NCBI GenBank assembly: GCA_014584605.1
Contig: JACTMO010000028.1
Coordinates: forward strand, 1 to 64,000
Length of the DNA: 64,000 nt
Origin: Bacteroidota bacterium
Lineage (GTDB): Bacteria; Bacteroidota; Bacteroidia; Flavobacteriales_F; PHOS-HE28
Reading direction: 5' to 3'
In this document: positions 1 through 64,000 of the stretch, one piece after another
How the letters are laid out: every line of letters starts with the position of its first letter
How positions within the stretch are numbered: position 1 is the first letter of the stretch
Position numbers and translations under genes: made by a program
Notes under the pieces: generated by a model
Seen by the model: the letters and a program-made list of their open reading frames with translations, nothing else
Databases searched by the model: none
What the model was told of the DNA's origin: nothing

Positions 1-1380
1 GTTGCCGGTCTCGTCACGGATCTCCCAGGTGGTCTCCGCCCCGTTGTTGTCCAGGGTGATGTCCAGGGTGAGGATCTCGGTGCAGCCGCCGATCGGCGTG
101 CCGGCGCAGACGCAGTAGGGATCGAACACATCATTGATCGTACCCGCGTTCCCGTCGTCGCATGGCGAACCGATGGTGGCGGCCCCCCCCGGCACACCGA
201 GGCAGTCGATCAGCTGGCCGATGCAGTTGCAGTTGGCGTCCCAGGTGTCGTTGCCGGTCTGGGCCTGGCCGTCGTCGCAGGGGGTGCCCGGTTGGGCGGG
301 GCCGCCCGGCACGCCGAGGCAGTCGTCGGCCAGGGTGCCCACGCAATTGCAGTTGGCGTCCAGAACATCGTTGCTGGTGTTCGCATTGCCGTCGTCGCAG
401 GCCGTGCCGGGGATGTTCACCGTGACCGTGACCGCCACGCGCTGGCTGTTGAGGTGCCCATCGAAGTTGGCCACGTAGTAGGTGGTGGTGGCGCCGAGCA
501 CCGGGGTGGTGAAGCTGGCGTTGGTGTCCAGCGGTTGTGTGGCGGTGGCGCTGTCGAACCAACGGTAGCGCGTGCCTCCGGTGGCGGTGAGCACCGTGCT
601 GCCGGGGCCGCAGAGCGTGGCGCCCTGTGCGATGGGCAGCGGCACGTTGCCGTTGAACATGTACTTGTCGGCCAGGTACGTGTTCACCTGCTCGATCTCC
701 TGGGGCGTCATGGCCTTGTTGTACAGGATGATCTCGGCGAGGTAGCCGTTGAGGACCTCCCAGCCGGTGCTGGAGGCACCGATCCGCAGGGGGTTCACCG
801 ACGGCTGGTTGTCGGCAATGGTGGAGGTGGTCGCGTAGATGCCGCTCTTGTAGCAATCCATGGTGGTGTTGCTCGTGCGGTTCATGGTGACGATGCCCCA
901 GGCGTCCACCGGCAGGGTGGTCACGTTGAAGTTCGACGAGCCCACCCCGTCGTAGTAGCCGTAGAAGTTGGGGAAGGCGCCAAATTGCCAGGTGGTTCCG
1001 CTGCCGTAATAGGTCTGTACGAAGGCGCCGTAACCGGCACCGCTCACACAGCTGTTGCCAATGGTGCGGGCCACCACGAAGATGGCGCCGCGCTTGTCGG
1101 CGAAGGTCTGGAAGGCGGGGGTCATCAGCATGCCGCCCGTGCAGAACAACTGTACCGCCGGATGCCCGTTCACCAGGTTGCCGGCCAGTTGTACGTTGCC
1201 CGACGCCATGGCATGACGGCCGTGCCCGCTCTGGTCCTGCCACTCCAGCACGGTGGGACCCGAGGTGACGACCCCTGCATCGGCCCGAAGCCAGAGCGCG
1301 AGGGAGTCCGAGGGGATCTGGGCGATGGAGGCCCCGACGCCCATGGTCAGGGTGATCGCTGCGGAAAGGATGCTTCTCAT
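1..1380 (-). CDS. Secreted LamG/Ig-like multidomain protein, 3' end missing
   Basis: The frame is open from an ATG at 1380 to the window edge (460 codons visible), so the C-terminus is outside. A signal peptide covers about residues 1-20 and ends near SIAQ. Residues 25-220 resemble a LamG/concanavalin-like domain, starting with a segment typical of Bacteroidota secreted proteins (LALWLRADAG, then WQDQSGHGRHA). About residues 240-300 form an Ig-like domain ending in TTPVLGATTTYYVA. Three 39-40-residue repeats with CDDGNA-type starts follow (about residues 327, 367 and 406). This architecture normally belongs to large cell-surface proteins exported by the type IX system; the sorting domain itself would be in the missing part. 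Ligand unknown. Other long frames in this stretch are codon-shifted shadows. Confidence 0.85.
   Translation of the reverse strand, partial: MRSILSAAITLTMGVGASIAQIPSDSLALWLRADAGVVTSGPTVLEWQDQSGHGRHAMASGNVQLAGNLVNGHPAVQLFCTGGMLMTPAFQTFADKRGAIFVVARTIGNSCVSGAGYGAFVQTYYGSGTTWQFGAFPNFYGYYDGVGSSNFNVTTLPVDAWGIVTMNRTSNTTMDCYKSGIYATTSTIADNQPSVNPLRIGASSTGWEVLNGYLAEIILYNKAMTPQEIEQVNTYLADKYMFNGNVPLPIAQGATLCGPGSTVLTATGGTRYRWFDSATATQPLDTNASFTTPVLGATTTYYVANFDGHLNSQRVAVTVTVNIPGTACDDGNANTSNDVLDANCNCVGTLADDCLGVPGGPAQPGTPCDDGQAQTGNDTWDANCNCIGQLIDCLGVPGGAATIGSPCDDGNAGTINDVFDPYCVCAGTPIGGCTEILTLDITLDNNGAETTWEIRDETGN
118..405 (-). repeat. Three in-frame 117-120 bp coding repeats (CDDG repeats)
   Basis: Three diverged copies of a 39-40 codon unit, marked on the plus strand by gtcgtcgca at 154, 271 and 391. 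Each encodes a CDDGxAxTxND core, then a DANCNCxG-like end (the last copy reads DPYCVCAG). They lie inside the secreted protein and are cysteine-rich, so they are probably small disulfide or metal-stabilised surface modules. Confidence 0.8.
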
Positions 1381-1669
1381 GGTCTTACGGGTCTCAAGGG
1401 TTCGTGAATGGGTCACAGCACATCCGTGCACCTCCGCATAGTGGGGCTGGGACGGACCGCAGTATTGCACCCTGTTGGTTCGAGGTGGCGTGACAGGTTT
1501 CTATTGTCCTGGGGCCTCCCATCGTGTCCAGCGGAGATAGCGGAGTGTGCATGGCCGACCGTTCAACGATCGTTCGCCGTGAAAGTTCTTATGGGGATGG
1601 AACGACGACCCAAAGCTCGGACCGGCCCCGACCGGGTTCAATACCACTTTCATGCGAGGCCCGTCGCGC

Positions 1670-2302
1670 TCAGCGCGGATAGAGCTTGTTCAGCGCGTCG
1701 GTGCGCGAGCTCACCTGCAGCTTGTCGTACAGGTTGCGGATGTGCGTGCGTACGGTGTCGATGCTCAGCTGCATCCGGTCGGCGATCTCCTTGTACCGGT
1801 AGCCTTGGGCGAGCTGGTCCAGCACCTGCCGTTCGCGTTCGCTGAGCAGTTCGGCGGCCTTGGAGGTGGGGCGTGGCCGCTGGAACGAGCGTATGACGCG
1901 CCGTGCGATGCCTGCGCTCATGGGCGAACCGCCGGCATGCATCTCCTTGACGGCCACGGCCACCTGTGCCGGGGTGGCATCCTTCAGCAGGTATCCGGTG
2001 GCGCCGGCGCAAAGGGCCTCGAAGAGGCTGTCGTCATCGTCGCGCACGGTGCACATGATGAACTGCACCTGTGGCGCCGATGCCTTGGCCCGACGCACGC
2101 ACTCGATCCCGCTCATGCCGGGCAGACCGATGTCCATGATCACCACATCGACGGGGGCGTTCGTCAGGTCCGCCAGGAAGGATTCCGCATCGGGATATGC
2201 GCCCGAGGTGTGCAGGTCGTTGTCGCTTCCGATCCTTTCGGCGAGCACCTCGCGCAGGAGGCTGTCGTCCTCCACAATGGATACGTTGATCGCCGGTTTC
2301 AT
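1670..2302 (-). CDS. NarL/LuxR-family response regulator
   Basis: A 210-residue two-domain regulator. The receiver domain (about 5-120) has acidic residues E11/D12/D13, a phosphoacceptor Asp at D57 in the VIMDIGLPG block, and the conserved Lys at K107 (GYLLKD). The C-terminal LuxR-type helix-turn-helix (about 150-205) has the family signature LSERERQVLDQLAQG and the recognition segment SIDTVRTHIRNLY. It starts inside the stop of the upstream sensor kinase gene (ATGA overlap), so the two are translationally coupled and should be a cognate pair. Targets cannot be read from the sequence. Confidence 0.95.
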   Translation of the reverse strand: MKPAINVSIVEDDSLLREVLAERIGSDNDLHTSGAYPDAESFLADLTNAPVDVVIMDIGLPGMSGIECVRRAKASAPQVQFIMCTVRDDDDSLFEALCAGATGYLLKDATPAQVAVAVKEMHAGGSPMSAGIARRVIRSFQRPRPTSKAAELLSERERQVLDQLAQGYRYKEIADRMQLSIDTVRTHIRNLYDKLQVSSRTDALNKLYPR

Positions 2303-5300
2303 GGCTCCATGGCGCCCGATGGACAGGTCAGCGTGACCGTCGTGCCTTCACCGGGGCACTGGACAAAGGTCAGCATGCAACCGGCCTCTTCAGCACGTGC
2401 GCGCAGGTTGCGCAGGCCCCTGCCGGTCCCAGAGGAGGGCACCGGGGCGCCCACCCCGTCATCACACACCTCCAGACGGCACCCATCGTCCGTCAGCGCG
2501 AATCGCACGATGACATGCCGGGCGGCGGCGTGCCGGTGGGCGTTCAACAGGGCTTCCTTGGCCACCAAGAAGGCGTTGCGCTTGAAAGCGCCGCCGATGG
2601 GGCGTTCAGGCAGGGGTTCGGGGAATTGGAAGGCCACCCCGGTGGCGGTGCCCTCGAAGAGGTCGCCGGCATAGGCGCGGATGCGCAACAACAGGGAGGC
2701 GAGGTCACCGTTGCCGGGTTCGTTCATCCAGACCACATCGCGCAGATTCTCCATCAGTTCCCGGCTGATGGCGCCCATCCTTCGGACGGTATCGGGACCG
2801 GGACCTTCCGCGACCCGACGCTGGTCGATGCGGCCTGCGAGGGCGGCGATGCGTGCCAGACCGCTGCCCACGTCGTCGTGCAGGTCCTGGGCCAGGCGGG
2901 TGCGCATGCGCAGTTCCCGCATCTCGAGCTCGGCGAGCTCCAGGCGGCGCCGTACCCGCACCCGGAGGAAGGCGAAGACCAGCAGCGCGACGAGGAGGCA
3001 CACGAGCAGGGTGCCCGAGGCCACGGCCCAGGGCGAAGCCCAGAAAGGCAGGGGCACCACCACCGTGAGCAGGTGTCGTACGGGTCCCTCGGTCCCATCG
3101 CCGTTGATGCCGCGTGCCAGCAGGCGGTAGCGACCGTCCGGGAGGTTCTCGTACGTGATGGGCCGTGCGGCGGGGTGCTCCTGCCAAGTGCTGTCGTAGC
3201 CTTCCAGCCGGAAGCTGTAGCGGTTGAGCTCGGGGGCGCTGAACTCGAGCACCGCCAGCTCCACCTCCAGGTCGTTGCGGGGGTACGGCAGGTCCATGCG
3301 GTGGAGGGTCACGGGCCGATCGTGCCCTTGGGAACGCAGGGCCACAACGGCCAGGCCGGCGGTATCGGGGTCGGCGCGCACCTGGGCGGGGTCGAAGTGG
3401 TCAAAGCCGTTGATGCCGCCGAAATAGAGCCTGCCGCTCGTGGACCGCAGGGCGGCGTCCGAATTGAACTCGCGGCTTTGCGCTCCTTGCCCCACGGAGA
3501 AATGGCGGAAGGTCCTTGTGGCCGGCTCGAAGCGTGCCAGGCCGTTGTTGGTGCTGACCCACCAGCTTCCGTCGGTGGCCGGCAGCATGCAGTAGGTGTA
3601 CTGGTCGGGCAGCCCCTCATGCACGGTAAGGGCTTCGAGCACGCGTCGATCGGGCAGCGACCACAGCAGCAGGCCTTCGTTGGTGGTCATCCATGCCCGG
3701 TCGGCACCGGCGGGCCAAAGCCCGGTCATCCGGGTGTCCGGTCCCGGAGCCGTGCCGGCGATGGGCAACAGGCCTTTTTGATCCGCAACGCCAACGGGTG
3801 CGAGCACACCCGAGGACCACCACTGCCCACGCGCATCAACGCACAGCCTTTCCGCGAGCCGCAGGCGTTGGCCGACTTCCGCGGCCAGCGGTGCGGCCGT
3901 TGCCGTGATCCGGCCGGACACCCTGCTGAAGCGGAACACCGAATCGGTCCGGACCAGCATGGCCTTGCCATCGGTATCCAGGGCCAGCAGGCCGGGCCGC
4001 TGGATCCGGAGGCCCTCCACGGCCCTCCCATTGCCGGGATCGACGGCCCGGACGCCCTCCACTCCCTGCAACCAGACCAGGCCGTCCGCACTGTTCAACA
4101 GCCGGTGCAGCTCGCTGGACCATGGCGGGTTGAAGGGGCTGAGCAGGTCGTTGCGCTCATCGAAGAGCGCGAGGCCACCTTTGTGAAAGGAGACCAGGAT
4201 GTGGTGGGCGTCCCACTGGGCGAAGCCACGCACGAACCACGACGGTGGTTCCCAGGGCAGACCCATGCCGGGCATGCACCGGCCGAACTTGATCCGTTGT
4301 GGAGCGATCCGGAAAACGCCCTGACCATCGGAGCCGATCCAGATGTTGCCCTGCCGATCGCAGTACACGGCGCGGGCGCTGAAGGCCGAGGTGCCGGGCG
4401 GCAACAACGGACGGATGCCCTCGATGGTGAGGTCGGGGCGGAGCATTACGGCCCCCACCCCGCTGCACGCCACCCAGATGCGTCCGTCCGCAGCGCGCTC
4501 CAGATAGTGTTCGCCGGGATGCTGCGCGAAGAAGGACCGGGTGTCCTCCGGCAGGGTGCGCCGCGTGCCATTCCTGGCGACACGGAAGATCGCACGTTCC
4601 GCCAGCATCAGCCAGCCATCGTCCAACGGGAGCATGTCGGTGATCTTCCCGGCATCGGATGCATCGATGCGCCGCACCTCCATGGTGGTGCCGTCGGCGG
4701 CGAGGTGTATCAGCGAGTCGGGCGACAACAGGAGGTACACCCCGCCATCCTCCGCCGGACGCAGGCAATAGCTGGGGAAGTGCGCGCAGGGGTGATGCTG
4801 TACGCCCTTGGGTCCGACGTGCAGGATCGTGCTGGAGAGCGGCGAGTAGAAAAGGGCGTGCGGGTCCTTACCATGCACCGGGCGCCAGCATCCATCGATC
4901 GCGGTGGGCAGGTCGGTGCGGTGGTGCTCGAACCGGCCCGTGCGCCGGTCCAGGCGGTCCAGGCCGGTGCGGGTGCCCACCCAGAGGTGATGGTCATCGG
5001 CTTCGGCCAGGCCCCAGATGGCGTTGTGCGAAAGGCTGGTACTGTCGCGACCGTCGTGCTTGTACACGGTGAAGCGGCTGCCGTCGAAACGCGCGAGGCC
5101 GTCGCCCGTGCCGAACCACATGAAGCCCTCACGGTCCTGCAGGATGTGGTTCACCATGCTCTGGGGCAGCCCCTGGTCCACGTCGTACCGGGCCACCTCG
5201 GCCGGCTGGCCTTGCAACACGGTCGCCAGCAGCAGAAAAGCCGAGTAGGCCAGGGCCTGGCGGCGCAGGTCCGGGCCGGGGATGCCCCGGCCGCACGCTG

Positions 5301-5325
5301 GTCGCTTGCTCCAGGCGGAGGGCAT
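2299..5325 (-). CDS. Two-component sensor kinase with Reg_prop beta-propellers and Y_Y_Y domain
   Basis: A 1008-residue membrane sensor. After a hydrophobic N-terminal segment come many Reg_prop propeller blades (about 40-680; the first reads GLPQSMVNHILQD...WFGTGDGL), a Y_Y_Y domain (about 685-745), one transmembrane helix (about 750-772), then HisKA_3 dimerisation and ATPase domains. The phospho-accepting His is H816 in DLHDDVG; the N-box is KEALLNAHRH and the G-boxes are DDGVGAP and GRGLRNL. The ATG at 5325 is chosen because it precedes the hydrophobic segment; the open frame upstream overlaps pyrG in the wrong frame. It starts 32 bp after the pyrG stop. The propeller type resembles Bacteroidota hybrid sensors, but the regulator here is a separate protein. 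The ligand is unknown; oligosaccharides are common for the family. Confidence 0.92.
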   Translation of the reverse strand: MPSAWSKRPACGRGIPGPDLRRQALAYSAFLLLATVLQGQPAEVARYDVDQGLPQSMVNHILQDREGFMWFGTGDGLARFDGSRFTVYKHDGRDSTSLSHNAIWGLAEADDHHLWVGTRTGLDRLDRRTGRFEHHRTDLPTAIDGCWRPVHGKDPHALFYSPLSSTILHVGPKGVQHHPCAHFPSYCLRPAEDGGVYLLLSPDSLIHLAADGTTMEVRRIDASDAGKITDMLPLDDGWLMLAERAIFRVARNGTRRTLPEDTRSFFAQHPGEHYLERAADGRIWVACSGVGAVMLRPDLTIEGIRPLLPPGTSAFSARAVYCDRQGNIWIGSDGQGVFRIAPQRIKFGRCMPGMGLPWEPPSWFVRGFAQWDAHHILVSFHKGGLALFDERNDLLSPFNPPWSSELHRLLNSADGLVWLQGVEGVRAVDPGNGRAVEGLRIQRPGLLALDTDGKAMLVRTDSVFRFSRVSGRITATAAPLAAEVGQRLRLAERLCVDARGQWWSSGVLAPVGVADQKGLLPIAGTAPGPDTRMTGLWPAGADRAWMTTNEGLLLWSLPDRRVLEALTVHEGLPDQYTYCMLPATDGSWWVSTNNGLARFEPATRTFRHFSVGQGAQSREFNSDAALRSTSGRLYFGGINGFDHFDPAQVRADPDTAGLAVVALRSQGHDRPVTLHRMDLPYPRNDLEVELAVLEFSAPELNRYSFRLEGYDSTWQEHPAARPITYENLPDGRYRLLARGINGDGTEGPVRHLLTVVVPLPFWASPWAVASGTLLVCLLVALLVFAFLRVRVRRRLELAELEMRELRMRTRLAQDLHDDVGSGLARIAALAGRIDQRRVAEGPGPDTVRRMGAISRELMENLRDVVWMNEPGNGDLASLLLRIRAYAGDLFEGTATGVAFQFPEPLPERPIGGAFKRNAFLVAKEALLNAHRHAAARHVIVRFALTDDGCRLEVCDDGVGAPVPSSGTGRGLRNLRARAEEAGCMLTFVQCPGEGTTVTLTCPSGAMEP

Positions 5326-5357
5326 GGGAGACCGGCCTATTGCCGGCGACGTGCGGG

Positions 5358-7001
<1,644 letters not shown>

Positions 7002-7039
7002 GTGGACCGCACCGATGATGGATCGGCGATCACGGGGTG

Positions 7040-7047
7040 TAAAGATA
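7040..7047 (-). promoter_or_regulatory. Candidate -7 element for pyrG (TATCTTTA)
   Basis: The minus strand reads TATCTTTA, one base off the Bacteroidota -7 consensus TAnnTTTG, 38 nt before the pyrG ATG. It is in the 247 bp gap between pyrG and the TonB-receptor gene, in which I see no other gene. Confidence 0.45.
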
Positions 7048-7248
7048 AGCGGCGGCGGCGCAGATGGGCGATCCGGCGTCAGGAACGGGCTCCCGGCCCC
7101 GGGCGGTCGGGGCTCCGCATTCCGTCAACGGCCTCGGCCCGGTCCTTCCGGCCACCGGCACATGCCCATGGGATCCACCCCGGCCGAGGGTCCGGCCGCA
7201 GGTCCGGGGCCGGCCGTTGACCGCTGGCGCCAGGCCGATGGATCGCGC

Positions 7249-9570
7249 TCAGAAGCTCCAGCTCAACCCCGCGCTCGGCAGGACCGGCAACTGGTCCACC
7301 CGGCGGGCGCGCACCCGGTCGTAGTAGAAGATGTTGTCCCGGTCGTAGGCGTTGGTGACGCTCAGGTCCAGTTCGATGGCGCTCCGGTCGCTGAGGCGCC
7401 AGGTCTTGGTGACGCCCAGGTCCAGGCGATGGTAGTCCGGCAGGCGCCCCTGGTTCAGCGGGCCATAGAGCAGGACCAGCTCGCCGTTGCTGTACGTGTA
7501 GTCCGAGCCGATGCCATTGCCGAAGGGGTTGCCCTCGATATAGCCCTGGGTCTGGGCGAAGGGGAAGCCGCTTCCGTAGTTCCAGCGCGCGTTCACCTTC
7601 CAGGCGTCGTGCCGGCCAAAGGTGTAGCTGGCCACGAGGTTCACATTGTGGCGGCGGTCCCAGATGGGGTGGTAGCTGTAGCGGCCGTTCCAGCGGTCCA
7701 CGAAGGTGAGGCTGTACACGGCCCACAGATAGAGCCCGTCGTGCTCGTACTTGAGCAGGACATCGCCGCCGTAGGCCTTGCCGGTCTCCAGCACGAAGTC
7801 CTTCTTGAGCTCGTCGGGCTTGTCGGCGAAGTCGGGACTGTCCTCGAAGACCTTGTCCCGGTTGAGGTTGGTCACCTGGCGGAAATCCTTGAGGTAGCCC
7901 TCGATGTTGGCGGTGAGCTCGGGGGTGATGTCCACCTCGAAGCCGGCCACATAATGGTTGGCGCGCTGCAAGGGGTCCTTCACCGTGCGTACCGAGCCGT
8001 CCTCCTCGGTGAAGTCCTCGGGCAGGTTCTCCGGGCTGGAGAGGAAGCCGTAGAAGAGGTTCACCACGTCGCGGTCGCTGTTGGCGGCCACCAGGTTCTG
8101 GCTGTAGCGGCCGGCGGCGGCCTTGAAGCGCAGATCATCGGTGATGTTCCACTTCAGGCCCAGGCGCGGCTCGAAGTTGAGCACGCTCAGGGAGGCGTAG
8201 TACTGCACGCGCAGGCCGGGGTCGATGATGAACTTGCCGAGCTTCTTCTTGTAGTTCACGTAGGCGGCCAGTTCGCTGGTGTTCTGGGTCTGGTCGATGC
8301 GCAGCCCGCTGCTGTTGAAGAAGCTGAAATCGGTGCGGAAGCCCAGCAGCTCGATGCCGTACTTGATCTCGTCGTCGCGGATGAAGTACTTGAAGTTGAG
8401 GCCACCGTTGAAGCCGCTGATGCGGCTGCTGCGGGCCGGCAGGGCGCCCTCGCGCATCTCGATGTGGTAGTCGCTGAAGCTGAACACCCCGTCGATCAGC
8501 ACCGCACTGCCGGCCGGCACCAGCACGAAGTTGGTGCCCGCACCCCAGTTGTTCCACAGCAGGTCGCTCACCTGGCGGTACTTCACCCCGTCGCGGAAAT
8601 TGAAGCCGAAGAGGTTGAACTTGCTCCCGTTGGCCCCGTTGAAGCTGAGCTTGCCGTACAGGTCGGTGAAGGTGAAGGGCAGTCCGGCGGTATCCACGAA
8701 CGTGTACAGGGCCTTGCTGCTCTGGTCCAGGTAGCTGTGCCGTGCGTTGAGCAGGAACGAGCTGGAGCCGGCGCCCGGCTTGCTCTGCTTTTTCATCGGC
8801 CCTTCCAGCATCAGCTTGCCGGCGAAGGTGCTGGCGCCCACCTTGCCCGCCAGTCGGGTCTTGTTGCCATCGCGGGTGGTGACGTCCATCACACTGCTGA
8901 CACGCCCGCCATGTTCGGCGTTGAAGCCCGCCGTGTAGATGTCGGCGTTGCGGATGATGTCGTTGTCGAACACGCTGAACAGGCCGATGCTGTGGAAGGG
9001 ATTGTACAGCACCATGCCGTCGAGCATCACCTTGTTCATGATGGGCGAGCCACCGCGCACATACAGCTGCCCGCCCTGGTCGCCGGTGAAGATGACCCCC
9101 GGTACCACCTGCAGGTACTGCGCCAGGTCCGCCTCGCCCCCGATGGCCGGGATGCGGTCGATCTGTTTGGGGTCGAGCTTGGTGACGCTCATGCGCACCT
9201 GCGTCTGTGCCTCGGTCTTCTCGGCCGTCACGGTGAAGGCCTTCAGCTCCACCTTGGTCTTCACCACGAAGAGCTTCTCGGTGAGGATCTGGCCGGCGGC
9301 GAGGGACACGGCCTTGGTGAGGGTGTCGTAGCCCAGCGAGGTGACCATCAGGGTGTAATCGCCCGCGGGGATGCGGCTGATGGAGAAGTAGCCGTTGACG
9401 TCGGTGGCGGCGCCCATGCTCTTGCCCTTGAGCATGACGTTGGTGAAGATCACCGGCTCCCCATTGTCCTGGTCGTACACGAAGCCCCGAATGGTGCTGG
9501 TGTTCTGGGCAAGGGTGAGGGATGCGGGTAGAAGTATGGCCAACAGGAGCCAGGTGAGGCGACGGATCAT
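7249..9570 (-). CDS. TonB-dependent outer-membrane receptor with carboxypeptidase-regulatory-like N-domain
   Basis: A 773-residue outer-membrane transporter. It has a signal peptide (about 1-20, ending TLAQ), a carboxypeptidase-regulatory-like domain (about 24-105; GFVYDQDNGEPV...MLKGKS), a plug domain (about 130-240; LYVRGGSPIMNKVMLDG), then a barrel ending in the aromatic C-terminus LSWSF typical of porin-fold proteins. The ATG at 9570 directly precedes the signal peptide. No SusD-like partner is adjacent, so the substrate is not indicated; this is not a SusCD pair. The long 3' intergenic region shows no clear terminator. Confidence 0.94.
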   Translation of the reverse strand: MIRRLTWLLLAILLPASLTLAQNTSTIRGFVYDQDNGEPVIFTNVMLKGKSMGAATDVNGYFSISRIPAGDYTLMVTSLGYDTLTKAVSLAAGQILTEKLFVVKTKVELKAFTVTAEKTEAQTQVRMSVTKLDPKQIDRIPAIGGEADLAQYLQVVPGVIFTGDQGGQLYVRGGSPIMNKVMLDGMVLYNPFHSIGLFSVFDNDIIRNADIYTAGFNAEHGGRVSSVMDVTTRDGNKTRLAGKVGASTFAGKLMLEGPMKKQSKPGAGSSSFLLNARHSYLDQSSKALYTFVDTAGLPFTFTDLYGKLSFNGANGSKFNLFGFNFRDGVKYRQVSDLLWNNWGAGTNFVLVPAGSAVLIDGVFSFSDYHIEMREGALPARSSRISGFNGGLNFKYFIRDDEIKYGIELLGFRTDFSFFNSSGLRIDQTQNTSELAAYVNYKKKLGKFIIDPGLRVQYYASLSVLNFEPRLGLKWNITDDLRFKAAAGRYSQNLVAANSDRDVVNLFYGFLSSPENLPEDFTEEDGSVRTVKDPLQRANHYVAGFEVDITPELTANIEGYLKDFRQVTNLNRDKVFEDSPDFADKPDELKKDFVLETGKAYGGDVLLKYEHDGLYLWAVYSLTFVDRWNGRYSYHPIWDRRHNVNLVASYTFGRHDAWKVNARWNYGSGFPFAQTQGYIEGNPFGNGIGSDYTYSNGELVLLYGPLNQGRLPDYHRLDLGVTKTWRLSDRSAIELDLSVTNAYDRDNIFYYDRVRARRVDQLPVLPSAGLSWSF

Positions 9571-9598
9571 GCGTGTGGGCCCATTGCGGGAAAGGTGG

Positions 9599-9606
9599 CG
9601 AAGGTA
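9599..9606 (-). promoter_or_regulatory. Candidate -7 element (TACCTTCG) for the TonB receptor gene
   Basis: The minus strand reads TACCTTCG, one mismatch to TAnnTTTG, ending 28 nt before the ATG at 9570. Confidence 0.5.
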
Positions 9607-9670
9607 AAGGGTCGGCAGGCTCCCACGGGAACGTGGTGGCGGACGGTGGAGGCGGGCCGGGGAACGGTGC

Positions 9671-10690
9671 TCAGCGGTCGATGACCTGCACCAGCAGTTC
9701 GGTGAGCAGCTCGCCCGCATCGGCCCCGCCGTCGCCCAGGCCCTTGCTCGCCATATCGCAACGCCGCAGCAGGTGCTGGGCACGCAGCAGTTCGTCCAGG
9801 TCGTAGTTGCGCACGGCCGCCCGGTACCCGTCCAGGAAGTAGGGAGAGATGCCCGCTGCGCTCGCCAGCTCCCCCGCAGGGCGTTCCCCCAGCGTCTTCA
9901 GGAGCACCAGCTTGCTGAAGTAACCGCTCAGGGTGGCCACGGTGACAGGGAGGGGATGGCCCTTGGGGTCCTGGCCGTAATAGCGTGCGATCCGCAGGGC
10001 CTTGATGCGGTCGCGCATGCCGATGGCCTCCTGGAGCTCGAAGACGTTGTGGTCCTTGCTGATGCCCACATAGCGCTGCACGGTCTCGGCGGTGATGGCC
10101 TCCCCTTCGCCGGTCACCAGGCAGAGCTTCTCGACCTCCTTGGCCACCTTGGCCAGGTCGGAGCCCAGATGCTCGCTCAGCAACTGGGCCTCGCGCGGAC
10201 CGATGCGCCGCTTGTGGTGCGTCACGTAACGCCGCACCCAGTCCGGCAGGTGCTCGTCCCGCAGGCGGTCGCTGGTGAAGACCATGCCGTGCTTGGCCAC
10301 GCTCTTCACGAAGCTCTTGCGGCCATCGACCTTCTTGTTCTTGTAGCAGATCACCAGCACGGTGGTGCGGGTGGGCTTCAGCACATAAGGTTCCAGCTTC
10401 TCCAGCGCATCGATACGCCAGCTCTGGGCCTCGCGCAGCACCACCAGATGCCGGTCGCCGATCATGGGATAGCGCAGGCAGGTGTCCTTCACCCGGTCGG
10501 GGTCGTGATCGCGGGCATACAGCACCGAAAGGTCGAAGTCGCGGGCGTGCTCCTCCACCGCCGTGTGCTCGATCTCCGCGGCCACGCGGTCGATGAAGAA
10601 GGGCTCCTCACCGTGCAGCAGGTACACCGGGCGGAAGATGCCCGCACGCAGCTCGGCCATCACCTTCTTATACCCGTCCAGCACCTTCAT
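9671..10690 (-). CDS. holA: DNA polymerase III subunit delta
   Basis: A 339-residue clamp-loader subunit that opens the sliding clamp during replication. It begins with a segment typical of the family (VYLLHGEEPFFIDR), followed by the AAA+-like fold without a functional Walker A, a middle helical part (LLSEHLGSDLAKVAKEVEKL) and a C-terminal collar domain. The ATG overlaps the stop of the AMP nucleosidase gene (ATGA), so the two are cotranscribed and probably coupled. With dnaX at 38.2 kb the window carries two clamp-loader genes. Confidence 0.95.
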   Translation of the reverse strand: MKVLDGYKKVMAELRAGIFRPVYLLHGEEPFFIDRVAAEIEHTAVEEHARDFDLSVLYARDHDPDRVKDTCLRYPMIGDRHLVVLREAQSWRIDALEKLEPYVLKPTRTTVLVICYKNKKVDGRKSFVKSVAKHGMVFTSDRLRDEHLPDWVRRYVTHHKRRIGPREAQLLSEHLGSDLAKVAKEVEKLCLVTGEGEAITAETVQRYVGISKDHNVFELQEAIGMRDRIKALRIARYYGQDPKGHPLPVTVATLSGYFSKLVLLKTLGERPAGELASAAGISPYFLDGYRAAVRNYDLDELLRAQHLLRRCDMASKGLGDGGADAGELLTELLVQVIDR

Positions 10691-11460
10691 TCGAACCGCA
10701 GGTGCTTGACGGACCTTCCCTCGTTGATGATATCGCGCAGGCTCAGCACCCCGATCTTCACATGGGTCTCGGCGAAACCCGCGGTGACCCTGGCATCGCT
10801 GTTTCCGGTCTTCACGCCCTCGGGCACCATGGGCTGGTCGCTCACCAGCAGGAGGGCCCCGGTGGGGATGCCGTTGGCGAAGCCGGTGATGAAGATGGTG
10901 GCCGTCTCCATGTCGATGGCCATGCAACGGTCGGCGCGCAGGCGTTCCTTGAAAGCCTCGTCGTGCTCCCACACGCGGCGGTTGGTGGTGTACACCGTGC
11001 CGCTCCAGTAGTCCAGGTCCAGGTCGCGGATCACGCCGCTCACCGCACGGTGGATCATGAAGCTCGGCAGCGCGGGCACCTCGGGCCGCATGTAGTCGTT
11101 GCTGGTCCCCTCCCCCCGAATGGCGGCGATCGGCAGGATCAGGTCGCCCAGGGCGTTCTTGCGCTTCAGCCCACCGCACTTGCCCAGGAAGAGCACGGCC
11201 TTGGGGCTGATCGCCGTCAGCAGGTCCATCACCGTGGCGGCCGTGGGGCTGCCCATGCCGAAGTTGATCATCACCATGTCCTCGGCCACGGCCATCTGCA
11301 TGGGACGGCCCTGCCCGTGCATCACCGCGCCGGTCTGCCGGCAGAAGATCTCCAGGTAATTGCTGAAGTTGGTCAGCAGCACATGCGGCTTGAAGCTGCC
11401 CAGCTCCACCCCGGTATACCGGGGCAGCCAGTTCTCGACGATCTCCTGTTTGGTGCGCAC
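10687..11460 (-). CDS. amn: AMP nucleosidase
   Basis: This enzyme hydrolyses AMP to adenine and ribose 5-phosphate. With the GTG at 11460 it is 257 residues, the usual size of the short Bacteroidota form, and begins with RTKQEIVENWLPRYTG. The phosphorylase/nucleosidase fold is visible in NFGMGSPTAATV, LGKCGGLKRK and the base/ribose-binding MAIDMETATIF. An ATG upstream at 11514 is in frame but would overlap the divergent gene by 35 bp and add residues without homology, so I prefer GTG. Its start is only 19 bp from that of the divergent nuclease-fold gene. Confidence 0.9.
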   Translation of the reverse strand: MRTKQEIVENWLPRYTGVELGSFKPHVLLTNFSNYLEIFCRQTGAVMHGQGRPMQMAVAEDMVMINFGMGSPTAATVMDLLTAISPKAVLFLGKCGGLKRKNALGDLILPIAAIRGEGTSNDYMRPEVPALPSFMIHRAVSGVIRDLDLDYWSGTVYTTNRRVWEHDEAFKERLRADRCMAIDMETATIFITGFANGIPTGALLLVSDQPMVPEGVKTGNSDARVTAGFAETHVKIGVLSLRDIINEGRSVKHLRFE

Positions 11461-11479
11461 TTTTGCGGGGTAGGTGACA

Positions 11480-11947
11480 ATGATCGGGCTTGCCCTGCCG
11501 GACCACGGCGTCAAAACTAAACAAGGCCCGCAAGGACCTCAGGTCTTCGACCCCATCCGGCGGTCGTGGGTGGCCCTGACCCCGGAGGAATGGGTGCGCC
11601 AGCACTTCCTGAACCACCTGATGCACGACCTGCACTGTCCGGCCGGGCTCATCACCGTGGAGCGCGGGCTGCTGCTCAACGGCATGCCGCGGCGGGCCGA
11701 CATCGTGGTGCATGCCCCTGACGGCGCGCCGTTGGCCGTGGTGGAGTGCAAGGCGCCGACGGTGACCATCCGGCAGGCCACCTTCGACCAGGCGGCGCGC
11801 TACAACTCGGTGTTCAAGGTGCCCGTGCTGATCGTGACCAACGGCCGGGTCCACTTCGCCTGCCACATCGACCGAGGCGCGGGGACCGTCCGTTTCCTGG
11901 CCACCCTGCCCGACCATGCGGCCATGCTGGCGTTGCGTCAGGTGTAG
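11480..11947 (+). CDS. HsdR_N-type (PD-(D/E)XK fold) small protein
   Basis: A 155-residue protein matching the N-terminal nuclease-like domain of type I restriction HsdR subunits, without helicase domains. D74 (RRADIVV) and E89-x-K91 (VECKAP) form a plausible D-ExK active site; a conserved Gln-containing helix (QATFDQAARYN) follows. There is no HsdM or HsdS nearby, so it is not part of a restriction system here. Small proteins of this type next to holA recur in Bacteroidota by my recollection, suggesting a DNA-metabolism role. The ATG at 11480 is chosen; the stop codon TAG forms part of the next gene's promoter octamer. Confidence 0.82.
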   Translation: MIGLALPDHGVKTKQGPQGPQVFDPIRRSWVALTPEEWVRQHFLNHLMHDLHCPAGLITVERGLLLNGMPRRADIVVHAPDGAPLAVVECKAPTVTIRQATFDQAARYNSVFKVPVLIVTNGRVHFACHIDRGAGTVRFLATLPDHAAMLALRQV

Positions 11948-11952
11948 CTTTG
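11945..11952 (+). promoter_or_regulatory. -7 element TAGCTTTG, 3 nt before the S8 protease ATG
   Basis: A perfect match to TAnnTTTG. Its first three bases are the TAG stop of the preceding gene. The following ATG at 11956 is only 3 nt away, so transcription would begin at or next to the start codon. Confidence 0.6.
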
Positions 11953-11955
11953 TGC

Positions 11956-14538
11956 ATGCGCCTGCTGTCCGCACTCCTGCTCCCCGTCCTGCTGATCACC
12001 ACCGCCACGGCCCAACAGGCACAGCCCTTCGGCCTGCAGCTCGAACACTTCCTGCGCCGCCCCCACCGGTCCGGTGCCGAGGTGGACCTGCTGCTGCGGG
12101 GTGCGCGGGCACCGCTCGAGGCCGCGGTGCGGGAAGTGGGCGGACGCGTGAAGGCCGGTACAGGAGCGGTGTTGAGCGTCGCCGTGCCGGTGCAGCGGGT
12201 GCGCGAGCTGGCCCGGCACCCGGCCGTTCAAGGCATCGAGTTCAGCCTGGAACGCGGCCGGGTGCTGAACGACAGCATGCGGGTGAAGAACCGCGTGAAC
12301 GAGGTCCACGCCGGCCTGCCCCCGCTGCTGCAGGGATACACAGGTGCGGGCACCATCATCGGCATCATCGACAGCGGGCTCGACCTGCTGCATCCCGACT
12401 TCCTGGACAGCCTGGGCCGCACCCGTGTGCTGCACTACTGGGACCAGACGCTGAACGATTCGCTCGCGCTGGCACCGCAACCCTACGGGTACGGCCAGGC
12501 CTACGACAGCGCGGCCATCAACGCGGGCCAGTGCCCGGCCGAGGACCAGTTCTTCTACTACGGCCACGGCACCACCGTGGCGGGGACCGCAGCGGGCAAC
12601 GGGCGCGCCAACGGCCGGAACATGGGGGTGGCCCCCGGGGCCGACCTGATCATCGTGAGCAGCGACTTCGAGCGTCCCAACTGGCGCGCCGCCGTGGCCG
12701 ATGCCGTGCAGTACATCATCGACCATGCCGCCGCGCTGGGCCGCCCGGTGGTGATCAACGCCAGCCTGGGCACCTACTTCGGCAGCCACGATGGGCTGGA
12801 TGCGGCGGCCTTGCTGGTGGACAGCCTGCTGGACGCTGCACCGGGGCGGGTCATGGTCTGCGCGGCGGGCAACAGCCGCACCGTGCCGGACTACCACCTC
12901 TCCTACCCGGTGACGGCGGACACGGCCCACACCCTGTTCATGACCAACTACAACAGCGGCTTCGGGGTGCCTGCCGCCTACTTCGAGCTGTGGGCCGACA
13001 CCGCGGACCTCCGCGAGGTGACCTTCTCCCTGGGCGCCGATCAGTGGCACACCGGGTACAGCCTGCGGCGCGGGATCGGGCCCTGGCACCAGGTGCAGGA
13101 CATGTTGGGCCAGATCGTGGCCGACACCTTGTACTCCGACCTGGGCTTCCGGCTGGGCACCGTGGAGTACTTCGCCGAGCTGCGCGGAGGCCAGTACCGG
13201 ATGGACGTGCTGGTGCTCGAGCCCGATTCGGCCGAATACCGCTGGCGCTTCAGCACGACCGGTCAGGGCCGTTTCCACGTGTGGAGCGCCAACGAGCTGG
13301 GCAGCTCGCGGATCACGGACGACCTGACGCCGATCAACGGACAGAACGATCCGCGCTACCGCTATCCCGACACGGAGATGCGCACGGTGGACTCCTGGGC
13401 GTGCAGCGACCGGGTGATCACCGTGGCCAACTACCAGAACGAACTGTCCTACACGGACTACACGAACACCGTGCAGACCTTCCCCGGCACCGAGGGCGAG
13501 ATCAGCCCCAGCAGCAGCAATGGACCCACGCGCGACGGCCGTATGAAGCCCGACCTGGCCTCCACCGGCGACATCACCCTGAGCGCGGCCCCGCTCTCCT
13601 GGATCCAGTTCCTGATCGCCAACCAGCCCTTCAAGGTGGACGTGGGCGGCTACCACATCCGTGGCGGCGGCACCTCCATCGCCTCGCCTGTGGTGGCCGG
13701 CACGGTGGCCCTGCTCTTGGAGCGCTGCCCCAACGCCACCTGGGCCGATGTCAAGGACGCGCTGATCGCCTCGGCGCGCAGCGACGCCTTCACCGGCCCC
13801 ACACCCAACACCATGTACGGCCACGGCAAGCTCGATGCCTTCGCCGCGTTGCTGGCCGCCGGCCCGGACATGACCTTCGCCGTGGACACCAGCATCTGCG
13901 CGGGCGATAGCGTGCCGGTGAGCGCTCCGGCCGACCTGGTGGACTACACTTGGAGCAACGGTGTCCAGGATACGTCCTTCTTCCAGGGCACCGCCGGAAG
14001 CATCAGCGTGGAAGGGTACAACAGCGCGGGCTGCTTCGGCCGTTCGGACACCCTGCTGTTCACGATGCTCCCCCCGGTGCCCGCCCCCACCATCACCCAG
14101 CAGGGCAACACGCTGGAAAGCTCTCCCGCTGCGGCCTATCAGTGGTGGTTGGACGGTCAGCCCATCAGTGGGGCCGACCAGCAGCAGTACGAAGTGACCG
14201 CCACGGGCACCTATGCCGTGAGCATCGTCGATGCCGAAGGCTGCACGGCCATGAGCGACCCGCTCTTTGTCACGTGGACCGTGATCGGTTCAACGGATGC
14301 TCCCGTCACGGCGAGCCTGCGCCCCGTTCCGGCCAGCGAGGTCCTGTGGCTGACCCTGCCCTGGTCGGAGGTTCCGCTCGATGTGGAGGTGTTGGACGCC
14401 GCAGGGCACCGTGTCGCCGCCGTGCGGAGCGCGGAAGAGCAGGTCCGGTTCGATGTGCGGGGCTGGGCCGCAGGGCTCTATGCCGTACGGGTCGGCAGCG
14501 GCCCAGGGGCGCAGGTGCTGCGATTCAGCGTACGCTGA
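11956..14538 (+). CDS. Secreted S8 (subtilisin-like) serine protease with T9SS-type C-terminal domain
   Basis: An 860-residue secreted protease. It has a signal peptide (about 1-19, ending TATAQ) and a prodomain-like segment (about 25-110). The subtilase domain (about 125-640) has the full triad: D139 (IGIIDSGLD), H204 (YYGHGTTVAG) and S574 (GGTSIASPV); the oxyanion region is AAGNS. The part between His and Ser is long and includes a beta-rich insertion. An Ig-like linker leads to the last about 75 residues, with a type A T9SS sorting-domain pattern (RPVPASEVLWL, then AAGLYAVRV). It is expected on the cell surface or released. The gene stands alone and converges with the next one, 15 bp apart. 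Confidence 0.95.
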   Translation: MRLLSALLLPVLLITTATAQQAQPFGLQLEHFLRRPHRSGAEVDLLLRGARAPLEAAVREVGGRVKAGTGAVLSVAVPVQRVRELARHPAVQGIEFSLERGRVLNDSMRVKNRVNEVHAGLPPLLQGYTGAGTIIGIIDSGLDLLHPDFLDSLGRTRVLHYWDQTLNDSLALAPQPYGYGQAYDSAAINAGQCPAEDQFFYYGHGTTVAGTAAGNGRANGRNMGVAPGADLIIVSSDFERPNWRAAVADAVQYIIDHAAALGRPVVINASLGTYFGSHDGLDAAALLVDSLLDAAPGRVMVCAAGNSRTVPDYHLSYPVTADTAHTLFMTNYNSGFGVPAAYFELWADTADLREVTFSLGADQWHTGYSLRRGIGPWHQVQDMLGQIVADTLYSDLGFRLGTVEYFAELRGGQYRMDVLVLEPDSAEYRWRFSTTGQGRFHVWSANELGSSRITDDLTPINGQNDPRYRYPDTEMRTVDSWACSDRVITVANYQNELSYTDYTNTVQTFPGTEGEISPSSSNGPTRDGRMKPDLASTGDITLSAAPLSWIQFLIANQPFKVDVGGYHIRGGGTSIASPVVAGTVALLLERCPNATWADVKDALIASARSDAFTGPTPNTMYGHGKLDAFAALLAAGPDMTFAVDTSICAGDSVPVSAPADLVDYTWSNGVQDTSFFQGTAGSISVEGYNSAGCFGRSDTLLFTMLPPVPAPTITQQGNTLESSPAAAYQWWLDGQPISGADQQQYEVTATGTYAVSIVDAEGCTAMSDPLFVTWTVIGSTDAPVTASLRPVPASEVLWLTLPWSEVPLDVEVLDAAGHRVAAVRSAEEQVRFDVRGWAAGLYAVRVGSGPGAQVLRFSVR

Positions 14539-14553
14539 TCCCTTCGGGCCGCT

Positions 14554-15534
14554 TCAGGGCGCATCGAAGGCGATGTGCATGAGGGCGTCCCCATGGTTCA
14601 CCACGGGACTGGTGTTCACGCACAGGATGTGGCCTTCCATGGGGCTCTTCACATGCCGCACCTGTTCCCCGTAGGGGTCGGTGATGAAACCCAGCACCAT
14701 GCCGCGCACCACGTGCGCACCGTTCTCGGCCGTGGGGTGGAAGATGCCCGCCATCGGTGCCCGCACCCACTTGCTCTGCGACAGATGCACGGCCCCGCGC
14801 GCCAGGTCGCTGGGTCCCTTCCACAGGCCCAGGTGTTCCATCACCCGGGTGATGCCGCGCAACGCCACGCGTACCGCATCCTCGTCCAGGCTGCGCGCTC
14901 GGCCACCCTCGAACAGCAGGTAGGGCCGTCCCCGTTCCACCAGGTGCTCGCGGATGCTCTTGGGCCTGATGGCGGCACGCAGGAGCAAGGGCGGGTCGAA
15001 CACGCGGGCCAGGTCCAGCGACCGCTCATCGCCCCCGGTGTAGCGCAGGTGGGGATGGTTGTACCGTTGATCGGCGCCGCTGTGCAGGTCGATGGTGACG
15101 TCCACGGCGGGCAGCACTTCGGTCACCAGGGCATGGGCCAGGCGGCTGGCCAGCGAGCCATGGGCGGAGCCGGGGAAGAACCGGTTGAGGTCGCGGCCAT
15201 CGGGCAGCTCCCGTTGCAAGGCCAGGAAGCCGAACACATTGAGGATGGGGATCGCGATCAGGGTGCCGCGCTCCAGGGGCCGCACCTTCAGCTCGTCCAT
15301 CACCAGGCGCACGGTCTCGATGCCGTTGATCTCGTCGCCGTGCACCCCGGCCAGCAACAACAGGGCGGGGCCGTCCAGCGGGCCGCGCTGCACCACCACG
15401 GGGATCTCCACCGAGGTGCGCGTGTACAGCCGCGCCACCTGCAGGTCCAGCGTGCGGCGCTCGCCCGGCCGCACCGACTCCCCCAGGACGCGCACCAGCG
15501 TGCAGCGCTCGGCCGACATCCTGCGGTCGCCCAT
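14554..15534 (-). CDS. Succinylglutamate desuccinylase/aspartoacylase-family zinc hydrolase
   Basis: A 326-residue M14-like zinc hydrolase. The zinc ligands are visible: H65 and E68 in GVHGDEING and H151 in DLHSG; the R..N substrate-binding segment is GRDLNRFFPG. The C-terminal part (about 240-320) is the beta domain common in the aspartoacylase-like group. The substrate is uncertain: N-acyl amino acids and protein-bound glutamate tails are known for relatives. A RimK-type ligase, which often accompanies this family, is not adjacent. The start at 15534 is supported by a promoter octamer 4 nt upstream. Confidence 0.88.
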   Translation of the reverse strand: MGDRRMSAERCTLVRVLGESVRPGERRTLDLQVARLYTRTSVEIPVVVQRGPLDGPALLLLAGVHGDEINGIETVRLVMDELKVRPLERGTLIAIPILNVFGFLALQRELPDGRDLNRFFPGSAHGSLASRLAHALVTEVLPAVDVTIDLHSGADQRYNHPHLRYTGGDERSLDLARVFDPPLLLRAAIRPKSIREHLVERGRPYLLFEGGRARSLDEDAVRVALRGITRVMEHLGLWKGPSDLARGAVHLSQSKWVRAPMAGIFHPTAENGAHVVRGMVLGFITDPYGEQVRHVKSPMEGHILCVNTSPVVNHGDALMHIAFDAP

Positions 15535-15538
15535 CGCA

Positions 15539-15546
15539 CAAGTTTA
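15539..15546 (-). promoter_or_regulatory. Candidate -7 element TAAACTTG, 4 nt before the aspartoacylase-family gene
   Basis: The minus strand reads TAAACTTG, one base off TAnnTTTG, 4 nt before the ATG at 15534. Confidence 0.4.
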
Positions 15547-15601
15547 TCGCGCCCACGCCGAACACGCCCGCCGGGCCCGACCCGGAAAGACCGCCACCAC
15601 C

Positions 15602-15609
15602 CATCTTTG
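15602..15609 (+). promoter_or_regulatory. Candidate -7 element CATCTTTG, 4 nt before the DUF2157 gene
   Basis: CATCTTTG differs from TAnnTTTG at the first base and ends 4 nt before the ATG at 15614. It lies 56 bp from the oppositely oriented octamer at 15539. Confidence 0.45.
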
Positions 15610-15613
15610 TGGC

Positions 15614-16900
15614 ATGGCACGCGACGCGGTACTGGCCGAACTGCCCGAACTGGTGGCCCGCGGATTGATCACCGCCGATCAAGCTGAACGGATCCGCGCA
15701 CATTACGGCCCGCACGATGCACCGTCCATGACACCGGACGACGGGCAGCATCGCCGCCTGTCCACCGTGCTGGGCACCGTGGGCGCCGCGCTCATCGGGC
15801 TGGGGCTGGTGCTCGTGGTGGCCCACAACTGGAGCGGTCTCTCCCGGCCGGTGCGCACCCTGCTGGCCTTCCTGCCGGTCGTGGTCGGGCAGGGCCTGGT
15901 GGCCTTCGGCCTCTGGCGCCGCCCCGGCCGCACCGCGTGGACCGAAGGGGGATCGGTGTTCCTGGCCGCGGCGGTGGGTGCCTGCCTGGCCATCGTCGCC
16001 CAGCTGTACCACCTTGGAGGCGATCTGAGCGACCTGCTCCTGACCTGGGCGGTGCTCATCCTTGGCCTTTGCTACGTGCCGGGCTCGGCGGTGGTGGGCC
16101 TGGGGTACCTGGCCCTCATCACCTGGCAGGCGGTGCTGGTGCGCACCGGGCACGACACGATGCCCTGGGCCTGGATCCTGCTGCTGGCAGCCTTCCTGCC
16201 GGTGGCCGTGCAGCGGATCGGCGATGTGGAAAGACGCGTGGCCGCCGGATGGACCGGGAGCTTCCTGGCCCTGGCCATCGCGGTGGGCGCGCACCTGTTC
16301 CTCTCCGACTGGCACATGCTGGTGCTGGTGGGCACGGCCGCGCTGGCCTCCACCTTCGCCCTGGCACCCTGGTGGACGCCGACCCCGGCGCCGGGCAGCA
16401 GGGCCATCCGGGGCGTGGGCGAGGTGATGCTCATCGGGCTGCTGCTGATGCTGGGTTCGTGGCCCACGGTGGTAGGGATGACCGAGGGCCATGGCATGAC
16501 GGCGGCCACCGGTGCTGCCGTGGCCTTGCTGGTGCTGGTGGCCGCCGGCGCTTATGCGGTGGCCTGGCGGCGGCGGCGGCCCTTCACCCAGGGCCCCATG
16601 CCCGAGGGCTTCGCGTTCATCGCCGCACTCACCGCGATCGCGCTGGCCGCACCCTGGCTCACGGCACTGCTGGCCAACGGGCTCATGCTCGCGCTGGGCG
16701 TGTGGCATGTGCGCGAGGGCACACACGCGAGCTCCCTGCGCCGCACCAACCTGGGCCTGTTGCTGATCGCCGTTCCGGTGCTCTGGCGCTTCTTCGAGGT
16801 GGACCTGAGCTTCGTGTGGCGCGGCCTGGCCTTCATCGCCATCGGCACGGCCTTCCTGCTGCTGAACCTGCGCCTGTTGCGGGCGCGCAAGCCGCACTGA
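15614..16900 (+). CDS. DUF2157 multi-pass membrane protein
   Basis: A 428-residue integral membrane protein. The N-terminal about 50 residues are a soluble helical segment (LPELVARGLITADQAERI), followed by roughly 10-12 hydrophobic helices, beginning with TVGAALIGLGLVLVVAHNW, the usual entry of DUF2157. The biochemical role of the family is unknown. It is followed after 1 bp by a GDYXXLXY-type protein, its standard neighbour, so the two probably form one membrane complex. The ATG is chosen because an open stretch before it overlaps the divergent gene. Confidence 0.88.
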   Translation: MARDAVLAELPELVARGLITADQAERIRAHYGPHDAPSMTPDDGQHRRLSTVLGTVGAALIGLGLVLVVAHNWSGLSRPVRTLLAFLPVVVGQGLVAFGLWRRPGRTAWTEGGSVFLAAAVGACLAIVAQLYHLGGDLSDLLLTWAVLILGLCYVPGSAVVGLGYLALITWQAVLVRTGHDTMPWAWILLLAAFLPVAVQRIGDVERRVAAGWTGSFLALAIAVGAHLFLSDWHMLVLVGTAALASTFALAPWWTPTPAPGSRAIRGVGEVMLIGLLLMLGSWPTVVGMTEGHGMTAATGAAVALLVLVAAGAYAVAWRRRRPFTQGPMPEGFAFIAALTAIALAAPWLTALLANGLMLALGVWHVREGTHASSLRRTNLGLLLIAVPVLWRFFEVDLSFVWRGLAFIAIGTAFLLLNLRLLRARKPH

Positions 16901-16901
16901 C

Positions 16902-17504
16902 ATGCGCCTTCCCTCGCTGCGCCCCCACACCGCCACCGGCAAAAGGCTGTTCCTGCTCGTTGCCTTCGCGCAGCTGGCCGTGCCCGCCTGGATGGTCTGG
17001 CGCTACGAGCAGGTGCGTTCGCAGGGCCATGAGCACCGGTTCCGCACCGCACCGGTGGACCCCCGCGATCCGCTGCGCGGCGAACACGTCGTGCTGGACT
17101 TCGAGGCCGCGAACGGACGCTTCGAACTTCCGCCGGACTGGACGGGCGGCGCCCTGTACGCCATGCTGGGCCTGGACAGCGCGGGTTACGCCACGATCGA
17201 ACGCCTGAGCATGGACGCACCGGAGGGCGACCACCTGAAGGTGACCGTCGTTGGCTGGAGCGTGAACGACCAGGACCGCACGGCGACCCGGGTGGAGCTG
17301 CCTTTCGACCGGTACTACGTGGAGGAAGGGAGCGGGCCGCAGGCCGAAGCCCTCTTGAGGCCCGACCGGCTGGAGGGCGCGCCATCGGAAGCGATGCCCG
17401 CCCACGCGGTGGTGCGGGTCCTCGACGGGCGTGCGGTGCTGACGGACCTGGTGATCGGCGGGCGGCCGCTGGAGGCCTGGCTGAACGATCTGCAGGTGCG
17501 CTGA
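16902..17504 (+). CDS. GDYXXLXY-type membrane-anchored protein
   Basis: A 200-residue protein with one N-terminal transmembrane helix (about 14-33) and an extracytoplasmic domain. The family signature appears as RGEHVVLDF in RDPLRGEHVVLDF (about 50-63), a variant of GDYxxLxY. It begins 1 bp after the DUF2157 gene, the conserved arrangement. Function is unknown for both; copper or envelope-stress links are not shown by this sequence. Confidence 0.75.
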   Translation: MRLPSLRPHTATGKRLFLLVAFAQLAVPAWMVWRYEQVRSQGHEHRFRTAPVDPRDPLRGEHVVLDFEAANGRFELPPDWTGGALYAMLGLDSAGYATIERLSMDAPEGDHLKVTVVGWSVNDQDRTATRVELPFDRYYVEEGSGPQAEALLRPDRLEGAPSEAMPAHAVVRVLDGRAVLTDLVIGGRPLEAWLNDLQVR

Positions 17505-17532
17505 GGTCTGCCCGCCCCGGCGCGGCAAGGTC

Positions 17533-17540
17533 TATCTTGC
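17533..17540 (+). promoter_or_regulatory. Candidate -7 element TATCTTGC, 4 nt before the LytTR regulator gene
   Basis: TATCTTGC ends 4 nt before the ATG at 17545. The same variant is found before the EI24, OmpA-type and (as TACCTTGC) Atg22-like genes. Confidence 0.45.
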
Positions 17541-17544
17541 CGCC

Positions 17545-18222
17545 ATGCCCCGCGTGCTGATCGCCGACGACGACCCGCTGAGCGCCGACCTGCTCGCCGA
17601 ACACGCACGCAAGCTGCTGCCCGAGGCGCAGGTGCAGCTGGCGGCGGACGGTACGGCCGCCATGGCCGAGATGCGCAAGGCGCCGGTGGGCCTGCTCCTC
17701 CTGGACCTCGACATGCCCGGCCTGAGCGGCCGGGAGCTGCTCGAGGCCACGGACCCGGGCTGCCCCGTGGTGATCGTCACCGGCGACCCCAGCTTCGCCC
17801 TGGACGCCTACCGGTTCAATGTGGCCGACTACCTGGTGAAGCCGGTGACCTTCGAGCGCTTCGCGCAGATGCTGCGGAAGGTGGGCCCGCTCACCGGCGG
17901 CGACGACGGCCCGCGTGACCAGGTCTTCATCCGCGCGGGGCAGGAGATCGTGCAGGTGCGCCTCAGCGAGGTGCGCTTCATCCGCAGCGACAGCAACTAC
18001 GTGCGCTTCGTGCTGGACGGGCGCGAGGTGAGCAGCCTGATGAACCTTAAGGACCTGGAGCACAAGCTGCCGCCGGGCTTCGTGCGGGTGCATCGCAGCT
18101 ACATCGTGAACCTGGTGCACGTGGAGAAGCTGGACAGCATGGACGTGAAGGTGGGCCGTGAACTGATCCCCGTGAGCGGCAGCTACCGCGCAGAGCTCAT
18201 GCGGCGTCTGGACCTGCTGTAG
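17545..18222 (+). CDS. LytTR-family response regulator
   Basis: A 225-residue regulator. Receiver domain about 3-118: acidic D8-D10, phosphoacceptor D54 (LLLDLDMPG), switch Thr in IVTGD, and the conserved Lys of YLVKPV. LytTR DNA-binding domain about 125-223: the family hallmarks FIRSDSNYVRF and FVRVHRSYIVNL. No LytS-type kinase is adjacent; the neighbouring kinase is a convergent hybrid kinase of another class. The TPR/LytS-type kinase at 29975 is the nearest plausible partner. Its 3' end overlaps the hybrid kinase gene by 26 bp, tail to tail. Confidence 0.94.
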   Translation: MPRVLIADDDPLSADLLAEHARKLLPEAQVQLAADGTAAMAEMRKAPVGLLLLDLDMPGLSGRELLEATDPGCPVVIVTGDPSFALDAYRFNVADYLVKPVTFERFAQMLRKVGPLTGGDDGPRDQVFIRAGQEIVQVRLSEVRFIRSDSNYVRFVLDGREVSSLMNLKDLEHKLPPGFVRVHRSYIVNLVHVEKLDSMDVKVGRELIPVSGSYRAELMRRLDLL

Positions 18223-20842
18223 CCGCGAGCTCGGCCTGCCGGATCAGCAGGGCCCGGTCGCAGCACGCCATCTGGCCCAGCAGCGTGCGGGCATCGACGG
18301 CATCGTCCCCGGCGGCCATCGCGGCGGCGGCCATGCCGAAGAGCTCCAGGTGGGGCCGCAGCTTGTGGCGTACACGCCGCAGCACCTCCCCTTCGTCCGG
18401 GCCCACCGCACAGAGCACCTCGGCCCGCCAGCCGGCCAGTTCCCGTCGGTACTGCGTCATCACGCGCAACGAACGCTCCCGGTCGCGGCCGTACTGTTCC
18501 TCCAGCGCGGACAGCGCGGGCAGCTCGGCACAGGGCGCGTTCCACCGGCCGGTCCAGAAGGCGGCGGCGGCCACCAGGGCCGGACGGTCGATGGGCTTCA
18601 CCAGGCGCGCGTTCAGCCCGGCTTTGAGCGCTTCGGCCTCCTGCACGGCGTCGGCGAAGGCGGTGACGGCCAGCATCGGGCAATGGCGGTGGCGGCGCAA
18701 ACCGCGCAGGCGCATGGCCAGTTCGGTGCCGCGCATGTCGCCGCCCAGGTCCACGTCGATCAGCATCAGATCGAAACGCTGGGCATCACAGGCGGTCAAC
18801 GCTTCCGCAGAGCCGCTGCAGGAAACGAGGGACCATCCGAGGGCCGTGGCCCAGTGGGTCATCAGCTCGCGGTTGGTGGCCACGTCATCCACATGCAGCA
18901 CACGCAGGCCGCGGACCCTGCCCTCCTGGGGAGGGGCCACCGGTGTCGCCGTGGCGGCGGCCTTGAGCGGCGGCAGCCGGACCGTGAAACGGCTGCCCGT
19001 GCCAGGGCTGCTGTCCAGGGTGATCCGGCCTCCCAGCAGTTCCACCAGCCTGCGGGTGATGGCCAGGCCGAGGCCGGCACCGCCCTCCCCGCCATCGTCC
19101 GTCCGCGCCCGTTCGAACCGCAGGAACACGGCGCCCTGCCGGTCGGCGGGGATGCCCGGCCCGCTGTCGGCCACCTCGATGCACAGGTTCTCCGCCGCGA
19201 GGCTCACGCGCACGTCCACCTGGCCCTGCCCGGTGTACTTCACGGCGTTCGCCACCAGGTTGTCCACGATGCGGTGCAGGTGCAGCGGGTCGGTGACGAA
19301 GTGTGCCGGGGCCTGCGCCATGTCCAGCCGGAGGGCCAGGCCCTTTTCCTCGGCGCCGGGCAGATGGGTGCGTGCGATGTCGGTGAACAGCGGAGCGAGG
19401 TCCACCGTTGCGCCATGCGGGGACTCCCGGTCGGCATCGATGCGGGCATGCAACAGCAGGTCGTCCACCAGGCCGTGCAGCCTGCGGGCGCTGCGGTCGA
19501 TCACGTCCAGGCGGTCGCGGTCCTCGGGCCTCAAGCTGTCGCGATCGATGCCATCGGCCATGCCCAGGATGGCCTGCAGCGGGGTGCGCACGTCGTGGCT
19601 GAGGTTGGCGGTGACCTCCCGGCGCATGCGGTCGGCCTCCTCCGCAGCCTGTCGCGCCTGCTGGAGCTCGAGCACCCGCTCATCGATGCGCCGCTGCATG
19701 CGTTCCAGACTGCGGGCCAGGCGCCCCACCTCGTCGGCACGACCGGTGGGCAGGGCCTCTCCTCCCTCGCCGGCCGCATAGCGCTCCACCTGTGCGGTGA
19801 TGCGGGCCAGGCGCACCAGGAGCCCCCGGGCCAGCAGCAGGCCCAGCAGGGTGAAGGCCAGGGCGATGCCCAGGGTGAGGGCGACCGCACGATCGCGCCT
19901 CCGCCCCATCTCGGCCAGCAGCGGGGCCGTATCCATGCCCAGTCCGAGCCGCAGGGCTTGCGGCAACGGTGTGCCCCGCAGGTCGCGGAAGACCCAGAAA
20001 CGGTCCTGCACCTGCACCGTGCTGTCCGCGATGGTCGGTACGCCGAGCACCGTTGCGGGGTCGGGTCGCTGGCCGAACTCCGACCGGAAGGTGAGGCCGC
20101 TGTCGGGGTGCAGGACGATCTCGCCGTCAGCGCGCAGCAGGACGAGGGTGGAGCCTGGACGCTGGCGGCCGGACAGCTCGGCAAAGAGCGGCCGCAGGTC
20201 GGCGTTGATCACCACCATGCCCACGGGCCGGCCGTCGGCCCCGGCCAGCACACGGGCGGCGCGCAGGGTGGGTGTGAGCGGCAGGGAGAGCGCGCCATGC
20301 TCCTGGTTGAGGTCGATGCGCGAGAAGGAGCTTCTTCCCGGGCCCAGGGCCAGCGCCTCTCGGTAGTAGTCGCGATCACCCTTGGCCTGCAGGGCGCTGT
20401 CGGCCATGCGCTGCACCCGGCCGTTCAGACGATCGAAGCGGATGCGCTCCATGCCCAGGCTGTCGGCATCCAACAGCCGCACCTGGAAGTAGGCAGGGCG
20501 CGAGCGCATGAAGCTTTCCAACAGGAGGGCCACACGCTCCAGGGTGGCCGCGCGTGAGAGGCTGTCCCCGGTGCTGTCCGCCGTCAGCTCGGCCACGGGG
20601 TCGTTGGTGCCCAGGAAGGCGATGTCGTCCGCCAGGGTGCTGGTGAACCCGCGCAGGCGCAGGTCCGCCAGATCGAGCTCCAGGCGCAGGTCGCGGCGGG
20701 CGGTGAGCTGCACCTGTTCGCGCACGGCGCGGTACACCAGGTATCCGGCCAGTCCGGCCGCGCAGCATACCAGCAACACCAGGCCCGTCACCGTGCGCGT
20801 GACGATGGAACGTTGCCAGGGGGTGCGTGCGGGAGAGCTCAT
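18197..20842 (-). CDS. Membrane hybrid histidine kinase (Cache-like sensor, HAMP, HisKA, ATPase, REC, HPt-like)
   Basis: An 881-residue phosphorelay kinase. A transmembrane helix (about 13-33) is followed by an extracytoplasmic Cache-like sensor (about 35-305), a second helix (about 310-335), HAMP (about 335-390), HisKA with H416 in NLSHDVRTP, ATPase with N-box DNLVANAVKY and G-boxes DSGPGIP and GAGLGLAI, a receiver with the likely phosphoacceptor D696 (MLIDVDLGG), and an HPt-like C-terminus (RHKLRPHLELFGM). No output regulator is fused. The ATG at 20842 precedes the first helix. It ends inside the last 26 bp of the opposite LytTR gene; whether the two interact is not shown. Confidence 0.9.
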   Translation of the reverse strand: MSSPARTPWQRSIVTRTVTGLVLLVCCAAGLAGYLVYRAVREQVQLTARRDLRLELDLADLRLRGFTSTLADDIAFLGTNDPVAELTADSTGDSLSRAATLERVALLLESFMRSRPAYFQVRLLDADSLGMERIRFDRLNGRVQRMADSALQAKGDRDYYREALALGPGRSSFSRIDLNQEHGALSLPLTPTLRAARVLAGADGRPVGMVVINADLRPLFAELSGRQRPGSTLVLLRADGEIVLHPDSGLTFRSEFGQRPDPATVLGVPTIADSTVQVQDRFWVFRDLRGTPLPQALRLGLGMDTAPLLAEMGRRRDRAVALTLGIALAFTLLGLLLARGLLVRLARITAQVERYAAGEGGEALPTGRADEVGRLARSLERMQRRIDERVLELQQARQAAEEADRMRREVTANLSHDVRTPLQAILGMADGIDRDSLRPEDRDRLDVIDRSARRLHGLVDDLLLHARIDADRESPHGATVDLAPLFTDIARTHLPGAEEKGLALRLDMAQAPAHFVTDPLHLHRIVDNLVANAVKYTGQGQVDVRVSLAAENLCIEVADSGPGIPADRQGAVFLRFERARTDDGGEGGAGLGLAITRRLVELLGGRITLDSSPGTGSRFTVRLPPLKAAATATPVAPPQEGRVRGLRVLHVDDVATNRELMTHWATALGWSLVSCSGSAEALTACDAQRFDLMLIDVDLGGDMRGTELAMRLRGLRRHRHCPMLAVTAFADAVQEAEALKAGLNARLVKPIDRPALVAAAAFWTGRWNAPCAELPALSALEEQYGRDRERSLRVMTQYRRELAGWRAEVLCAVGPDEGEVLRRVRHKLRPHLELFGMAAAAMAAGDDAVDARTLLGQMACCDRALLIRQAELAATAGPDAA

Positions 20843-20981
20843 CGGCGCCGAACGATGGCCCGAAGGTCCGCTTCTTTCCCGCAAGGATGGTCCGATCGGT
20901 CGAGCACGACGTGTTCGCGGCCGCGCGGACCGCATGGCGACCACAGGGCTGTGGATCGCTGTTGACCGGAGGCACAACAGC

Positions 20982-21854
20982 TCATTCGTCTTCCACCGAA
21001 GGTCCGGCAGGAGGGCCCGGTGCGATCCGTTCGCGGTCGGCTCCTTTATGCAGGCCGTGCGCGTTCGGCGCATTCCGCAACAGGCCCGAACGATCGAAGG
21101 CCAGCACCGCCCCCACCGCGGCCAGCAGCGGTGCGAAGGTGGTGCCCACCAAGGGCACCTTCATCAGCAGGCTGAAAGCCGTGCCGTTGCCCAGCACCAG
21201 GCCGAGGTGGGCGTTCACCGTGCGCACGCTGGCGGCCATGCGCAGGCGGCGCCGTTCCAGGATGTAGTCCACCGCGCTGAACCCATAGAAATAGCCCCCC
21301 ACGAGGAAGAGCGCCAGGGTGGCCAGGGGCACCAACAGCGGCAGCAACAGCGAGGTCAGTCCGATGGCCAGACCAAGGCTGAGCTCCAGCACGCCGTTGC
21401 GCAGCGCGATGAGCGCACCACGGAGGGCATCGCGCAGCACCTGCGCCATGCTGAACGGATGCTCCGCACCGGTGAGGATCTCCTCGGCGCGTTCGCTCGC
21501 ATAGGCCAGCAAGGGCGACAGCAGGATCAGCACCAGGTACTTGTTGAGCGAGAGCAGCAGGTAGAGCACGAGCAGCTTCAGGGCGATCCAGGTGAGCGCC
21601 TCGCGGGTGGCGTTGAGCACACGCTTCGTTGCGGCCCACCAGCCGGTATCCAGCACGGGGTCCACCTCCAGGCCCAGTTGGGCGGCAAGCCACGCGCCCA
21701 GCGCCTCCACAGGCCCCTGCAACAGGTTGAACAGACCGAAGGTGAGCAGGGCCCACAACAGCAGCGGCACGGCGAACATCCAGGCCATACCGTGGCGCCG
21801 CATGAAGCCGAAGGCCGCCACGAAGCTGCCGATGCCGTTGAAGAACCCGTCCAT
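20982..21854 (-). CDS. EI24 domain (CysZ-like) membrane protein
   Basis: A 290-residue membrane protein with about six hydrophobic helices. The N-terminal segment GFFNGIGSFVAAFGFM, the central GSFVAA/LLSLNKYLVLILLSPLL region and the pattern GGYFYGFSAVDYILERR match the EI24/CysZ family. CysZ takes up sulfate in Proteobacteria; for Bacteroidota members this is not established. The ATG at 21854 is 9 nt after a TATCTTGC octamer and is divergent from purB. The last about 35 residues are polar and proline-rich. Confidence 0.85.
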   Translation of the reverse strand: MDGFFNGIGSFVAAFGFMRRHGMAWMFAVPLLLWALLTFGLFNLLQGPVEALGAWLAAQLGLEVDPVLDTGWWAATKRVLNATREALTWIALKLLVLYLLLSLNKYLVLILLSPLLAYASERAEEILTGAEHPFSMAQVLRDALRGALIALRNGVLELSLGLAIGLTSLLLPLLVPLATLALFLVGGYFYGFSAVDYILERRRLRMAASVRTVNAHLGLVLGNGTAFSLLMKVPLVGTTFAPLLAAVGAVLAFDRSGLLRNAPNAHGLHKGADRERIAPGPPAGPSVEDE

Positions 21855-21863
21855 GGTGCATGC

Positions 21864-21871
21864 GCAAGATA
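21864..21871 (-). promoter_or_regulatory. Candidate -7 element TATCTTGC for the EI24 gene
   Basis: The minus strand reads TATCTTGC 9 nt before the ATG at 21854. It is half of a divergent promoter pair packed into the 49 bp between EI24 and purB. Confidence 0.5.
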
Positions 21872-21886
21872 GGGGCGCCGCCCGGC

Positions 21887-21894
21887 TACCTTTG
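21887..21894 (+). promoter_or_regulatory. -7 element TACCTTTG for purB
   Basis: A perfect TAnnTTTG match, 9 nt before the purB ATG at 21904, and 15 bp from the opposed EI24 octamer. Confidence 0.6.
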
Positions 21895-21903
21895 GAGCAC
21901 CGC

Positions 21904-23271
21904 ATGGACCTCAGCAAGCTCACCGCCATCTCGCCCCTCGACGGCCGCTACCGCGAACGCACCGCCACGCTGGCCGGCCTGTTCTCCGAACTGGGCCTCA
22001 TCCGCTACCGACTGCTGGTGGAGCTGGCCTATTTCCGATACCTCTGCGAACTGCCCCTGCCCGAACTGACGGGCACCGATGTGCGCAGGCTCGACGGGCT
22101 GATGGCCCGCGTGAACACGCTCAGCGAGGCCGACGCGCAGGCGATCAAGGACATCGAACGCACCACCAACCATGACGTGAAGGCCGTGGAGTACTGGTTG
22201 AAGGAGCGGTTGGAGGAACTCGGGTTCGGTCGGCAGAAGGAGTTCGTGCACTTCGCGCTCACCAGCCAGGACATCAACAACACCGCGCTGCCGATGCTGG
22301 TGAAGGATTTCGTGGGCGCGTGCTACGTGCCGGAGCTCACGCGCCTGCGCGACCGCCTGCATGGCCTGGCGCTGGAGTGGGCGCAAGTGCCCATGCTGGC
22401 CCGCACGCACGGACAACCGGCCTCGCCCACGCGGCTGGGCAAGGAGGTCCAGGTGTTCGTGGAGCGGCTCGACGTGCAGCTGCGGGCGCTGCGGGCGATC
22501 CCCTTCTCCTGCAAGTTCGGCGGGGCCACGGGCAACTTCAACGCGCATCACGCGGCCTATCCCGAGCTCGACTGGCCCAGGCTGGCCGACCGGTTCTGCG
22601 ACCGCATGCTGGGCCTGCAGCGCCAGCAGTTCACCACGCAGATAGAGCACTACGACCAGCTGGCCGCGCTCTTCGACGCCATGCGGCGCATCAACACGGT
22701 GCTGATCGACCTGTGCCGCGACCTGTGGCAGTACATCAGCATGGACCATTTCCGCCAGCGCACCAAGGCCGGCGAGGTGGGCAGCAGCGCGATGCCGCAC
22801 AAGGTGAACCCCATCGACTTCGAGAACGCCGAGGGCAACCTCGGCCTGGCCAACGCGCTGTTCACCTTCCTCAGCGAGAAACTGCCCATCAGCCGCCTGC
22901 AGCGCGACCTGACGGACAGCACCGTGACGCGCAACATCGGCGTGCCCATGGCCCATACCATGCTGGCGGTGGACGCCATCGGGCGCGGGCTGAACAAGCT
23001 GCTGCTGAACGAGGAGGCGATCCTGCGCGAGCTCGACGGCCAATGGGCCGTGGTGGCCGAGGGCATCCAGACCATCCTGCGGCGGGCCGGATACCCCGAG
23101 CCGTACGAGCGCCTCAAGGAGCTCACCCGGGGCCGGGAGCGCATCACCGAGGCCGATATCCGCGCCTTCATCGAAGCCCTGGACGTGGGCGAGGAGGTGA
23201 AGCAGCAACTGCGCACCCTGAGCCCGCGACGTTACACCGGCGTGGACCTGATGGGCCGCACCACCCCTTGA
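21904..23271 (+). CDS. purB: Adenylosuccinate lyase
   Basis: A 455-residue enzyme of purine synthesis that splits SAICAR and adenylosuccinate, releasing fumarate. It begins LTAISPLDGRYRE, typical of the E. coli-like subclass. TSQDINNTA and the flexible signature loop SSAMPHKVNP (about 294-303, with the catalytic Ser) are present. Length is normal. An SD-like site is not evident. It is followed after 4 bp by a YdcF-type gene, likely an operon of convenience. Confidence 0.97.
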   Translation: MDLSKLTAISPLDGRYRERTATLAGLFSELGLIRYRLLVELAYFRYLCELPLPELTGTDVRRLDGLMARVNTLSEADAQAIKDIERTTNHDVKAVEYWLKERLEELGFGRQKEFVHFALTSQDINNTALPMLVKDFVGACYVPELTRLRDRLHGLALEWAQVPMLARTHGQPASPTRLGKEVQVFVERLDVQLRALRAIPFSCKFGGATGNFNAHHAAYPELDWPRLADRFCDRMLGLQRQQFTTQIEHYDQLAALFDAMRRINTVLIDLCRDLWQYISMDHFRQRTKAGEVGSSAMPHKVNPIDFENAEGNLGLANALFTFLSEKLPISRLQRDLTDSTVTRNIGVPMAHTMLAVDAIGRGLNKLLLNEEAILRELDGQWAVVAEGIQTILRRAGYPEPYERLKELTRGRERITEADIRAFIEALDVGEEVKQQLRTLSPRRYTGVDLMGRTTP

Positions 23272-23275
23272 GCGC

Positions 23276-23926
23276 ATGCGGGCGCGCACCTGGTCGCTGG
23301 TGGGCGTCCTGCTGGTCGCGGGGGCCTGCGCACTGATCGCCTGGTGCGACGCGCGGGTGCGCAGATCGAGCGCACCCCACCTCTACGACCGGGTACAGGA
23401 CGTGCCGATGAACCGCGTGGCCGTGCTGCTCGGCACCAGCGCCCGGTCGCGTGGGGGCGGAGCGAACCTCTACTTCACCAACCGCATCGCCGCAGCGGTG
23501 GAACTGCTGAAGGCGGGCCGCGTGCAGCACATCCTCATCAGCGGCGACAACCGCCACGCCTCCTACAACGAGCCCATCGCCATGCGGCGCGCCCTGCTGG
23601 CGGCCGGCGTGGACAGTTCGCGCATCACCCTGGACTATGCGGGCTTCCGCACCCTGGACAGCATGGTGCGGGCGCGCGACGTGTTCGGCCAGCCGGGCTT
23701 CACGGTGGTGAGCCAGCGCTTCCACAACGAACGCGCGGTGTTCCTGGCACGGCGCATGGGCATCGCGGCCGTGGGCTACAACGCGGCCGACGTCCCCGAG
23801 GGCTACGGACGCCTCACCGCGCTGCGCGAGATGCTCGCCCGGGTGAAGCTGCACTTCGACCTGTGGGCGGGCGTGGGGCCGCACTTCCCCGGTCCGCCCG
23901 AGCCGATCCCCCTGCCGGCACCCTGA
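23276..23926 (+). CDS. SanA/YdcF-family (DUF218) membrane-anchored protein
   Basis: A 216-residue protein with one N-terminal helix (about 8-25) and a DUF218 domain (about 44-190): VAVLLGTS, then RVQHILISGDN, and SQRFHNERAVFLARRMG. Relatives such as SanA are linked to envelope barrier function in enteric bacteria; the reaction is unknown. It lies 4 bp downstream of purB and abuts the convergent DinB gene with no gap: the stop codons of the two share the junction TGATCA. Confidence 0.85.
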   Translation: MRARTWSLVGVLLVAGACALIAWCDARVRRSSAPHLYDRVQDVPMNRVAVLLGTSARSRGGGANLYFTNRIAAAVELLKAGRVQHILISGDNRHASYNEPIAMRRALLAAGVDSSRITLDYAGFRTLDSMVRARDVFGQPGFTVVSQRFHNERAVFLARRMGIAAVGYNAADVPEGYGRLTALREMLARVKLHFDLWAGVGPHFPGPPEPIPLPAP

Positions 23927-24415
23927 TCACGACCCGCCGAGCCGCTGGAAGGCCACCAGGTCCGTGCGGGGGATGCGCTCCAGGCCAAGGCTGCGCATCT
24001 GCGTCACCACCTGTCCGCGATGGTGGCTCCCGTGGTTGATGCAGTGCATGATCATCTGCCAGGCCGGCTGCGCGAAGGGGTTGCCCTTCAGGTCGTGATA
24101 GCGGCAGATGGCCAGCAGTCCCGTCTCGTCCAACGCCATGGCATAGGCGGTGAAGCGCTCCACATGCGGCATCAAGGTGTCCAGTTCCTGGCCGGCTTCG
24201 GCAGGCCAGCGCATGGTGGCGCCGGTGAGGCGCAGGAACCAGGCGTTCTCCGCATCGCGGATGTGCATCAGTGTGCCGCGCAAGGTGGGGTAGCTGCTGG
24301 CCGCATGCCGGTCGAGCGTGGCCGCGGGTTCCTCCTTCAGGCGGTCCACGATGGCCTGGTGCGCCCACCGGTCGTAGGCGGCGTACTGCTGGATGAGGGT
24401 GTGCAGGTGGCTCAT
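23927..24415 (-). CDS. DinB-like domain protein
   Basis: A 162-residue four-helix-bundle protein of the DinB/YfiT type. Metal-binding histidines are expected in TLMHIRDAENAW (about residue 51) and in the HCINHGSHHRGQV block (about 128-140), both present. Such proteins often act as metal-dependent thiol transferases, but the substrate is not shown. It begins close to the divergent hypothetical gene at 24502. Confidence 0.85.
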   Translation of the reverse strand: MSHLHTLIQQYAAYDRWAHQAIVDRLKEEPAATLDRHAASSYPTLRGTLMHIRDAENAWFLRLTGATMRWPAEAGQELDTLMPHVERFTAYAMALDETGLLAICRYHDLKGNPFAQPAWQMIMHCINHGSHHRGQVVTQMRSLGLERIPRTDLVAFQRLGGS

Positions 24416-24501
24416 GGGTGGATAAAGCTGTTCAAAAATCCGACGAACCGTTCGCCGACCGCGATGCGGCATCGGTCGAATTTCGCGGGGACTGTGTGCG
24501 C

Positions 24502-25050
24502 ATGATCGGAACGCTGTTCGGCCGAAAGAAACTCAGCGAGGAACGCCTCGCCAACGTGTTGGTCAACGCCCTCCTGGAAATGGTGGACCGGGGCTTCGCC
24601 GACGTGGCCGCCGAGCTGAACGAATCGCCGGAACTGCAAGGGGACCAGGTGATGGACCCTTCGGACGACGGCGCCTTCCTGATGATCGTGCTGGCGGGCA
24701 ACCTGATGGAACTGGACCGCCAGCTGCCGTCCGGGCTGGACCGTCGGCTCACCGCGCTCGTGCTCGGCAAGATGGCACAGATCACCGGGCAGCGGTCGTC
24801 CGACCTGGAACGCGAGGTGGGGGCGCTCAAGGCGATGATGGCGCGGCTCAACCACCCCAGCAAGAACACGGTGTACGGCATGAGCCGCGCGCTCTTCCAC
24901 CTGTACGACCTGTTCGCCTGCCAGACGGACGAATACTTCCGGGACAAGCGGGAGCCGCATCCGGTCACGCTCAAGCGCCTCAACGGGCTGATGGGCTTCT
25001 TCCTCTGGGACTGGGAGAACTTCCACGAGCACTACCGCATCGCCCTCTGA
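24502..25050 (+). CDS. Hypothetical protein, 182 residues
   Basis: I do not recognise a family. It is a mixed alpha-helical soluble protein with no signal peptide or membrane segment: a basic start (GTLFGRKKLSEERLANVL), an acidic middle (DPSDDGAFLMIVLAGN) and an aromatic C-terminus (FFLWDWENFHEHY). The ATG at 24502 is preferred; an in-frame ATG at 24418 would add 28 residues with poor coding character. Codon usage is as in neighbouring genes, so it is a real gene. It ends 6 bp before the convergent L-2-hydroxyglutarate oxidase-like gene. Confidence 0.7.
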   Translation: MIGTLFGRKKLSEERLANVLVNALLEMVDRGFADVAAELNESPELQGDQVMDPSDDGAFLMIVLAGNLMELDRQLPSGLDRRLTALVLGKMAQITGQRSSDLEREVGALKAMMARLNHPSKNTVYGMSRALFHLYDLFACQTDEYFRDKREPHPVTLKRLNGLMGFFLWDWENFHEHYRIAL

Positions 25051-25056
25051 GGCGGG

Positions 25057-26289
25057 TCAGCGCGGCTCCCCCACGTTCAGTTGTTCCACGGCCATGCGGG
25101 TGATCTCCTCCCCGATGGCGAGGGCCGCCGTGGCGGCGGGCGAAGGCGCGTTCAGCACGTGGATGTGCGTACCGCGGCGTTCGATGCGGAAATCGTCCAC
25201 CATGTTGCCGTCGGTGCCCAGCAACATGGCGCGCACGCCGGCACGCCCCGGCCGCAGGTCGTCCATCTCCAGGGAAGGCACCAACCGGCGCAGCGTGCGC
25301 AGGAAGAGCCTCTTGCTGAACGCGCGGCGGTACTCATCGATGCCGTAGCGCATGTTCTTCATGAAGAGCTTCCAGGTACCGCCGTAGCCCAGTGCGTCGG
25401 CCGTGTCGCGCAGGTCCACGTCGGTCTTGCCGTAGCCTTCGCGCTTGAAGGTGAACACCGCATTGGGCCCGCACTCGATGCTCCCGTCGGTCATGCGCGT
25501 GAAGTGCACGCCCAGAAAGGGGAAGCGCGGGTCGGGCACCGGATAGATCAGGTGGCGGACCTTGTGGCGGGCCTGGTCCTCCAGTTCGTAGTAATCGCCG
25601 CGGAAGCCCACGATGCGCTCGGGGAAGCGCACACCGTCGGCCTTCGCCAGGCGGTCGCTCTGCAGGCCGGCGCAGAAGATGGCGTGCCGGGCGCGGTATG
25701 CGCCCTTGTCGGTGCGGATGGTGCTGAAGCCTTCGCCGTGCTCGGTGCCCGTGACGCGTTCCCCGAGGCGGACCGCGCTGCGCGGGTTGAGGGCGAGGGC
25801 GAGCTCGGCCATCTTCGCGGTGGCGCCGCAGAAGTCGATGATGCCGGTGCATCCCACGTGAATGCCGGCGATACCGTTGCAGTGGGGCTCGATCTCGCGG
25901 ATCTCCTGCGCGGTCACGCGGCGCATGTCCTCGATGCCGTTGGCCTGTCCGTGGGCCCAGATCCTGTCCAGGCGGGGCAGCTCGGCCGGATCGGTGGCCA
26001 CGATGAGCTTGCCGCACACGTCGTGTGCGATGCCGTGCGCACGGGCGAAGGCCACCAGCTCGCGGCGGCCGCCGACGCAGTTGCGGGCCTTGTAGCTGCC
26101 GGGCTTGTAATAGATGCCGCTGTGGATCACCCCGCTGTTGTGGCCGGTCTGGTGATCGGCCAGCACCTTTTCCTTCTCGATCAGCAGGATGTCGAGCTGC
26201 GGAAAGCGGGTCTGCAGCTTGTGGAAGGTGCCCGCGCCCACGATGCCGCCGCCCACGATCAGCACATCCCAGGTCCGTCCGTTCTCCAT
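25057..26289 (-). CDS. lhgO: L-2-hydroxyglutarate oxidase-like FAD enzyme
   Basis: A 410-residue FAD-dependent oxidoreductase of the DAO fold. The dinucleotide motif is VGGGIVGAGTFHKL (about 10-23); the family segments HNSGVIHSGIYYKPGS and PFLGVHFTRM are those of the LhgO/L2HGDH group, which oxidises L-2-hydroxyglutarate to 2-oxoglutarate. That is a metabolite-repair role next to the TCA cycle. The ATG at 26289 lies 19 nt after a TACCTTCG octamer. The symbol is given on family resemblance. Confidence 0.88.
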   Translation of the reverse strand: MENGRTWDVLIVGGGIVGAGTFHKLQTRFPQLDILLIEKEKVLADHQTGHNSGVIHSGIYYKPGSYKARNCVGGRRELVAFARAHGIAHDVCGKLIVATDPAELPRLDRIWAHGQANGIEDMRRVTAQEIREIEPHCNGIAGIHVGCTGIIDFCGATAKMAELALALNPRSAVRLGERVTGTEHGEGFSTIRTDKGAYRARHAIFCAGLQSDRLAKADGVRFPERIVGFRGDYYELEDQARHKVRHLIYPVPDPRFPFLGVHFTRMTDGSIECGPNAVFTFKREGYGKTDVDLRDTADALGYGGTWKLFMKNMRYGIDEYRRAFSKRLFLRTLRRLVPSLEMDDLRPGRAGVRAMLLGTDGNMVDDFRIERRGTHIHVLNAPSPAATAALAIGEEITRMAVEQLNVGEPR

Positions 26290-26308
26290 GTTGCGTGTCT
26301 TGGCGGGG

Positions 26309-26316
26309 CGAAGGTA
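26309..26316 (-). promoter_or_regulatory. Candidate -7 element TACCTTCG for the lhgO-like gene
   Basis: The minus strand reads TACCTTCG, 19 nt before the ATG at 26289, in the 46 bp gap after the transporter gene's stop. Confidence 0.5.
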
Positions 26317-26335
26317 TCGGCCCCGGCGGGCCGGC

Positions 26336-27664
26336 TCAGGTGCCGGCCGACGCCTCCGCCTCCCGACGGGGCACGCGGAGCAGCAGCAGCAGGCCGAGTG
26401 CGAAGAAGCCCCCGATGGCGATGACGGTGTTGCGCAGGTCACCGGTGAGCTGGTACACCAGTCCGTACGCGAGCGTTCCGAGCACCGTGCCCAGGTAGTG
26501 GCTCACGTCGTAGAAGCTGAAGAAGCTGGCATGGTCGGTGGTGTCCGGCAGGAACTTGGCGTAGGTGCTGCGCGAGAGGGCCTGGCAGCCGCCCATCACC
26601 AGGCCCACGCCCGCGGCCAGCGCATAGAACTCGTGGGCCCACCGGGTGAAGAAGGCCGCGATGCACAGGCACAGCCAGAGCAGCACGCCCACCGAGAGCG
26701 CACGCAGGTTGCCCACCCTGCCGCTGAGCCGGGCGAAGAGGCCGGCGCCCACGGCGGCCACCAGCTGGATGAGCAGGATGCTGGTGATGAGGCTCGCGTC
26801 GCCGATGGGAACCACGCGGCCCTCCGCGTCGATGTCCTTGATCTCGCGCGCGGCGAAGGCCACGGCCAGGTACATCACCGTCTGAATGCCCATGTTGAAC
26901 ACGAAGAAGGCGGCGAGGAAGCCGCGCAGGCGGGGCATGGCGCGCAGCTGGCCCCACACCTTGCGCAGTTCGCGGTAGCCGGCGGTGAGCGCGTTGCCGG
27001 CCGGAGGGCGCGCGGTCGCGGTGCGGGCGGGCAGGGCGCGGAAGGGGATCTGGGCCCAGCCGGCCCACCACAGGCCCACGGTGAGGAAGCTGAGCCGCGC
27101 CGCCAGGCCGGGCGTGTCGGGAATGCCGAACAGGGCGGGCTTCATCACCATGGCCAGGTTGATGATCAGCAGCAGCACGCTGCCGAGGTAGCCCATGGTG
27201 TAGCCGCGCGCGCTCACGCGGTCGTGGTCCTTCTTCTCGGCGATCTCCGGCAGGAAGGCGTCGTAGAACACCAGGCTGCCGCTGAAGCCCACGCAGGCGA
27301 GCATGAAAAGCGCCAGCCCCAGGAGCAGGTCGTCGAAGGTGAAGAAGAAGAGCCCTGCGCAGCTGGCGGCGCCCACATAACAGAAGGCCTTGAGGTAGGC
27401 CAGCTTGTTGCCCCGGCTGTCGGCGATGCCCGAGAGGATCGGCGCGAGCAGGGTCACGATCAGGAAGCCGGCGCTGAGGGCGTAGGACTGCAGGCTGTCG
27501 GCGGGCACCCCGTAACGTTCGGCCACCTTGTCCACGCCGTGGTCCATGGTGATGGCGGCGTAGTAGATGGGGAAGATGGCGCTGGTGATGGTGAGCGAAT
27601 AGGCCGAGTTGGCCCAGTCGTACATGGTCCAGGCGCGGATGAGGCGCTTATCCCCGGGGATCAC
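26336..27664 (-). CDS. Atg22/UMF1-type MFS transporter
   Basis: A 442-residue transporter with about 12 membrane helices. The N-terminal MYDWANSAYSLTI is the hallmark of the Atg22-like (UMF1) major facilitator group; eukaryotic members export amino acids from the vacuole, and the bacterial substrate is unknown. The start is a GTG at 27664, because an octamer TACCTTGC ends 4 nt before it; the open frame upstream of the GTG runs through a hairpin and has no homology. Confidence 0.88.
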   Translation of the reverse strand: MIPGDKRLIRAWTMYDWANSAYSLTITSAIFPIYYAAITMDHGVDKVAERYGVPADSLQSYALSAGFLIVTLLAPILSGIADSRGNKLAYLKAFCYVGAASCAGLFFFTFDDLLLGLALFMLACVGFSGSLVFYDAFLPEIAEKKDHDRVSARGYTMGYLGSVLLLIINLAMVMKPALFGIPDTPGLAARLSFLTVGLWWAGWAQIPFRALPARTATARPPAGNALTAGYRELRKVWGQLRAMPRLRGFLAAFFVFNMGIQTVMYLAVAFAAREIKDIDAEGRVVPIGDASLITSILLIQLVAAVGAGLFARLSGRVGNLRALSVGVLLWLCLCIAAFFTRWAHEFYALAAGVGLVMGGCQALSRSTYAKFLPDTTDHASFFSFYDVSHYLGTVLGTLAYGLVYQLTGDLRNTVIAIGGFFALGLLLLLRVPRREAEASAGT

Positions 27665-27668
27665 GCGG

Positions 27669-27676
27669 GCAAGGTA
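27669..27676 (-). promoter_or_regulatory. Candidate -7 element TACCTTGC, 4 nt before a GTG start
   Basis: The minus strand reads TACCTTGC; the GTG of the Atg22-like gene follows after 4 nt. This decides the start choice. Confidence 0.5.
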
Positions 27677-27683
27677 GCAGCAC

Positions 27684-27727
27684 GAACGGGAACGGCCCGG
27701 AGCGCGCGCTCCGGACCGTTCCCGTTC
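27684..27727 (-). terminator. 44-nt near-perfect hairpin after the OmpA-type gene
   Basis: Two 21-base arms separated by CG, paired throughout except one G-T wobble-type position. It starts 13 nt after the stop of the OmpA-type gene and ends just before the next gene's promoter octamer. There is no T-tract, but the length makes a terminator or mRNA-end stabiliser likely. Confidence 0.65.
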
Positions 27728-27739
27728 GATGCGCAAGGA

Positions 27740-28921
27740 TCACTCCAGCTCGAACTCCACGCGCCGGTTCTTGCTCAAGGCCACTTCGTCCTCGTTCGGG
27801 TCGGCAGGGCTGTCGGCCTTCTGCCCCACGGTGGTGATGCGGTCTGCGGCGATGCCGCCCTCCACCAGCACGGCCTTCACGGCGTCGGCGCGCATCTTGC
27901 CCAGCTCCAACAGGTCGGGGCGCATGCGGGTGCGATCGTCCTCCACCACGTCCATGTGGCCCACCAGACGCACCTTCACGGCGGGGTCGGCCTTGAGCGC
28001 CTCGATCACGTCGTTGAGCGGCTGCTCCATGGCGCCGTCGATGCTCTGCTGGAAGCGCTTGAAGTAGATCGCCGCGGCATCCACCTGCTGGGCGGGTTGC
28101 AGGCTCTTGTTCACCGTGGAGCGCTTGCTGTAGATGAACTCGCTTTCGGCCTTGTCCAACTGCTCGCAGGTGCACTCGCTCATCAGTTTGATCGGCTTCA
28201 CGCTCACGTCATCGATGTAGTAGTAGGCCTTGAACACCTGGGGGCGCGTTTCCCCCTTTGGGCGTTTCACCTTGCCGGTGACCACCTTGTCGTTGGCCAC
28301 GGTGTTGCCGATGATCAGGTACTGCTCGTCGCCCTTGGCCTCGTACACGCCGCACACGCCCTGCCATGAATAGAGGTCGCCGTACACCTTCGTGCGCAGG
28401 TTGGGCACCTGCATGTCGTAGGTAAGGCCCGCCTCATCGTCCTTCTTCACCATCATCTTGCTCACGTAGGCCCCCAGCTCGTTGGCGCTGTACTTGCTGA
28501 GGTCGGCGAGGCTCACATAGTAGCTCACGCAGTACTTCTGGCCCTTGGTGAGCATCTTCTTGAACTTCACCTGCAGGTAGCTGCGCGGCTCCTTGTTCAT
28601 GTAGCTCCACCACATGAGGCCGGCGTAATTGCTGCCGGTGAGGGCACCCTGGTCGCCATAGACGTTCCGCGGTGCGGAGGCCGGGCTGCTGTTCACCACC
28701 TGATCACTGAACAGGTCGGCGGGCACGGCGGTGGGGCTCTTCCACCCCTTGGCCATCTCGATCCCGCCCAGCCGCTTGAGCTTGCCCTCCACCTCCTCAA
28801 AGCTGCCGTTCGGCACCATGTTCAACGTGTCCTCCACGGGGTCCTCGCTGTCCTGGGCGTGGAACGGTGCGGCAAGCAACAGGGCGATCGGGAGCAGAAG
28901 CGGCCGGAGATGCATGGTCAT
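27740..28921 (-). CDS. OmpA-family C-terminal domain protein
   Basis: A 393-residue envelope protein. A signal peptide (about 1-24, ending PFHAQ) is followed by a beta-rich domain (about 35-230) starting NMVPNGSFEEVEG, reminiscent of carbohydrate-binding-like modules of Bacteroidota surface proteins. The OmpA-like peptidoglycan-associating domain (about 285-393) has VRLVGHMD and the terminal KNRRVEFELE. The usual second repeat motif appears as RMRPDLLELGKMRADAV. It likely ties the outer membrane to peptidoglycan. Two ATGs (28921, 28915) fit; I use the first. Confidence 0.88.
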   Translation of the reverse strand: MTMHLRPLLLPIALLLAAPFHAQDSEDPVEDTLNMVPNGSFEEVEGKLKRLGGIEMAKGWKSPTAVPADLFSDQVVNSSPASAPRNVYGDQGALTGSNYAGLMWWSYMNKEPRSYLQVKFKKMLTKGQKYCVSYYVSLADLSKYSANELGAYVSKMMVKKDDEAGLTYDMQVPNLRTKVYGDLYSWQGVCGVYEAKGDEQYLIIGNTVANDKVVTGKVKRPKGETRPQVFKAYYYIDDVSVKPIKLMSECTCEQLDKAESEFIYSKRSTVNKSLQPAQQVDAAAIYFKRFQQSIDGAMEQPLNDVIEALKADPAVKVRLVGHMDVVEDDRTRMRPDLLELGKMRADAVKAVLVEGGIAADRITTVGQKADSPADPNEDEVALSKNRRVEFELE

Positions 28922-28934
28922 GGTCGATGGGAGG

Positions 28935-28942
28935 GCAAGATA
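28935..28942 (-). promoter_or_regulatory. Candidate -7 element TATCTTGC for the OmpA-type gene
   Basis: The minus strand reads TATCTTGC, 13 nt before the ATG at 28921. Confidence 0.5.
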
Positions 28943-29009
28943 GGCGTCCTCGACCGACCGTGCGAGCAAGCCGCGTGCCATGCGTATGGATCCATGCACG
29001 ATCTTCGTT

Positions 29010-29666
29010 ATGCACAAGATGCGCACCCGACACCCCCTCCTGCTGGCCGTCTCCATAGGCATGGCCTCAACCTCCGGAGCCCAGTGGGCGGTGGGCCTGT
29101 TCGGCGGTCTGGGACATGACCACGGCTGGCAGGGCCGGTCGAGCTGGATGGGCGCGCTGGTGGAGCGCCGGCTGGGCGATAGCACCTCGTTCGTGCTGCG
29201 CCTCAGCGGCCTGGCCTTCACGCCGTTGGAGCGCGTGTATGGGGAGACCGTTGTGGCCGATGACGGGACCGTGGGGGTGGAGGCCGTGATGCACGAGCTG
29301 ATCGGACGGAGCGGGGTCACCCTGTCCGTGCGCTGGCCCTTCCTCACCGTACCCTGTGACGGCGGCTACCACCGCGGCGCTTATGTGATGGCCGGAGGGG
29401 GTTGGGAGCACGCCAGGGTACGGCAGACGGGTCGCACCGTGGCACAGCCGACAGGCCCGGAGTCCGTACCGGTGCGCGAACGCAACTGGACCGTGGACAG
29501 GTTCGTGGGCCAGGCAGCCGTGGGCGCGCAATACGGCACACGGTGGGGTTCTCCATTCGCCGAGCTGCAACTCAACGCAGGCCCCCTGCCCTACGCCCCG
29601 GGGCGCTGGGGCCTGACCCTCGTGGGCCTCCAGCTCGGCTACCGGTACGTTTTCGTCCGCCCCTGA
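29010..29666 (+). CDS. Hypothetical outer-membrane beta-barrel-like protein
   Basis: A 218-residue protein with a signal peptide (about 1-24, ending TSGAQ) and alternating hydrophobic strands rich in Gly and aromatic residues, ending LQLGYRYVFVRP, which suggests an eight-stranded outer-membrane barrel. I do not recognise a specific family. The ATG at 29010 follows a weak GATCTTCG octamer by 2 nt; ATG 29019 is an alternative. It is divergent from the OmpA-type gene. Confidence 0.65.
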   Translation: MHKMRTRHPLLLAVSIGMASTSGAQWAVGLFGGLGHDHGWQGRSSWMGALVERRLGDSTSFVLRLSGLAFTPLERVYGETVVADDGTVGVEAVMHELIGRSGVTLSVRWPFLTVPCDGGYHRGAYVMAGGGWEHARVRQTGRTVAQPTGPESVPVRERNWTVDRFVGQAAVGAQYGTRWGSPFAELQLNAGPLPYAPGRWGLTLVGLQLGYRYVFVRP

Positions 29667-29771
29667 GGCCACCCGCTCCCACCGTTCGCACACCAGGTGC
29701 CGCCGGATGCGCGATCGGACGTGCGAACCGCAAAGGCCTGGGCTTGTTTCGCCCCACCAAGCGACCACGCC

Positions 29772-29903
29772 ATGCGCTCCGCCAACACCACGGGCCGTAC
29801 GCTGCCCCTCCCCGACCGCTGGACCCTGTTGATGCCCGGCCTCACCATCCTATGCCGTGTGCTGGGCGCGGTGTGCGGGCTGGTGGCCTTGGGGATGGGG
29901 TGA
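29772..29903 (+). CDS. Possible 43-residue single-helix membrane protein
   Basis: A short frame with one strongly hydrophobic segment (LTILCRVLGAVCGLVALG) after a polar start. A TTGTTTCG octamer lies 20 nt upstream. There is no homology I recognise, and chance is possible in GC-rich DNA. Kept as a low-confidence small gene. Confidence 0.3.
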   Translation: MRSANTTGRTLPLPDRWTLLMPGLTILCRVLGAVCGLVALGMG

Positions 29904-29957
29904 TCGCGCTCCGCGTAGCCTGGGCCACCGCCCATCTGCACCCGGCACCGGCCGTGC

Positions 29958-29965
29958 TACATTCG
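29958..29965 (+). promoter_or_regulatory. Candidate -7 element TACATTCG for the TPR kinase gene
   Basis: TACATTCG, one base off TAnnTTTG, 9 nt before the ATG at 29975. Confidence 0.45.
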
Positions 29966-29974
29966 GTGTCCCCC

Positions 29975-31798
29975 ATGAGGCCCGCCATCCTGCTCGGCAT
30001 CGCGCTGCTATGGTCCACATGCCTGCGGGCCCAGATCAACTTCGACTCGCTGTGGAGCGTGTGGAACGACAGCGCCCAGCCTCCGGTGGACCGCCTTCGG
30101 GCGATGAGCTACATCAGCATCGACGGTTTCCTGCACAGCGACCCGGACAGCGCGGCGGTGCTGGCCGGGATGCAATACGACCTGGCCGTGCGGCAGGGCA
30201 ACGCGCGCTACCAGGGCATCGCCACCACCACGCTGGGCGAGTACCACATGATGAAGGGCGACTACGCCCGCGCGCTGGAGCACTTCACCAAGGCCCAGCA
30301 AGCCTTTGCGGACGCTCACGAACCCGTGGCCCAGGCCAGGAGCATGAGCAACATGGGCGTGCTGCTGCACGAGCTCGGCGACAAGGGGAAGGCGATGGAC
30401 CTGTATCGTCAGAGCCTGACCCTGGCCCGTTCGATCCCGGACACGGGAAGCATCGGTGCCGCGCTGATCAACCTCGGCACCCTGGAGCTTGAGCGTGGCG
30501 ACACGGCCGCGGCCGTGATGAACTATGAACAATGCCTGGCGCTCGCCGCCGGGAACCCGAACAAGCGCGATGTGGCCATCGCGGCCTCGGACCTGGGCAT
30601 CATCCGCAGTGCGCAGGGCGCTGGTATCGAGGCATTGCGGCTGCAGCAGCGATGCCTCGACCTGGCGCGGGAGGGGGACCATCATGACCTGGAGGTCATG
30701 GCCCTCAACAACATCGGCAGCCATCACTTCAGGCGCGGCGATGTGGCGCTCGCCGAGCGCTACGGCCGCGAAGCGCTCGCCATGGCCCGTGCCGCCGGTT
30801 TCACCAAGCAGGAATCCGACGTGAGCGAACTGCTCATCAGCGTGTACCAGCGCCAGGGGCGGTGGGAGGAGGCCCTGCATCTGTTGCAGCGCAAGCTGGC
30901 GCTGCAGGACAGCCTGCGCAGCGAGGACGGCCGCAAGGAGCTTCTGCGCTTCGGGTACGAGAAGCGCGCCCTGACGGACAGCCTGTCCTTCGCGGCGGAA
31001 CTGGCGCAGGCGGAGGACCGCCGCACCATCGCCGAATTGCGTGCCGAGCGCAACCGCAACCGGGCGTGGATGGCGGCCGGCACGGGGCTGCTGCTGCTGG
31101 GCGGCCTGGCGGCGTGGAGCTGGACCGACCGCCGCCGCCGCCGCGAGCGCTTCGAAAAGGAGGCCGCCAGCCTGGAAACCCAGGCGCTGCGCAGCCAGAT
31201 GAACCCGCACTTCATCTTCAACGCGCTGAACAGCATCGCCGCCTTCGTGCAGGGCAACGACCCGGACAAAGCCACGGGCTTCCTCAGTCGATTCGCCCGG
31301 GTGATGCGTGCCGTGCTGGAGAACAGTCGCCAGAGCGAGGTGCCGTTGCAGGACGACCTGGAGGCGTTGAAGGGCTACATGGAGCTGGAGCGCATGCGCT
31401 TGGATGGCCGCTTCGACCTGCGCATCGAGGTGGACCCCGCGCTCGACCCCGAGGCCGTGCTGGTGCCTCCGCTGGTCGTGCAGCCCTTCGTGGAGAACGC
31501 CATCTGGCATGGCCTGGCGGACAAAGCGAGCGGCGGTCTCATCACCCTGAAGGTGGAGCGTCGGGGTGACCGCCTGCGGTACATCGTGGAGGACAACGGC
31601 ATGGGTCGTCCGGCCCGGCGGGAGGTGCAGGCCGCCGCGCACCCGGCGAAGAAGACCTCCCTGGGCACCACCATCACCCGCGCCCGGCTGGACCTGGTGG
31701 CCAAGCAGCACGGCCGCCCCGCCGGCTTCCGCACCATCGATCTGCCCCAAGGTACCCGCGTGGAAGTGGAACTGCCCCTGCTGTTCGACAACGATTGA
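29975..31798 (+). CDS. TPR-containing LytS-type (HisKA-7TM-less) sensor histidine kinase
   Basis: A 607-residue kinase. A signal-like N-terminus (about 1-18) leads to several TPR repeats (about 70-350; e.g. GEYHMMKGDYARALEHFTKAQ-type helices), a transmembrane helix (about 363-385), a coiled linker, then the LytS/YehU-type kinase core: H412 in MNPHFIFNALNS and the ATPase motifs VENAIWHGL and DNGMGRP. This class normally phosphorylates LytTR regulators; no such regulator is adjacent, so the LytTR protein at 17545 may be its partner (inference). Confidence 0.92.
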   Translation: MRPAILLGIALLWSTCLRAQINFDSLWSVWNDSAQPPVDRLRAMSYISIDGFLHSDPDSAAVLAGMQYDLAVRQGNARYQGIATTTLGEYHMMKGDYARALEHFTKAQQAFADAHEPVAQARSMSNMGVLLHELGDKGKAMDLYRQSLTLARSIPDTGSIGAALINLGTLELERGDTAAAVMNYEQCLALAAGNPNKRDVAIAASDLGIIRSAQGAGIEALRLQQRCLDLAREGDHHDLEVMALNNIGSHHFRRGDVALAERYGREALAMARAAGFTKQESDVSELLISVYQRQGRWEEALHLLQRKLALQDSLRSEDGRKELLRFGYEKRALTDSLSFAAELAQAEDRRTIAELRAERNRNRAWMAAGTGLLLLGGLAAWSWTDRRRRRERFEKEAASLETQALRSQMNPHFIFNALNSIAAFVQGNDPDKATGFLSRFARVMRAVLENSRQSEVPLQDDLEALKGYMELERMRLDGRFDLRIEVDPALDPEAVLVPPLVVQPFVENAIWHGLADKASGGLITLKVERRGDRLRYIVEDNGMGRPARREVQAAAHPAKKTSLGTTITRARLDLVAKQHGRPAGFRTIDLPQGTRVEVELPLLFDND

Positions 31799-31812
31799 AT
31801 GGTGCCGGAAAA

Positions 31813-31843
31813 GGAAAGGCCCACCGCGTGGGTGGGCCCTTCC
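31813..31843 (-). terminator. Intrinsic terminator of the lipoprotein gene
   Basis: 13-bp stem with a 5-nt loop, fully paired on the minus strand if one G-U is allowed, followed on that strand by TTTTCC. It sits 16 nt past the lipoprotein stop and 15 nt past the opposing kinase stop, so it could serve both. Confidence 0.75.
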
Positions 31844-31858
31844 AGCGCTATCGGGACC

Positions 31859-32323
31859 TCACTGCTTCGTACCCGTATAGGTGCAGCTGGTACCGGAAAT
31901 GTTCAGGTTCAGGGTAAGGATGCTGCCGGAAAGCTGCCCGGAACCCTGGATGGTGTTGCCACCGCTGATCGTCTGGTTCGCGATGGTCAGCGAGTTTCCG
32001 CTCACCGAGCAGACCCAGTTGTCAAAGCCATCGGACATCACCACCTTGGTGACGCCGGTGGAGCTGTTCGTGACCGTCATGTTGATCGTCGCAGGGGTTC
32101 CACCGCTGCAACTGAACGTACCGCTGTAAGAGCCGATGAACTTGGCGCGTACCTCCGTGCCGCATTCGCTGCCCTCATAGCCCGAGTTGCACACGCAGTT
32201 GCCGTCCACGCAGCTGCCGTTGCCGCAGTTCTTGTCCTTGCACTCGTCCTTCTTGCAGCCCGTGGCGGTGAAGGCCACCAGGGCAAGACCGAGCATCAGT
32301 TTGGAGATCGTCCGGAAGTTCAT
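31859..32323 (-). CDS. Small EGF-like-domain lipoprotein
   Basis: A 154-residue predicted lipoprotein: lipobox TATGC, with the modified Cys at about residue 23, followed by KKDE. A cysteine-rich EGF-like segment (about 24-56; CKDKNCGNGSCVDGNCVCNSG) leads to a beta-rich domain (about 60-154; many Ser, Thr, Gly). Such proteins are outer-membrane attached in Bacteroidota. Codon use and local base composition are less GC-rich than the neighbours. Function is unknown. Confidence 0.85.
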   Translation of the reverse strand: MNFRTISKLMLGLALVAFTATGCKKDECKDKNCGNGSCVDGNCVCNSGYEGSECGTEVRAKFIGSYSGTFSCSGGTPATINMTVTNSSTGVTKVVMSDGFDNWVCSVSGNSLTIANQTISGGNTIQGSGQLSGSILTLNLNISGTSCTYTGTKQ

Positions 32324-32421
32324 GGGTTCTGGTTTAGGGTTCGTTCGCGACCAAAGGGGCCGGGTGTGCGGCTAAAATACGGCACCGTCCGGATCCCCGT
32401 ATCCCCAATTCCCGGGATGCC

Positions 32422-34695
32422 TCAACGCTTCTGCTGCGCCCGTATGATGTTCAGCGCACCGCCGGCCTTGAACCACTCGATCTGATGCTCGTTGTAGGTA
32501 TGGTTGGCCAGGATGGTATCGCTGCTGCCGTCCTTATGCTTGAACACCAGCGTGAGCGGTTTGCCGGGGGCGAAGGCGGTGAGGTCCGTGAAGTCGATGC
32601 GGTCGTCCTCCCGGATCTTGTCGTAGTCCGCCTCGTTGGCGAAAGTGAGGGCGAGCATGCCCTGCTTCTTGAGGTTGGTCTCGTGGATGCGGGCGAAGCT
32701 CTTGACCAGTACGGCGGCCACGCCCAGGTGACGGGGCTGCATGGCGGCGTGCTCGCGGCTGCTGCCCTCGCCGTAGTTCTGGTCGCCCACCACGATGCTG
32801 GACACTCCGGCGGCCTTATAGGCGCGCTGGGTGGCGGGCACGGGACCGTATTCACCCGTGAGCAGGTTCTTCACCTTGTCGGCCTCGCCGTTGTACGCAT
32901 TGATGGCTCCGATCAGCGTGTTGTTGCTGATGTTGTCCAGGTGCCCCCGGTAACGCAACCACGGACCGGCCATGCTGATGTGGTCGGTGGTGCATTTGCC
33001 CTTCGCTTTGATGAGCACCACGGCGTCGCTGATGTTCCGGCCGTTCCAAGCGGGGAAGGGTTCCAGCAACTGCAGGCGCTGGCTGTCGGGCTTCACCACC
33101 ACTTCCACCTTGCTGCCGTCGGCGGCGGGGGCCTGGTAGCCGGCGTCCTCCACGGCGAAGCCCTTCGGCGGAAGCTCCCAGCCCGTGGGTTCGGCCAGTT
33201 TCACCTGCTCGCCCTTGTCGTTGGTGAGCGTGTCGTGTACGGGATCGAAGGTGAGCTTGCCGCTGATGGCGATGGCGGCCACCATTTCGGGGCTGGCCAC
33301 GAAGGCGTGGGTGTTGGGGTTGCCGTCGGCGCGCTTGGCGAAGTTGCGGTTGAAGGAGTGGACGATGGAGTTCTTCTCCTGCTTGTCGGCCCCTTCGCGC
33401 GCCCACTGACCGATGCACGGGCCGCAGGCGTTGGTGAAGATGGTGGCACCGCTCTTCTCGAAGGTCTCGATGAAGCCGTCGCGCTCTATGGTGAAGCGGA
33501 CCTGTTCCGAGCCGGGATTGATGCCCAGGCGCGACTTCGGCTTCAGGCCCTTCCTGGCGGCATCGGCCACGATGCTCACCGCGCGGCTGATGTCCTCGTA
33601 GCTGCTGTTGGTGCAGGAACCGATCAGCGCCCATTCGATGTCGGTGGGCCAGTCGTTCTTCGCGGCCTTCTCCTTCATCTCGCTCACGGGCGTGGCCAGG
33701 TCGGGGGTGAAGGGGCCGTTGAGGTGCGGGCTGAGGGTGCTGAGGTCGATCTCGATCACCTGGTCGAAGTACTTGCCGGGGTCGGCGTACACCTCGGGGT
33801 CGCCGGTAAGGTCCGCGGCGATCTGGTCGGCCATGGCGGCCACCTCGGCGCGGCCGGTGGCCTTGAGGTAGCGGCGCATGCTGTCGTCGTAACCGAAGGT
33901 GCTGGTGGTGGCCCCGATCTCCGCGCCCATGTTGCAGATGGTGCCCTTGCCCGTGCAGCTGAGGCTGTCGGCACCCGGCCCGAAGTACTCCACGATGGCC
34001 CCGGTGCCGCCCTTCACGGTGAGGATGCCCGCCACCTTGAGGATCACGTCCTTGGGTGCGGTCCAACCATTCAGCTTGCCGGTGAGCTTCACGCCGATCA
34101 GCTTGGGGAACTTCAGCTCCCAAGGCAGGCCGCTCATCACGTCGCAGGCATCGGCGCCGCCCACGCCGATGGCCACCATGCCCAGGCCGCCGGCGTTCAC
34201 CGTGTGGCTGTCGGTGCCGATCATCATGCCGCCGGGGAAGGCGTAGTTCTCCAGCATCACCTGGTGGATGATGCCCGCGCCGGGCTTCCAGAAGCCGATG
34301 CCGTACTTGTTGCTGATGCTCTCCAGGAAGTTGAAGACCTCGTTGCTCTTGTTGAGCGCGTCCTGGAGGTCCTGCTTCGCCCCCACGCGCGCCTGGATCA
34401 GGTGGTCGCAGTGCACGGTGCTGGGCACCGCCACCTTGGCACGTCCCGTCGTGCTGAACTGCAGCAGGGCCATCTGAGCAGTGGCATCCTGCATGGTCAC
34501 GCGGTCGGGGGCGAAATCGACATAGTCCTTGCCGCGCCCATAGGCCTGCTTGGCCTCGCCGTCCCAGAGGTGGGCGTAGAGGATCTTTTCGGTGAGGGTG
34601 AGCGGCTTGCCGACCGCTTTTCGGGCGGCGGCGACACGGGCCGGGAAGCGGCTGTACACCGCCTTGATCATGTCGAGGTCGAAGATCGTGCTCAT
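32422..34695 (-). CDS. acnA: Aconitate hydratase (mitochondrial-type)
   Basis: A 757-residue [4Fe-4S] enzyme of the TCA cycle converting citrate to isocitrate. The cluster cysteines are in GSCTN and ACGPCIG. The substrate-binding [13 protein letters not shown] and C-terminal [14 protein letters not shown] blocks are present; the size matches mitochondrial-type aconitases. Isocitrate dehydrogenase lies 5.4 kb away on the other strand. A perfect promoter octamer is 27 nt before the start. The symbol is provisional, since bacterial naming of this subclass varies. Confidence 0.96.
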
Positions 34696-34722
34696 GCGCG
34701 GTCAGGTGCGTTCTTGCGGTCG

Positions 34723-34730
34723 CAAAGGTA
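34723..34730 (-). promoter_or_regulatory. -7 element TACCTTTG for aconitase
   Basis: A perfect TAnnTTTG match on the minus strand, 27 nt before the ATG at 34695, in the 282 bp gap to the antiporter gene. Confidence 0.6.
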
Positions 34731-34977
34731 GGCGGCCGGGGATCCGAGGACGGCCAGGCGGCGGGAGTTCCGAACAGCGCCTCCAGCATAGGTCTGGCCC
34801 CACGGGCCGATCGACCCAACGAGGCCGTCCAGGGCCTGGCGGCCGGACCGTTCGGCACGGTCCCCTGCGGTCCGGGGAGCATGGGCCGCCGGAGCCGGGG
34901 TGCGGTGCCTGCACCCCGCTGGCGATCGAACGGCCGGTCCGTTGCATCTTCAGCCCTTCGACCCACGAACCGGGCCC

Positions 34978-36567
34978 ATGCTCCACCACGACCTGCTGCT
35001 CGTCATCGGTCTGCTTTTCGCGGTGTCCTTGCTCACGCTGTGGAGCCCGAAACTGCGGATCGGCCATCCCATCCTGCTGGTGCTCGGCGGCCTGCTGATC
35101 GCCTTCCTGCCGGGCATGCCGCGCGTGCGGCTCGACCCCGAGCTGGTGTTCCTGATCTTCCTCCCCCCCCTGCTGTACGAAGCGGCATGGTTCACCTCCT
35201 GGCGCGAGTTCTGGAAGTGGCGGCGCAGCATCGCGATGCTGGCCTTCGGCCTGGTGTTCTTCACGTCGATGATCGTCGGGCTGTTCACCCACTGGATGAT
35301 CCCCGGCTTCACCCTGGCGCTGGGCTTCCTGCTGGGGGGCATCATCAGCCCGCCGGATGCGGTGGCGGCCACCTCGGTGCTCAAGGGGCTTCCGCTCCCC
35401 AAACGGGCCATGACCATCCTGGAGGGCGAGAGCCTGGTGAACGACGCGGCCAGCCTGATCGTGTTCCGGTTCGCGCTGATGGCCGTGGTCTCCGGCACCT
35501 TCGTGTGGTCCGATGCCCTGGAGCAGTTCGCCATCCTGACCTTCGGTGGCATCGCGGTGGGGCTGGTGCTGGCGCTTGCCATCTACCTCCTCCACCGATC
35601 GCTGCCCACCACGCCGAACATCGACACGGCCATGACGCTGATGTCGCCCTACCTGATGTACATCGCGGCGGAAGAGCTCCATTGTTCCGGAGTGATGAGC
35701 GTGGTGAGCGGCGGGCTCTTCCTCTCCTATCGTTCGCACAGGTTCCTGGACCATCGGTCGCGCCTGATGGCCTACAACGTGTGGAGCACGCTGGGATTCA
35801 TGCTGAACGGCATGGTCTTCATCCTGATCGGACTGGAGCTTCCGGACATCGTCTCCGGTCTGAGCGCGGCGGCACTGCGCCAGGCCATCGCCTACGGGAT
35901 GCTGGTCAGCCTGCTGGTGATCGCGATCCGCTTCCTGTGGATGTATCCGGCGGCGCACCTGCCGCGCCTCCTGTCGCGGCGGATCCGGGAGCGGGAGCCG
36001 AGCCCGGGCTGGCGCATGCCCACGGTGATCAGCTGGGCCGGCATGCGCGGCGTGGTGTCGCTGGCCTTGGCGCTGGCCATCCCGTATCAACTCCCGAACG
36101 GGGACCCGTTCCCGCACCGGCCCACCATCCTGGTGATCACCTTCGTGGTGATCCTGGTGACGCTGGTTGGCCAGGGGCTCACCCTGCCGTGGGTGGTGCG
36201 CAGGCTGAAGGTGCGCGAGGTGGATCCGCACATCCCCCACGCGATGCAGGAGCTGGCCCTGCGCTCCCGCCTGGCGCGAGCCGTGGCGGACGAACTTGCG
36301 GCGAGGCCCGTAAGGGATGCGGCGGCGGAACGGGCCATGCAGCATTTCCTCCAGTTGGAACAGAACTACCTGCGCTCCCTGGAGAACCTGCACCATAGCG
36401 ATCGAGCGGCCGGAACGCCTGGCATCGACCGGCAACTGCCCCGGGACCTGATCCGGATCCAACGACAGGCCTTGGAAGAAGTGCGCAAGGAGCAGGCTTT
36501 CGACCTGGAGGTGATCCGGAAGATGGAGAGCAACCTGGACCTGGAGGAAACGCGCTTGAACAGCTGA
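34978..36567 (+). CDS. Na+/H+ antiporter, CPA1 type
   Basis: A 529-residue cation/proton antiporter with about 12 helices (1-400) and a long cytoplasmic tail (about 400-529) of charged helices. The CPA1 signatures are visible: GGIISPPDAVAATSVLKGL (helix 5) and LEGESLVNDAASLIVFRFAL (helix 6, with the ion-binding ND pair). WAGMRGVVSLALAL is the conserved later helix. It exchanges Na+ (or K+) for H+ for pH and salt balance. It stands alone. Confidence 0.93.
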   Translation: MLHHDLLLVIGLLFAVSLLTLWSPKLRIGHPILLVLGGLLIAFLPGMPRVRLDPELVFLIFLPPLLYEAAWFTSWREFWKWRRSIAMLAFGLVFFTSMIVGLFTHWMIPGFTLALGFLLGGIISPPDAVAATSVLKGLPLPKRAMTILEGESLVNDAASLIVFRFALMAVVSGTFVWSDALEQFAILTFGGIAVGLVLALAIYLLHRSLPTTPNIDTAMTLMSPYLMYIAAEELHCSGVMSVVSGGLFLSYRSHRFLDHRSRLMAYNVWSTLGFMLNGMVFILIGLELPDIVSGLSAAALRQAIAYGMLVSLLVIAIRFLWMYPAAHLPRLLSRRIREREPSPGWRMPTVISWAGMRGVVSLALALAIPYQLPNGDPFPHRPTILVITFVVILVTLVGQGLTLPWVVRRLKVREVDPHIPHAMQELALRSRLARAVADELAARPVRDAAAERAMQHFLQLEQNYLRSLENLHHSDRAAGTPGIDRQLPRDLIRIQRQALEEVRKEQAFDLEVIRKMESNLDLEETRLNS

Positions 36568-36690
36568 CACAGCCGCCGCAGCGTACGGACCGTTCAGTTC
36601 AAGCCCTGGTGCGCCGGCGGGGCGTGCGTGCGCTTCCCCGCCTTCGGGCCGCTCGCCGTCGCCCGGGGGGTGGGCGGCCCGTGGAAGAAC

Positions 36691-36717
36691 GAAGGGCCGC
36701 CTGTTCGGCGGCCCTTC
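36691..36717 (-). terminator. Terminator of the rpsF-rpsR-rplI operon
   Basis: An 11-bp perfect stem (gaagggccgcc / ggcggcccttc) with a 5-nt loop, 22 nt after the rplI stop, followed on the minus strand by GTTCTTCC, a weak T-rich tail. Confidence 0.75.
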
Positions 36718-36738
36718 GGGTCCTTGGTCCGTTGTGGC

Positions 36739-37185
36739 TCACTCCTCCACCACCTCGAACGGGATGCTGCGCACCACGTCGCGGTGGAAGGTGACCTCGG
36801 CCTCGTAGGTGCCGACGGTCTTGATGGTCTCGCCCTTGATCTTGATGTTCTTGCGGTCCACCTCGAAGCCCAGGGCCTTGATGGCGTCGGCCAGCATGAT
36901 GGTGTTGACGCTGCCGAAGATCTTGCCCTTCTCGCCCACCTTGGCGCCGACCTTGAGGGTCTTGTTGGCCAGGCCCTCGGCGATCTTCTCGGCCGCCGTG
37001 CGGATCTGGGCCTCCTTGTGGGCGCGTTGTTTGAGCGTTTCGTTGAGCTGCTTGCGGGCGCTGTCGGTGGCGACCGTCGCCAGGCCGCGCGGGATCAGGA
37101 AGTTGCGGGCGTAGCCGTCGCGCACCTTCACCACATCGTTGGCGTAGCCCAGGTTGTCCACGTCCTTTTTCAGAATGACCTCCAT
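36739..37185 (-). CDS. rplI: 50S ribosomal protein bL9
   Basis: A 148-residue ribosomal protein of the large subunit. It begins MEVILKKDVDNLGYANDVV, the N-terminal rRNA-binding domain (about 1-50), then the central helix and the C-terminal domain (about 85-148). The last gene of the rpsF-rpsR-rplI operon, 22 nt after rpsR. Confidence 0.97.
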   Translation of the reverse strand: MEVILKKDVDNLGYANDVVKVRDGYARNFLIPRGLATVATDSARKQLNETLKQRAHKEAQIRTAAEKIAEGLANKTLKVGAKVGEKGKIFGSVNTIMLADAIKALGFEVDRKNIKIKGETIKTVGTYEAEVTFHRDVVRSIPFEVVEE

Positions 37186-37207
37186 GGTGATGACTGTTGA
37201 AGGTGGA

Positions 37208-37486
37208 TCACTTGAGCATGTCGCCCACGTAGGGCATCAGGGCCAGGTGGCGGGCCCGCTTGACGGCCTGGCCCACCTTGCGCTGGTACTTCAGGCTGGT
37301 GCCGGTGAGGCGGCGGGGCAGCAGTTTGCCCTGCTCGTTCACGAAGCGCAGCAGGAAGTCCGCGTCCTTGTAATCGATGTACGTGATGCCAAGTTTCTTG
37401 AAGCGGCAGTACTTCTCCTTCTTGGTCTCGATGGCGATCGGCGTGAGGTACCGGATCTCGCCACCCGGGGCATTGTTCTCGGCCAT
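37208..37486 (-). CDS. rpsR: 30S ribosomal protein bS18
   Basis: A 92-residue small-subunit protein that pairs with bS6. Core segments [20 protein letters not shown] and [16 protein letters not shown] identify it. It begins 3 nt after the rpsF stop, so the two partner proteins are made together. Confidence 0.97.
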
Positions 37487-37489
37487 GGC

Positions 37490-37906
37490 TTAGTTGTTCT
37501 GTTCGTTGACGTTCTCCTCCTTGCGGCTGCGGCGTGCGGGGCGCTCGGCGGCGGGGGCATCGCCCGTGCCGCCGGCGGCCATCTTGTTGCGGCGGCGCTC
37601 GGCGAAGGCGACGTGGTGCTTGTCCATCTTCACGGTCATGAAGCGCAGCACCCGCTCATCGCGGCGGTACTCGGTCTCGAGCTTGTCCACGAAGGGGGCA
37701 TCGCTCTCGAACTCGAACAGGTGGTAGAAGCCCGTGGACTTCTTCTGGATGGGATACGCGAGCTTGCGCATCCCCCAGCTCTCTTCGTGGTGGACCTTGC
37801 CACGGCCTTTTTTGATCAGGTCTTTGAATTTCTTGACCGCCTCCTTTGTCTGGTCCTCAGACAAAACGGGAGTAAGGATGAAGACGGTCTCGTACCGGTT
37901 GGTCAT
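37490..37906 (-). CDS. rpsF: 30S ribosomal protein bS6
   Basis: A 138-residue small-subunit protein: RYETVFILTPVLSEDQ at the start and the core KLAYPIQKKSTGFYHLFEFE. The C-terminal about 35 residues form a longer-than-usual charged tail rich in Arg, Lys, Glu and Ala. The ATG at 37906 is the homologous start; the open frame before it is non-coding. First gene of its operon. Confidence 0.96.
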   Translation of the reverse strand: MTNRYETVFILTPVLSEDQTKEAVKKFKDLIKKGRGKVHHEESWGMRKLAYPIQKKSTGFYHLFEFESDAPFVDKLETEYRRDERVLRFMTVKMDKHHVAFAERRRNKMAAGGTGDAPAAERPARRSRKEENVNEQNN

Positions 37907-37929
37907 GGTACCTGGTGTGAAATGGGGTG

Positions 37930-37937
37930 CGAAGGTA
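37930..37937 (-). promoter_or_regulatory. Candidate -7 element TACCTTCG for the rpsF operon
   Basis: The minus strand reads TACCTTCG, 23 nt before the rpsF ATG. The leader between would be short, leaving little room for the S6:S18 autoregulatory RNA fold known in other phyla. Confidence 0.5.
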
Positions 37938-38129
37938 GGCATTTCCTCCTGAACCACAAGGCAGGCCGTCCCGAAGGCAGCCCGGGGCCAGGGGGCCTCC
38001 CCGCGCATAGCCCACTGCCCCCCGGGCACCGGCCCGGATGGACCGGCCGGGGCGACCGCGTCCCCACCTCCCCCCACCCTTGTCCACCGCTGTTGAGATC
38101 TCCACCCGTGCGACCTCCTGAAGCCCGGC

Positions 38130-38137
38130 TATCTTAG
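38130..38137 (+). promoter_or_regulatory. Candidate -7 element TATCTTAG for dnaX
   Basis: TATCTTAG, two bases off TAnnTTTG, 68 nt before the dnaX ATG. The 299 bp between rpsF and dnaX hold the two opposed promoters and nothing else I recognise. Confidence 0.35.
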
Positions 38138-38205
38138 CCGCCCGTCGCTTCGCCCTCCTCCCGGCCCCGACCCCGGCGTCCGGCCCAGGCAGCGGCGCAC
38201 CATCC

Positions 38206-39912
38206 ATGTCCGATCGCTTCATTGTCAGCGCCCGCAAGTACCGCCCGGTCACCTTCGATTCGGTGGTGGGTCAGGAGGCCGTGACCACCACGCTGATCAA
38301 CGCGATCCGCACCGGCCACCTCGCGCACGCCTTCCTGTTCACCGGCCCGCGGGGGGTGGGCAAGACCACCTGTGCCCGGATCCTGGCCAGGACCATCAAC
38401 TGCGAGAACCTGCGCGAGGACCTGGGCACCTGCGGGGAGTGCGGGCCCTGCCGCACCTTCGAGGAGGGCCACAGCCTCAACATCTACGAGCTGGACGCCG
38501 CCAGCAACAACAGCGTGGAGGACATCCGCAACCTGATCCTGCAGGTGTCCATAGCCCCGCAGGTGGGCACCAAGAAGGTGTACATCATCGACGAGGTGCA
38601 CATGCTCTCCCAGCAGGCCTTCAACGCCTTCCTGAAGACGCTGGAGGAGCCGCCCGCCTATGCCATCTTCATCCTGGCCACCACCGAGAAGCACAAGATC
38701 CTGCCCACGATCCTGAGCCGCTGTCAGGTCTTCGACTTCCGGCGGATCACCGTGGGCGGCATCGTGCGGCATCTGGCGGGCATTGCGGAGCAGGAAGGCA
38801 TCGAGGCCGAACCGCAAGCCCTGCATGTGATCGCCCAGAAGGCCGACGGGGGCCTGCGCGACGCGCTGAGCATCTTCGACCAGCTGGTGAGCTTCGCCGG
38901 CCGCCGGCTCACGTACAACGATGTGGTGGCGCACCTCAATGTGCTGGACCACGAGCACTATTTCCGCATCACCGATGCCCTGGCGGCCGGCGATGTGCCG
39001 GGGGTGCTGCTGGAGTTCGACGGCATCCTGCGCAACGGCTTCGACGGTAACACCTTCGTCACCGGGCTGGGCCGGCACCTGCGCGACCTGCTGGTGTGCC
39101 AGGACCCGCGCTCCGCGGTGCTGCTGGAAGTGAGCGAGGAGATCACCGCGCGGTACGTGGAACAGGCCGCCCGGGTGGACCGGCGGCTGATCCTGGCCGG
39201 TCTGGAACAGGTGGGCCGCTGCGATCAGCAGTACAAGTCCAGCAAGGACCCCCGGCTGCTGGTGGAGCTGACCCTGATCCAATTGTGCCGCAGCACGGCC
39301 CAGGCTGATGCCGCGGTGCCCGTGCCCGCAGGCGCGGAAAAAAAAAAGCCTGAGCCCGCTGCGCTGAGCGCCACACCGGCAACGCCGCCCGCCCCACCCC
39401 AGGCCGCACCGGGGCCCGCCCAGGCCCCCGCCCGCCGCCTGGCCCGCGGGGTGTCCCTGCGCGAAATGGCCGCCCCGCCCGAACCAAAGGCGGGAACCGG
39501 CCCCGGCGGCGAGAAGGCCGCATCCTCCCAGACCAAGGGACCGCCGAAACAGGTGCCCCAGGGGTTGCTGCAGAAGGTATGGCAGGACTTCGCCCTGGCC
39601 CGCAAACAGGAGGGGATGAACAGCCTGCACGCCACGCTCACCGCGCACGAGCCCGTCTCCGCCGGTCCGGACCTGGTCACCTTCGTCATCCAGAACGACG
39701 TGCAGGACCGCTATTTCCGGGAAGTGGGCCAGGAGCTCATGGCCTACCTGCGCACCGAGCTCGATACACCCGGCCTGGAACTGAAGGTGGTGAAGGAGGA
39801 TGTGACCGACCTGCGGCCCCGCTACACGCCCATGGACCGCTTCCGCATCCTGGCGGAGAAGAACCCGGCCCTGCTGAAGCTGAAGGACGAGCTCGACCTG
39901 GACCTGGGGTGA
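38206..39912 (+). CDS. dnaX: DNA polymerase III subunits gamma/tau
   Basis: A 568-residue clamp-loader ATPase in full-length (tau) form. The AAA+ module has Walker [10 protein letters not shown], a zinc-binding Cys cluster ([17 protein letters not shown]), Walker B IIDEVHML and sensor 1 ATTEKHKI. A helical domain III runs to about residue 370. A Pro/Ala-rich linker (about 375-450) contains a run of ten A (39338-39347, codons E378-K379-K380-K381) with stops right behind it in both other frames. Slippage there would give a gamma-like product of about 382 residues lacking the C-terminal polymerase/helicase-contact region. Start as in the family ([19 protein letters not shown]). Confidence 0.96.
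39338..39353 (+). promoter_or_regulatory. A10 slippery run with immediate -1-frame stop (putative dnaX recoding site)
   Basis: Ten consecutive A (39338-39347), the longest homopolymer I see in this GC-rich window, at the boundary between the ATPase part and the tau tail. One extra A, or a -1 ribosomal shift on A AAA AAG, leads to GCC TGA (stop 39351-39353); loss of one A leads to a stop at 39365-39367. Confidence 0.7.
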
Positions 39913-40042
39913 GGCCGCTTCGCACCGGCGCAGCCAACACCACAGGTCGCCCGCACCGGCCTGTAAAAAGCAGCCCCTCGCCTCGTTCGCCGGTGAAGGT
40001 CCGGAACGGTAGGAACGCAGTGGCGGAGAAGGACCTGAAGGG

Positions 40043-40050
40043 TACTTTCG
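40043..40050 (+). promoter_or_regulatory. Candidate -7 element TACTTTCG for icd
   Basis: TACTTTCG, one base off TAnnTTTG, 23 nt before the ATG at 40074. Confidence 0.45.
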
Positions 40051-40073
40051 CGCACCCAAACCAAGCCCGGAAG

Positions 40074-41300
40074 ATGTCGAAGATCAAGGTGACCCAGCCC
40101 GTTGTGGAGCTCGATGGCGATGAGATGACCCGCATCATTTGGAAGTGGATCAAGGACCAGTTGATCCTGCCGTACGTGGATTTGCCCATTGCGTACTACG
40201 ATCTGGGCATCGAGAACCGCGACCGCACGGACGACAAAGTGACCGTGGAGAGCGCCAAGGCCATCCTGAAGCACAGCGTGGGCATCAAGTGCGCCACCAT
40301 CACGCCGGACGAGGCGCGGGTGAAGGAGTTCGGCCTGAAACAGATGTGGAAGAGCCCCAACGGCACCATCCGCAACATCCTCAACGGCACCGTGTTCCGC
40401 GAGCCCATCGTGATCAGCAACATCCCGCGCCTGGTGCCGGGGTGGACGCAGCCCATCGTGATCGGTCGCCACGCCTTCGGCGACCAGTACCGCGCCACCG
40501 ATGCCGTGATCCAGGGGAAGGGCAAGCTCACCATGACCTTCACGCCCGAGAACGGCGGCAGCCCCACCACGTGGGACGTGTACCAGTTCGACGGCAACGG
40601 CGTGGCGCTGAGCATGTACAACACCGATGAGAGCATCGAAGGCTTCGCGATGAGCTGCTTCAACCTGGCGCTCAGCAAGAAGTGGCCGCTCTACCTCAGC
40701 ACCAAGAACACCATCCTCAAGAAGTACGACGGCCGCTTCAAGGACATCTTCGCGGACATCTACCAGAAGCACTTCAAGGCCGATTTCGAGAAGGCCGGCA
40801 TCGTGTACGAGCACCGCCTGATCGACGACATGGTGGCCAGCGCCATGAAGTGGAGCGGCGGCTTCGTGTGGGCCTGCAAGAACTACGATGGCGACGTGCA
40901 GAGCGACACCGTGGCGCAGGGTTTCGGCTCGCTGGGCCTGATGACCAGCGTGCTCATCACCCCGGACGGGAAGACCATGGAGGCCGAGGCCGCCCACGGC
41001 ACCGTGACGCGCCACTACCGCCTTCACCAGCAAGGCAAGCCCACGAGCACCAACCCCATCGCCAGCATCTTCGCCTGGACGCGCGGCCTGGCCTTCCGCG
41101 GCAAGCTGGACGGCAACCCGGCCCTGATCGACTTCTGCACCAGGCTGGAACAGGTGTGCATCCGCACCGTGGAGAGCGGCCGCATGACCAAGGACCTGGC
41201 CGTGTGCATCCACGGCGACAAGGTGACGGCGGACAAGTACCTCACCACGGAAGCCTTCATGGCGGCCCTGCGCGAGGAGCTGGACCGCAGCGTGGCGTGA
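40074..41300 (+). CDS. icd: Isocitrate dehydrogenase (NADP+), eukaryotic-like dimeric type
   Basis: A 408-residue TCA-cycle enzyme oxidising isocitrate to 2-oxoglutarate and CO2 with NADP+. The N-terminal [14 protein letters not shown], the substrate loop [19 protein letters not shown] and the cofactor region [11 protein letters not shown] with [15 protein letters not shown] are those of the dimeric type shared with eukaryotes. The start is the ATG at 40074, since no homology is seen upstream. A terminator-like hairpin follows directly. Confidence 0.97.
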
Positions 41301-41302
41301 TG

Positions 41303-41341
41303 GCCGGGACGGGCAGGGGCCCCTGCAGGTCCGTGCCCGGC
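41303..41341 (+). terminator. GC-rich hairpin after icd
   Basis: Outer arms gccggg/cccggc and acgg/ccgt with an inner gcagggg/cccctgc element; begins 2 nt after the icd stop and ends 8 nt before the next promoter octamer. No T-tract. Confidence 0.5.
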
Positions 41342-41349
41342 GGCCGGTC

Positions 41350-41357
41350 TACCTTTG
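41350..41357 (+). promoter_or_regulatory. -7 element TACCTTTG, 4 nt before an ATG
   Basis: Perfect TAnnTTTG match; the ATG at 41362 follows after 4 nt, implying a leaderless or near-leaderless mRNA. Confidence 0.6.
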
Positions 41358-41361
41358 GCCC

Positions 41362-41937
41362 ATGCGCCGCACGTGCTTGATCCTGGCCCTGGCCGCGCTG
41401 TGCGGGCGGGTGCTGGCCCAGGACTACGTGGACACGACGGCCGTGCGGCCCAAGCCCGCCGCGGACCAGCCCCGCAAGTGGAAGGACCGCATCTGGTTCG
41501 GCGGGGGCGTGGGCCTGGCCTTCGGCTCGGTGACCAACATCGCCGTGGAGCCCATGCTCGGCTACAAGATCACACGCAACGGCAAGCTCTCCGCAGGAGT
41601 GGGCCTCAGCTACCAGTACTTCAGGGACAACCGCTACACCCCCGTCTTCGAGACCAGCGTGTACGGCGGACGGATCTTTTCCCGCTACCGGATCATCGAC
41701 CAGCTCTTCGCGCACGTGGAGTACTGCCAGTTGAACTATGAGCTGTACGATGCGGCCCTTAAGGAGCTCCGCCGCACCTGGGTCCCTTTCCTGCTGGTGG
41801 GCGGCGGCTACTCGGCCCACCTGGGCGGAGGCACCTACCTCACGGCCACGGTGCTCTTCGACGTGATCCAGGACCCGAACGGTCCCAACCGGGGCGGTGA
41901 GCCCTGGATCGGTGTGGGTGTGGGCTTCGGGTTCTGA
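41362..41937 (+). CDS. Hypothetical outer-membrane barrel-like protein
   Basis: A 191-residue protein with a signal peptide (about 1-20, ending RVLAQ) and a series of amphipathic strands (WFGGGVGLAFGSV, GVGLSYQYF, VEYCQLNYELY) ending in WIGVGVGFGF, the terminal Phe expected of outer-membrane barrels. I do not recognise a named family. It precedes the polyene cluster but has its own promoter, and its link to the cluster is unclear. Confidence 0.7.
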   Translation: MRRTCLILALAALCGRVLAQDYVDTTAVRPKPAADQPRKWKDRIWFGGGVGLAFGSVTNIAVEPMLGYKITRNGKLSAGVGLSYQYFRDNRYTPVFETSVYGGRIFSRYRIIDQLFAHVEYCQLNYELYDAALKELRRTWVPFLLVGGGYSAHLGGGTYLTATVLFDVIQDPNGPNRGGEPWIGVGVGFGF

Positions 41938-41964
41938 GCCGTCGCCGCCCCCCTGCACCCCGGT

Positions 41965-41972
41965 TAGCTTTG
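41965..41972 (+). promoter_or_regulatory. -7 element TAGCTTTG for the C45 gene and downstream operon
   Basis: Perfect TAnnTTTG match, 8 nt before the ATG at 41981; it likely drives the overlapping genes up to 46677. Confidence 0.6.
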
Positions 41973-41980
41973 GCTCCGCG

Positions 41981-43672
41981 ATGCCGCGCCTTCTCCGCGT
42001 CCTGATCACCCTGCCGCTCCTGATGGTGGAGCTCGTCCTCGGCGTGGCCGTGGCCACCCTGCCCCTGCTGTTGCTGGACATGCGGCTCACCCCGCCGCTG
42101 GCCGATGGGGAGGCGGCCGGGCTGCCCGCGCGCGAGCCCTTCGGCGATGGTGGCTGGCGCACCGCCAACGGCTGGCTTGCACCCACGCCCGATGGTCTGT
42201 GGGAGGCCTATGTGCAGGGGGGCGACCTGGAGCGCGGGCTGGCCATCGGGTCCCTGGCCCGCGAGCTCATCCACCGCCAGGAAGAGCTCTTCGTGCAACG
42301 CATCCGGCTGCTGGTGCCGGACCCCGGCCGGCTGGCCTGGCTGCGCCACTTCATCGGCTTCTTCAACCGCGACCTCGAGGAGCACGTGCCCCTGGAATAC
42401 CGGCGCGAGATCTACGGCGAGAGCCGCGCCTTCGACCCGGCCTTCGACGCCATCGGCACCGGCTACGAACGGGCCCTCAACTACCACGCGGCGCACGACA
42501 TCGGCCATGCGTTGCAGGACCTGGCCTTCGTGGGCTGCACCAGCTTCGCCGCCTGGGGTGGGCGCACGGCCGACGGGCAGTTGCTGATCGGCCGCAACTT
42601 CGACTTCCACCTGGGCGAGGAATTCGCCTGCGACAAGCTGGTGCTGGCCGTGCGGCCCGACAGCGGGCACCCCTTCGTCACCGTCACCTGGGCCGGCATG
42701 CTGGGCGCCGTGAGCGGCATGAACCTCGAGGGCCTCACCGTCACCATCAACGCCTCGCGTTCGGCCCTGCCCACCGGCGCACGCACGCCCATCAGCCTGC
42801 TGGCGCGCGAGATCCTGCAGCATGCGGCCACGGTGGACCAGGCCGTGGCCATCGCACGGCGCCGCGAGGTCTTCGTGAGCGAGAGCATCCTGGTGGGCTC
42901 GGCGCGTGATGGGCGTGCGGTGGTGATCGAGAAGGCACCGGACGGCATGGGCGTGTACGACCCCGGCAACGGGCTGGTGGTCTGCGCCAACCACTACCAG
43001 AGCGAGACCTTCTTCGGCTCGCCGACCAATCAGGCCAACCTGCGCGAGAGCGACAGCATGGCGCGTTACCGCCGTATGCGGACGCTGGCGGTCACCGCCC
43101 CCCCGCTCACCCCTGCGGACGCGGTGCGTCTGTTGCGCGAGCGGCGCGGCCCGGAAGGCCAGGACGTGGGCCTGGGCAACCCCATCGCCATCGACCAGCT
43201 GATCGCGCACCACAGTGTGGTGATGGAGCCGGGGCGGCGGCGGCTCTGGCTGGGCACCGGCCCCTGGACCCTGGGCACCTTCCGCTGTTACGACCTGCGG
43301 GCCATCTTTGCCCGCCACAGCCCGACGCCCGTGCCCTCCCCCCTGCACCGCCCCGAGACCCTGCCTGCCGACACCCTGCTGGCCTCCCCGGCCATGGGCG
43401 ACCTGGTGTGGCACCGCGCCATGCGGGCGGCCCTGCTGGAGCGCCGGGTCACCGGTCGCGTGTACCGCCTGGCCCCCGAGGACGAACGGGACTACGTGCG
43501 CACCGACGCGCACAACGCCATCACCTACAGCGACCTGGCGCAATGGTACCACGCCCTCGGTGACCGGGAGCGTGCGTCGATGTACTACCGGGAAGCGCTC
43601 GCCCGCACCGTGGCCAGCCCCGCCGAACGCCGCACGCTTCAACAGGCCCTGGCCGCATGCGCCCAGAACTGA
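41981..43672 (+). CDS. C45-family Ntn-type hydrolase/acyltransferase
   Basis: A 563-residue protein with an N-terminal helix (about 5-30) and a C45 (penicillin acyltransferase/acid-ceramidase-like) domain. The likely self-cleaving nucleophile is C186 in FVGCTSFAAWG; further family blocks are LIGRNFDFH and GLTVTINASRSALP, and ANHYQSE. Processing would release a 185-residue membrane-attached N-part. Enzymes of this fold form or cleave amide bonds to acyl chains. It overlaps the ligase gene by 16 bp, so it belongs to the cluster; a role in attaching or releasing the polyene is inference only. Confidence 0.85.
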   Translation: MPRLLRVLITLPLLMVELVLGVAVATLPLLLLDMRLTPPLADGEAAGLPAREPFGDGGWRTANGWLAPTPDGLWEAYVQGGDLERGLAIGSLARELIHRQEELFVQRIRLLVPDPGRLAWLRHFIGFFNRDLEEHVPLEYRREIYGESRAFDPAFDAIGTGYERALNYHAAHDIGHALQDLAFVGCTSFAAWGGRTADGQLLIGRNFDFHLGEEFACDKLVLAVRPDSGHPFVTVTWAGMLGAVSGMNLEGLTVTINASRSALPTGARTPISLLAREILQHAATVDQAVAIARRREVFVSESILVGSARDGRAVVIEKAPDGMGVYDPGNGLVVCANHYQSETFFGSPTNQANLRESDSMARYRRMRTLAVTAPPLTPADAVRLLRERRGPEGQDVGLGNPIAIDQLIAHHSVVMEPGRRRLWLGTGPWTLGTFRCYDLRAIFARHSPTPVPSPLHRPETLPADTLLASPAMGDLVWHRAMRAALLERRVTGRVYRLAPEDERDYVRTDAHNAITYSDLAQWYHALGDRERASMYYREALARTVASPAERRTLQQALAACAQN

Positions 43673-44964
43673 TGCTGCCCAAGGGCCTCGACGCCGGGGC
43701 CGTCGCTGCACGACAGGACCGCCTGCTGCGCGAGCACGTGGCCCGGCTGGCCGACCGGTCCCCGCACTACAGGCGCCTTTTCAAGGAGCTCGGCCTGCAA
43801 CCGGGCGACATCAAGGGCACGGCCGACCTGCACCTGCTGCCCTTCACGCGCAACACCGACCTGGAGCAGGCCAGCGATGCCATGCTGTGCGTGGAGCGCC
43901 GGGCGGTGATCGACCACGTGACCACCTCGGGCACCACCGGGCGGCCCGTGGCCCTGCTGCTCGACGAGCCCGACCTGGAACGGCTCACCGCCAACGAGCA
44001 CAACTCGCTGCTGATGGCCGGCGTGACGCGCGACGACGTGGTGCAGTTGATGACCACCCTGGACCGCCGCTTCATGGCCGGCCTGGCCTACTTCCTGGGC
44101 ACCCGGGCGCTCGGTGCCGGCCTGGTGCGCGTGGGGCCCGGGGCCGCCGCGCTCCAGTGGGACAGTATCCACCGCTTCGGAAGCACCGTGCTGGTGGTGG
44201 TGCCCAGCTTCCTGGTGAAGCTGCTCGAACATGCCCGCGCCCACGGCATCGACCCCGCCCGCAGCACCGTACGCAAGGCCATCTGCATCGGCGAGCCCAT
44301 CCACGGCCCCGACGGCGGGTGGAACAACCTGGGCCGGCGCATCAAGGCGGACTGGGACATCGAGCTGCTCGGCACCTACGCCAGCACCGAGATGGCCACG
44401 GCCTGCACCGAGACCCACGAGGGCGGCGGCCACGCCGTACAACCCCAGCTGATGCTGGTGGAAGTGCTGGACGAGCACGACCGGCCCGTGGCGCACGGCC
44501 AGGCGGGCGATGTGGTGGCCACCCCCTTCCACGTGAGTGCCATGCCCTTGTTGCGCTACCGCACGGGCGACATCTGCGTGCGCTACGACGGGGCCATGGA
44601 CGGACGCGGCGGCGGCCTTCACCTGGGGCCCGTGCTGGGCCGGCGGCAGCATCGCCTCAAAGTGCGCGGCACCACGCTCTTCCCGGCGCAGGTGCTGGAC
44701 GCCATCAACGCCCTGCCGGTGATCCCTACCTTCGTCGTCGTCTGCACCACCGACGAACTGGGGGGCGACGACCTGGAGGTGCTGCTCGACCTCGAGGGCG
44801 ATGCGCTGGAGGCCTGCCGTGAGCATCTGCGGGCCGCGCTGCGAGTCGCCCCCCGGATGACCACCCTGCCCGGCGCCGCCATCGAGACGCTCAAGTGGCC
44901 CAAGGACAGCCGCAAACCCCAGCTCTTCATCGACCGGCGCGAAAAAGGTCTGCACATCCCATGA
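43657..44964 (+). CDS. PaaK-like acyl-activating ligase (ANL superfamily)
   Basis: A 435-residue adenylate-forming enzyme of the phenylacetate-CoA ligase type. The phosphate-binding loop is TTSGTTGRP (about 89-97), the second core motif is TYASTEMA, and LRYRTGDI is the hinge region. It would activate an aryl acid as adenylate for loading to CoA or ACP. Next to a tyrosine ammonia-lyase, p-coumarate is the most plausible substrate (inference). It overlaps genes on both sides (16 bp before, ATGA after), so it is made as part of a tight operon. Confidence 0.88.
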   Translation: MRPELMLPKGLDAGAVAARQDRLLREHVARLADRSPHYRRLFKELGLQPGDIKGTADLHLLPFTRNTDLEQASDAMLCVERRAVIDHVTTSGTTGRPVALLLDEPDLERLTANEHNSLLMAGVTRDDVVQLMTTLDRRFMAGLAYFLGTRALGAGLVRVGPGAAALQWDSIHRFGSTVLVVVPSFLVKLLEHARAHGIDPARSTVRKAICIGEPIHGPDGGWNNLGRRIKADWDIELLGTYASTEMATACTETHEGGGHAVQPQLMLVEVLDEHDRPVAHGQAGDVVATPFHVSAMPLLRYRTGDICVRYDGAMDGRGGGLHLGPVLGRRQHRLKVRGTTLFPAQVLDAINALPVIPTFVVVCTTDELGGDDLEVLLDLEGDALEACREHLRAALRVAPRMTTLPGAAIETLKWPKDSRKPQLFIDRREKGLHIP

Positions 44965-45569
44965 ACGGACGTCTGCTCCCCCTCCTCCTCACGGCCCTGC
45001 TGGCCCCTTCCGCCCGCGGGCAACAAAGCAGCCTGGCCGACCTGCTCGCCGACAAGGTGGGCCTGACCTGTATCGGCGTGGACTACTCGGCCACCCGGTT
45101 CACCCCGCGCTACAAGTTCGGTCCGCTCGACGAGGCCGGCCCGGCCTTCTTCAACCGGTGGAACATGCTCTTGGAGACCGAGCCCGACAAGTACACACCC
45201 TGCCCGCAGCTCAAGGTGAACGACTGCAAGGTGGTCACCAGCTATGTGGAACCGGTGAACCGCGAGGTGAAGGTGCCCGAGGTCTGGAACAAGCCCGAGC
45301 TGGGTCCCGAAGGCGTGCAGGAGCTTGTGTCGCGCTACCGCACCGAGGACCAGCCCGGCATCGGCATGGTGTACATCGCCATCAAGTACGACGCACCGGC
45401 CGAGCGGGCGGACTATTTCGTCACCTTCTTCGACATGGCCACCCGCCAGGTGCTCCACACCGAGAAGGTGAGCGCCGAACCCGGAGGTGCGGGCCTGCGC
45501 AACTACTGGGCCTCCACGATCATCAAGGTGAACGAGCAGCTCAAGGGCATCCGCAAGAAACTCCAGTGA
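44961..45569 (+). CDS. Hypothetical secreted protein in the polyene cluster
   Basis: A 202-residue protein with a signal peptide (about 1-20, ending SARGQ). The mature part is mixed alpha/beta with IGVDYSATRF near the start and FVTFFDMATRQVLHTEKV near the end; I do not recognise a domain. Its start overlaps the ligase stop (ATGA). A periplasmic or outer-membrane helper for the pigment is possible but unsupported. Confidence 0.7.
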   Translation: MNGRLLPLLLTALLAPSARGQQSSLADLLADKVGLTCIGVDYSATRFTPRYKFGPLDEAGPAFFNRWNMLLETEPDKYTPCPQLKVNDCKVVTSYVEPVNREVKVPEVWNKPELGPEGVQELVSRYRTEDQPGIGMVYIAIKYDAPAERADYFVTFFDMATRQVLHTEKVSAEPGGAGLRNYWASTIIKVNEQLKGIRKKLQ

Positions 45570-45582
45570 CCCAGCAGGGAAC

Positions 45583-46677
45583 ATGACCAGGACGGCATCG
45601 AAGCCAAGGCCGGCGCGCACGGCACGCAAGGAACTGACCGCAGTGGAGGCCAAGGCCGCCGCCCAGCGCATCGCCTTCGGGCCCATGGTCTTCCAGACCT
45701 GCTGGACCATGCAACGCAAAGGGCTGTTCCGCGCCCTCGCCCAGTCCGGCACCAAGGGGCTCACCCGCAAGGAGCTGGCCGAAGCCACGGGGCTTTCGGC
45801 CTATGCGGTTATGGTACTGACGGACATGGCCCTCACCGCCGACGTGCTGGCGATGAACGACGGCCGCATGGTGCTGACCAAGACCGGCGTGATGCTCGCC
45901 TTCGACGACATGACGCAGGTGAACATGGACTTCACGGGCGACGTGTGCTTCGCCGGGCTGGCCCATCTGGAGGAGGCCCTGGTGCAAGGCCGTCCGGTCG
46001 GCCTGCAGGTCTTCGGCGACTGGCCCACGGTGTACCAGGGACTGGCCCACCTGCCCGAACACGTGCGCCGCAGCTGGTTCGACTTCGACCACTATTACAG
46101 CGACCATTCGTTCCCGCCGGCACTGGAGATCGTGTTCCGCGAGCGGCCGAAGGTGGTGATGGACGTGGGGGGCAACACGGGCAAGTGGGCCCTGTGCTGC
46201 CTGCGTCATGATCCCCAGGTGCGGATGATGGTCGTGGACCTTCCCGGCCAGCTGCGCGAGGTGGAGCGCAACGTGCGGGCCGCCGGCCTCAGCGACCGCC
46301 TCACCACGGTGGCGGCGGACATGCTGGACCCGGCGAGCGTTCTGCCCGAGGGTGCGGACGCCATCTGGATGAGCCAGTTCCTGGACTGCTTCGGCGAGGA
46401 CGAGATCGTGGCCATCCTGCGCAAGGCCCGGACGGTGATGCGGCGCGGCATGCCGCTGTACATCATGGAGACCTTCATCGACCGCCAGCGTTTCGAGGCG
46501 GCCTCGTTCGCACTGGCGGCCACCTCGCTCTACTTCACGGCCATGGCCAACGGCAACAGCCGCATGTACCGGGCGGAGCACTTTGCCCCGCTGGTGGAGG
46601 CCGCCGGTCTGCGCGTGGTGGAGGAGCACGACAACGTGGGCCAGGGCCACAGCATCTGGCGCTGCGAGCTGCCCTGA
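45583..46677 (+). CDS. SAM-dependent O-methyltransferase-like enzyme
   Basis: A 364-residue enzyme of the plant/bacterial O-methyltransferase (Methyltransf_2) layout: a winged-helix-like N-domain (about 25-110; TRKELAEATGLSAYAVMVL), then the catalytic domain with SAM-binding VVMDVGGNTGK (about 191-201), an acidic VVDLPGQL after strand 2, and FLDCFGEDEIV after strand 4. Ring O-methylation of an aryl head group is known for related pigment pathways, so this is the likely substrate class. It is 13 bp after the previous gene. Confidence 0.85.
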   Translation: MTRTASKPRPARTARKELTAVEAKAAAQRIAFGPMVFQTCWTMQRKGLFRALAQSGTKGLTRKELAEATGLSAYAVMVLTDMALTADVLAMNDGRMVLTKTGVMLAFDDMTQVNMDFTGDVCFAGLAHLEEALVQGRPVGLQVFGDWPTVYQGLAHLPEHVRRSWFDFDHYYSDHSFPPALEIVFRERPKVVMDVGGNTGKWALCCLRHDPQVRMMVVDLPGQLREVERNVRAAGLSDRLTTVAADMLDPASVLPEGADAIWMSQFLDCFGEDEIVAILRKARTVMRRGMPLYIMETFIDRQRFEAASFALAATSLYFTAMANGNSRMYRAEHFAPLVEAAGLRVVEEHDNVGQGHSIWRCELP

Positions 46678-46820
46678 GGTGCCATTGGCGCGTTCCCCAT
46701 CACCGGCTCCGGTCCCGTACCGCCACTTGCTCCCCCGCGGCCGCCACCTGCTCGGCGGGGCTCACGCCACCCCCTGCCGAGGGCCTTGCTTTGGGTCACC
46801 AACGAACCCCGACCCGCGCC

Positions 46821-47039
46821 ATGACCCGCACCGCCACCCTCCGCAGCCTCCTGGTCCTTGTGAGCTTCCTCACCCTGGCCCACGGCACCTTCGCCGCCAG
46901 CCCCCGCAAGACCGCCAAGGGCAAGGCGCGCACCGAGCGCCGCATGGTGGCCCCCTTCGTGGACCCGACGATGGACCTGGCCGCCTGGACCGAACAACAG
47001 CGCGCCGCCCGGACCGCCGCCGTACGGATGGCCCGGTGA
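46821..47039 (+). CDS. Small secreted peptide-like protein, 72 residues
   Basis: A signal peptide (about 1-27, ending GTFAA) and a basic, proline-poor mature part of about 45 residues (PRKTAKGKARTERR). No family recognised. A TTGCTTTG octamer lies 27 nt upstream. It is isolated between the methyltransferase and the opposing FAD oxidoreductase. Confidence 0.5.
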   Translation: MTRTATLRSLLVLVSFLTLAHGTFAASPRKTAKGKARTERRMVAPFVDPTMDLAAWTEQQRAARTAAVRMAR

Positions 47040-47090
47040 GCGGGAGGATCCGACACGTCCGCAACAGGCGGTCGCTTCCTTCAATGGGCC

Positions 47091-47113
47091 CCGGCCCACA
47101 TCGACCGGGCCGG
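47091..47113. terminator. Possible bidirectional hairpin terminator
   Basis: A 7-bp GC-only stem (ccggccc/gggccgg) with a 9-nt loop, between the convergent small gene and FAD oxidoreductase gene. No T-tract on either side. Confidence 0.3.
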
Positions 47114-47129
47114 CCATGCCCTTCACCGC

Positions 47130-48680
47130 CTACCCCTTCACCACCACCTCTCCGCCCCCGGTCTCGCGCTGGACCTTCTCCACCAGGTAGCGTTTGCCCA
47201 CGAGCTCTGCGCAGGTGACCACGCTGCTCACCGTCACCCCCAGGATGCCGTGCAGGTTGATGTTCTGGCCGGTGAGGAAGAGGTTGGGCACCTTGGTGCG
47301 CGGCGAGAGGTAGGTGCGCATCGGGGCCCGGGCCTCCTTCTGAATGCCGTAGGTGGTACCCTCCGGGCAGCCGATGTAGTCGCGGAAGGTGAGCGGCGTG
47401 GTGGTCCAACGGCCGGTGATCGCGTCGCACAGGGCGGGGTAGCGGCGGTGGACCTGCTCCAGCACCTCCTCGGCCTTGCGTTGCTTGAAGACCTCGTACT
47501 CCTGGTCGCGCGTACCCGGTTCGGCGATGGTGCTGCGCGATCCGGCCCAGCGGGCCACCTCGCTGAAGGGCATGAAGGTCATGAGGGACACGGCATCCAC
47601 CGTGCCGTCACCGCCCTGCATCAAGGGCGTGAACAGCATGTACTGGCCGCGCTGTCGGCCGGATGCCGGGTCCATCGGCGCCCACACGTCATGGTCGGCG
47701 AAATGGTAGTGGTTGTGGTCGTGGTACGGGAGGATGCCGGGGCGCAGGGCCAGATGCACACAGAAGGTGCCGATGGTGTTGTCCATCGCCTTCACCCGGT
47801 TGCGGTAGGCCGGGCGGACGCCCGCGCCGGTGAGCAGGTCCAGCACCGTGGCCGGATGCACGTCGGCCACCACCCGGCGGGCGGTGAAGCGATCGCCGTC
47901 GGCGGTCCACACGGCGCTGATGCCCTTCGCATCCGTGACCAGCCGGGTGACGCGCTTGCGCGGCAGGATCGTCGCCCCATGGGCGCGGGCCTGCCGCGCA
48001 AGCAGCTTGGCCAGCTGCGACCCACCGTCCACGCATCGCCAGGCACTCTCGATGTAGGTGTTGAGCACCAGCGCGTGCATGTAGAACGGGGTGCGGTCGC
48101 CGCGACCGGCGTGCAGCACATTGGGCGCGCCGAGCACTGCGCGCAGCCGTGGGTCGTGCGTCAGCGAAGCGATGTGGTCGCGGGCATTGACCTGCAACGC
48201 CGGGTCCTCCCACTCGTTGTGCCCGGAATAGCGCAGGTAGTACAGCGGGAAGCGTTCGCAGGTGGCGCGCACATCGTCGCTGAAGCGCTGGATGGCCGCG
48301 CGTTCGGCGGGGAAGAGCTCCACCAGGCGCTCCACGAAGTGCGCATGCCCCTGCGCAAGGGGGTGCACGGTGGGGTCGTCGCCGAAGGTGATCCGGTCGA
48401 AGCCGTCCACGTCCATGCGATGCAGCCGCAGGTCGTCGCGGATGCCCAGGTAGCGGAAGTAGCGGTCCAGGTTCTGGCCGGGCAGCAGACCGCCGAGGTA
48501 GTGTACGCCGGTGTCGAAGAGCCGCTTGTCGCGGCTGAACACCTGCAGGCTGCCACCGAGCTGGCTGTTCTGTTCGAGCACGGCGACGTTCAGGCCCTCC
48601 CGCGCCAGGATCACGGCGCATTCCAGCCCGCCGAGCCCGGCGCCGATGATCAGTACATCGTGGTCGCGCTGGTCGCTCAT
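47130..48680 (-). CDS. NAD(P)/FAD-dependent oxidoreductase (CrtI/phytoene desaturase-like)
   Basis: A 516-residue flavoenzyme. The FAD-binding motif LIIGAGLGGLECA is at about 9-21, followed by EQNSQLGG; the C-terminal FAD block is TGQNINLHGILG. The overall layout matches carotenoid-desaturase/isomerase-like enzymes found in flexirubin-type clusters. It may introduce or isomerise double bonds, or hydroxylate the head group; the reaction is unproven. Its ATG overlaps the stop of the upstream transporter fusion (ATGA), so they form one operon divergent from the ammonia-lyase operon. Confidence 0.88.
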   Translation of the reverse strand: MSDQRDHDVLIIGAGLGGLECAVILAREGLNVAVLEQNSQLGGSLQVFSRDKRLFDTGVHYLGGLLPGQNLDRYFRYLGIRDDLRLHRMDVDGFDRITFGDDPTVHPLAQGHAHFVERLVELFPAERAAIQRFSDDVRATCERFPLYYLRYSGHNEWEDPALQVNARDHIASLTHDPRLRAVLGAPNVLHAGRGDRTPFYMHALVLNTYIESAWRCVDGGSQLAKLLARQARAHGATILPRKRVTRLVTDAKGISAVWTADGDRFTARRVVADVHPATVLDLLTGAGVRPAYRNRVKAMDNTIGTFCVHLALRPGILPYHDHNHYHFADHDVWAPMDPASGRQRGQYMLFTPLMQGGDGTVDAVSLMTFMPFSEVARWAGSRSTIAEPGTRDQEYEVFKQRKAEEVLEQVHRRYPALCDAITGRWTTTPLTFRDYIGCPEGTTYGIQKEARAPMRTYLSPRTKVPNLFLTGQNINLHGILGVTVSSVVTCAELVGKRYLVEKVQRETGGGEVVVKG

Positions 48681-51600
48681 GTCGGCTTGTGCAGCGCCGC
48701 CAGGGCGTTGGAGGTGATGCGGCCTGCATCCACCCAATGCAGGCGCAGCCCGTGGGCGGTGGCCATGCGTTCCAGGTCGTGCCGGGCCATGAAGGTGAGC
48801 GGTTCGGCGGTCTTGTTGAAGCCCAGGCCGACGGAGAAGCGCTCGGTCCAGCGGGTGCGGGCGTGGCGTTGCGCATCGCCCGTGAAGCCGTCGCGCACAA
48901 CGATGACGCCGCCGGGCCTGAGGTTGCGGGCACAATGGGCCAGCAGCTCCTCCTGCCGCTGCATGGGCAGGTAGTGCAGGACATCCTTCAGCAGGTAGGC
49001 GTCGGCTGCGGGAGGGGTGTAGCTGCGCAGGTCGGCTTGCTGGAAGCGAAGGCCCGGGCCGCGCAACAGGCCGTGTGCGGCCACGGCCAGCTTGTTGGCG
49101 TCGTGGTCCACCCCGAGCAGGCGGCGCTGCGGAGCGCTCCAGTGCAGCAGGAAGGTGAGCGGCCCATAGCCGCAGCCCAGGTCCACGATGTCGCCGGTGC
49201 GGGGCAGCAGCGCGTGGATGCGGTCGTCCAGCCGGGCGTCGATGCGGGACTTGATACGCACGTACCACTCCAGCACGGGGCCCTTGTAGGTGTACGCGAG
49301 CACCAACTGCCTGCGGAAGAAGGAGGGCGTCTCGATCGAAGTGCGCAACGCCTCGTGCTCACGCTTGAACCAGGTGGCGATGGCCCGGGTGCGGTCCTTC
49401 AGCGGCTCCATCGGGAAACGGTCGTCCCGGGGCAGGACCGCGGGCAGGGTGCGCATGGTGATGGTGGTGTCCTTCAACATGGCATCGCCCTTGGCCATCG
49501 CGTGGCCCACCCCGTGCAGCAGCACCGGCACGATGGGCAGCTGCAGTTCCTGCGCGATGTGGAAGGCGCCCTTGTGGAAGCGGCCGATGCTTCCGTCGCG
49601 GCTGCGGGTGCCCTCGGGGAAGACCACCAGGTTCCAGCCGCGCCGCACCGCATCCCGCACCCGCTCGGTGTTGGTGGCGATGTCGTCCTCGCTACGCACG
49701 AAACCGGTGAACCGCACGAAGGCACCGAAGAAGGGCGAGTTCCACACCCAGCGGTTGGTGAGCATGATGGTGCGCGGGTGCACCATGAGCATCACCAGGA
49801 TGTCCACGAAGGATGTGTGGTTGGCGATCAGGACGGCGGGGCCGCGGCGCAGGGCGGGGTGGAAGTCCTGCACATCCTTGCGCACGTTGGCCATGACGTA
49901 CACCAGGGAGCGGGTGAAGTACATCAGCGAACGGCCGAAGACGCGGCGCTTGGTCTCGCGCGGCACGGGCGACACCGCCACGAGCGGCAGCACCACGAGC
50001 TGCACCAGGCAACCGGCCAGGAAGTAGACGAAGGCGAAAAGCGAGATCAGCAGCGAGCGCAGGGTGAAGGGCAGGCGTCCACGGGCCGCACGGCCGGTGA
50101 TGAGCCACCGGTACAGCATCGGCTGCACGGTGAGGGAGATCACCAGGATGCAGAGCATGCCCACCACGCTCAGCAGGGCGATACTTCGCAAGGCGGGGTG
50201 ACCGGCCAGCAGCAGCACCCCGGTGCCGATCACCGTGCTGGCCACCGAGAGCACCACCCCGGCGCGGATGGCGGGCAGGTCGTCGCTGCCGTCGCGGTAG
50301 CGGTTCAGGATGCCGCTGGCCGTGAACAGGCAGTAGTCATCGCCCAGGCCGAAGATGAAGGTGCATACCAGCACGTTCACCATGTTGAAGGGGATGTCGA
50401 ACAGGCCGCAGATGCCCAGGATCCACACCCAGCTGAGCAGCATGGGCAGGAAGGTGATCAGGGCCAGTTCGATGCGGCCGTAGGTGAGCAGCAGCACGCC
50501 GAACACCAGCAGCGCCGTGGTCCACAGGATGCGTTGCAGGTCGTCGCCCACCAGCCGTTCAAGCCGCTCGCCGAGCAGGCCGCGGTGCAACACCTCGCTG
50601 CCGCTGCCCTCCAGCAGGGTCCGAACGCGGTCCTCCTCACCCGGCCGAACCCTGGCCAGGGACAGGCATCGCACACGCCCATCGGGCAGTCGGATCACGG
50701 TCCCCTCTTCCAGTACGGCCTTGGTGAGGCTGTCAGGCGGGGCGACCGGGCCGTTGGCGAGGGCGTTCAGCAAGGGGGCGAAGGCCTGCGGTGCGAAGTC
50801 GGCCCGGTCCGCCGCGCGGGCGAACCGCTCGCGGAAGTCGGCCGCGGCCTGAGGGTCCAGGGTCTTTCTCCAGCCCTGGCGTGCCCGCTGGCGGTCCCGT
50901 TCCGCCGGCAGCAGGTCCACAGGCGACACCAGGGTGACGAAGGGTGCCGGCGAGGCGGCACGCAGGCGTTCCATGGCCGTACCTGCGGCCCTGCGCGCCT
51001 GCTCCTCATCGGCCGCCTCGTTGACGATGAACACCGTGCGCAGATCGCCGTCGGCGCCGAACAGGCGGTCGCGCAGGTCGCGCATGGAGGCGGGCATGTA
51101 GCTCAGCCGCTCGGGATCGTCCTCGAACCGCACCCGGTCCATGAAAGGCCAGAGCAACAGCGTGACGGTCGCGATGGCCAGGGGGCTCCAGGCCATCACC
51201 CGGCGGCGCCAGGCCGGGACCGGTCGCGGCGCGGCTTCGCCGGCGGGCCGTCCGGCCCAGCGCACCGGGACATGGGGCAGCACCACCAGGGTGAAGAGCG
51301 CGGCGGAGGCCAGCATCAACGCGGCCATCAGGCCCAGGTCGCGCAACAGCGGCGACCCCAGGGTGCGCAGGGCGAGGAAGGCGAGGATGGTGGTGCCGCT
51401 GCCCAGCACCAGGGGCTGGGCGATGTCCCGGACGGTGCGTTCGGCATCGCGGCTGTGGCGCAGGTGTGTGAAGTGGTGCAGCGCATAGTCCAGGGCGATG
51501 CCCAGCAGCGTGGCGGAGACACCGAGGGCGATGGCGGAGACGGTCGGTGCGATCCAGGCGAGGATGGCCAGGGCGTTCAACAGGCCGAACGCCGCCGGCA

Positions 51601-52483
51601 GCAGCACCAGCAGGGGCATGGTCCACTTGCGGTAGAAGCCCAGCAACAGCAGTACGAAAAGGACCACCGAGACCGCCGTGGTGAGGCGGGAGTCCGTGGC
51701 CACGCGTAGGTTGTTGGCGCGTGCGATGGCCGCCGGGCCGAAGACCTCGGCCTGCACACCGCTGCCGCAGGCCTCGCCCATCCGCGCCCGCACCTCGTCC
51801 ACCAGGTGGTCCAGGCTGCTGTCCGGTGCAGGGGATCGCGGGCGCAGGAGCACCACGGCGGTGGTCCCGCTGCGGTCCAGCAGCACGCCGGAGCTGCCGT
51901 CCACGCCGCCAAGGTCGGAGCGGGCGCGCAGGCGCTGTAGATGTTCGTCCAGCAGGTGGGCCGGGTCGCCCAGCACCAGGCGCTCCTGCACCATGCCCCC
52001 GGGACCGAGCAGCCGCGCGCGCACCCCGCCCATCAGGCTGTCCAGCCCGGCATCCGTCAGGGCCACCAGGCGGGCCAGCGCGGTGGTGTCGGCCACGGCG
52101 GGCAGGTCGGCCAGGGCGGCCTCCACTGCGGCATCGAACCACTGCGGGTCCGGCGTGTTGTCCACCTGTGCGAAGCGATCGGCGAGGGGTCCGGTGCGCA
52201 GGGCCCGCACGAAACGGTCGGAGGCCGCGATGGCGCTGTCCACCGGAACACCGGTCGGCGCGGTGAAGCCCACCATGAGGCGGTCGGCACCCGGGGCACT
52301 GCCCAGCAGTTCCCGATAGCGTTGCACCTGGGGGTCGGCGGGCAGGGCCTGGAACAGGTCGTTCACCGGCCGCAGACGCGGCAGCGAGAGCCCCGCGAAC
52401 ACCGCCCACGCGGACAGGAGGACCAGCAGCGTCCATCGCCGCTCACGGAGCATCCGGTACAACGCGCTGAACGCAACTCCCAT
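48677..52483 (-). CDS. MMPL transporter - lysophospholipid acyltransferase - methyltransferase fusion
   Basis: A 1268-residue trifunctional protein. About 1-790: MMPL/RND-like exporter with two sets of helices and periplasmic loops (second set ending IFGLGDDYCLF). About 860-1060: PlsC-type acyltransferase with H889 and D894 (NHTSFVD) and FPEGTRS. About 1085-1268: class I methyltransferase with VDLGCGYGPL (D1101). All three active-site motifs look intact. In aryl-polyene clusters these roles are usually separate (exporter, acyltransferase, methyltransferase), so the fusion should couple acylation or methylation to export. The ATG at 52483 precedes the first helix; ATG at residue 11 is an alternative. 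Confidence 0.92.
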   Translation of the reverse strand: MGVAFSALYRMLRERRWTLLVLLSAWAVFAGLSLPRLRPVNDLFQALPADPQVQRYRELLGSAPGADRLMVGFTAPTGVPVDSAIAASDRFVRALRTGPLADRFAQVDNTPDPQWFDAAVEAALADLPAVADTTALARLVALTDAGLDSLMGGVRARLLGPGGMVQERLVLGDPAHLLDEHLQRLRARSDLGGVDGSSGVLLDRSGTTAVVLLRPRSPAPDSSLDHLVDEVRARMGEACGSGVQAEVFGPAAIARANNLRVATDSRLTTAVSVVLFVLLLLGFYRKWTMPLLVLLPAAFGLLNALAILAWIAPTVSAIALGVSATLLGIALDYALHHFTHLRHSRDAERTVRDIAQPLVLGSGTTILAFLALRTLGSPLLRDLGLMAALMLASAALFTLVVLPHVPVRWAGRPAGEAAPRPVPAWRRRVMAWSPLAIATVTLLLWPFMDRVRFEDDPERLSYMPASMRDLRDRLFGADGDLRTVFIVNEAADEEQARRAAGTAMERLRAASPAPFVTLVSPVDLLPAERDRQRARQGWRKTLDPQAAADFRERFARAADRADFAPQAFAPLLNALANGPVAPPDSLTKAVLEEGTVIRLPDGRVRCLSLARVRPGEEDRVRTLLEGSGSEVLHRGLLGERLERLVGDDLQRILWTTALLVFGVLLLTYGRIELALITFLPMLLSWVWILGICGLFDIPFNMVNVLVCTFIFGLGDDYCLFTASGILNRYRDGSDDLPAIRAGVVLSVASTVIGTGVLLLAGHPALRSIALLSVVGMLCILVISLTVQPMLYRWLITGRAARGRLPFTLRSLLISLFAFVYFLAGCLVQLVVLPLVAVSPVPRETKRRVFGRSLMYFTRSLVYVMANVRKDVQDFHPALRRGPAVLIANHTSFVDILVMLMVHPRTIMLTNRWVWNSPFFGAFVRFTGFVRSEDDIATNTERVRDAVRRGWNLVVFPEGTRSRDGSIGRFHKGAFHIAQELQLPIVPVLLHGVGHAMAKGDAMLKDTTITMRTLPAVLPRDDRFPMEPLKDRTRAIATWFKREHEALRTSIETPSFFRRQLVLAYTYKGPVLEWYVRIKSRIDARLDDRIHALLPRTGDIVDLGCGYGPLTFLLHWSAPQRRLLGVDHDANKLAVAAHGLLRGPGLRFQQADLRSYTPPAADAYLLKDVLHYLPMQRQEELLAHCARNLRPGGVIVVRDGFTGDAQRHARTRWTERFSVGLGFNKTAEPLTFMARHDLERMATAHGLRLHWVDAGRITSNALAALHKPT

Positions 52484-52515
52484 CCTCGATCGTCACGCGG
52501 TCGCCACGGACGCGG

Positions 52516-52523
52516 CGAAATTA
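52516..52523 (-). promoter_or_regulatory. Candidate -7 element TAATTTCG for the transporter operon
   Basis: The minus strand reads TAATTTCG, 32 nt before the ATG at 52483; 11 bp from the opposed octamer for the ammonia-lyase operon, so one short region controls both arms of the cluster. Confidence 0.5.
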
Positions 52524-52534
52524 GGCCCGGCGGT

Positions 52535-52542
52535 TAACTTTG
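52535..52542 (+). promoter_or_regulatory. -7 element TAACTTTG for the ammonia-lyase operon
   Basis: Perfect TAnnTTTG match, 18 nt before the TTG start at 52561. It likely drives the run of overlapping genes from 52561 to the window edge. Confidence 0.6.
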
Positions 52543-52560
52543 CCCGCCTTTTCCGGACCC

Positions 52561-54123
52561 TTGACCACCGCTGTGGACATCCGCCAACGCCCCGTGCGCC
52601 AATTGGACATGGATGCCTTCATCGCCATCGCGATGGGCACCGGCACGCTGCGGCCCGCTGCGGAGGACCTGGAGGCCGTGGAGCGTTCGTTCGCCTTCCT
52701 GCTGGACTTCGCCCGCGACAAGGTGATCTACGGCATCAACACCGGGTTCGGTCCGCTGGTGCAATACCACATCCCCGAGGAGGACAGCGAGCGCCTGCAG
52801 TACAACCTGCTGCGCAGCCATGCCTCGGGCATGGGCGCCCCGTTGCCGGACCTCGCGGTGCGGGCCTGCATGCTCAGCCGCGCGATCACCTTCCTGCTGG
52901 GCTGCTCGGGAGTGAGCAGGGCCGTGATCGACCAGCTGTTGCTCTACCTGGAGCGCGGCATCCACCCCACCGTACCGCAGCACGGCGGCGTGGGCGCCAG
53001 CGGCGACCTGGTGCAGCAGGCCCACATCGGCCTGGGCCTCATCGGCGAGGGCACCGGTACCTACCAGGGCGTGCGCCGCCCCATGGCCGACATCCTGAAG
53101 GAGGCGGGCATCACCCCGTTGAAGTTGCGCATGCGCGACGGCCTGGCCATCGTCAACGGCACCGCCTGCATGAGCGGTCTGGGGGCCATCAACGTGCACC
53201 ATGCCCGGCACCTGGTGGACCGCGCCGTGGCCATGGGGGCGCTGATCAGCGAGGTGGTGGGCGCTTACGACGACCACCTGAGCGAGGTGCTGAACGGCGC
53301 CAAGCGGCACAAGGGCCAGAACCAGGTGGCCGCCGACCTGCGCGCACGGCTGAAGGGTGCCGGATGGACCAAGAAGCGGGAGGAGCACCTGTACAAGCAG
53401 CGCGACACCGCCAACGGGGGCATGTTCGACCACAAGGTGCAGGAGCACTACAGCATCCGGTGCATCCCGCAGGTGCTGGGCCCCATCCTGGACACCGTGG
53501 AACAGAGCGCACGTGCGGTGCACGACGAGCTGTTGAGCGTGGACGATAATCCCGTGGTGGACCATCGCACGGCCAGCGTGTACCACGGGGGCAACTTCCA
53601 CGGCGACCAGGTGGCCCTGGCCATGGACCAGTTGAAGCTGGCCATGACCAAGCTGTGCATGCTCACCGAGCGGCAGCTGAACTTCCTGCTGAACGACAAG
53701 GTGAACGGCCGATTCCCGCCCTTCCTGGTGATGGGCCGTCCCGGCATCGACTACGGCCTGCAGGGCATCCAGTTCACTGCGGTGAGCACCACGGCCGAGT
53801 GCCAGGCGCTGAGCACCTCGATGTACGTGCATTCCATCCCCAACAACAACGACAATCAGGACATCGTGAGCATGGGCACCAACGCGGCATGGATGGCCGC
53901 ACGGGTGATCGACAACACCGCGCAGGTGATGGCCGTGCAATGCCTGGCGCTGGCCCAGGCCGTGGACATCGCCGGAGTGAAGGACACCCTGGCGCCGGCC
54001 AACCGGGCCTTCTATGAGGAGGTGCGGGCGGTGGCGGCACCGGTGGTGACCGATGCGCCGAGCACGGCCCTGCTGCACGAACTGCGCACGCGCCTGCTGG
54101 TCCAGGACCTCTTCGCCGGATGA
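52561..54123 (+). CDS. Aromatic amino acid ammonia-lyase, probably tyrosine ammonia-lyase
   Basis: A 520-residue HAL/PAL/TAL-family lyase. The MIO prosthetic group forms from A146-S147-G148 in GGVGASGDL. The catalytic Tyr loop GINTGFGP and late block SIPNNNDNQDIVSMGTN are present. The selectivity pair is SH (NLLRSHASG), formally as in histidine lyases, but tyrosine-specific enzymes from Flavobacterium-type pigment clusters share this by my recollection, and no hut genes are near. Product: p-coumarate, the expected starter. No ATG fits; the TTG at 52561 is chosen because an earlier TTG overlaps the promoter octamer. Confidence 0.88.
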   Translation: MTTAVDIRQRPVRQLDMDAFIAIAMGTGTLRPAAEDLEAVERSFAFLLDFARDKVIYGINTGFGPLVQYHIPEEDSERLQYNLLRSHASGMGAPLPDLAVRACMLSRAITFLLGCSGVSRAVIDQLLLYLERGIHPTVPQHGGVGASGDLVQQAHIGLGLIGEGTGTYQGVRRPMADILKEAGITPLKLRMRDGLAIVNGTACMSGLGAINVHHARHLVDRAVAMGALISEVVGAYDDHLSEVLNGAKRHKGQNQVAADLRARLKGAGWTKKREEHLYKQRDTANGGMFDHKVQEHYSIRCIPQVLGPILDTVEQSARAVHDELLSVDDNPVVDHRTASVYHGGNFHGDQVALAMDQLKLAMTKLCMLTERQLNFLLNDKVNGRFPPFLVMGRPGIDYGLQGIQFTAVSTTAECQALSTSMYVHSIPNNNDNQDIVSMGTNAAWMAARVIDNTAQVMAVQCLALAQAVDIAGVKDTLAPANRAFYEEVRAVAAPVVTDAPSTALLHELRTRLLVQDLFAG

Positions 54124-54866
54124 ACGCCACGCCCGAACGCTACGCCCTGGTCACCGGTGCCTCCCGCGGCATCGGAAGGGCCGTGGCCCTGGCCCTCGCC
54201 GCGGACCACGGGCTCCACATCCTGGTGAACTACGCCCGCGGTGCCGCACAGGCCGAGGAGACCGCCCGGCTGGTGCGCGAGCTCGGGGTGAAGGCCGAGG
54301 TCCTGGGCTTCGACGTCACCGATCGCGAAGCGGTGCATGCCGCCATCAACGCGTGGACCGAGGCGCATCCGGAGGCCCGCATCGAGGTGCTGGTCAACAA
54401 CGCCGGCATCACCAAGGACAACCTCTTCGTCTTCCTGCCGCCGGAGGACTGGCACGCTGTGATCGGCACCAGCCTGCACGGTTTCTACAATGTCACCTCC
54501 GCGGTGATGCAGCGGATGGTGCGCCAGCGCTCGGGTCGCATCATCAACGTGGTGAGCGTGTCGGGTGCCAAGGGTGTGGCCGGGCAGACCAACTACAGCG
54601 CGGCCAAGGCCGCCGTCATCGGTGCCACGCGGAGCCTGGCGCAGGAGGTGGCCAAGCGCAAGATCACCGTGAACGCCGTGGCCCCGGGCTTCATCCGCAC
54701 GGACATGACCAAGGACCTGCCGGTGGACCAGCTCAAGGGCATGATCCCCATGGAACGCTTCGGCGAGCCGCAGGAGGTGGCGCACGCCGTGTCGTTCCTG
54801 GCCTCGCCGCGCGCCTCGTACATCACCGGCGAGGTGCTTCACGTCAACGGCGGCATCCATTCCTGA
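54120..54866 (+). CDS. 3-oxoacyl-ACP reductase (FabG-type SDR)
   Basis: A 248-residue short-chain dehydrogenase reducing beta-ketoacyl-ACP with NADPH. Cofactor motif TGASRGIG (12-19), NNAG (93-96), catalytic S146, Y159 and K163. It overlaps the ammonia-lyase stop (ATGA). In the cluster it supplies the reduction step of each polyene extension (ApeQ-like role). Confidence 0.94.
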   Translation: MNATPERYALVTGASRGIGRAVALALAADHGLHILVNYARGAAQAEETARLVRELGVKAEVLGFDVTDREAVHAAINAWTEAHPEARIEVLVNNAGITKDNLFVFLPPEDWHAVIGTSLHGFYNVTSAVMQRMVRQRSGRIINVVSVSGAKGVAGQTNYSAAKAAVIGATRSLAQEVAKRKITVNAVAPGFIRTDMTKDLPVDQLKGMIPMERFGEPQEVAHAVSFLASPRASYITGEVLHVNGGIHS

Positions 54867-54873
54867 GCGGACC

Positions 54874-56097
54874 ATGGAGCGGGTCGTCATCACCGGCATG
54901 GGGATCTGGTCCTGCCTGGGCAAGGACCTGGCGGAGGTGGCCGACAGCCTGCGCACCGGCCGCTCGGGCATTGTGTTCGACCCGGTGCGCAAGGAGATGG
55001 GCTTCCGCAGCGCCCTCACCGGCAAGGTGGACATGCCCGACCTGAAGGCCCAGCTGGGGCGCCGCCAGCGCGTGGGCATGGCCGAGGAATGCTATTACGC
55101 CTATGCCGCCACCGAACAGGCCTTCCGGCAGGCGGGCATCGGGGAGCGCACCTTCCAGGAGCACGCAGTGGGCATCCTGTACGGCAACGACAGCAGCACG
55201 CAGGCGGTGGTGGATGGCGTGGATGCCCTGCGGCGCAAGAAGGACACCACGCTCATCGGGTCGGGTTCCATCTTCCAGTCGATGAACTCGACGGTGACGA
55301 TGAACCTGGCCACCATCTTCGGCCTGCGCGGTATCAACTTCACGGTGAGCGGGGCCTGCGCCAGCGGCTCGCACGCCATCGGCATGGGCTACCTGCTGAT
55401 CAAGCAGGGGCTCCAGCGCATCGTGCTCTGCGGCGGCGCGCAGGAGGTCAACCCGGTGGCCTTCTGCAGCTTCGACGGCATCTCGGCCTTCAGCGTGCGT
55501 GAGTCGGACCCCACGCGCGCCTCGCGCCCCTTCGACCGCGGCCGAGACGGGCTGGTGCCCAGCGGCGGCAGCGCGGCCCTGGTGCTGGAGAGCCTTTCCT
55601 CGGCGCAGGAGCGCGGTGCACCGGTCCTGGCCGAGGTGGTCGGCTACGGCTTCTCCTCCAACGGCCTGCACATCAGCGACCCCGATCTGGACGGCCAGGT
55701 GCGCGCCCTGCGCATGGCCCTGAACATGGCCGGCATGGGCCCGTCGGACATCGGCTACATCAACGCCCACGCCACCTCCACCCCCATCGGCGACCTGGTG
55801 GAGGCCCAGGCCATCGACGCGGTCTTCGGCGCCGCACGCCCCCCGGTGAGCAGCACCAAGAGCCTCACGGGTCACGAGTGCTGGATGGCCGGCGCCAGCG
55901 AAGTGGTGTACAGCGTATTGATGATGCTGGGCGGCTTCCTGGCCCCGAACCTTAATTTTGAGGAACCCGACGAGGCCTCGGAACGTTTGAACGTGGTGCG
56001 CAGCCCGATGGACCATCGGGTGGACGCGCTGCTCTCGAACTCCTTCGGCTTCGGGGGGACCAACTCGACGATCATCATCAAACGCTACACCGGTTGA
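54874..56097 (+). CDS. Beta-ketoacyl-ACP synthase (KS, FabB/F-type) with intact active site
   Basis: A 407-residue condensing enzyme. Catalytic triad C162 (GACASGSHA), H299 (NAHATSTP) and H334 (LTGHECWMAGA), with the C-terminal Gly-rich loop NSFGFGGTN. It should elongate ACP-bound chains. It starts 7 bp after the reductase gene and ends 1 bp before an ACP gene. Confidence 0.94.
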   Translation: MERVVITGMGIWSCLGKDLAEVADSLRTGRSGIVFDPVRKEMGFRSALTGKVDMPDLKAQLGRRQRVGMAEECYYAYAATEQAFRQAGIGERTFQEHAVGILYGNDSSTQAVVDGVDALRRKKDTTLIGSGSIFQSMNSTVTMNLATIFGLRGINFTVSGACASGSHAIGMGYLLIKQGLQRIVLCGGAQEVNPVAFCSFDGISAFSVRESDPTRASRPFDRGRDGLVPSGGSAALVLESLSSAQERGAPVLAEVVGYGFSSNGLHISDPDLDGQVRALRMALNMAGMGPSDIGYINAHATSTPIGDLVEAQAIDAVFGAARPPVSSTKSLTGHECWMAGASEVVYSVLMMLGGFLAPNLNFEEPDEASERLNVVRSPMDHRVDALLSNSFGFGGTNSTIIIKRYTG

Positions 56098-56098
56098 C

Positions 56099-56359
56099 AT
56101 GAGCACCGTTGCGCAACGGGGGGAGATCGAAGCCCGCACCAAGGTGTTCCTGGTGGAGGAGTTCGAAGTGCAGGAGGACCTGATCCTGCCGGACGCCGAC
56201 ATGAAGGAGACCCTGGCGCTGGACAGCCTGGACTATGTGGACCTGGTGGTGGTGATCCAGGACAACTTCGGGGTGAAGCTCACCGCCGAGGACTTCCAGC
56301 GGATCGGCACCTTCGCGGATTTCTACGAGCACATTGAGCAGCGCATCGCCCGCTCCTGA
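56099..56359 (+). CDS. Acyl carrier protein 1 of the cluster
   Basis: An 86-residue carrier with the phosphopantetheine attachment site S43 in LALDSLDYVDL. The acidic helix II is typical. It lies directly behind the first KS. The downstream acyltransferase starts inside its last 26 bp. Confidence 0.93.
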   Translation: MSTVAQRGEIEARTKVFLVEEFEVQEDLILPDADMKETLALDSLDYVDLVVVIQDNFGVKLTAEDFQRIGTFADFYEHIEQRIARS

Positions 56360-57305
56360 GCCGCAGCCCGCGGCCTGGCAGGGCCGCAGTCGGGGCACTC
56401 CGCTCGGCCATCGCATCTTCATCTTCCTGATCCGTCGCGTGGGCCTGTGGGCGGCCTATGCCCTGCTGGTCCCCGTCGCGCTCTACTTCGTCCTCGCCGC
56501 GCGCGAGCCCGGACGTGCCTGGCTGCGCTACTATGCCCGGGTGTGTCCCCAGGACCGCAGGCCCCGCCCGTGGGTGCTCTTCCGCGCCTATCAGGAATTC
56601 GGCAAGCTCATCATCGACAAGGCCGCCGTGATGGCCGGGCTGCAGCACCGCTTCCGGACGGACCACCAGGCGGCGAACACGCTGCAACGCATCCTCGACG
56701 CGGGCCGCGGCGGGCTGCTCATCAGTGCCCATGTGGGCAACTGGCAGATGGCCAGCTACATGCTGAAGCGCTACCGCGGGCAGGTGAGCGTGGTGATGCT
56801 CGACGCCGAGGAGCAGGCCATCAAACAGGCGCACGACCAGGCCACCCAGGACCGGCGGTACGAGGTGATCGCGCTGAAGGACGACCTCTCGCACCTGTTC
56901 CGCATCCGGGGCGCCCTGGCCGAGGGTCGGCTGGTGTGCATCCACGGCGACCGCGCGCTCGCCGGCGGCCGTACCGCGCGCGTGCCCTTCCTGGGCCAAG
57001 AGGCGCCCTTCCCCCTGGGGCCCTTCGCCATCGCTGCCGCCTTCGATGTGCCGGTGTGCTTCTCCTTCGTGCTGCGCACAGGCCCCCGCCGCTACACCTT
57101 CACGGCCACCGACCCCCTGCCCCACCATCGCGATGCCACCGTGCAGCTGACCCGCTTCGCGGCCGCGTTGGAAGCGGTAGTGCGACGCCATCCCTTCCAA
57201 TGGGCCAACTTTTATGAATTTTGGAGCGATGCCCCTGCCGCTGCCCAAGGGCGAGGCCGTGCTGCAGTTCCTGCCGCACCGCCCGCCGATCGTACTGGTC
57301 GATGA
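56334..57305 (+). CDS. LpxL/HtrB-like acyltransferase
   Basis: A 323-residue membrane-associated acyltransferase of the lipid A acyltransferase family. It has an N-terminal membrane helix (about 26-55), the catalytic H133 in LISAHVGNWQ, and CIHGDRALAGG. The family start (WQGRSRGTPLG) requires a TTG at 56334 that overlaps the ACP gene by 26 bp; no better start is available. The C-terminus runs 92 bp into the next gene and is longer than usual beyond FYEFW. It may acylate the polyene or its carrier lipid. Confidence 0.85.
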   Translation: MSSASPAPEPQPAAWQGRSRGTPLGHRIFIFLIRRVGLWAAYALLVPVALYFVLAAREPGRAWLRYYARVCPQDRRPRPWVLFRAYQEFGKLIIDKAAVMAGLQHRFRTDHQAANTLQRILDAGRGGLLISAHVGNWQMASYMLKRYRGQVSVVMLDAEEQAIKQAHDQATQDRRYEVIALKDDLSHLFRIRGALAEGRLVCIHGDRALAGGRTARVPFLGQEAPFPLGPFAIAAAFDVPVCFSFVLRTGPRRYTFTATDPLPHHRDATVQLTRFAAALEAVVRRHPFQWANFYEFWSDAPAAAQGRGRAAVPAAPPADRTGR

Positions 57306-57675
57306 GCTGATCGCCTCCGACGGCGACAACCACCTTACGCGGCTCACCGTGCGGCCGGACAACGTGTTCACCGAGAACGGACACCTGCTGGAGGCCGGGT
57401 TGATCGAGCACGTGGCCCAGAGCACCGCACTGGGCACCGGCTACGCATCCGCCGGGGCCGGGGAGGGCAGCCCGCCGGTGGGCTTCATCGGCGCCGTTTC
57501 CCGCCTGCGGATCGAACGCCTTCCCGCCGTGGGCGAGCAGCTGGAGACCACCGTGGCCATGCAGCACCGGCTGGTGCAGGTGCAGGTGCTGCAAGGCACC
57601 GTGCGTTGCGGCGCAGCGGTGATCGCCACGATGGAGATGAAGGTCTTTCTCATGGGTCCTGCCGATGCGGCCTGA
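57214..57675 (+). CDS. 3-hydroxyacyl-ACP dehydratase-like hotdog protein
   Basis: A 153-residue hotdog-fold protein. LPHRPPIVLVDEL is the entry found in ApeI/FabZ-like dehydratases, and FTENGHLLEAGLIEHVAQS holds the likely active-site region. It should dehydrate hydroxyacyl-ACP to enoyl-ACP, keeping the polyene conjugated. An ATG at 57229 is an alternative that shortens the overlap with the acyltransferase gene. Confidence 0.82.
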   Translation: MNFGAMPLPLPKGEAVLQFLPHRPPIVLVDELIASDGDNHLTRLTVRPDNVFTENGHLLEAGLIEHVAQSTALGTGYASAGAGEGSPPVGFIGAVSRLRIERLPAVGEQLETTVAMQHRLVQVQVLQGTVRCGAAVIATMEMKVFLMGPADAA

Positions 57676-58087
57676 ACTGACCGACCTCTGCGAGGTACCG
57701 ATCACCTTCGGCGACCTGGACCCCATGGGCATCGTGTGGCACGGCAACTATGTGAAGTTCATGGAGCGCGGCCGCGAGTCCTTCGGCAGGGCGCACGGGC
57801 TGGACGCCATGCGGATCCTCGAGCTGGGCTTCACCACCCCGGTGGTGCGCACCGTGATCGACCACAAGGCCATGCTCGAGTACGGCGACCTGGTGGAGAT
57901 CGCCACCACCCTTATCCCGCAGGCCGCGGCCAAAGTGGTGCTGCGCTACCGGATCAAGGCCAGGGGCCGCAGCGCCGTCGCGGCCGTGGCCGAGACCACC
58001 CAGGTGTTCCTGGACCGGGAGCGCCGCTTGCAGCTGGTGGACCCGCCCTTCTACCAGGAATGGAAACAGCGGCACGGGATCCGATGA
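57665..58087 (+). CDS. 4HBT-type acyl thioesterase
   Basis: A 140-residue hotdog thioesterase; the D18 region FGDLDPMGIVWHGNYVKFME is the 4-hydroxybenzoyl-CoA thioesterase signature. It could release or proofread chains on ACP (ApeK-like role). Overlaps the dehydratase by 11 bp and the next KS by an ATGA. Confidence 0.9.
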   Translation: MRPELTDLCEVPITFGDLDPMGIVWHGNYVKFMERGRESFGRAHGLDAMRILELGFTTPVVRTVIDHKAMLEYGDLVEIATTLIPQAAAKVVLRYRIKARGRSAVAAVAETTQVFLDRERRLQLVDPPFYQEWKQRHGIR

Positions 58088-59196
58088 ACGGACCGATCCT
58101 GCTGGGGGCGCCCGGCTGCGTGACCCCCCTGGGCGCCTCGCTGGAGGAGAGCTTCGCCGCGATGCATGCCGGGCACTGCGGCCTGCGCCCGGAACCCTTC
58201 CCCGGCAGCGAAGCACCCGTGCATGTGGGCCGCTGCGACGAAGCCGTGCTCACCGGCGGCGGAAGAAGGGCGCAGCGCCTGCTGGGCGCGGCCGTGCGCC
58301 AGAGCATGGGCGGCCTTGCGCGCAGCCTGCGCACCCTGCCCCGCACCGCCTGGGTGCTGGCCACCACCAAGGGCGACGTGCGGGCCCTGGAGGAGGGCCG
58401 ACCCGGCGACGCGGAGCTGCCGCGCTTCGCCAGCCGGGCGGGCATCGCCCTCGACCTGCCCGGCGCCCCGATCGTGGTCTCCAACGCCTGCATCTCCGGC
58501 ACGCTGGCCATACAGCTGGCCGCCGACATGGTCCGCTACGGAGAGATGGACCACGTGCTGGTGACCGGGCTCGACGAGGCCACGGACTTCGTGCTCTCGG
58601 GCTTCCACTGCCTGCATGCCATCGCCAGCGGTCCCTGCCGCCCCTTCGACGATGCGCGTGACGGCATTTCCCTGGGTGAGGCCGCCGCCTCGTTGGTGGT
58701 GACGCGCGACGCCGGCCTGTTCCGGCACGGGCCCATCGCCACCTACCTGGGCGGCGCCATGGGCAACGACGCCAACCACATCTCGGGCCCCTCGCGCACC
58801 GGTGAAGGCCTGGTGCGGGCGGTGGACGCGGCGCTGCAGCAGGCCGGGTTGACCGCTGCGGCGGTGACGCACGTGAACGCCCACGGCACCGGCAGCGTGT
58901 ACAACGACGGCATGGAGCACATCGCCTTCAGCCGGCTGGGCCTGGGCCACGCCCCGGTGAACTCCTACAAGGGTTACTTCGGCCATACGCTGGGCGCGGC
59001 GGGCCTGGTGGAGACCCTGTTGGCGGTGCACGGGCTGCGGCAGGGTCTGATGCTGCGCAGCCTCGGGGCCACCTGCTCGGCCACGCTGCCGGGCATCGAC
59101 GTGCTCCACACGCACCGCCCCACCGCCGGGCGCACGCTGCTGAAGACCTCCTCGGGCTTCGGAGGCTGCAACGCCGCCATCCTTCTGCGCGCATGA
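58084..59196 (+). CDS. Second ketosynthase (KS) with intact active site
   Basis: A 370-residue condensing enzyme, somewhat shorter than the first. Triad C136 (SNACISGTLA), H267 (NAHGTGS) and H301 (YFGHTLGAAG) is complete. It is coupled by ATGA to the thioesterase before it and to a short degenerate KS after it, which suggests that these two form a KS heterodimer. Confidence 0.92.
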   Translation: MNGPILLGAPGCVTPLGASLEESFAAMHAGHCGLRPEPFPGSEAPVHVGRCDEAVLTGGGRRAQRLLGAAVRQSMGGLARSLRTLPRTAWVLATTKGDVRALEEGRPGDAELPRFASRAGIALDLPGAPIVVSNACISGTLAIQLAADMVRYGEMDHVLVTGLDEATDFVLSGFHCLHAIASGPCRPFDDARDGISLGEAAASLVVTRDAGLFRHGPIATYLGGAMGNDANHISGPSRTGEGLVRAVDAALQQAGLTAAAVTHVNAHGTGSVYNDGMEHIAFSRLGLGHAPVNSYKGYFGHTLGAAGLVETLLAVHGLRQGLMLRSLGATCSATLPGIDVLHTHRPTAGRTLLKTSSGFGGCNAAILLRA

Positions 59197-59795
59197 AACC
59201 CCTCGCACACAGCCGTCTGGAGCCCGGGGTCTTCACCCTGGACGGCACGCCCATCGCAGCGCCCAAGGGCACGCCGGACGAGGCCCTCCGCACCTGTTAC
59301 CAGGCCCTGGCGATGGACTATCCGAAATTCCACAAGATGGACCCGTTGGCCAAGCTGGCCGTCCTGGTGGCCGAGCCCGTGCTGCGCGTGGCCCGCGAAC
59401 GCGGTGCCGACCTGGCCGGGTCCACCGCCGTGCTGGCCCTGGGCTCCAGCGGCTGCCTCGCCAGCGACGTGGAGCATTGGCGGGTGCGTCAGGCCACGGG
59501 GCTGGCCAGCCCGGCCGTGTTCGTGTACACCCTGCCCAACATCGGCGTGGGCGAGCTCACCATCCGCCACGGCATGCACGGGCCTTCGCTGTGCCTGATG
59601 ACCGAGGAGCCCGACACGGCCGAGGCCCGGATGGCCGCCCGCCTCCTGCGGCGCGACCCCCGGGTTCGGTGGCTCGTCTGCCTGTGGACCGATATCTTCG
59701 CCGACCGTTTCGAGGCCCGGGCCGTGTTGTATGGCCCGGAAGACCCCTGGACGGACCCGGCCCACCCGACGGCACTTTTCCCCAGCACTCCCTGA
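59193..59795 (+). CDS. Short ketosynthase-fold protein lacking the catalytic Cys
   Basis: A 200-residue protein corresponding to the N-terminal half of the ketosynthase fold. Family-like blocks are YPKFHKMDPLAKLA and SPAVFVYTLPN. By hand alignment with the chain-length-factor protein at 61239, the catalytic Cys position is T137 (LMTEE), and the His motifs of the second half are absent. It cannot condense by itself; it may be the partner of the KS before it, whose stop it overlaps (ATGA). Confidence 0.75.
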   Translation: MKPLAHSRLEPGVFTLDGTPIAAPKGTPDEALRTCYQALAMDYPKFHKMDPLAKLAVLVAEPVLRVARERGADLAGSTAVLALGSSGCLASDVEHWRVRQATGLASPAVFVYTLPNIGVGELTIRHGMHGPSLCLMTEEPDTAEARMAARLLRRDPRVRWLVCLWTDIFADRFEARAVLYGPEDPWTDPAHPTALFPSTP

Positions 59796-59797
59796 CC

Positions 59798-60058
59798 ATG
59801 GACGCACAGGCCCTCAAGCAGCAGCTCAAAGCGCAGATCATCGAACAGCTCAACCTCGAGGAGGTGAAAGTGGAGGACATCGGCGACGACCAGGCGCTGT
59901 TCGGCGAAGGGCTGGGGCTGGACTCCATCGACGCCTTGGAGCTGATCGTGCTGCTCGAGCGCCATTACGGCATCAAGATCACCGACCCCAAGCAGGGGCA
60001 GGCCGTCTTCCGCTCGGTGAACACCATGGCGGAGTTCATCCAGAGCCACGGCAAGTGA
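59798..60058 (+). CDS. Acyl carrier protein 2 of the cluster
   Basis: An 86-residue carrier; phosphopantetheine site S43 in LGLDSIDALEL. It differs clearly from carrier 1, so the two probably serve different stages or partners. It starts 2 bp after the short KS gene and overlaps the next start as GTGA. Confidence 0.93.
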   Translation: MDAQALKQQLKAQIIEQLNLEEVKVEDIGDDQALFGEGLGLDSIDALELIVLLERHYGIKITDPKQGQAVFRSVNTMAEFIQSHGK

Positions 60059-61242
60059 AGCGTCCGCCGGTCGCCATCACGGGGATCGGCGCGATCTCCG
60101 CACTGGGGACCGGGACCGCGGCCCAGCTGGAGGCCCTGCGCGACGGCCGCTCGGGCATCACCCGCCTCACGCACCTCTCCCTTCCCTTTCCCGAGCAGTG
60201 GTTCGGTGAGGTGAAGGCCACCAACGCCGACCTGGCCGCCCTGGCCGGTGTGGACGCCGACCGGTCGCGCACCGTCCTGCTCGGGCTCATCGCCGCGCGC
60301 GAAGCCTTGCGGAACGCCGGGATCGGCCCCGGGGCGGACATCGATCTCCTCAGCGCCAGCACCGTGGGCGGCATGGACCGCAGCGAGGTCTTCGCCACGC
60401 GCTGGATGGCCGGTGCGACGGACGGGATCGACCGCGCCCGGGGCCATGCCGTGTGCGACCATGCGCAACAGCTGGCGCAGCACCTGGGGCTGAACGGCCG
60501 CGTGGCCACGCTCAGCACGGCCTGTTCCAGCAGCGCCAACGCGCTGATGCTCGGTGCGTGGCTCATCCGTTCCGGCCGGGCCGACGCGGTGCTCGCCGGG
60601 GGCGCCGATGCGCTCTGTCGTTTCACCACGGAAGGGTTCCGTGCCCTGAGCGCGATGGACCCCGCCGCGTGCCGCCCCTTCAGCGCCGACCGCGCCGGCA
60701 TGAACCTGGGCGAAGGGGCTGCCTACCTGGTGCTGGAGCACGGCGACCGAGCGCAGGCACGCGGCCGCACGCCGTTGGCCTTCCTGGCAGGCGCCGCCAA
60801 CGCCAACGACGCGCACCATCAGACCGCCACCTCACCGGAAGGGGACGGACCCTACCGGGCCATGCGCGAGGCGCTGGCCGATGCCGGGCGCACGCCCCAC
60901 CAGGTGGACCTGATCAACGCGCACGGCACGGGCACCGACAACAACGACGGCACCGAGCAGCTGGCCATGGAAAGGCTCTTCACCACCGTGCCGCCCTTCT
61001 CCAGCACCAAGAGCGCCACCGGGCACACACTGGCCGCCGCAGGTGCACTGGAAGCCGTGTTCAGCGTGCTCTGCATCCGCCATGGGCTGCTCCCGGCCAA
61101 CCTGCGCCACAGCGCCCCGATCGAAGGGCTGCGCGCCACGCCGAACACAACGCCGCGCCGGGCCGAGGTGCGCACGGTGCTCAGCACCTCCTTCGGTTTC
61201 GGCGGCAACGACAGTGCCCTGGTCCTGAGCAGCACGCCATGA
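60055..61242 (+). CDS. Third ketosynthase (KS-alpha-like) with intact active site
   Basis: A 395-residue condensing enzyme starting at a GTG that overlaps the carrier stop (GTGA). C157 (STACSSSANAL), the NAHGTGT His and the SATGHTLAAAG His are all present, with TSFGFGGND at the end. It is immediately followed, ATGA-coupled, by a chain-length-factor-like protein; the two should act as a KS/CLF heterodimer. Confidence 0.93.
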   Translation: MKRPPVAITGIGAISALGTGTAAQLEALRDGRSGITRLTHLSLPFPEQWFGEVKATNADLAALAGVDADRSRTVLLGLIAAREALRNAGIGPGADIDLLSASTVGGMDRSEVFATRWMAGATDGIDRARGHAVCDHAQQLAQHLGLNGRVATLSTACSSSANALMLGAWLIRSGRADAVLAGGADALCRFTTEGFRALSAMDPAACRPFSADRAGMNLGEGAAYLVLEHGDRAQARGRTPLAFLAGAANANDAHHQTATSPEGDGPYRAMREALADAGRTPHQVDLINAHGTGTDNNDGTEQLAMERLFTTVPPFSSTKSATGHTLAAAGALEAVFSVLCIRHGLLPANLRHSAPIEGLRATPNTTPRRAEVRTVLSTSFGFGGNDSALVLSSTP

Positions 61243-62057
61243 TCGTCCGCGCCTCCGCCCATTACACGCTGCGGCCCGGACGGGACGTGGAGACCGTGGT
61301 GCCGGGCATGGACCTGCTGCCCAAGCCGATGGCGCGCCGCATGATCGCCCCGGTGCGCCGGGCCATGGCCTGTGCCCTGGCCGCCCTGGCGGAAGCGGGC
61401 GTGGAGCGCCCCGATGGCATCTTCTACGGCACCGGGCTGGGCTGCCTGGCGGACACGCAGGAATTCCTGCTGGAGATCGAGCGCAACGCCGGATCGCTGC
61501 TGGCGCCCACCAGCTTCATGCGCAGCACGCACAACACGGTGGCCGGTCTGCTCGCCCTCGCCCTGAAGGCGCCGGGCCCGAACCTCACCTTCAGCCAGGG
61601 CTTCCTCAGCTTCCACGCCGCCCTGCTCGCCGCCGTGCTGCACCTGGAGGAGCGGCCCGGCGACCGCGTGCTGGTGGGGGCCAGCGATGAGCACCTCCCC
61701 CTGCTCGACCAGCTCTTCGAGGCGTTGCACCTGGAGGAGGCCGTGGCGCCCGGCGCACGACCCGCAGAGGGCGCCGCCTTCTTCGTGCTGGGAGGCACCG
61801 ACGGCCCGGTGAAGGGCCGTGTGGTGGATGTGCGCATGGGCCCTGCGGACCGCGTGAAGGCCGCTGCCGGGACAGCGATCTGGACCGGGGCCCTGGTCCC
61901 TGCCACGCCCCCCGGCCCGTGCTACGCGGAACGCACCGGTCTGCACCACAGCGCGCCGGCGGTGGCCCTGGCCCTGGCGCTGGCCGATGCGGTACCGGCC
62001 GTGCAAGTGCTGGACCGCGAGGGTGCGCAGCACGGGCTGATCCACCTCGCACGATGA
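61239..62057 (+). CDS. Chain-length-factor-like ketosynthase (KS-beta), Cys replaced by Gln
   Basis: A 272-residue KS-fold protein (beta-ketoacyl synthase N-terminal type, ApeC-like). The position of the catalytic Cys holds Q120 (LTFSQGF), the same substitution as in KS-beta subunits of type II polyketide synthases. It also lacks the C-terminal His motifs. It likely sets chain length together with the KS before it. Confidence 0.85.
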   Translation: MIVRASAHYTLRPGRDVETVVPGMDLLPKPMARRMIAPVRRAMACALAALAEAGVERPDGIFYGTGLGCLADTQEFLLEIERNAGSLLAPTSFMRSTHNTVAGLLALALKAPGPNLTFSQGFLSFHAALLAAVLHLEERPGDRVLVGASDEHLPLLDQLFEALHLEEAVAPGARPAEGAAFFVLGGTDGPVKGRVVDVRMGPADRVKAAAGTAIWTGALVPATPPGPCYAERTGLHHSAPAVALALALADAVPAVQVLDREGAQHGLIHLAR

Positions 62058-62812
62058 GCCTGCACCACAAACTGCTGCGCGTACTGCTGCCCGTGCACGC
62101 CCTGCTGCTGGCGTATGCCTGGTGGGGCTCCGGGCCGTGGTGGCCCTTCCTCGCGCTGCTCGCGATGCACCTGCTGCTGATCGGCTGGGGCTCGATGGAC
62201 CACGCGCTGGGCCTCTTCCTGCACGCACATCGCACCGGGCGGCCCGGCACGCTGGCGCTCACCTACGACGACGGTCCGCACCCGGTGCACACGCCCGCCC
62301 TGCTGGACCTGCTGAAGGCCGAAGGGGTGCAGGCCGCCTTCTTCTGCATCGGGCGCCGGGTGGAGCAGCACCCCGCCCTGGTGCGGCGCATGGTGGAAGA
62401 GGGGCACCTGGTGGGCTGCCACAGCATGGACCACCCCATCGCCTGGGGCTTCCTCGGCACGCAGCACAGCGTGGAACAGATCTTGCGCGGCGTGGACGCC
62501 ATCGAACGCGCCTGCAGCATGCGCACGCCCTGGTTCCGACCGCCCTACGGGGTCACCTCGCCCAACATGGCCGCGGCCGTGCGCCGCACGGGTGTGCAGG
62601 TGATCGGCTGGGACCTGCGGCCCTTCGACACCACCTTCCGAAGCACGGAGAAGCGCCTGGCGCGGATCTTCGGCCGGCGCCCGAAAGGCACCGTGGTGGT
62701 GTTGCACGACACCGTGGGGCCCGTGGTGGACACCACGCGCGCCATCATCGAACACTGCCGTGCCACCGGCGTTCCCCTGCTCCGCGCGGACCGTTCCCTC
62801 GGCCTGGCCTGA
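62054..62812 (+). CDS. Membrane-anchored polysaccharide deacetylase (CE4)
   Basis: A 252-residue protein with two N-terminal helices (about 8-50) and a NodB-like CE4 domain: motif 1 TYDDGP with D72/D73, motif 2 HSMDH with H122/H126, and motif 3 RPPYG. All metal-site residues are present, so it is probably active. The polar substrate is unknown: a sugar or amide on the pigment's anchor, or cell-wall sugar. It is ATGA-coupled to the chain-length factor, so it is part of the operon. Confidence 0.88.
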   Translation: MSLHHKLLRVLLPVHALLLAYAWWGSGPWWPFLALLAMHLLLIGWGSMDHALGLFLHAHRTGRPGTLALTYDDGPHPVHTPALLDLLKAEGVQAAFFCIGRRVEQHPALVRRMVEEGHLVGCHSMDHPIAWGFLGTQHSVEQILRGVDAIERACSMRTPWFRPPYGVTSPNMAAAVRRTGVQVIGWDLRPFDTTFRSTEKRLARIFGRRPKGTVVVLHDTVGPVVDTTRAIIEHCRATGVPLLRADRSLGLA

Positions 62813-62819
62813 ACCACGC

Positions 62820-63440
62820 ATGCGCACCACGCTCACGATCCTGCTGTTGTGCCTGGGCTCACTCCTGCACGCACAGCTCGCCCCCGTCGGGACCGATCAC
62901 GCCGAGGTGAAGGCCCTGCTGGCCGCCACGCGGGCGATGCGCACCGTGCAAGCGCGCTTCGTGCAGGAGAAGCACCTGCGGGCCCTGAAGGAACCGGTGC
63001 GCGAGCCCGGCCGCTTCGTGTACGAGCGGCCCGACCGTTTCCGCTGGAGCGTGGAGGGCGCCGCACCGCTCACCATCCTCACCTCCGGCAGCGCGGTGCG
63101 CGTGAAGGAGAACGGCGTGGAGAAGCGCCTCGGCGCCGCCGAACAGCGGATGTACGCCTCCATCAACGCCCTGGTGCTGGACCTAGTGAGCGGGCGCCTG
63201 CTTGAGAGCCCGGAGATGAAACCGCGCTACGAGCTGGGCGCCGACGCGCTGGTGGCGCACCTCACGCCCACGGGTGCCATGGCGCACCGCGTGCAACGCA
63301 TGACGCTGCACTTCGACCGGGCCACCCACCGGCTGCGCGAGATGGAGACCGTGGAGACGGACGGCGACCGTACCGTGGTGCGCTACAGCGATGTCCGGTT
63401 GAACGCGCCTGTTCCGTCCGGGGCCTTCACCGATCTTTGA
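62820..63440 (+). CDS. LolA-like outer-membrane lipoprotein carrier protein
   Basis: A 206-residue periplasmic carrier with a signal peptide (about 1-18, ending LHAQ) and the LolA-type half-barrel: VQARFVQEKHL, then GRFVYERPDRFRW. In aryl-polyene clusters a LolA-like protein is a standard member (ApeL-like) thought to carry the lipid-linked product to the outer membrane. It is 7 bp after the deacetylase gene. Confidence 0.9.
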   Translation: MRTTLTILLLCLGSLLHAQLAPVGTDHAEVKALLAATRAMRTVQARFVQEKHLRALKEPVREPGRFVYERPDRFRWSVEGAAPLTILTSGSAVRVKENGVEKRLGAAEQRMYASINALVLDLVSGRLLESPEMKPRYELGADALVAHLTPTGAMAHRVQRMTLHFDRATHRLREMETVETDGDRTVVRYSDVRLNAPVPSGAFTDL

Positions 63441-63444
63441 GGCC

Positions 63445-63831
63445 ATGGACGCCGCCTGTCGCAGCCTCTTCCACGTGGAGACCTTCGCCCCCCTGGTCGA
63501 AGGTCGCGGATGGCAGGCCCGCGCGGTGATGAACGCGCAGCACCCGATCCTCCAGGGCCACTTCCCGGACAGGCCGGTGATGCCCGGTGTGGCGATGGTG
63601 CAGCTGGCCGGCGCCTTGCTGAGCCGCGGGCTGGGGCGGCCGGTGCATCTGCGCAGCAGCCGCGTCATCAAGTTCCTCTCGCCGTTGGAACCATCCACGG
63701 GCACGGTGCTCGACCTCACGCTTCGTGTCACCGGCGAGGAAGGCGACAGCGTGACGTGTGACGTCAGCGGAAGCTGTGGCGACCGCGTGGTCTTCAGCAT
63801 CAAGGGCGGCTTCGGTCCCCTGCCGGCATGA
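63445..63831 (+). CDS. FabZ-like 3-hydroxyacyl-ACP dehydratase
   Basis: A 128-residue hotdog protein with the FabZ/FabA-type core HPILQGHFPDRPVMPGVAMVQ, which holds the catalytic His and the turn GHFP. A second dehydratase of the cluster (ApeP-like). It is 4 bp after the LolA gene. Confidence 0.9.
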   Translation: MDAACRSLFHVETFAPLVEGRGWQARAVMNAQHPILQGHFPDRPVMPGVAMVQLAGALLSRGLGRPVHLRSSRVIKFLSPLEPSTGTVLDLTLRVTGEEGDSVTCDVSGSCGDRVVFSIKGGFGPLPA

Positions 63832-64000
63832 GCAGCCCGCGCGCCTGCGTCCTGGTGCCCACGTACAACAACGCCGCCACCGTGGAGGCGGTGCTGCGCG
63901 CGATCCAGGCGGCCGGCGAGCGCGACATCCTGGTGGTGAACGACGGCAGCACCGACGGCACGGCGGCGATCCTGGCGCGGATCGACGGCATCACGGTGCT
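63828..64000 (+). CDS. Family 2 glycosyltransferase, cut by the window edge
   Basis: Only the first 57 codons are seen. VLVPTYNNAATV and the UDP/nucleotide-sugar motif VVNDGSTDGT identify a GT2 domain, of the dolichol-phosphate mannose synthase-like group. It overlaps the dehydratase stop (ATGA), so the cluster continues beyond the window. Confidence 0.85.
   Translation, partial: MSSPRACVLVPTYNNAATVEAVLRAIQAAGERDILVVNDGSTDGTAAILARIDGITV

Follow-up and report, generated by a model that had tools for sequence, protein, structure and literature searches.

The locus and its genes

The window, the whole stretch of 64,000 nucleotides analysed here, comes from a Bacteroidota bacterium and carries a gene for a fused exporter, acyltransferase and methyltransferase (48677–52483, minus strand, 1268 aa). 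Directly downstream, with a 4-base overlap, lies a CrtI/CrtD-like FAD oxidoreductase (47130–48680, minus strand), which adjoins the fusion in many relatives. Plus-strand genes on this side encode a C45/AAT-family acyltransferase or peptidase (41981–43672), an AMP-dependent ligase (43657–44964) and an FlxJ-family methyltransferase (45643–46677), the expected ring methyltransferase. FlxJ matches E. coli ApeB over its full length (49% of 342 aa, E 5e-120) and the model NF053543 with 469 bits, below the curated 560; it contains a Dimerisation2-like domain.

Divergent from the fusion, a plus-strand series starts with the tyrosine ammonia-lyase FlxA (52573–54123; 693 bits, cut-off 700) and an FlxB-type ketoreductase (54120–54866; 376 bits, cut-off 340). 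It continues with a ketosynthase (54874–56097), an acyl carrier protein (56099–56359), an LpxL-like acyltransferase matching the C-terminal half of E. coli ApeJ at 28% (56439–57305), an ApeK-like thioesterase (57665–58087), ketosynthases or chain-length-factor-like proteins (58084–62057) with a second ACP inside (59798–60058), a polysaccharide deacetylase (62054–62812), a LolA2-type periplasmic carrier (62820–63440; NF053544, 99.5 bits, cut-off 125) and a FabZ-like dehydratase (63445–63831). DarB is located elsewhere in the genome, outside the cluster (48% identity, 520.6 bits). FlxA, FlxJ, LolA2 and the type II PKS genes, together with DarB, mark the locus as a flexirubin cluster with a predicted pigment; the scores of FlxA, FlxJ, LolA2 and DarB fall short of the curated cut-offs, whereas that of the FlxB-type reductase exceeds its own. 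The flexirubin locus of F. johnsoniae is described as containing LolA2 and LolB2 (PMC11885536), and one account of flexirubin biosynthesis suggested a role in pigment export for the cluster's acyltransferase, LolA and exporter (PMC3992019).

A plus-strand frame of 1006 aa also runs at the fusion locus. A Pfam search with it returned no match, and it is most likely a shadow frame of the kind usual at 68% GC.

Domain organization of the fusion

The fusion frame begins with ATG and encodes 1268 aa before its stop, with no internal stop. Its three Pfam matches all exceed their own gathering scores: MMPL in two stretches (PF03176, 72.6 bits against 20.5), Acyltransferase at residues 878–988 (PF01553, 84.7 bits against 23) and Methyltransf_25 at residues 1099–1192 (PF13649, 48.7 bits). 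These results bear out the sequence-only reading of a single frame with MMPL, PlsC-type and methyltransferase domains, and the motif residues that it named (H889, D894, D1101) are all present.

Pfam and hydrophobic segments (16–37, within 261–409, 429–448, within 648–796) delimit the exporter part at about residues 1–800 (50084–52483, minus strand). Its two MMPL halves and transmembrane segments place it in the MMPL/RND family, and we predict a proton-driven lipid exporter. The list of fold matches is filled by methyltransferases and excludes none of the lower MMPL families; among its lower rows are HpnN (5khs, rmsd 10.9) and MmpL3 (7nvh, rmsd 4.9).

The two enzymatic parts are supported by Pfam, motifs and fold, and the predicted structure of residues 801–1268 has a mean pLDDT of 92.3. 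The acyltransferase part (residues 801–1050; 49334–50083, minus strand) matches 5kym_A with Z 26.7 and rmsd 2.9 over 240 of 241 aligned residues, and thus shows the PlsC fold with an N-terminal two-helix membrane motif. The HX4D motif (H889, D894), the EGTRS-type motif (FPEGTRS, 955–961) and the score place it in the PF01553 PlsC/AGPAT family; the NCBIfam 1-acylglycerol-3-phosphate model gives 82 bits, below its cut-off of 102.95. The methyltransferase part (residues 1095–1265; 48689–49201, minus strand) has the class I fold, motif I (DLGCGYG, 1101–1107, starting at D1101) and D1126. On this basis it belongs to the class I SAM methyltransferases, with methyl transfer itself putative.

Distribution of the three-part architecture

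The window's own genome contains one copy of the fusion and one further weak match, to the methyltransferase part alone. In a sample of the phylum, scored for only two candidates in each genome, a matching open frame of at least 1165 aa is present in at least 31 of the 395 genomes, the window's own among them; with this limit the true number may be higher. The window's order is represented by 45 genomes, all of its own genus and several of them incomplete. The whole frame stands on a single contig in 10 (L001, L032–L035, L037–L041), and two more (G399, G421) carry it in pieces at contig ends.

A contig search matched at least 593 stretches, at least 578 of which encode a relative; for the best 80 of these, every title names Bacteroidota or a taxon within it. 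The three-part architecture is common to 119 relatives (116 distinct), counting the partial or short frames L112 (996 aa), L075 (1126), L024 (1165) and L107 (1185). A chance frame or an assembly join is ruled out by these relatives. The design is widespread in Bacteroidota and has already been named by NCBI; this name and the loci of the relatives agree with the earlier statement that pigment loci of Bacteroidota contain similar fusions. In two genomes (L051, L052) the exporter is present with neither enzyme fused to it; export therefore does not depend on the fusion everywhere. Our literature search, which covered open-licence PMC papers, found no paper on the fusion and no experimental work on the protein or its close relatives, and it gave no useful information on the ring substituents of flexirubins.

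The acyltransferase part

The histidine of HX4D is found in all 119 relatives and the aspartate in 118, with one E instead. We compared this conservation with the presence of DarB in 52 genomes, picked by hand rather than at random, taking matches of at least 498 bits as strong. Strong DarB is present in 24 of the 38 genomes with an intact fusion and missing from the other 14. It is conceivable that the acyltransferase part makes the ester between aryl polyene and dialkylresorcinol, as it sits in a flexirubin cluster, DarB accompanies most of the intact fusions, and both exporter-only genomes are without DarB. We consider this unlikely. HX4D is kept in the 14 genomes where strong DarB is missing, which argues for acyl transfer of the ApeD type; moreover, the dar part of a related cluster contains DarH, an acyltransferase related to BtrH, and a ligase-like enzyme, FlxW, has been proposed for the ester instead (PMC3992019). 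The conserved motif therefore probably serves acyl transfer of the kind seen with ApeD, and not formation of the resorcinol ester.

The fused methyltransferase and FlxJ

The SAM motif of the fused methyltransferase is intact in 95 of the 119 relatives and destroyed in 24, namely one clade of 23 and one more, which retain exporter and acyltransferase. The clade falls in the families coded f4 and f5, which we guess to be Flavobacteriaceae and Weeksellaceae. Within its f5 rows (51 to 53 pairs of 11 rows), the median dN/dS is 0.053 for the exporter, 0.102 for the acyltransferase and 0.243 for the methyltransferase, the last about 2.4 times that of the acyltransferase. The sequence-only reading had suggested modification at the moment of export. 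The view that all three activities cooperate as one such unit is weakened by the lost motif, by the two genomes in which the exporter stands alone, and by the ring methyltransferase having a gene of its own, FlxJ.

We notice that the window's fused domain has neither an NF053543 match nor a Dimerisation2-like domain. It is ruled out as the ApeB/FlxJ enzyme, as the counterpart of ApeB is the separate FlxJ gene. Labelling of Chitinophaga pinensis flexirubin was reported to place one methionine-derived methyl (+3 Da) on the aryl fragment, with the resorcinol receiving none (PMC3992019). This single methyl is on the ring, which leaves no visible methyl for the fused domain. Judged by sequence, the latter is a second methyltransferase and not the counterpart of the ring enzyme, and loss of D1101 need not alter the extractable pigment. 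From other Chitinophaga loci we infer that C. pinensis DSM 2588 carries both methyltransferases. A metagenome-assembled genome titled C. pinensis (L122) has an intact fusion motif and no FlxJ match; its title is doubtful because it groups apart from other Chitinophaga in the tree.

FlxJ was surveyed in 44 genomes and in those of 77 of the 80 titled loci (50 + 27), with matches of at least 240 bits taken as strong and weaker ones counted as absent; absences are therefore soft, many of the genomes being incomplete assemblies from metagenomes. The 116 rows compared leave out G399 and G421 (fusion in pieces, strong FlxJ), G331 (motif lost, no FlxJ) and L060–L062, which have the same sequences as L040, L041 and L039. 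FlxJ and an intact fused motif occur together in 74 rows and are both missing in 21; the motif is intact without strong FlxJ in 18 and lost with FlxJ kept in three (G226, G202, G394). With 18 of the 92 intact-motif rows lacking strong FlxJ, the two methyltransferases are not always paired. Ignoring relatedness, the association is strong (Fisher p 1.1e-9 for the 116 rows, 1.3e-11 for the first 89). We reject it as proof of a link, as there are just two changes of state in the fused motif and a tree-aware test finds two independent pairs only, without significance; of the 15 independent differences in FlxJ, 14 are unaccompanied by one in the fused motif. Among the gene-sharing matches listed between clusters, no gene is lost exactly with the fused motif.

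These data bear on the idea that the fused methyltransferase carries out ring methylation, alone or with FlxJ, as the polyene is loaded for export. The frequent co-occurrence would suit such a role, and the intact rows without strong FlxJ could use the fused domain instead; besides, the domain weakly matches Methyltransf_2 (30.3 bits, cut-off 22.3), and the FlxJ model weakly matches it in Dyadobacter (G452, G455; 22 to 24 bits). We nevertheless hold this to be quite unlikely, given a full-length ApeB counterpart in FlxJ, the absence of any match of the FlxJ model in the window's fused domain, the outcome of the tree-aware test, and the three genomes that retain FlxJ despite a lost motif. A role of the domain as a scaffold or SAM sensor without catalysis throughout the family is very unlikely: it does stay attached under weaker purifying selection even where its SAM motif is destroyed, but the 95 relatives that keep the motif, along with most family residues of the domain, speak for catalysis there.

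A proposed role in pigment lipid assembly and export

On the basis of these comparisons, we propose, at about even confidence, that the fusion is an inner-membrane assembly-and-export component of the flexirubin/aryl polyene pathway, in which the PlsC-type part acylates, the MMPL part exports and the methyltransferase is accessory. The PlsC-type domain would lie at the cytosolic face, held in the membrane by the two-helix motif, and would pass an acyl group (aryl polyene or fatty acid) on to an acceptor lipid of the membrane, a step that the literature proposes for ApeD, a separate protein in E. coli. Driven by the proton gradient, the MMPL part may then carry the completed pigment lipid across to the periplasmic side for delivery to LolA2 and a partner in the outer membrane. 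The fused methyltransferase would act on the lipid or the acceptor rather than the pigment ring, and it appears evolutionarily dispensable.

Several observations count against this proposal. The cluster holds other acyltransferase candidates (LpxL-like and C45/AAT-type, with DarH in relatives), and L051 and L052 do without fused enzymes. D332 in the first half of the exporter is not conserved, while D716 is present in all 119 relatives; A replaces E957 in the third acyltransferase motif of one intact row (L084). The earlier suggestion that cytosolic enzymes are tied to the exporter is plausible. Modification in the course of export is a hypothesis, and the best reading is acylation and export of a pigment lipid with optional methylation.

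We further speculate, and regard it as doubtful, that at the inner membrane the fused methyltransferase adds a second, unseen methyl to the head group or acceptor of the pigment lipid, or that it gates export through the binding of SAM. If so, the second methyl would have been missed because the published extraction analysed free flexirubin, and the motif loss in one large clade would mark a changed exported lipid, with a pseudo-enzyme left on the pump. Two methyltransferases against one known methyl make a concrete question for mass spectrometry. Genomes in which the fused methyltransferase is dead, or in which FlxJ, DarB or the fused enzymes are missing, amount to natural mutants that allow the parts to be studied one at a time. 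The natural fusion itself indicates that acyl transfer and export are located together, which bears on the route of flexirubins and aryl polyenes to the outer membrane.

Comparison with known systems

Thermotoga maritima PlsC (5kym) shares the fold with the two-helix motif. It differs as a stand-alone enzyme with 20% identity, whose substrate by PDB title is lysophosphatidic acid. Members of the ApeB/FlxJ family are, like the fused domain, SAM methyltransferases that belong to this type of pathway, but they have an N-terminal Dimerisation2-like domain and, in the window, a separate gene.

In the related aryl polyene cluster of E. coli CFT073, the MMPL exporter ApeM and the PF01553 acyltransferase ApeD are separate proteins, with no fused methyltransferase. 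ApeM matches the exporter part weakly (25% of 202 aa, E 1.8e-4), and ApeD matches the acyltransferase part at 30% of 96 aa (E 6.6e-12). ApeM has been proposed as a transporter, and ApeD mutants are reported to make late intermediates, which the authors think are badly attached (PMC8253772).

A further close system is the NCBI 'trifunctional MMPL family transporter/lysophospholipid acyltransferase/class I SAM-dependent methyltransferase', exemplified by WP_264793640.1 from plasmid pAUEa of Aureispira anguillae. This protein comes from another host lineage and differs in sequence (31.7% identity in tblastn, covering query residues 1–1266), but it has the same three domains in one frame and in the same order as the window's fusion. 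In the Aureispira locus the fusion is followed by an FAD oxidoreductase, a C45 peptidase and an AMP-binding protein, as in the window.

Gene and pigment cluster

The ATG-started minus-strand frame at 48677-52483 encodes 1268 aa and contains no internal stops. The sequence-only reading had described an exporter, an acyltransferase and a methyltransferase in this single frame, which is borne out by Pfam matches to MMPL (two stretches), Acyltransferase (878-988) and Methyltransf_25 (1099-1192), every one above cut-off. H889, D894 and D1101 were found at the positions it had claimed, with the motifs in place. The long frame on the opposite strand had no match in the Pfam search, and the fusion is present as a single copy in its own genome.

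A flexirubin-type gene run diverges from the fusion, with FlxA ammonia-lyase, a ketoreductase, ketosynthases, two acyl carrier proteins, an LpxL-like acyltransferase, a thioesterase, a polysaccharide deacetylase, LolA2 and a dehydratase. A CrtI-like FAD oxidoreductase (47130-48680) lies downstream on the same strand as the fusion. Farther away, the plus strand carries a C45-type protein, an AMP ligase and an FlxJ-family methyltransferase (45643-46677). FlxA, FlxJ and LolA2 of the window score below the NCBI curated cut-offs, and the ketoreductase scores above. Since a DarB relative is located on a different contig, a resorcinol-ester pigment is likely for this genome. The 202-aa protein at 44961-45569 (plus strand) matches nothing in Pfam or NCBIfam; it has relatives in the clusters of a number of lineages (G238, G253, Phocaeicola, Alistipes), and it was not seen in the gene listings of three clusters whose fusion has lost its SAM motif (G170, G210, G226).

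Distribution of the fusion

We mapped the occurrence of the fusion across genomes, as the sequence-only reading had suggested. With two candidates scored per genome, the long fused frame occurs in 31 of 395 phylum-sample genomes, the window counted in. A scan of named genomes confirmed at least 578 relatives, and the best 80 of these, which we used, include Chitinophaga, Dyadobacter, Mucilaginibacter, Alistipes and Phocaeicola vulgatus ATCC 8482. Within the window's genus, the entire frame is found on one contig in 10 of 45 genomes and in pieces in 2 more; the fusion looks patchy here, and several of the 45 genomes are incomplete.

Exporter-only frames, with the fused enzymes absent, were found in 2 of the 395 sample genomes, G118 (L051 6075-8513, 812 aa) and G347 (L052 6480-8984, 834 aa). 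Strong DarB (at least 498 bits) is absent from both. In G118, the pigment cluster is otherwise full around the stand-alone exporter, and the next frame encodes 294 aa with no match among the NCBIfam models.

Annotators already know the three-part architecture, because an Aureispira anguillae protein built in this way carries the NCBI name 'trifunctional MMPL family transporter/lysophospholipid acyltransferase/class I SAM-dependent methyltransferase'. Our literature search found no paper that describes the three-part fusion. The three-domain fusion is confirmed, as an architecture already known; the unequal fate of its domains and the surplus methyltransferase are the additions of this analysis. 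On A. anguillae plasmid pAUEa (1-8459), the fusion is borne together with its three usual neighbours, and a recombinase gene lies about 6 kb beyond this group.

Unequal fate of the three domains

We compared 119 fused relatives, 39 from the genome search and 80 from named contigs (three identical pairs, leaving 116 distinct). The HX4D histidine is present in all 119, and the aspartate in 118, with glutamate in one. Of the 119, 95 retain the SAM motif [DEN]xGxGxG, beginning with D in 92, E in 2 and N in 1, and the other 24 have lost it; G331 is a further genome with a lost motif. A tree built from the exporter and acyltransferase columns, with FastTree only, requires two changes to the lost state, one in a clade of 23 and one in the long-branched L024, whose placement is unsure. 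The third acyltransferase motif is variable, EA replacing EG in 7 of the 24 motif-lost relatives and A standing instead of E in one intact relative.

In the lost group, mean pairwise identity is 59% for residues 1-420, 59% for the acyltransferase and 39% for the methyltransferase; the corresponding values in the intact group are 35%, 44% and 43%. Median dN/dS for exporter, acyltransferase and methyltransferase is 0.053, 0.102 and 0.243 in lost-group members of family f5, and 0.036, 0.054 and 0.155 in family f4 (2 to 5 pairs), both rough with synonymous distances above 1. The window's genus gives 0.218, 0.196 and 0.197 (6 pairs). Identity and dN/dS in the lost group indicate that the decayed methyltransferase domain is relaxed, not neutral, and a remaining structural role is possible.

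The L024 fusion (G394, cluster in L171) has 1165 aa and a lost SAM motif. Its genome contains strong FlxJ (at least 240 bits), with an FlxA match and strong DarB both absent, and a different aromatic acid may serve as the starter in this cluster.

A surplus methyltransferase

Labelled methionine in C. pinensis placed one methyl (+3 Da) on the aryl fragment and none on the resorcinol fragment (PMC3992019 section 7). Nine named isolates of Chitinophaga or Flexibacter (L063-L069, L072, L130), and likewise a Chitinophaga MAG (L070), have an FlxJ/ApeB-type gene beside an intact-motif fusion. If C. pinensis DSM 2588 resembles its genus, two methyltransferases would thus face one known methyl. In Chitinophaga sedimenti (G450, L075), the FlxJ relative is broken into three pieces and contains an internal stop (C1:6278906-6279908), and the adjoining fusion has an intact motif. 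The genome of a MAG titled C. pinensis (L122) had no FlxJ match, and L122 is placed elsewhere in the tree.

Among 116 rows scored for both, 74 combine an intact fused motif with FlxJ, 18 are intact without strong FlxJ, 3 are motif-lost with FlxJ, and 21 have neither. This raw link is strong, but relatedness could explain it, because the fused motif differs in just two independent pairs. Conversely, the fused motif stays the same in 14 of the 15 independent comparisons that differ in FlxJ, a pattern that fits two separate steps. The unlikely alternative that the fused methyltransferase itself performs ring methylation gains slightly, since co-occurrence became weaker once the rows counted for FlxJ had grown from 89 to 116. 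Identity of the fused methyltransferase with FlxJ was rejected, the FlxJ model having no match to the window's fused domain. In the Dyadobacter genomes G452 and G455, this model does hit the fused domain, weakly, with scores of 22 to 24 bits.

Proposed mechanism and comparison with known systems

The AlphaFold model of residues 801-1268 has a mean pLDDT of 92.3 and a pTM of 0.89. Residues 805-1053 superimpose on Thermotoga PlsC (Z 26.7, rmsd 2.9, 240 residues aligned), membrane two-helix motif included. In the larger model (residues 420-1268, pTM 0.79), PlsC helix 1 lies a short loop past the last exporter helix; its fold matches include HpnN and MmpL3, both at large rmsd. The usual MMPL topology, taken with the hydrophobic segments, would place the enzyme domains in the cytosol. 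The fused acyltransferase is probably not the resorcinol-ester ligase, because strong DarB was lacking in 14 of the 38 intact-fusion genomes that were tested for it. In the best supported order, acyl transfer would occur first on the cytosolic leaflet, the acylated product would then be exported by the MMPL part and handed over to LolA2, and the methyltransferase step would be optional.

The aspartate D716 is invariant in fused exporters. The E. coli exporter ApeM (L059 6398-8716, minus strand) apparently has asparagine at this position, as judged by eye on unaligned sequences.

The window's FlxJ shares 49% identity over 342 aa, and a two-domain Pfam layout, with E. coli ApeB. Among the E. coli pigment proteins compared with the acyltransferase domain, ApeD is the matching one (30% of 96 aa). 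Its deletion yields late intermediates, which the authors think badly attached (PMC8253772). Published work proposes acyl transfer and export for E. coli, where the proteins are separate, and gives hints of such a route for flexirubin (PMC8253772, PMC3992019, PMC11885536).
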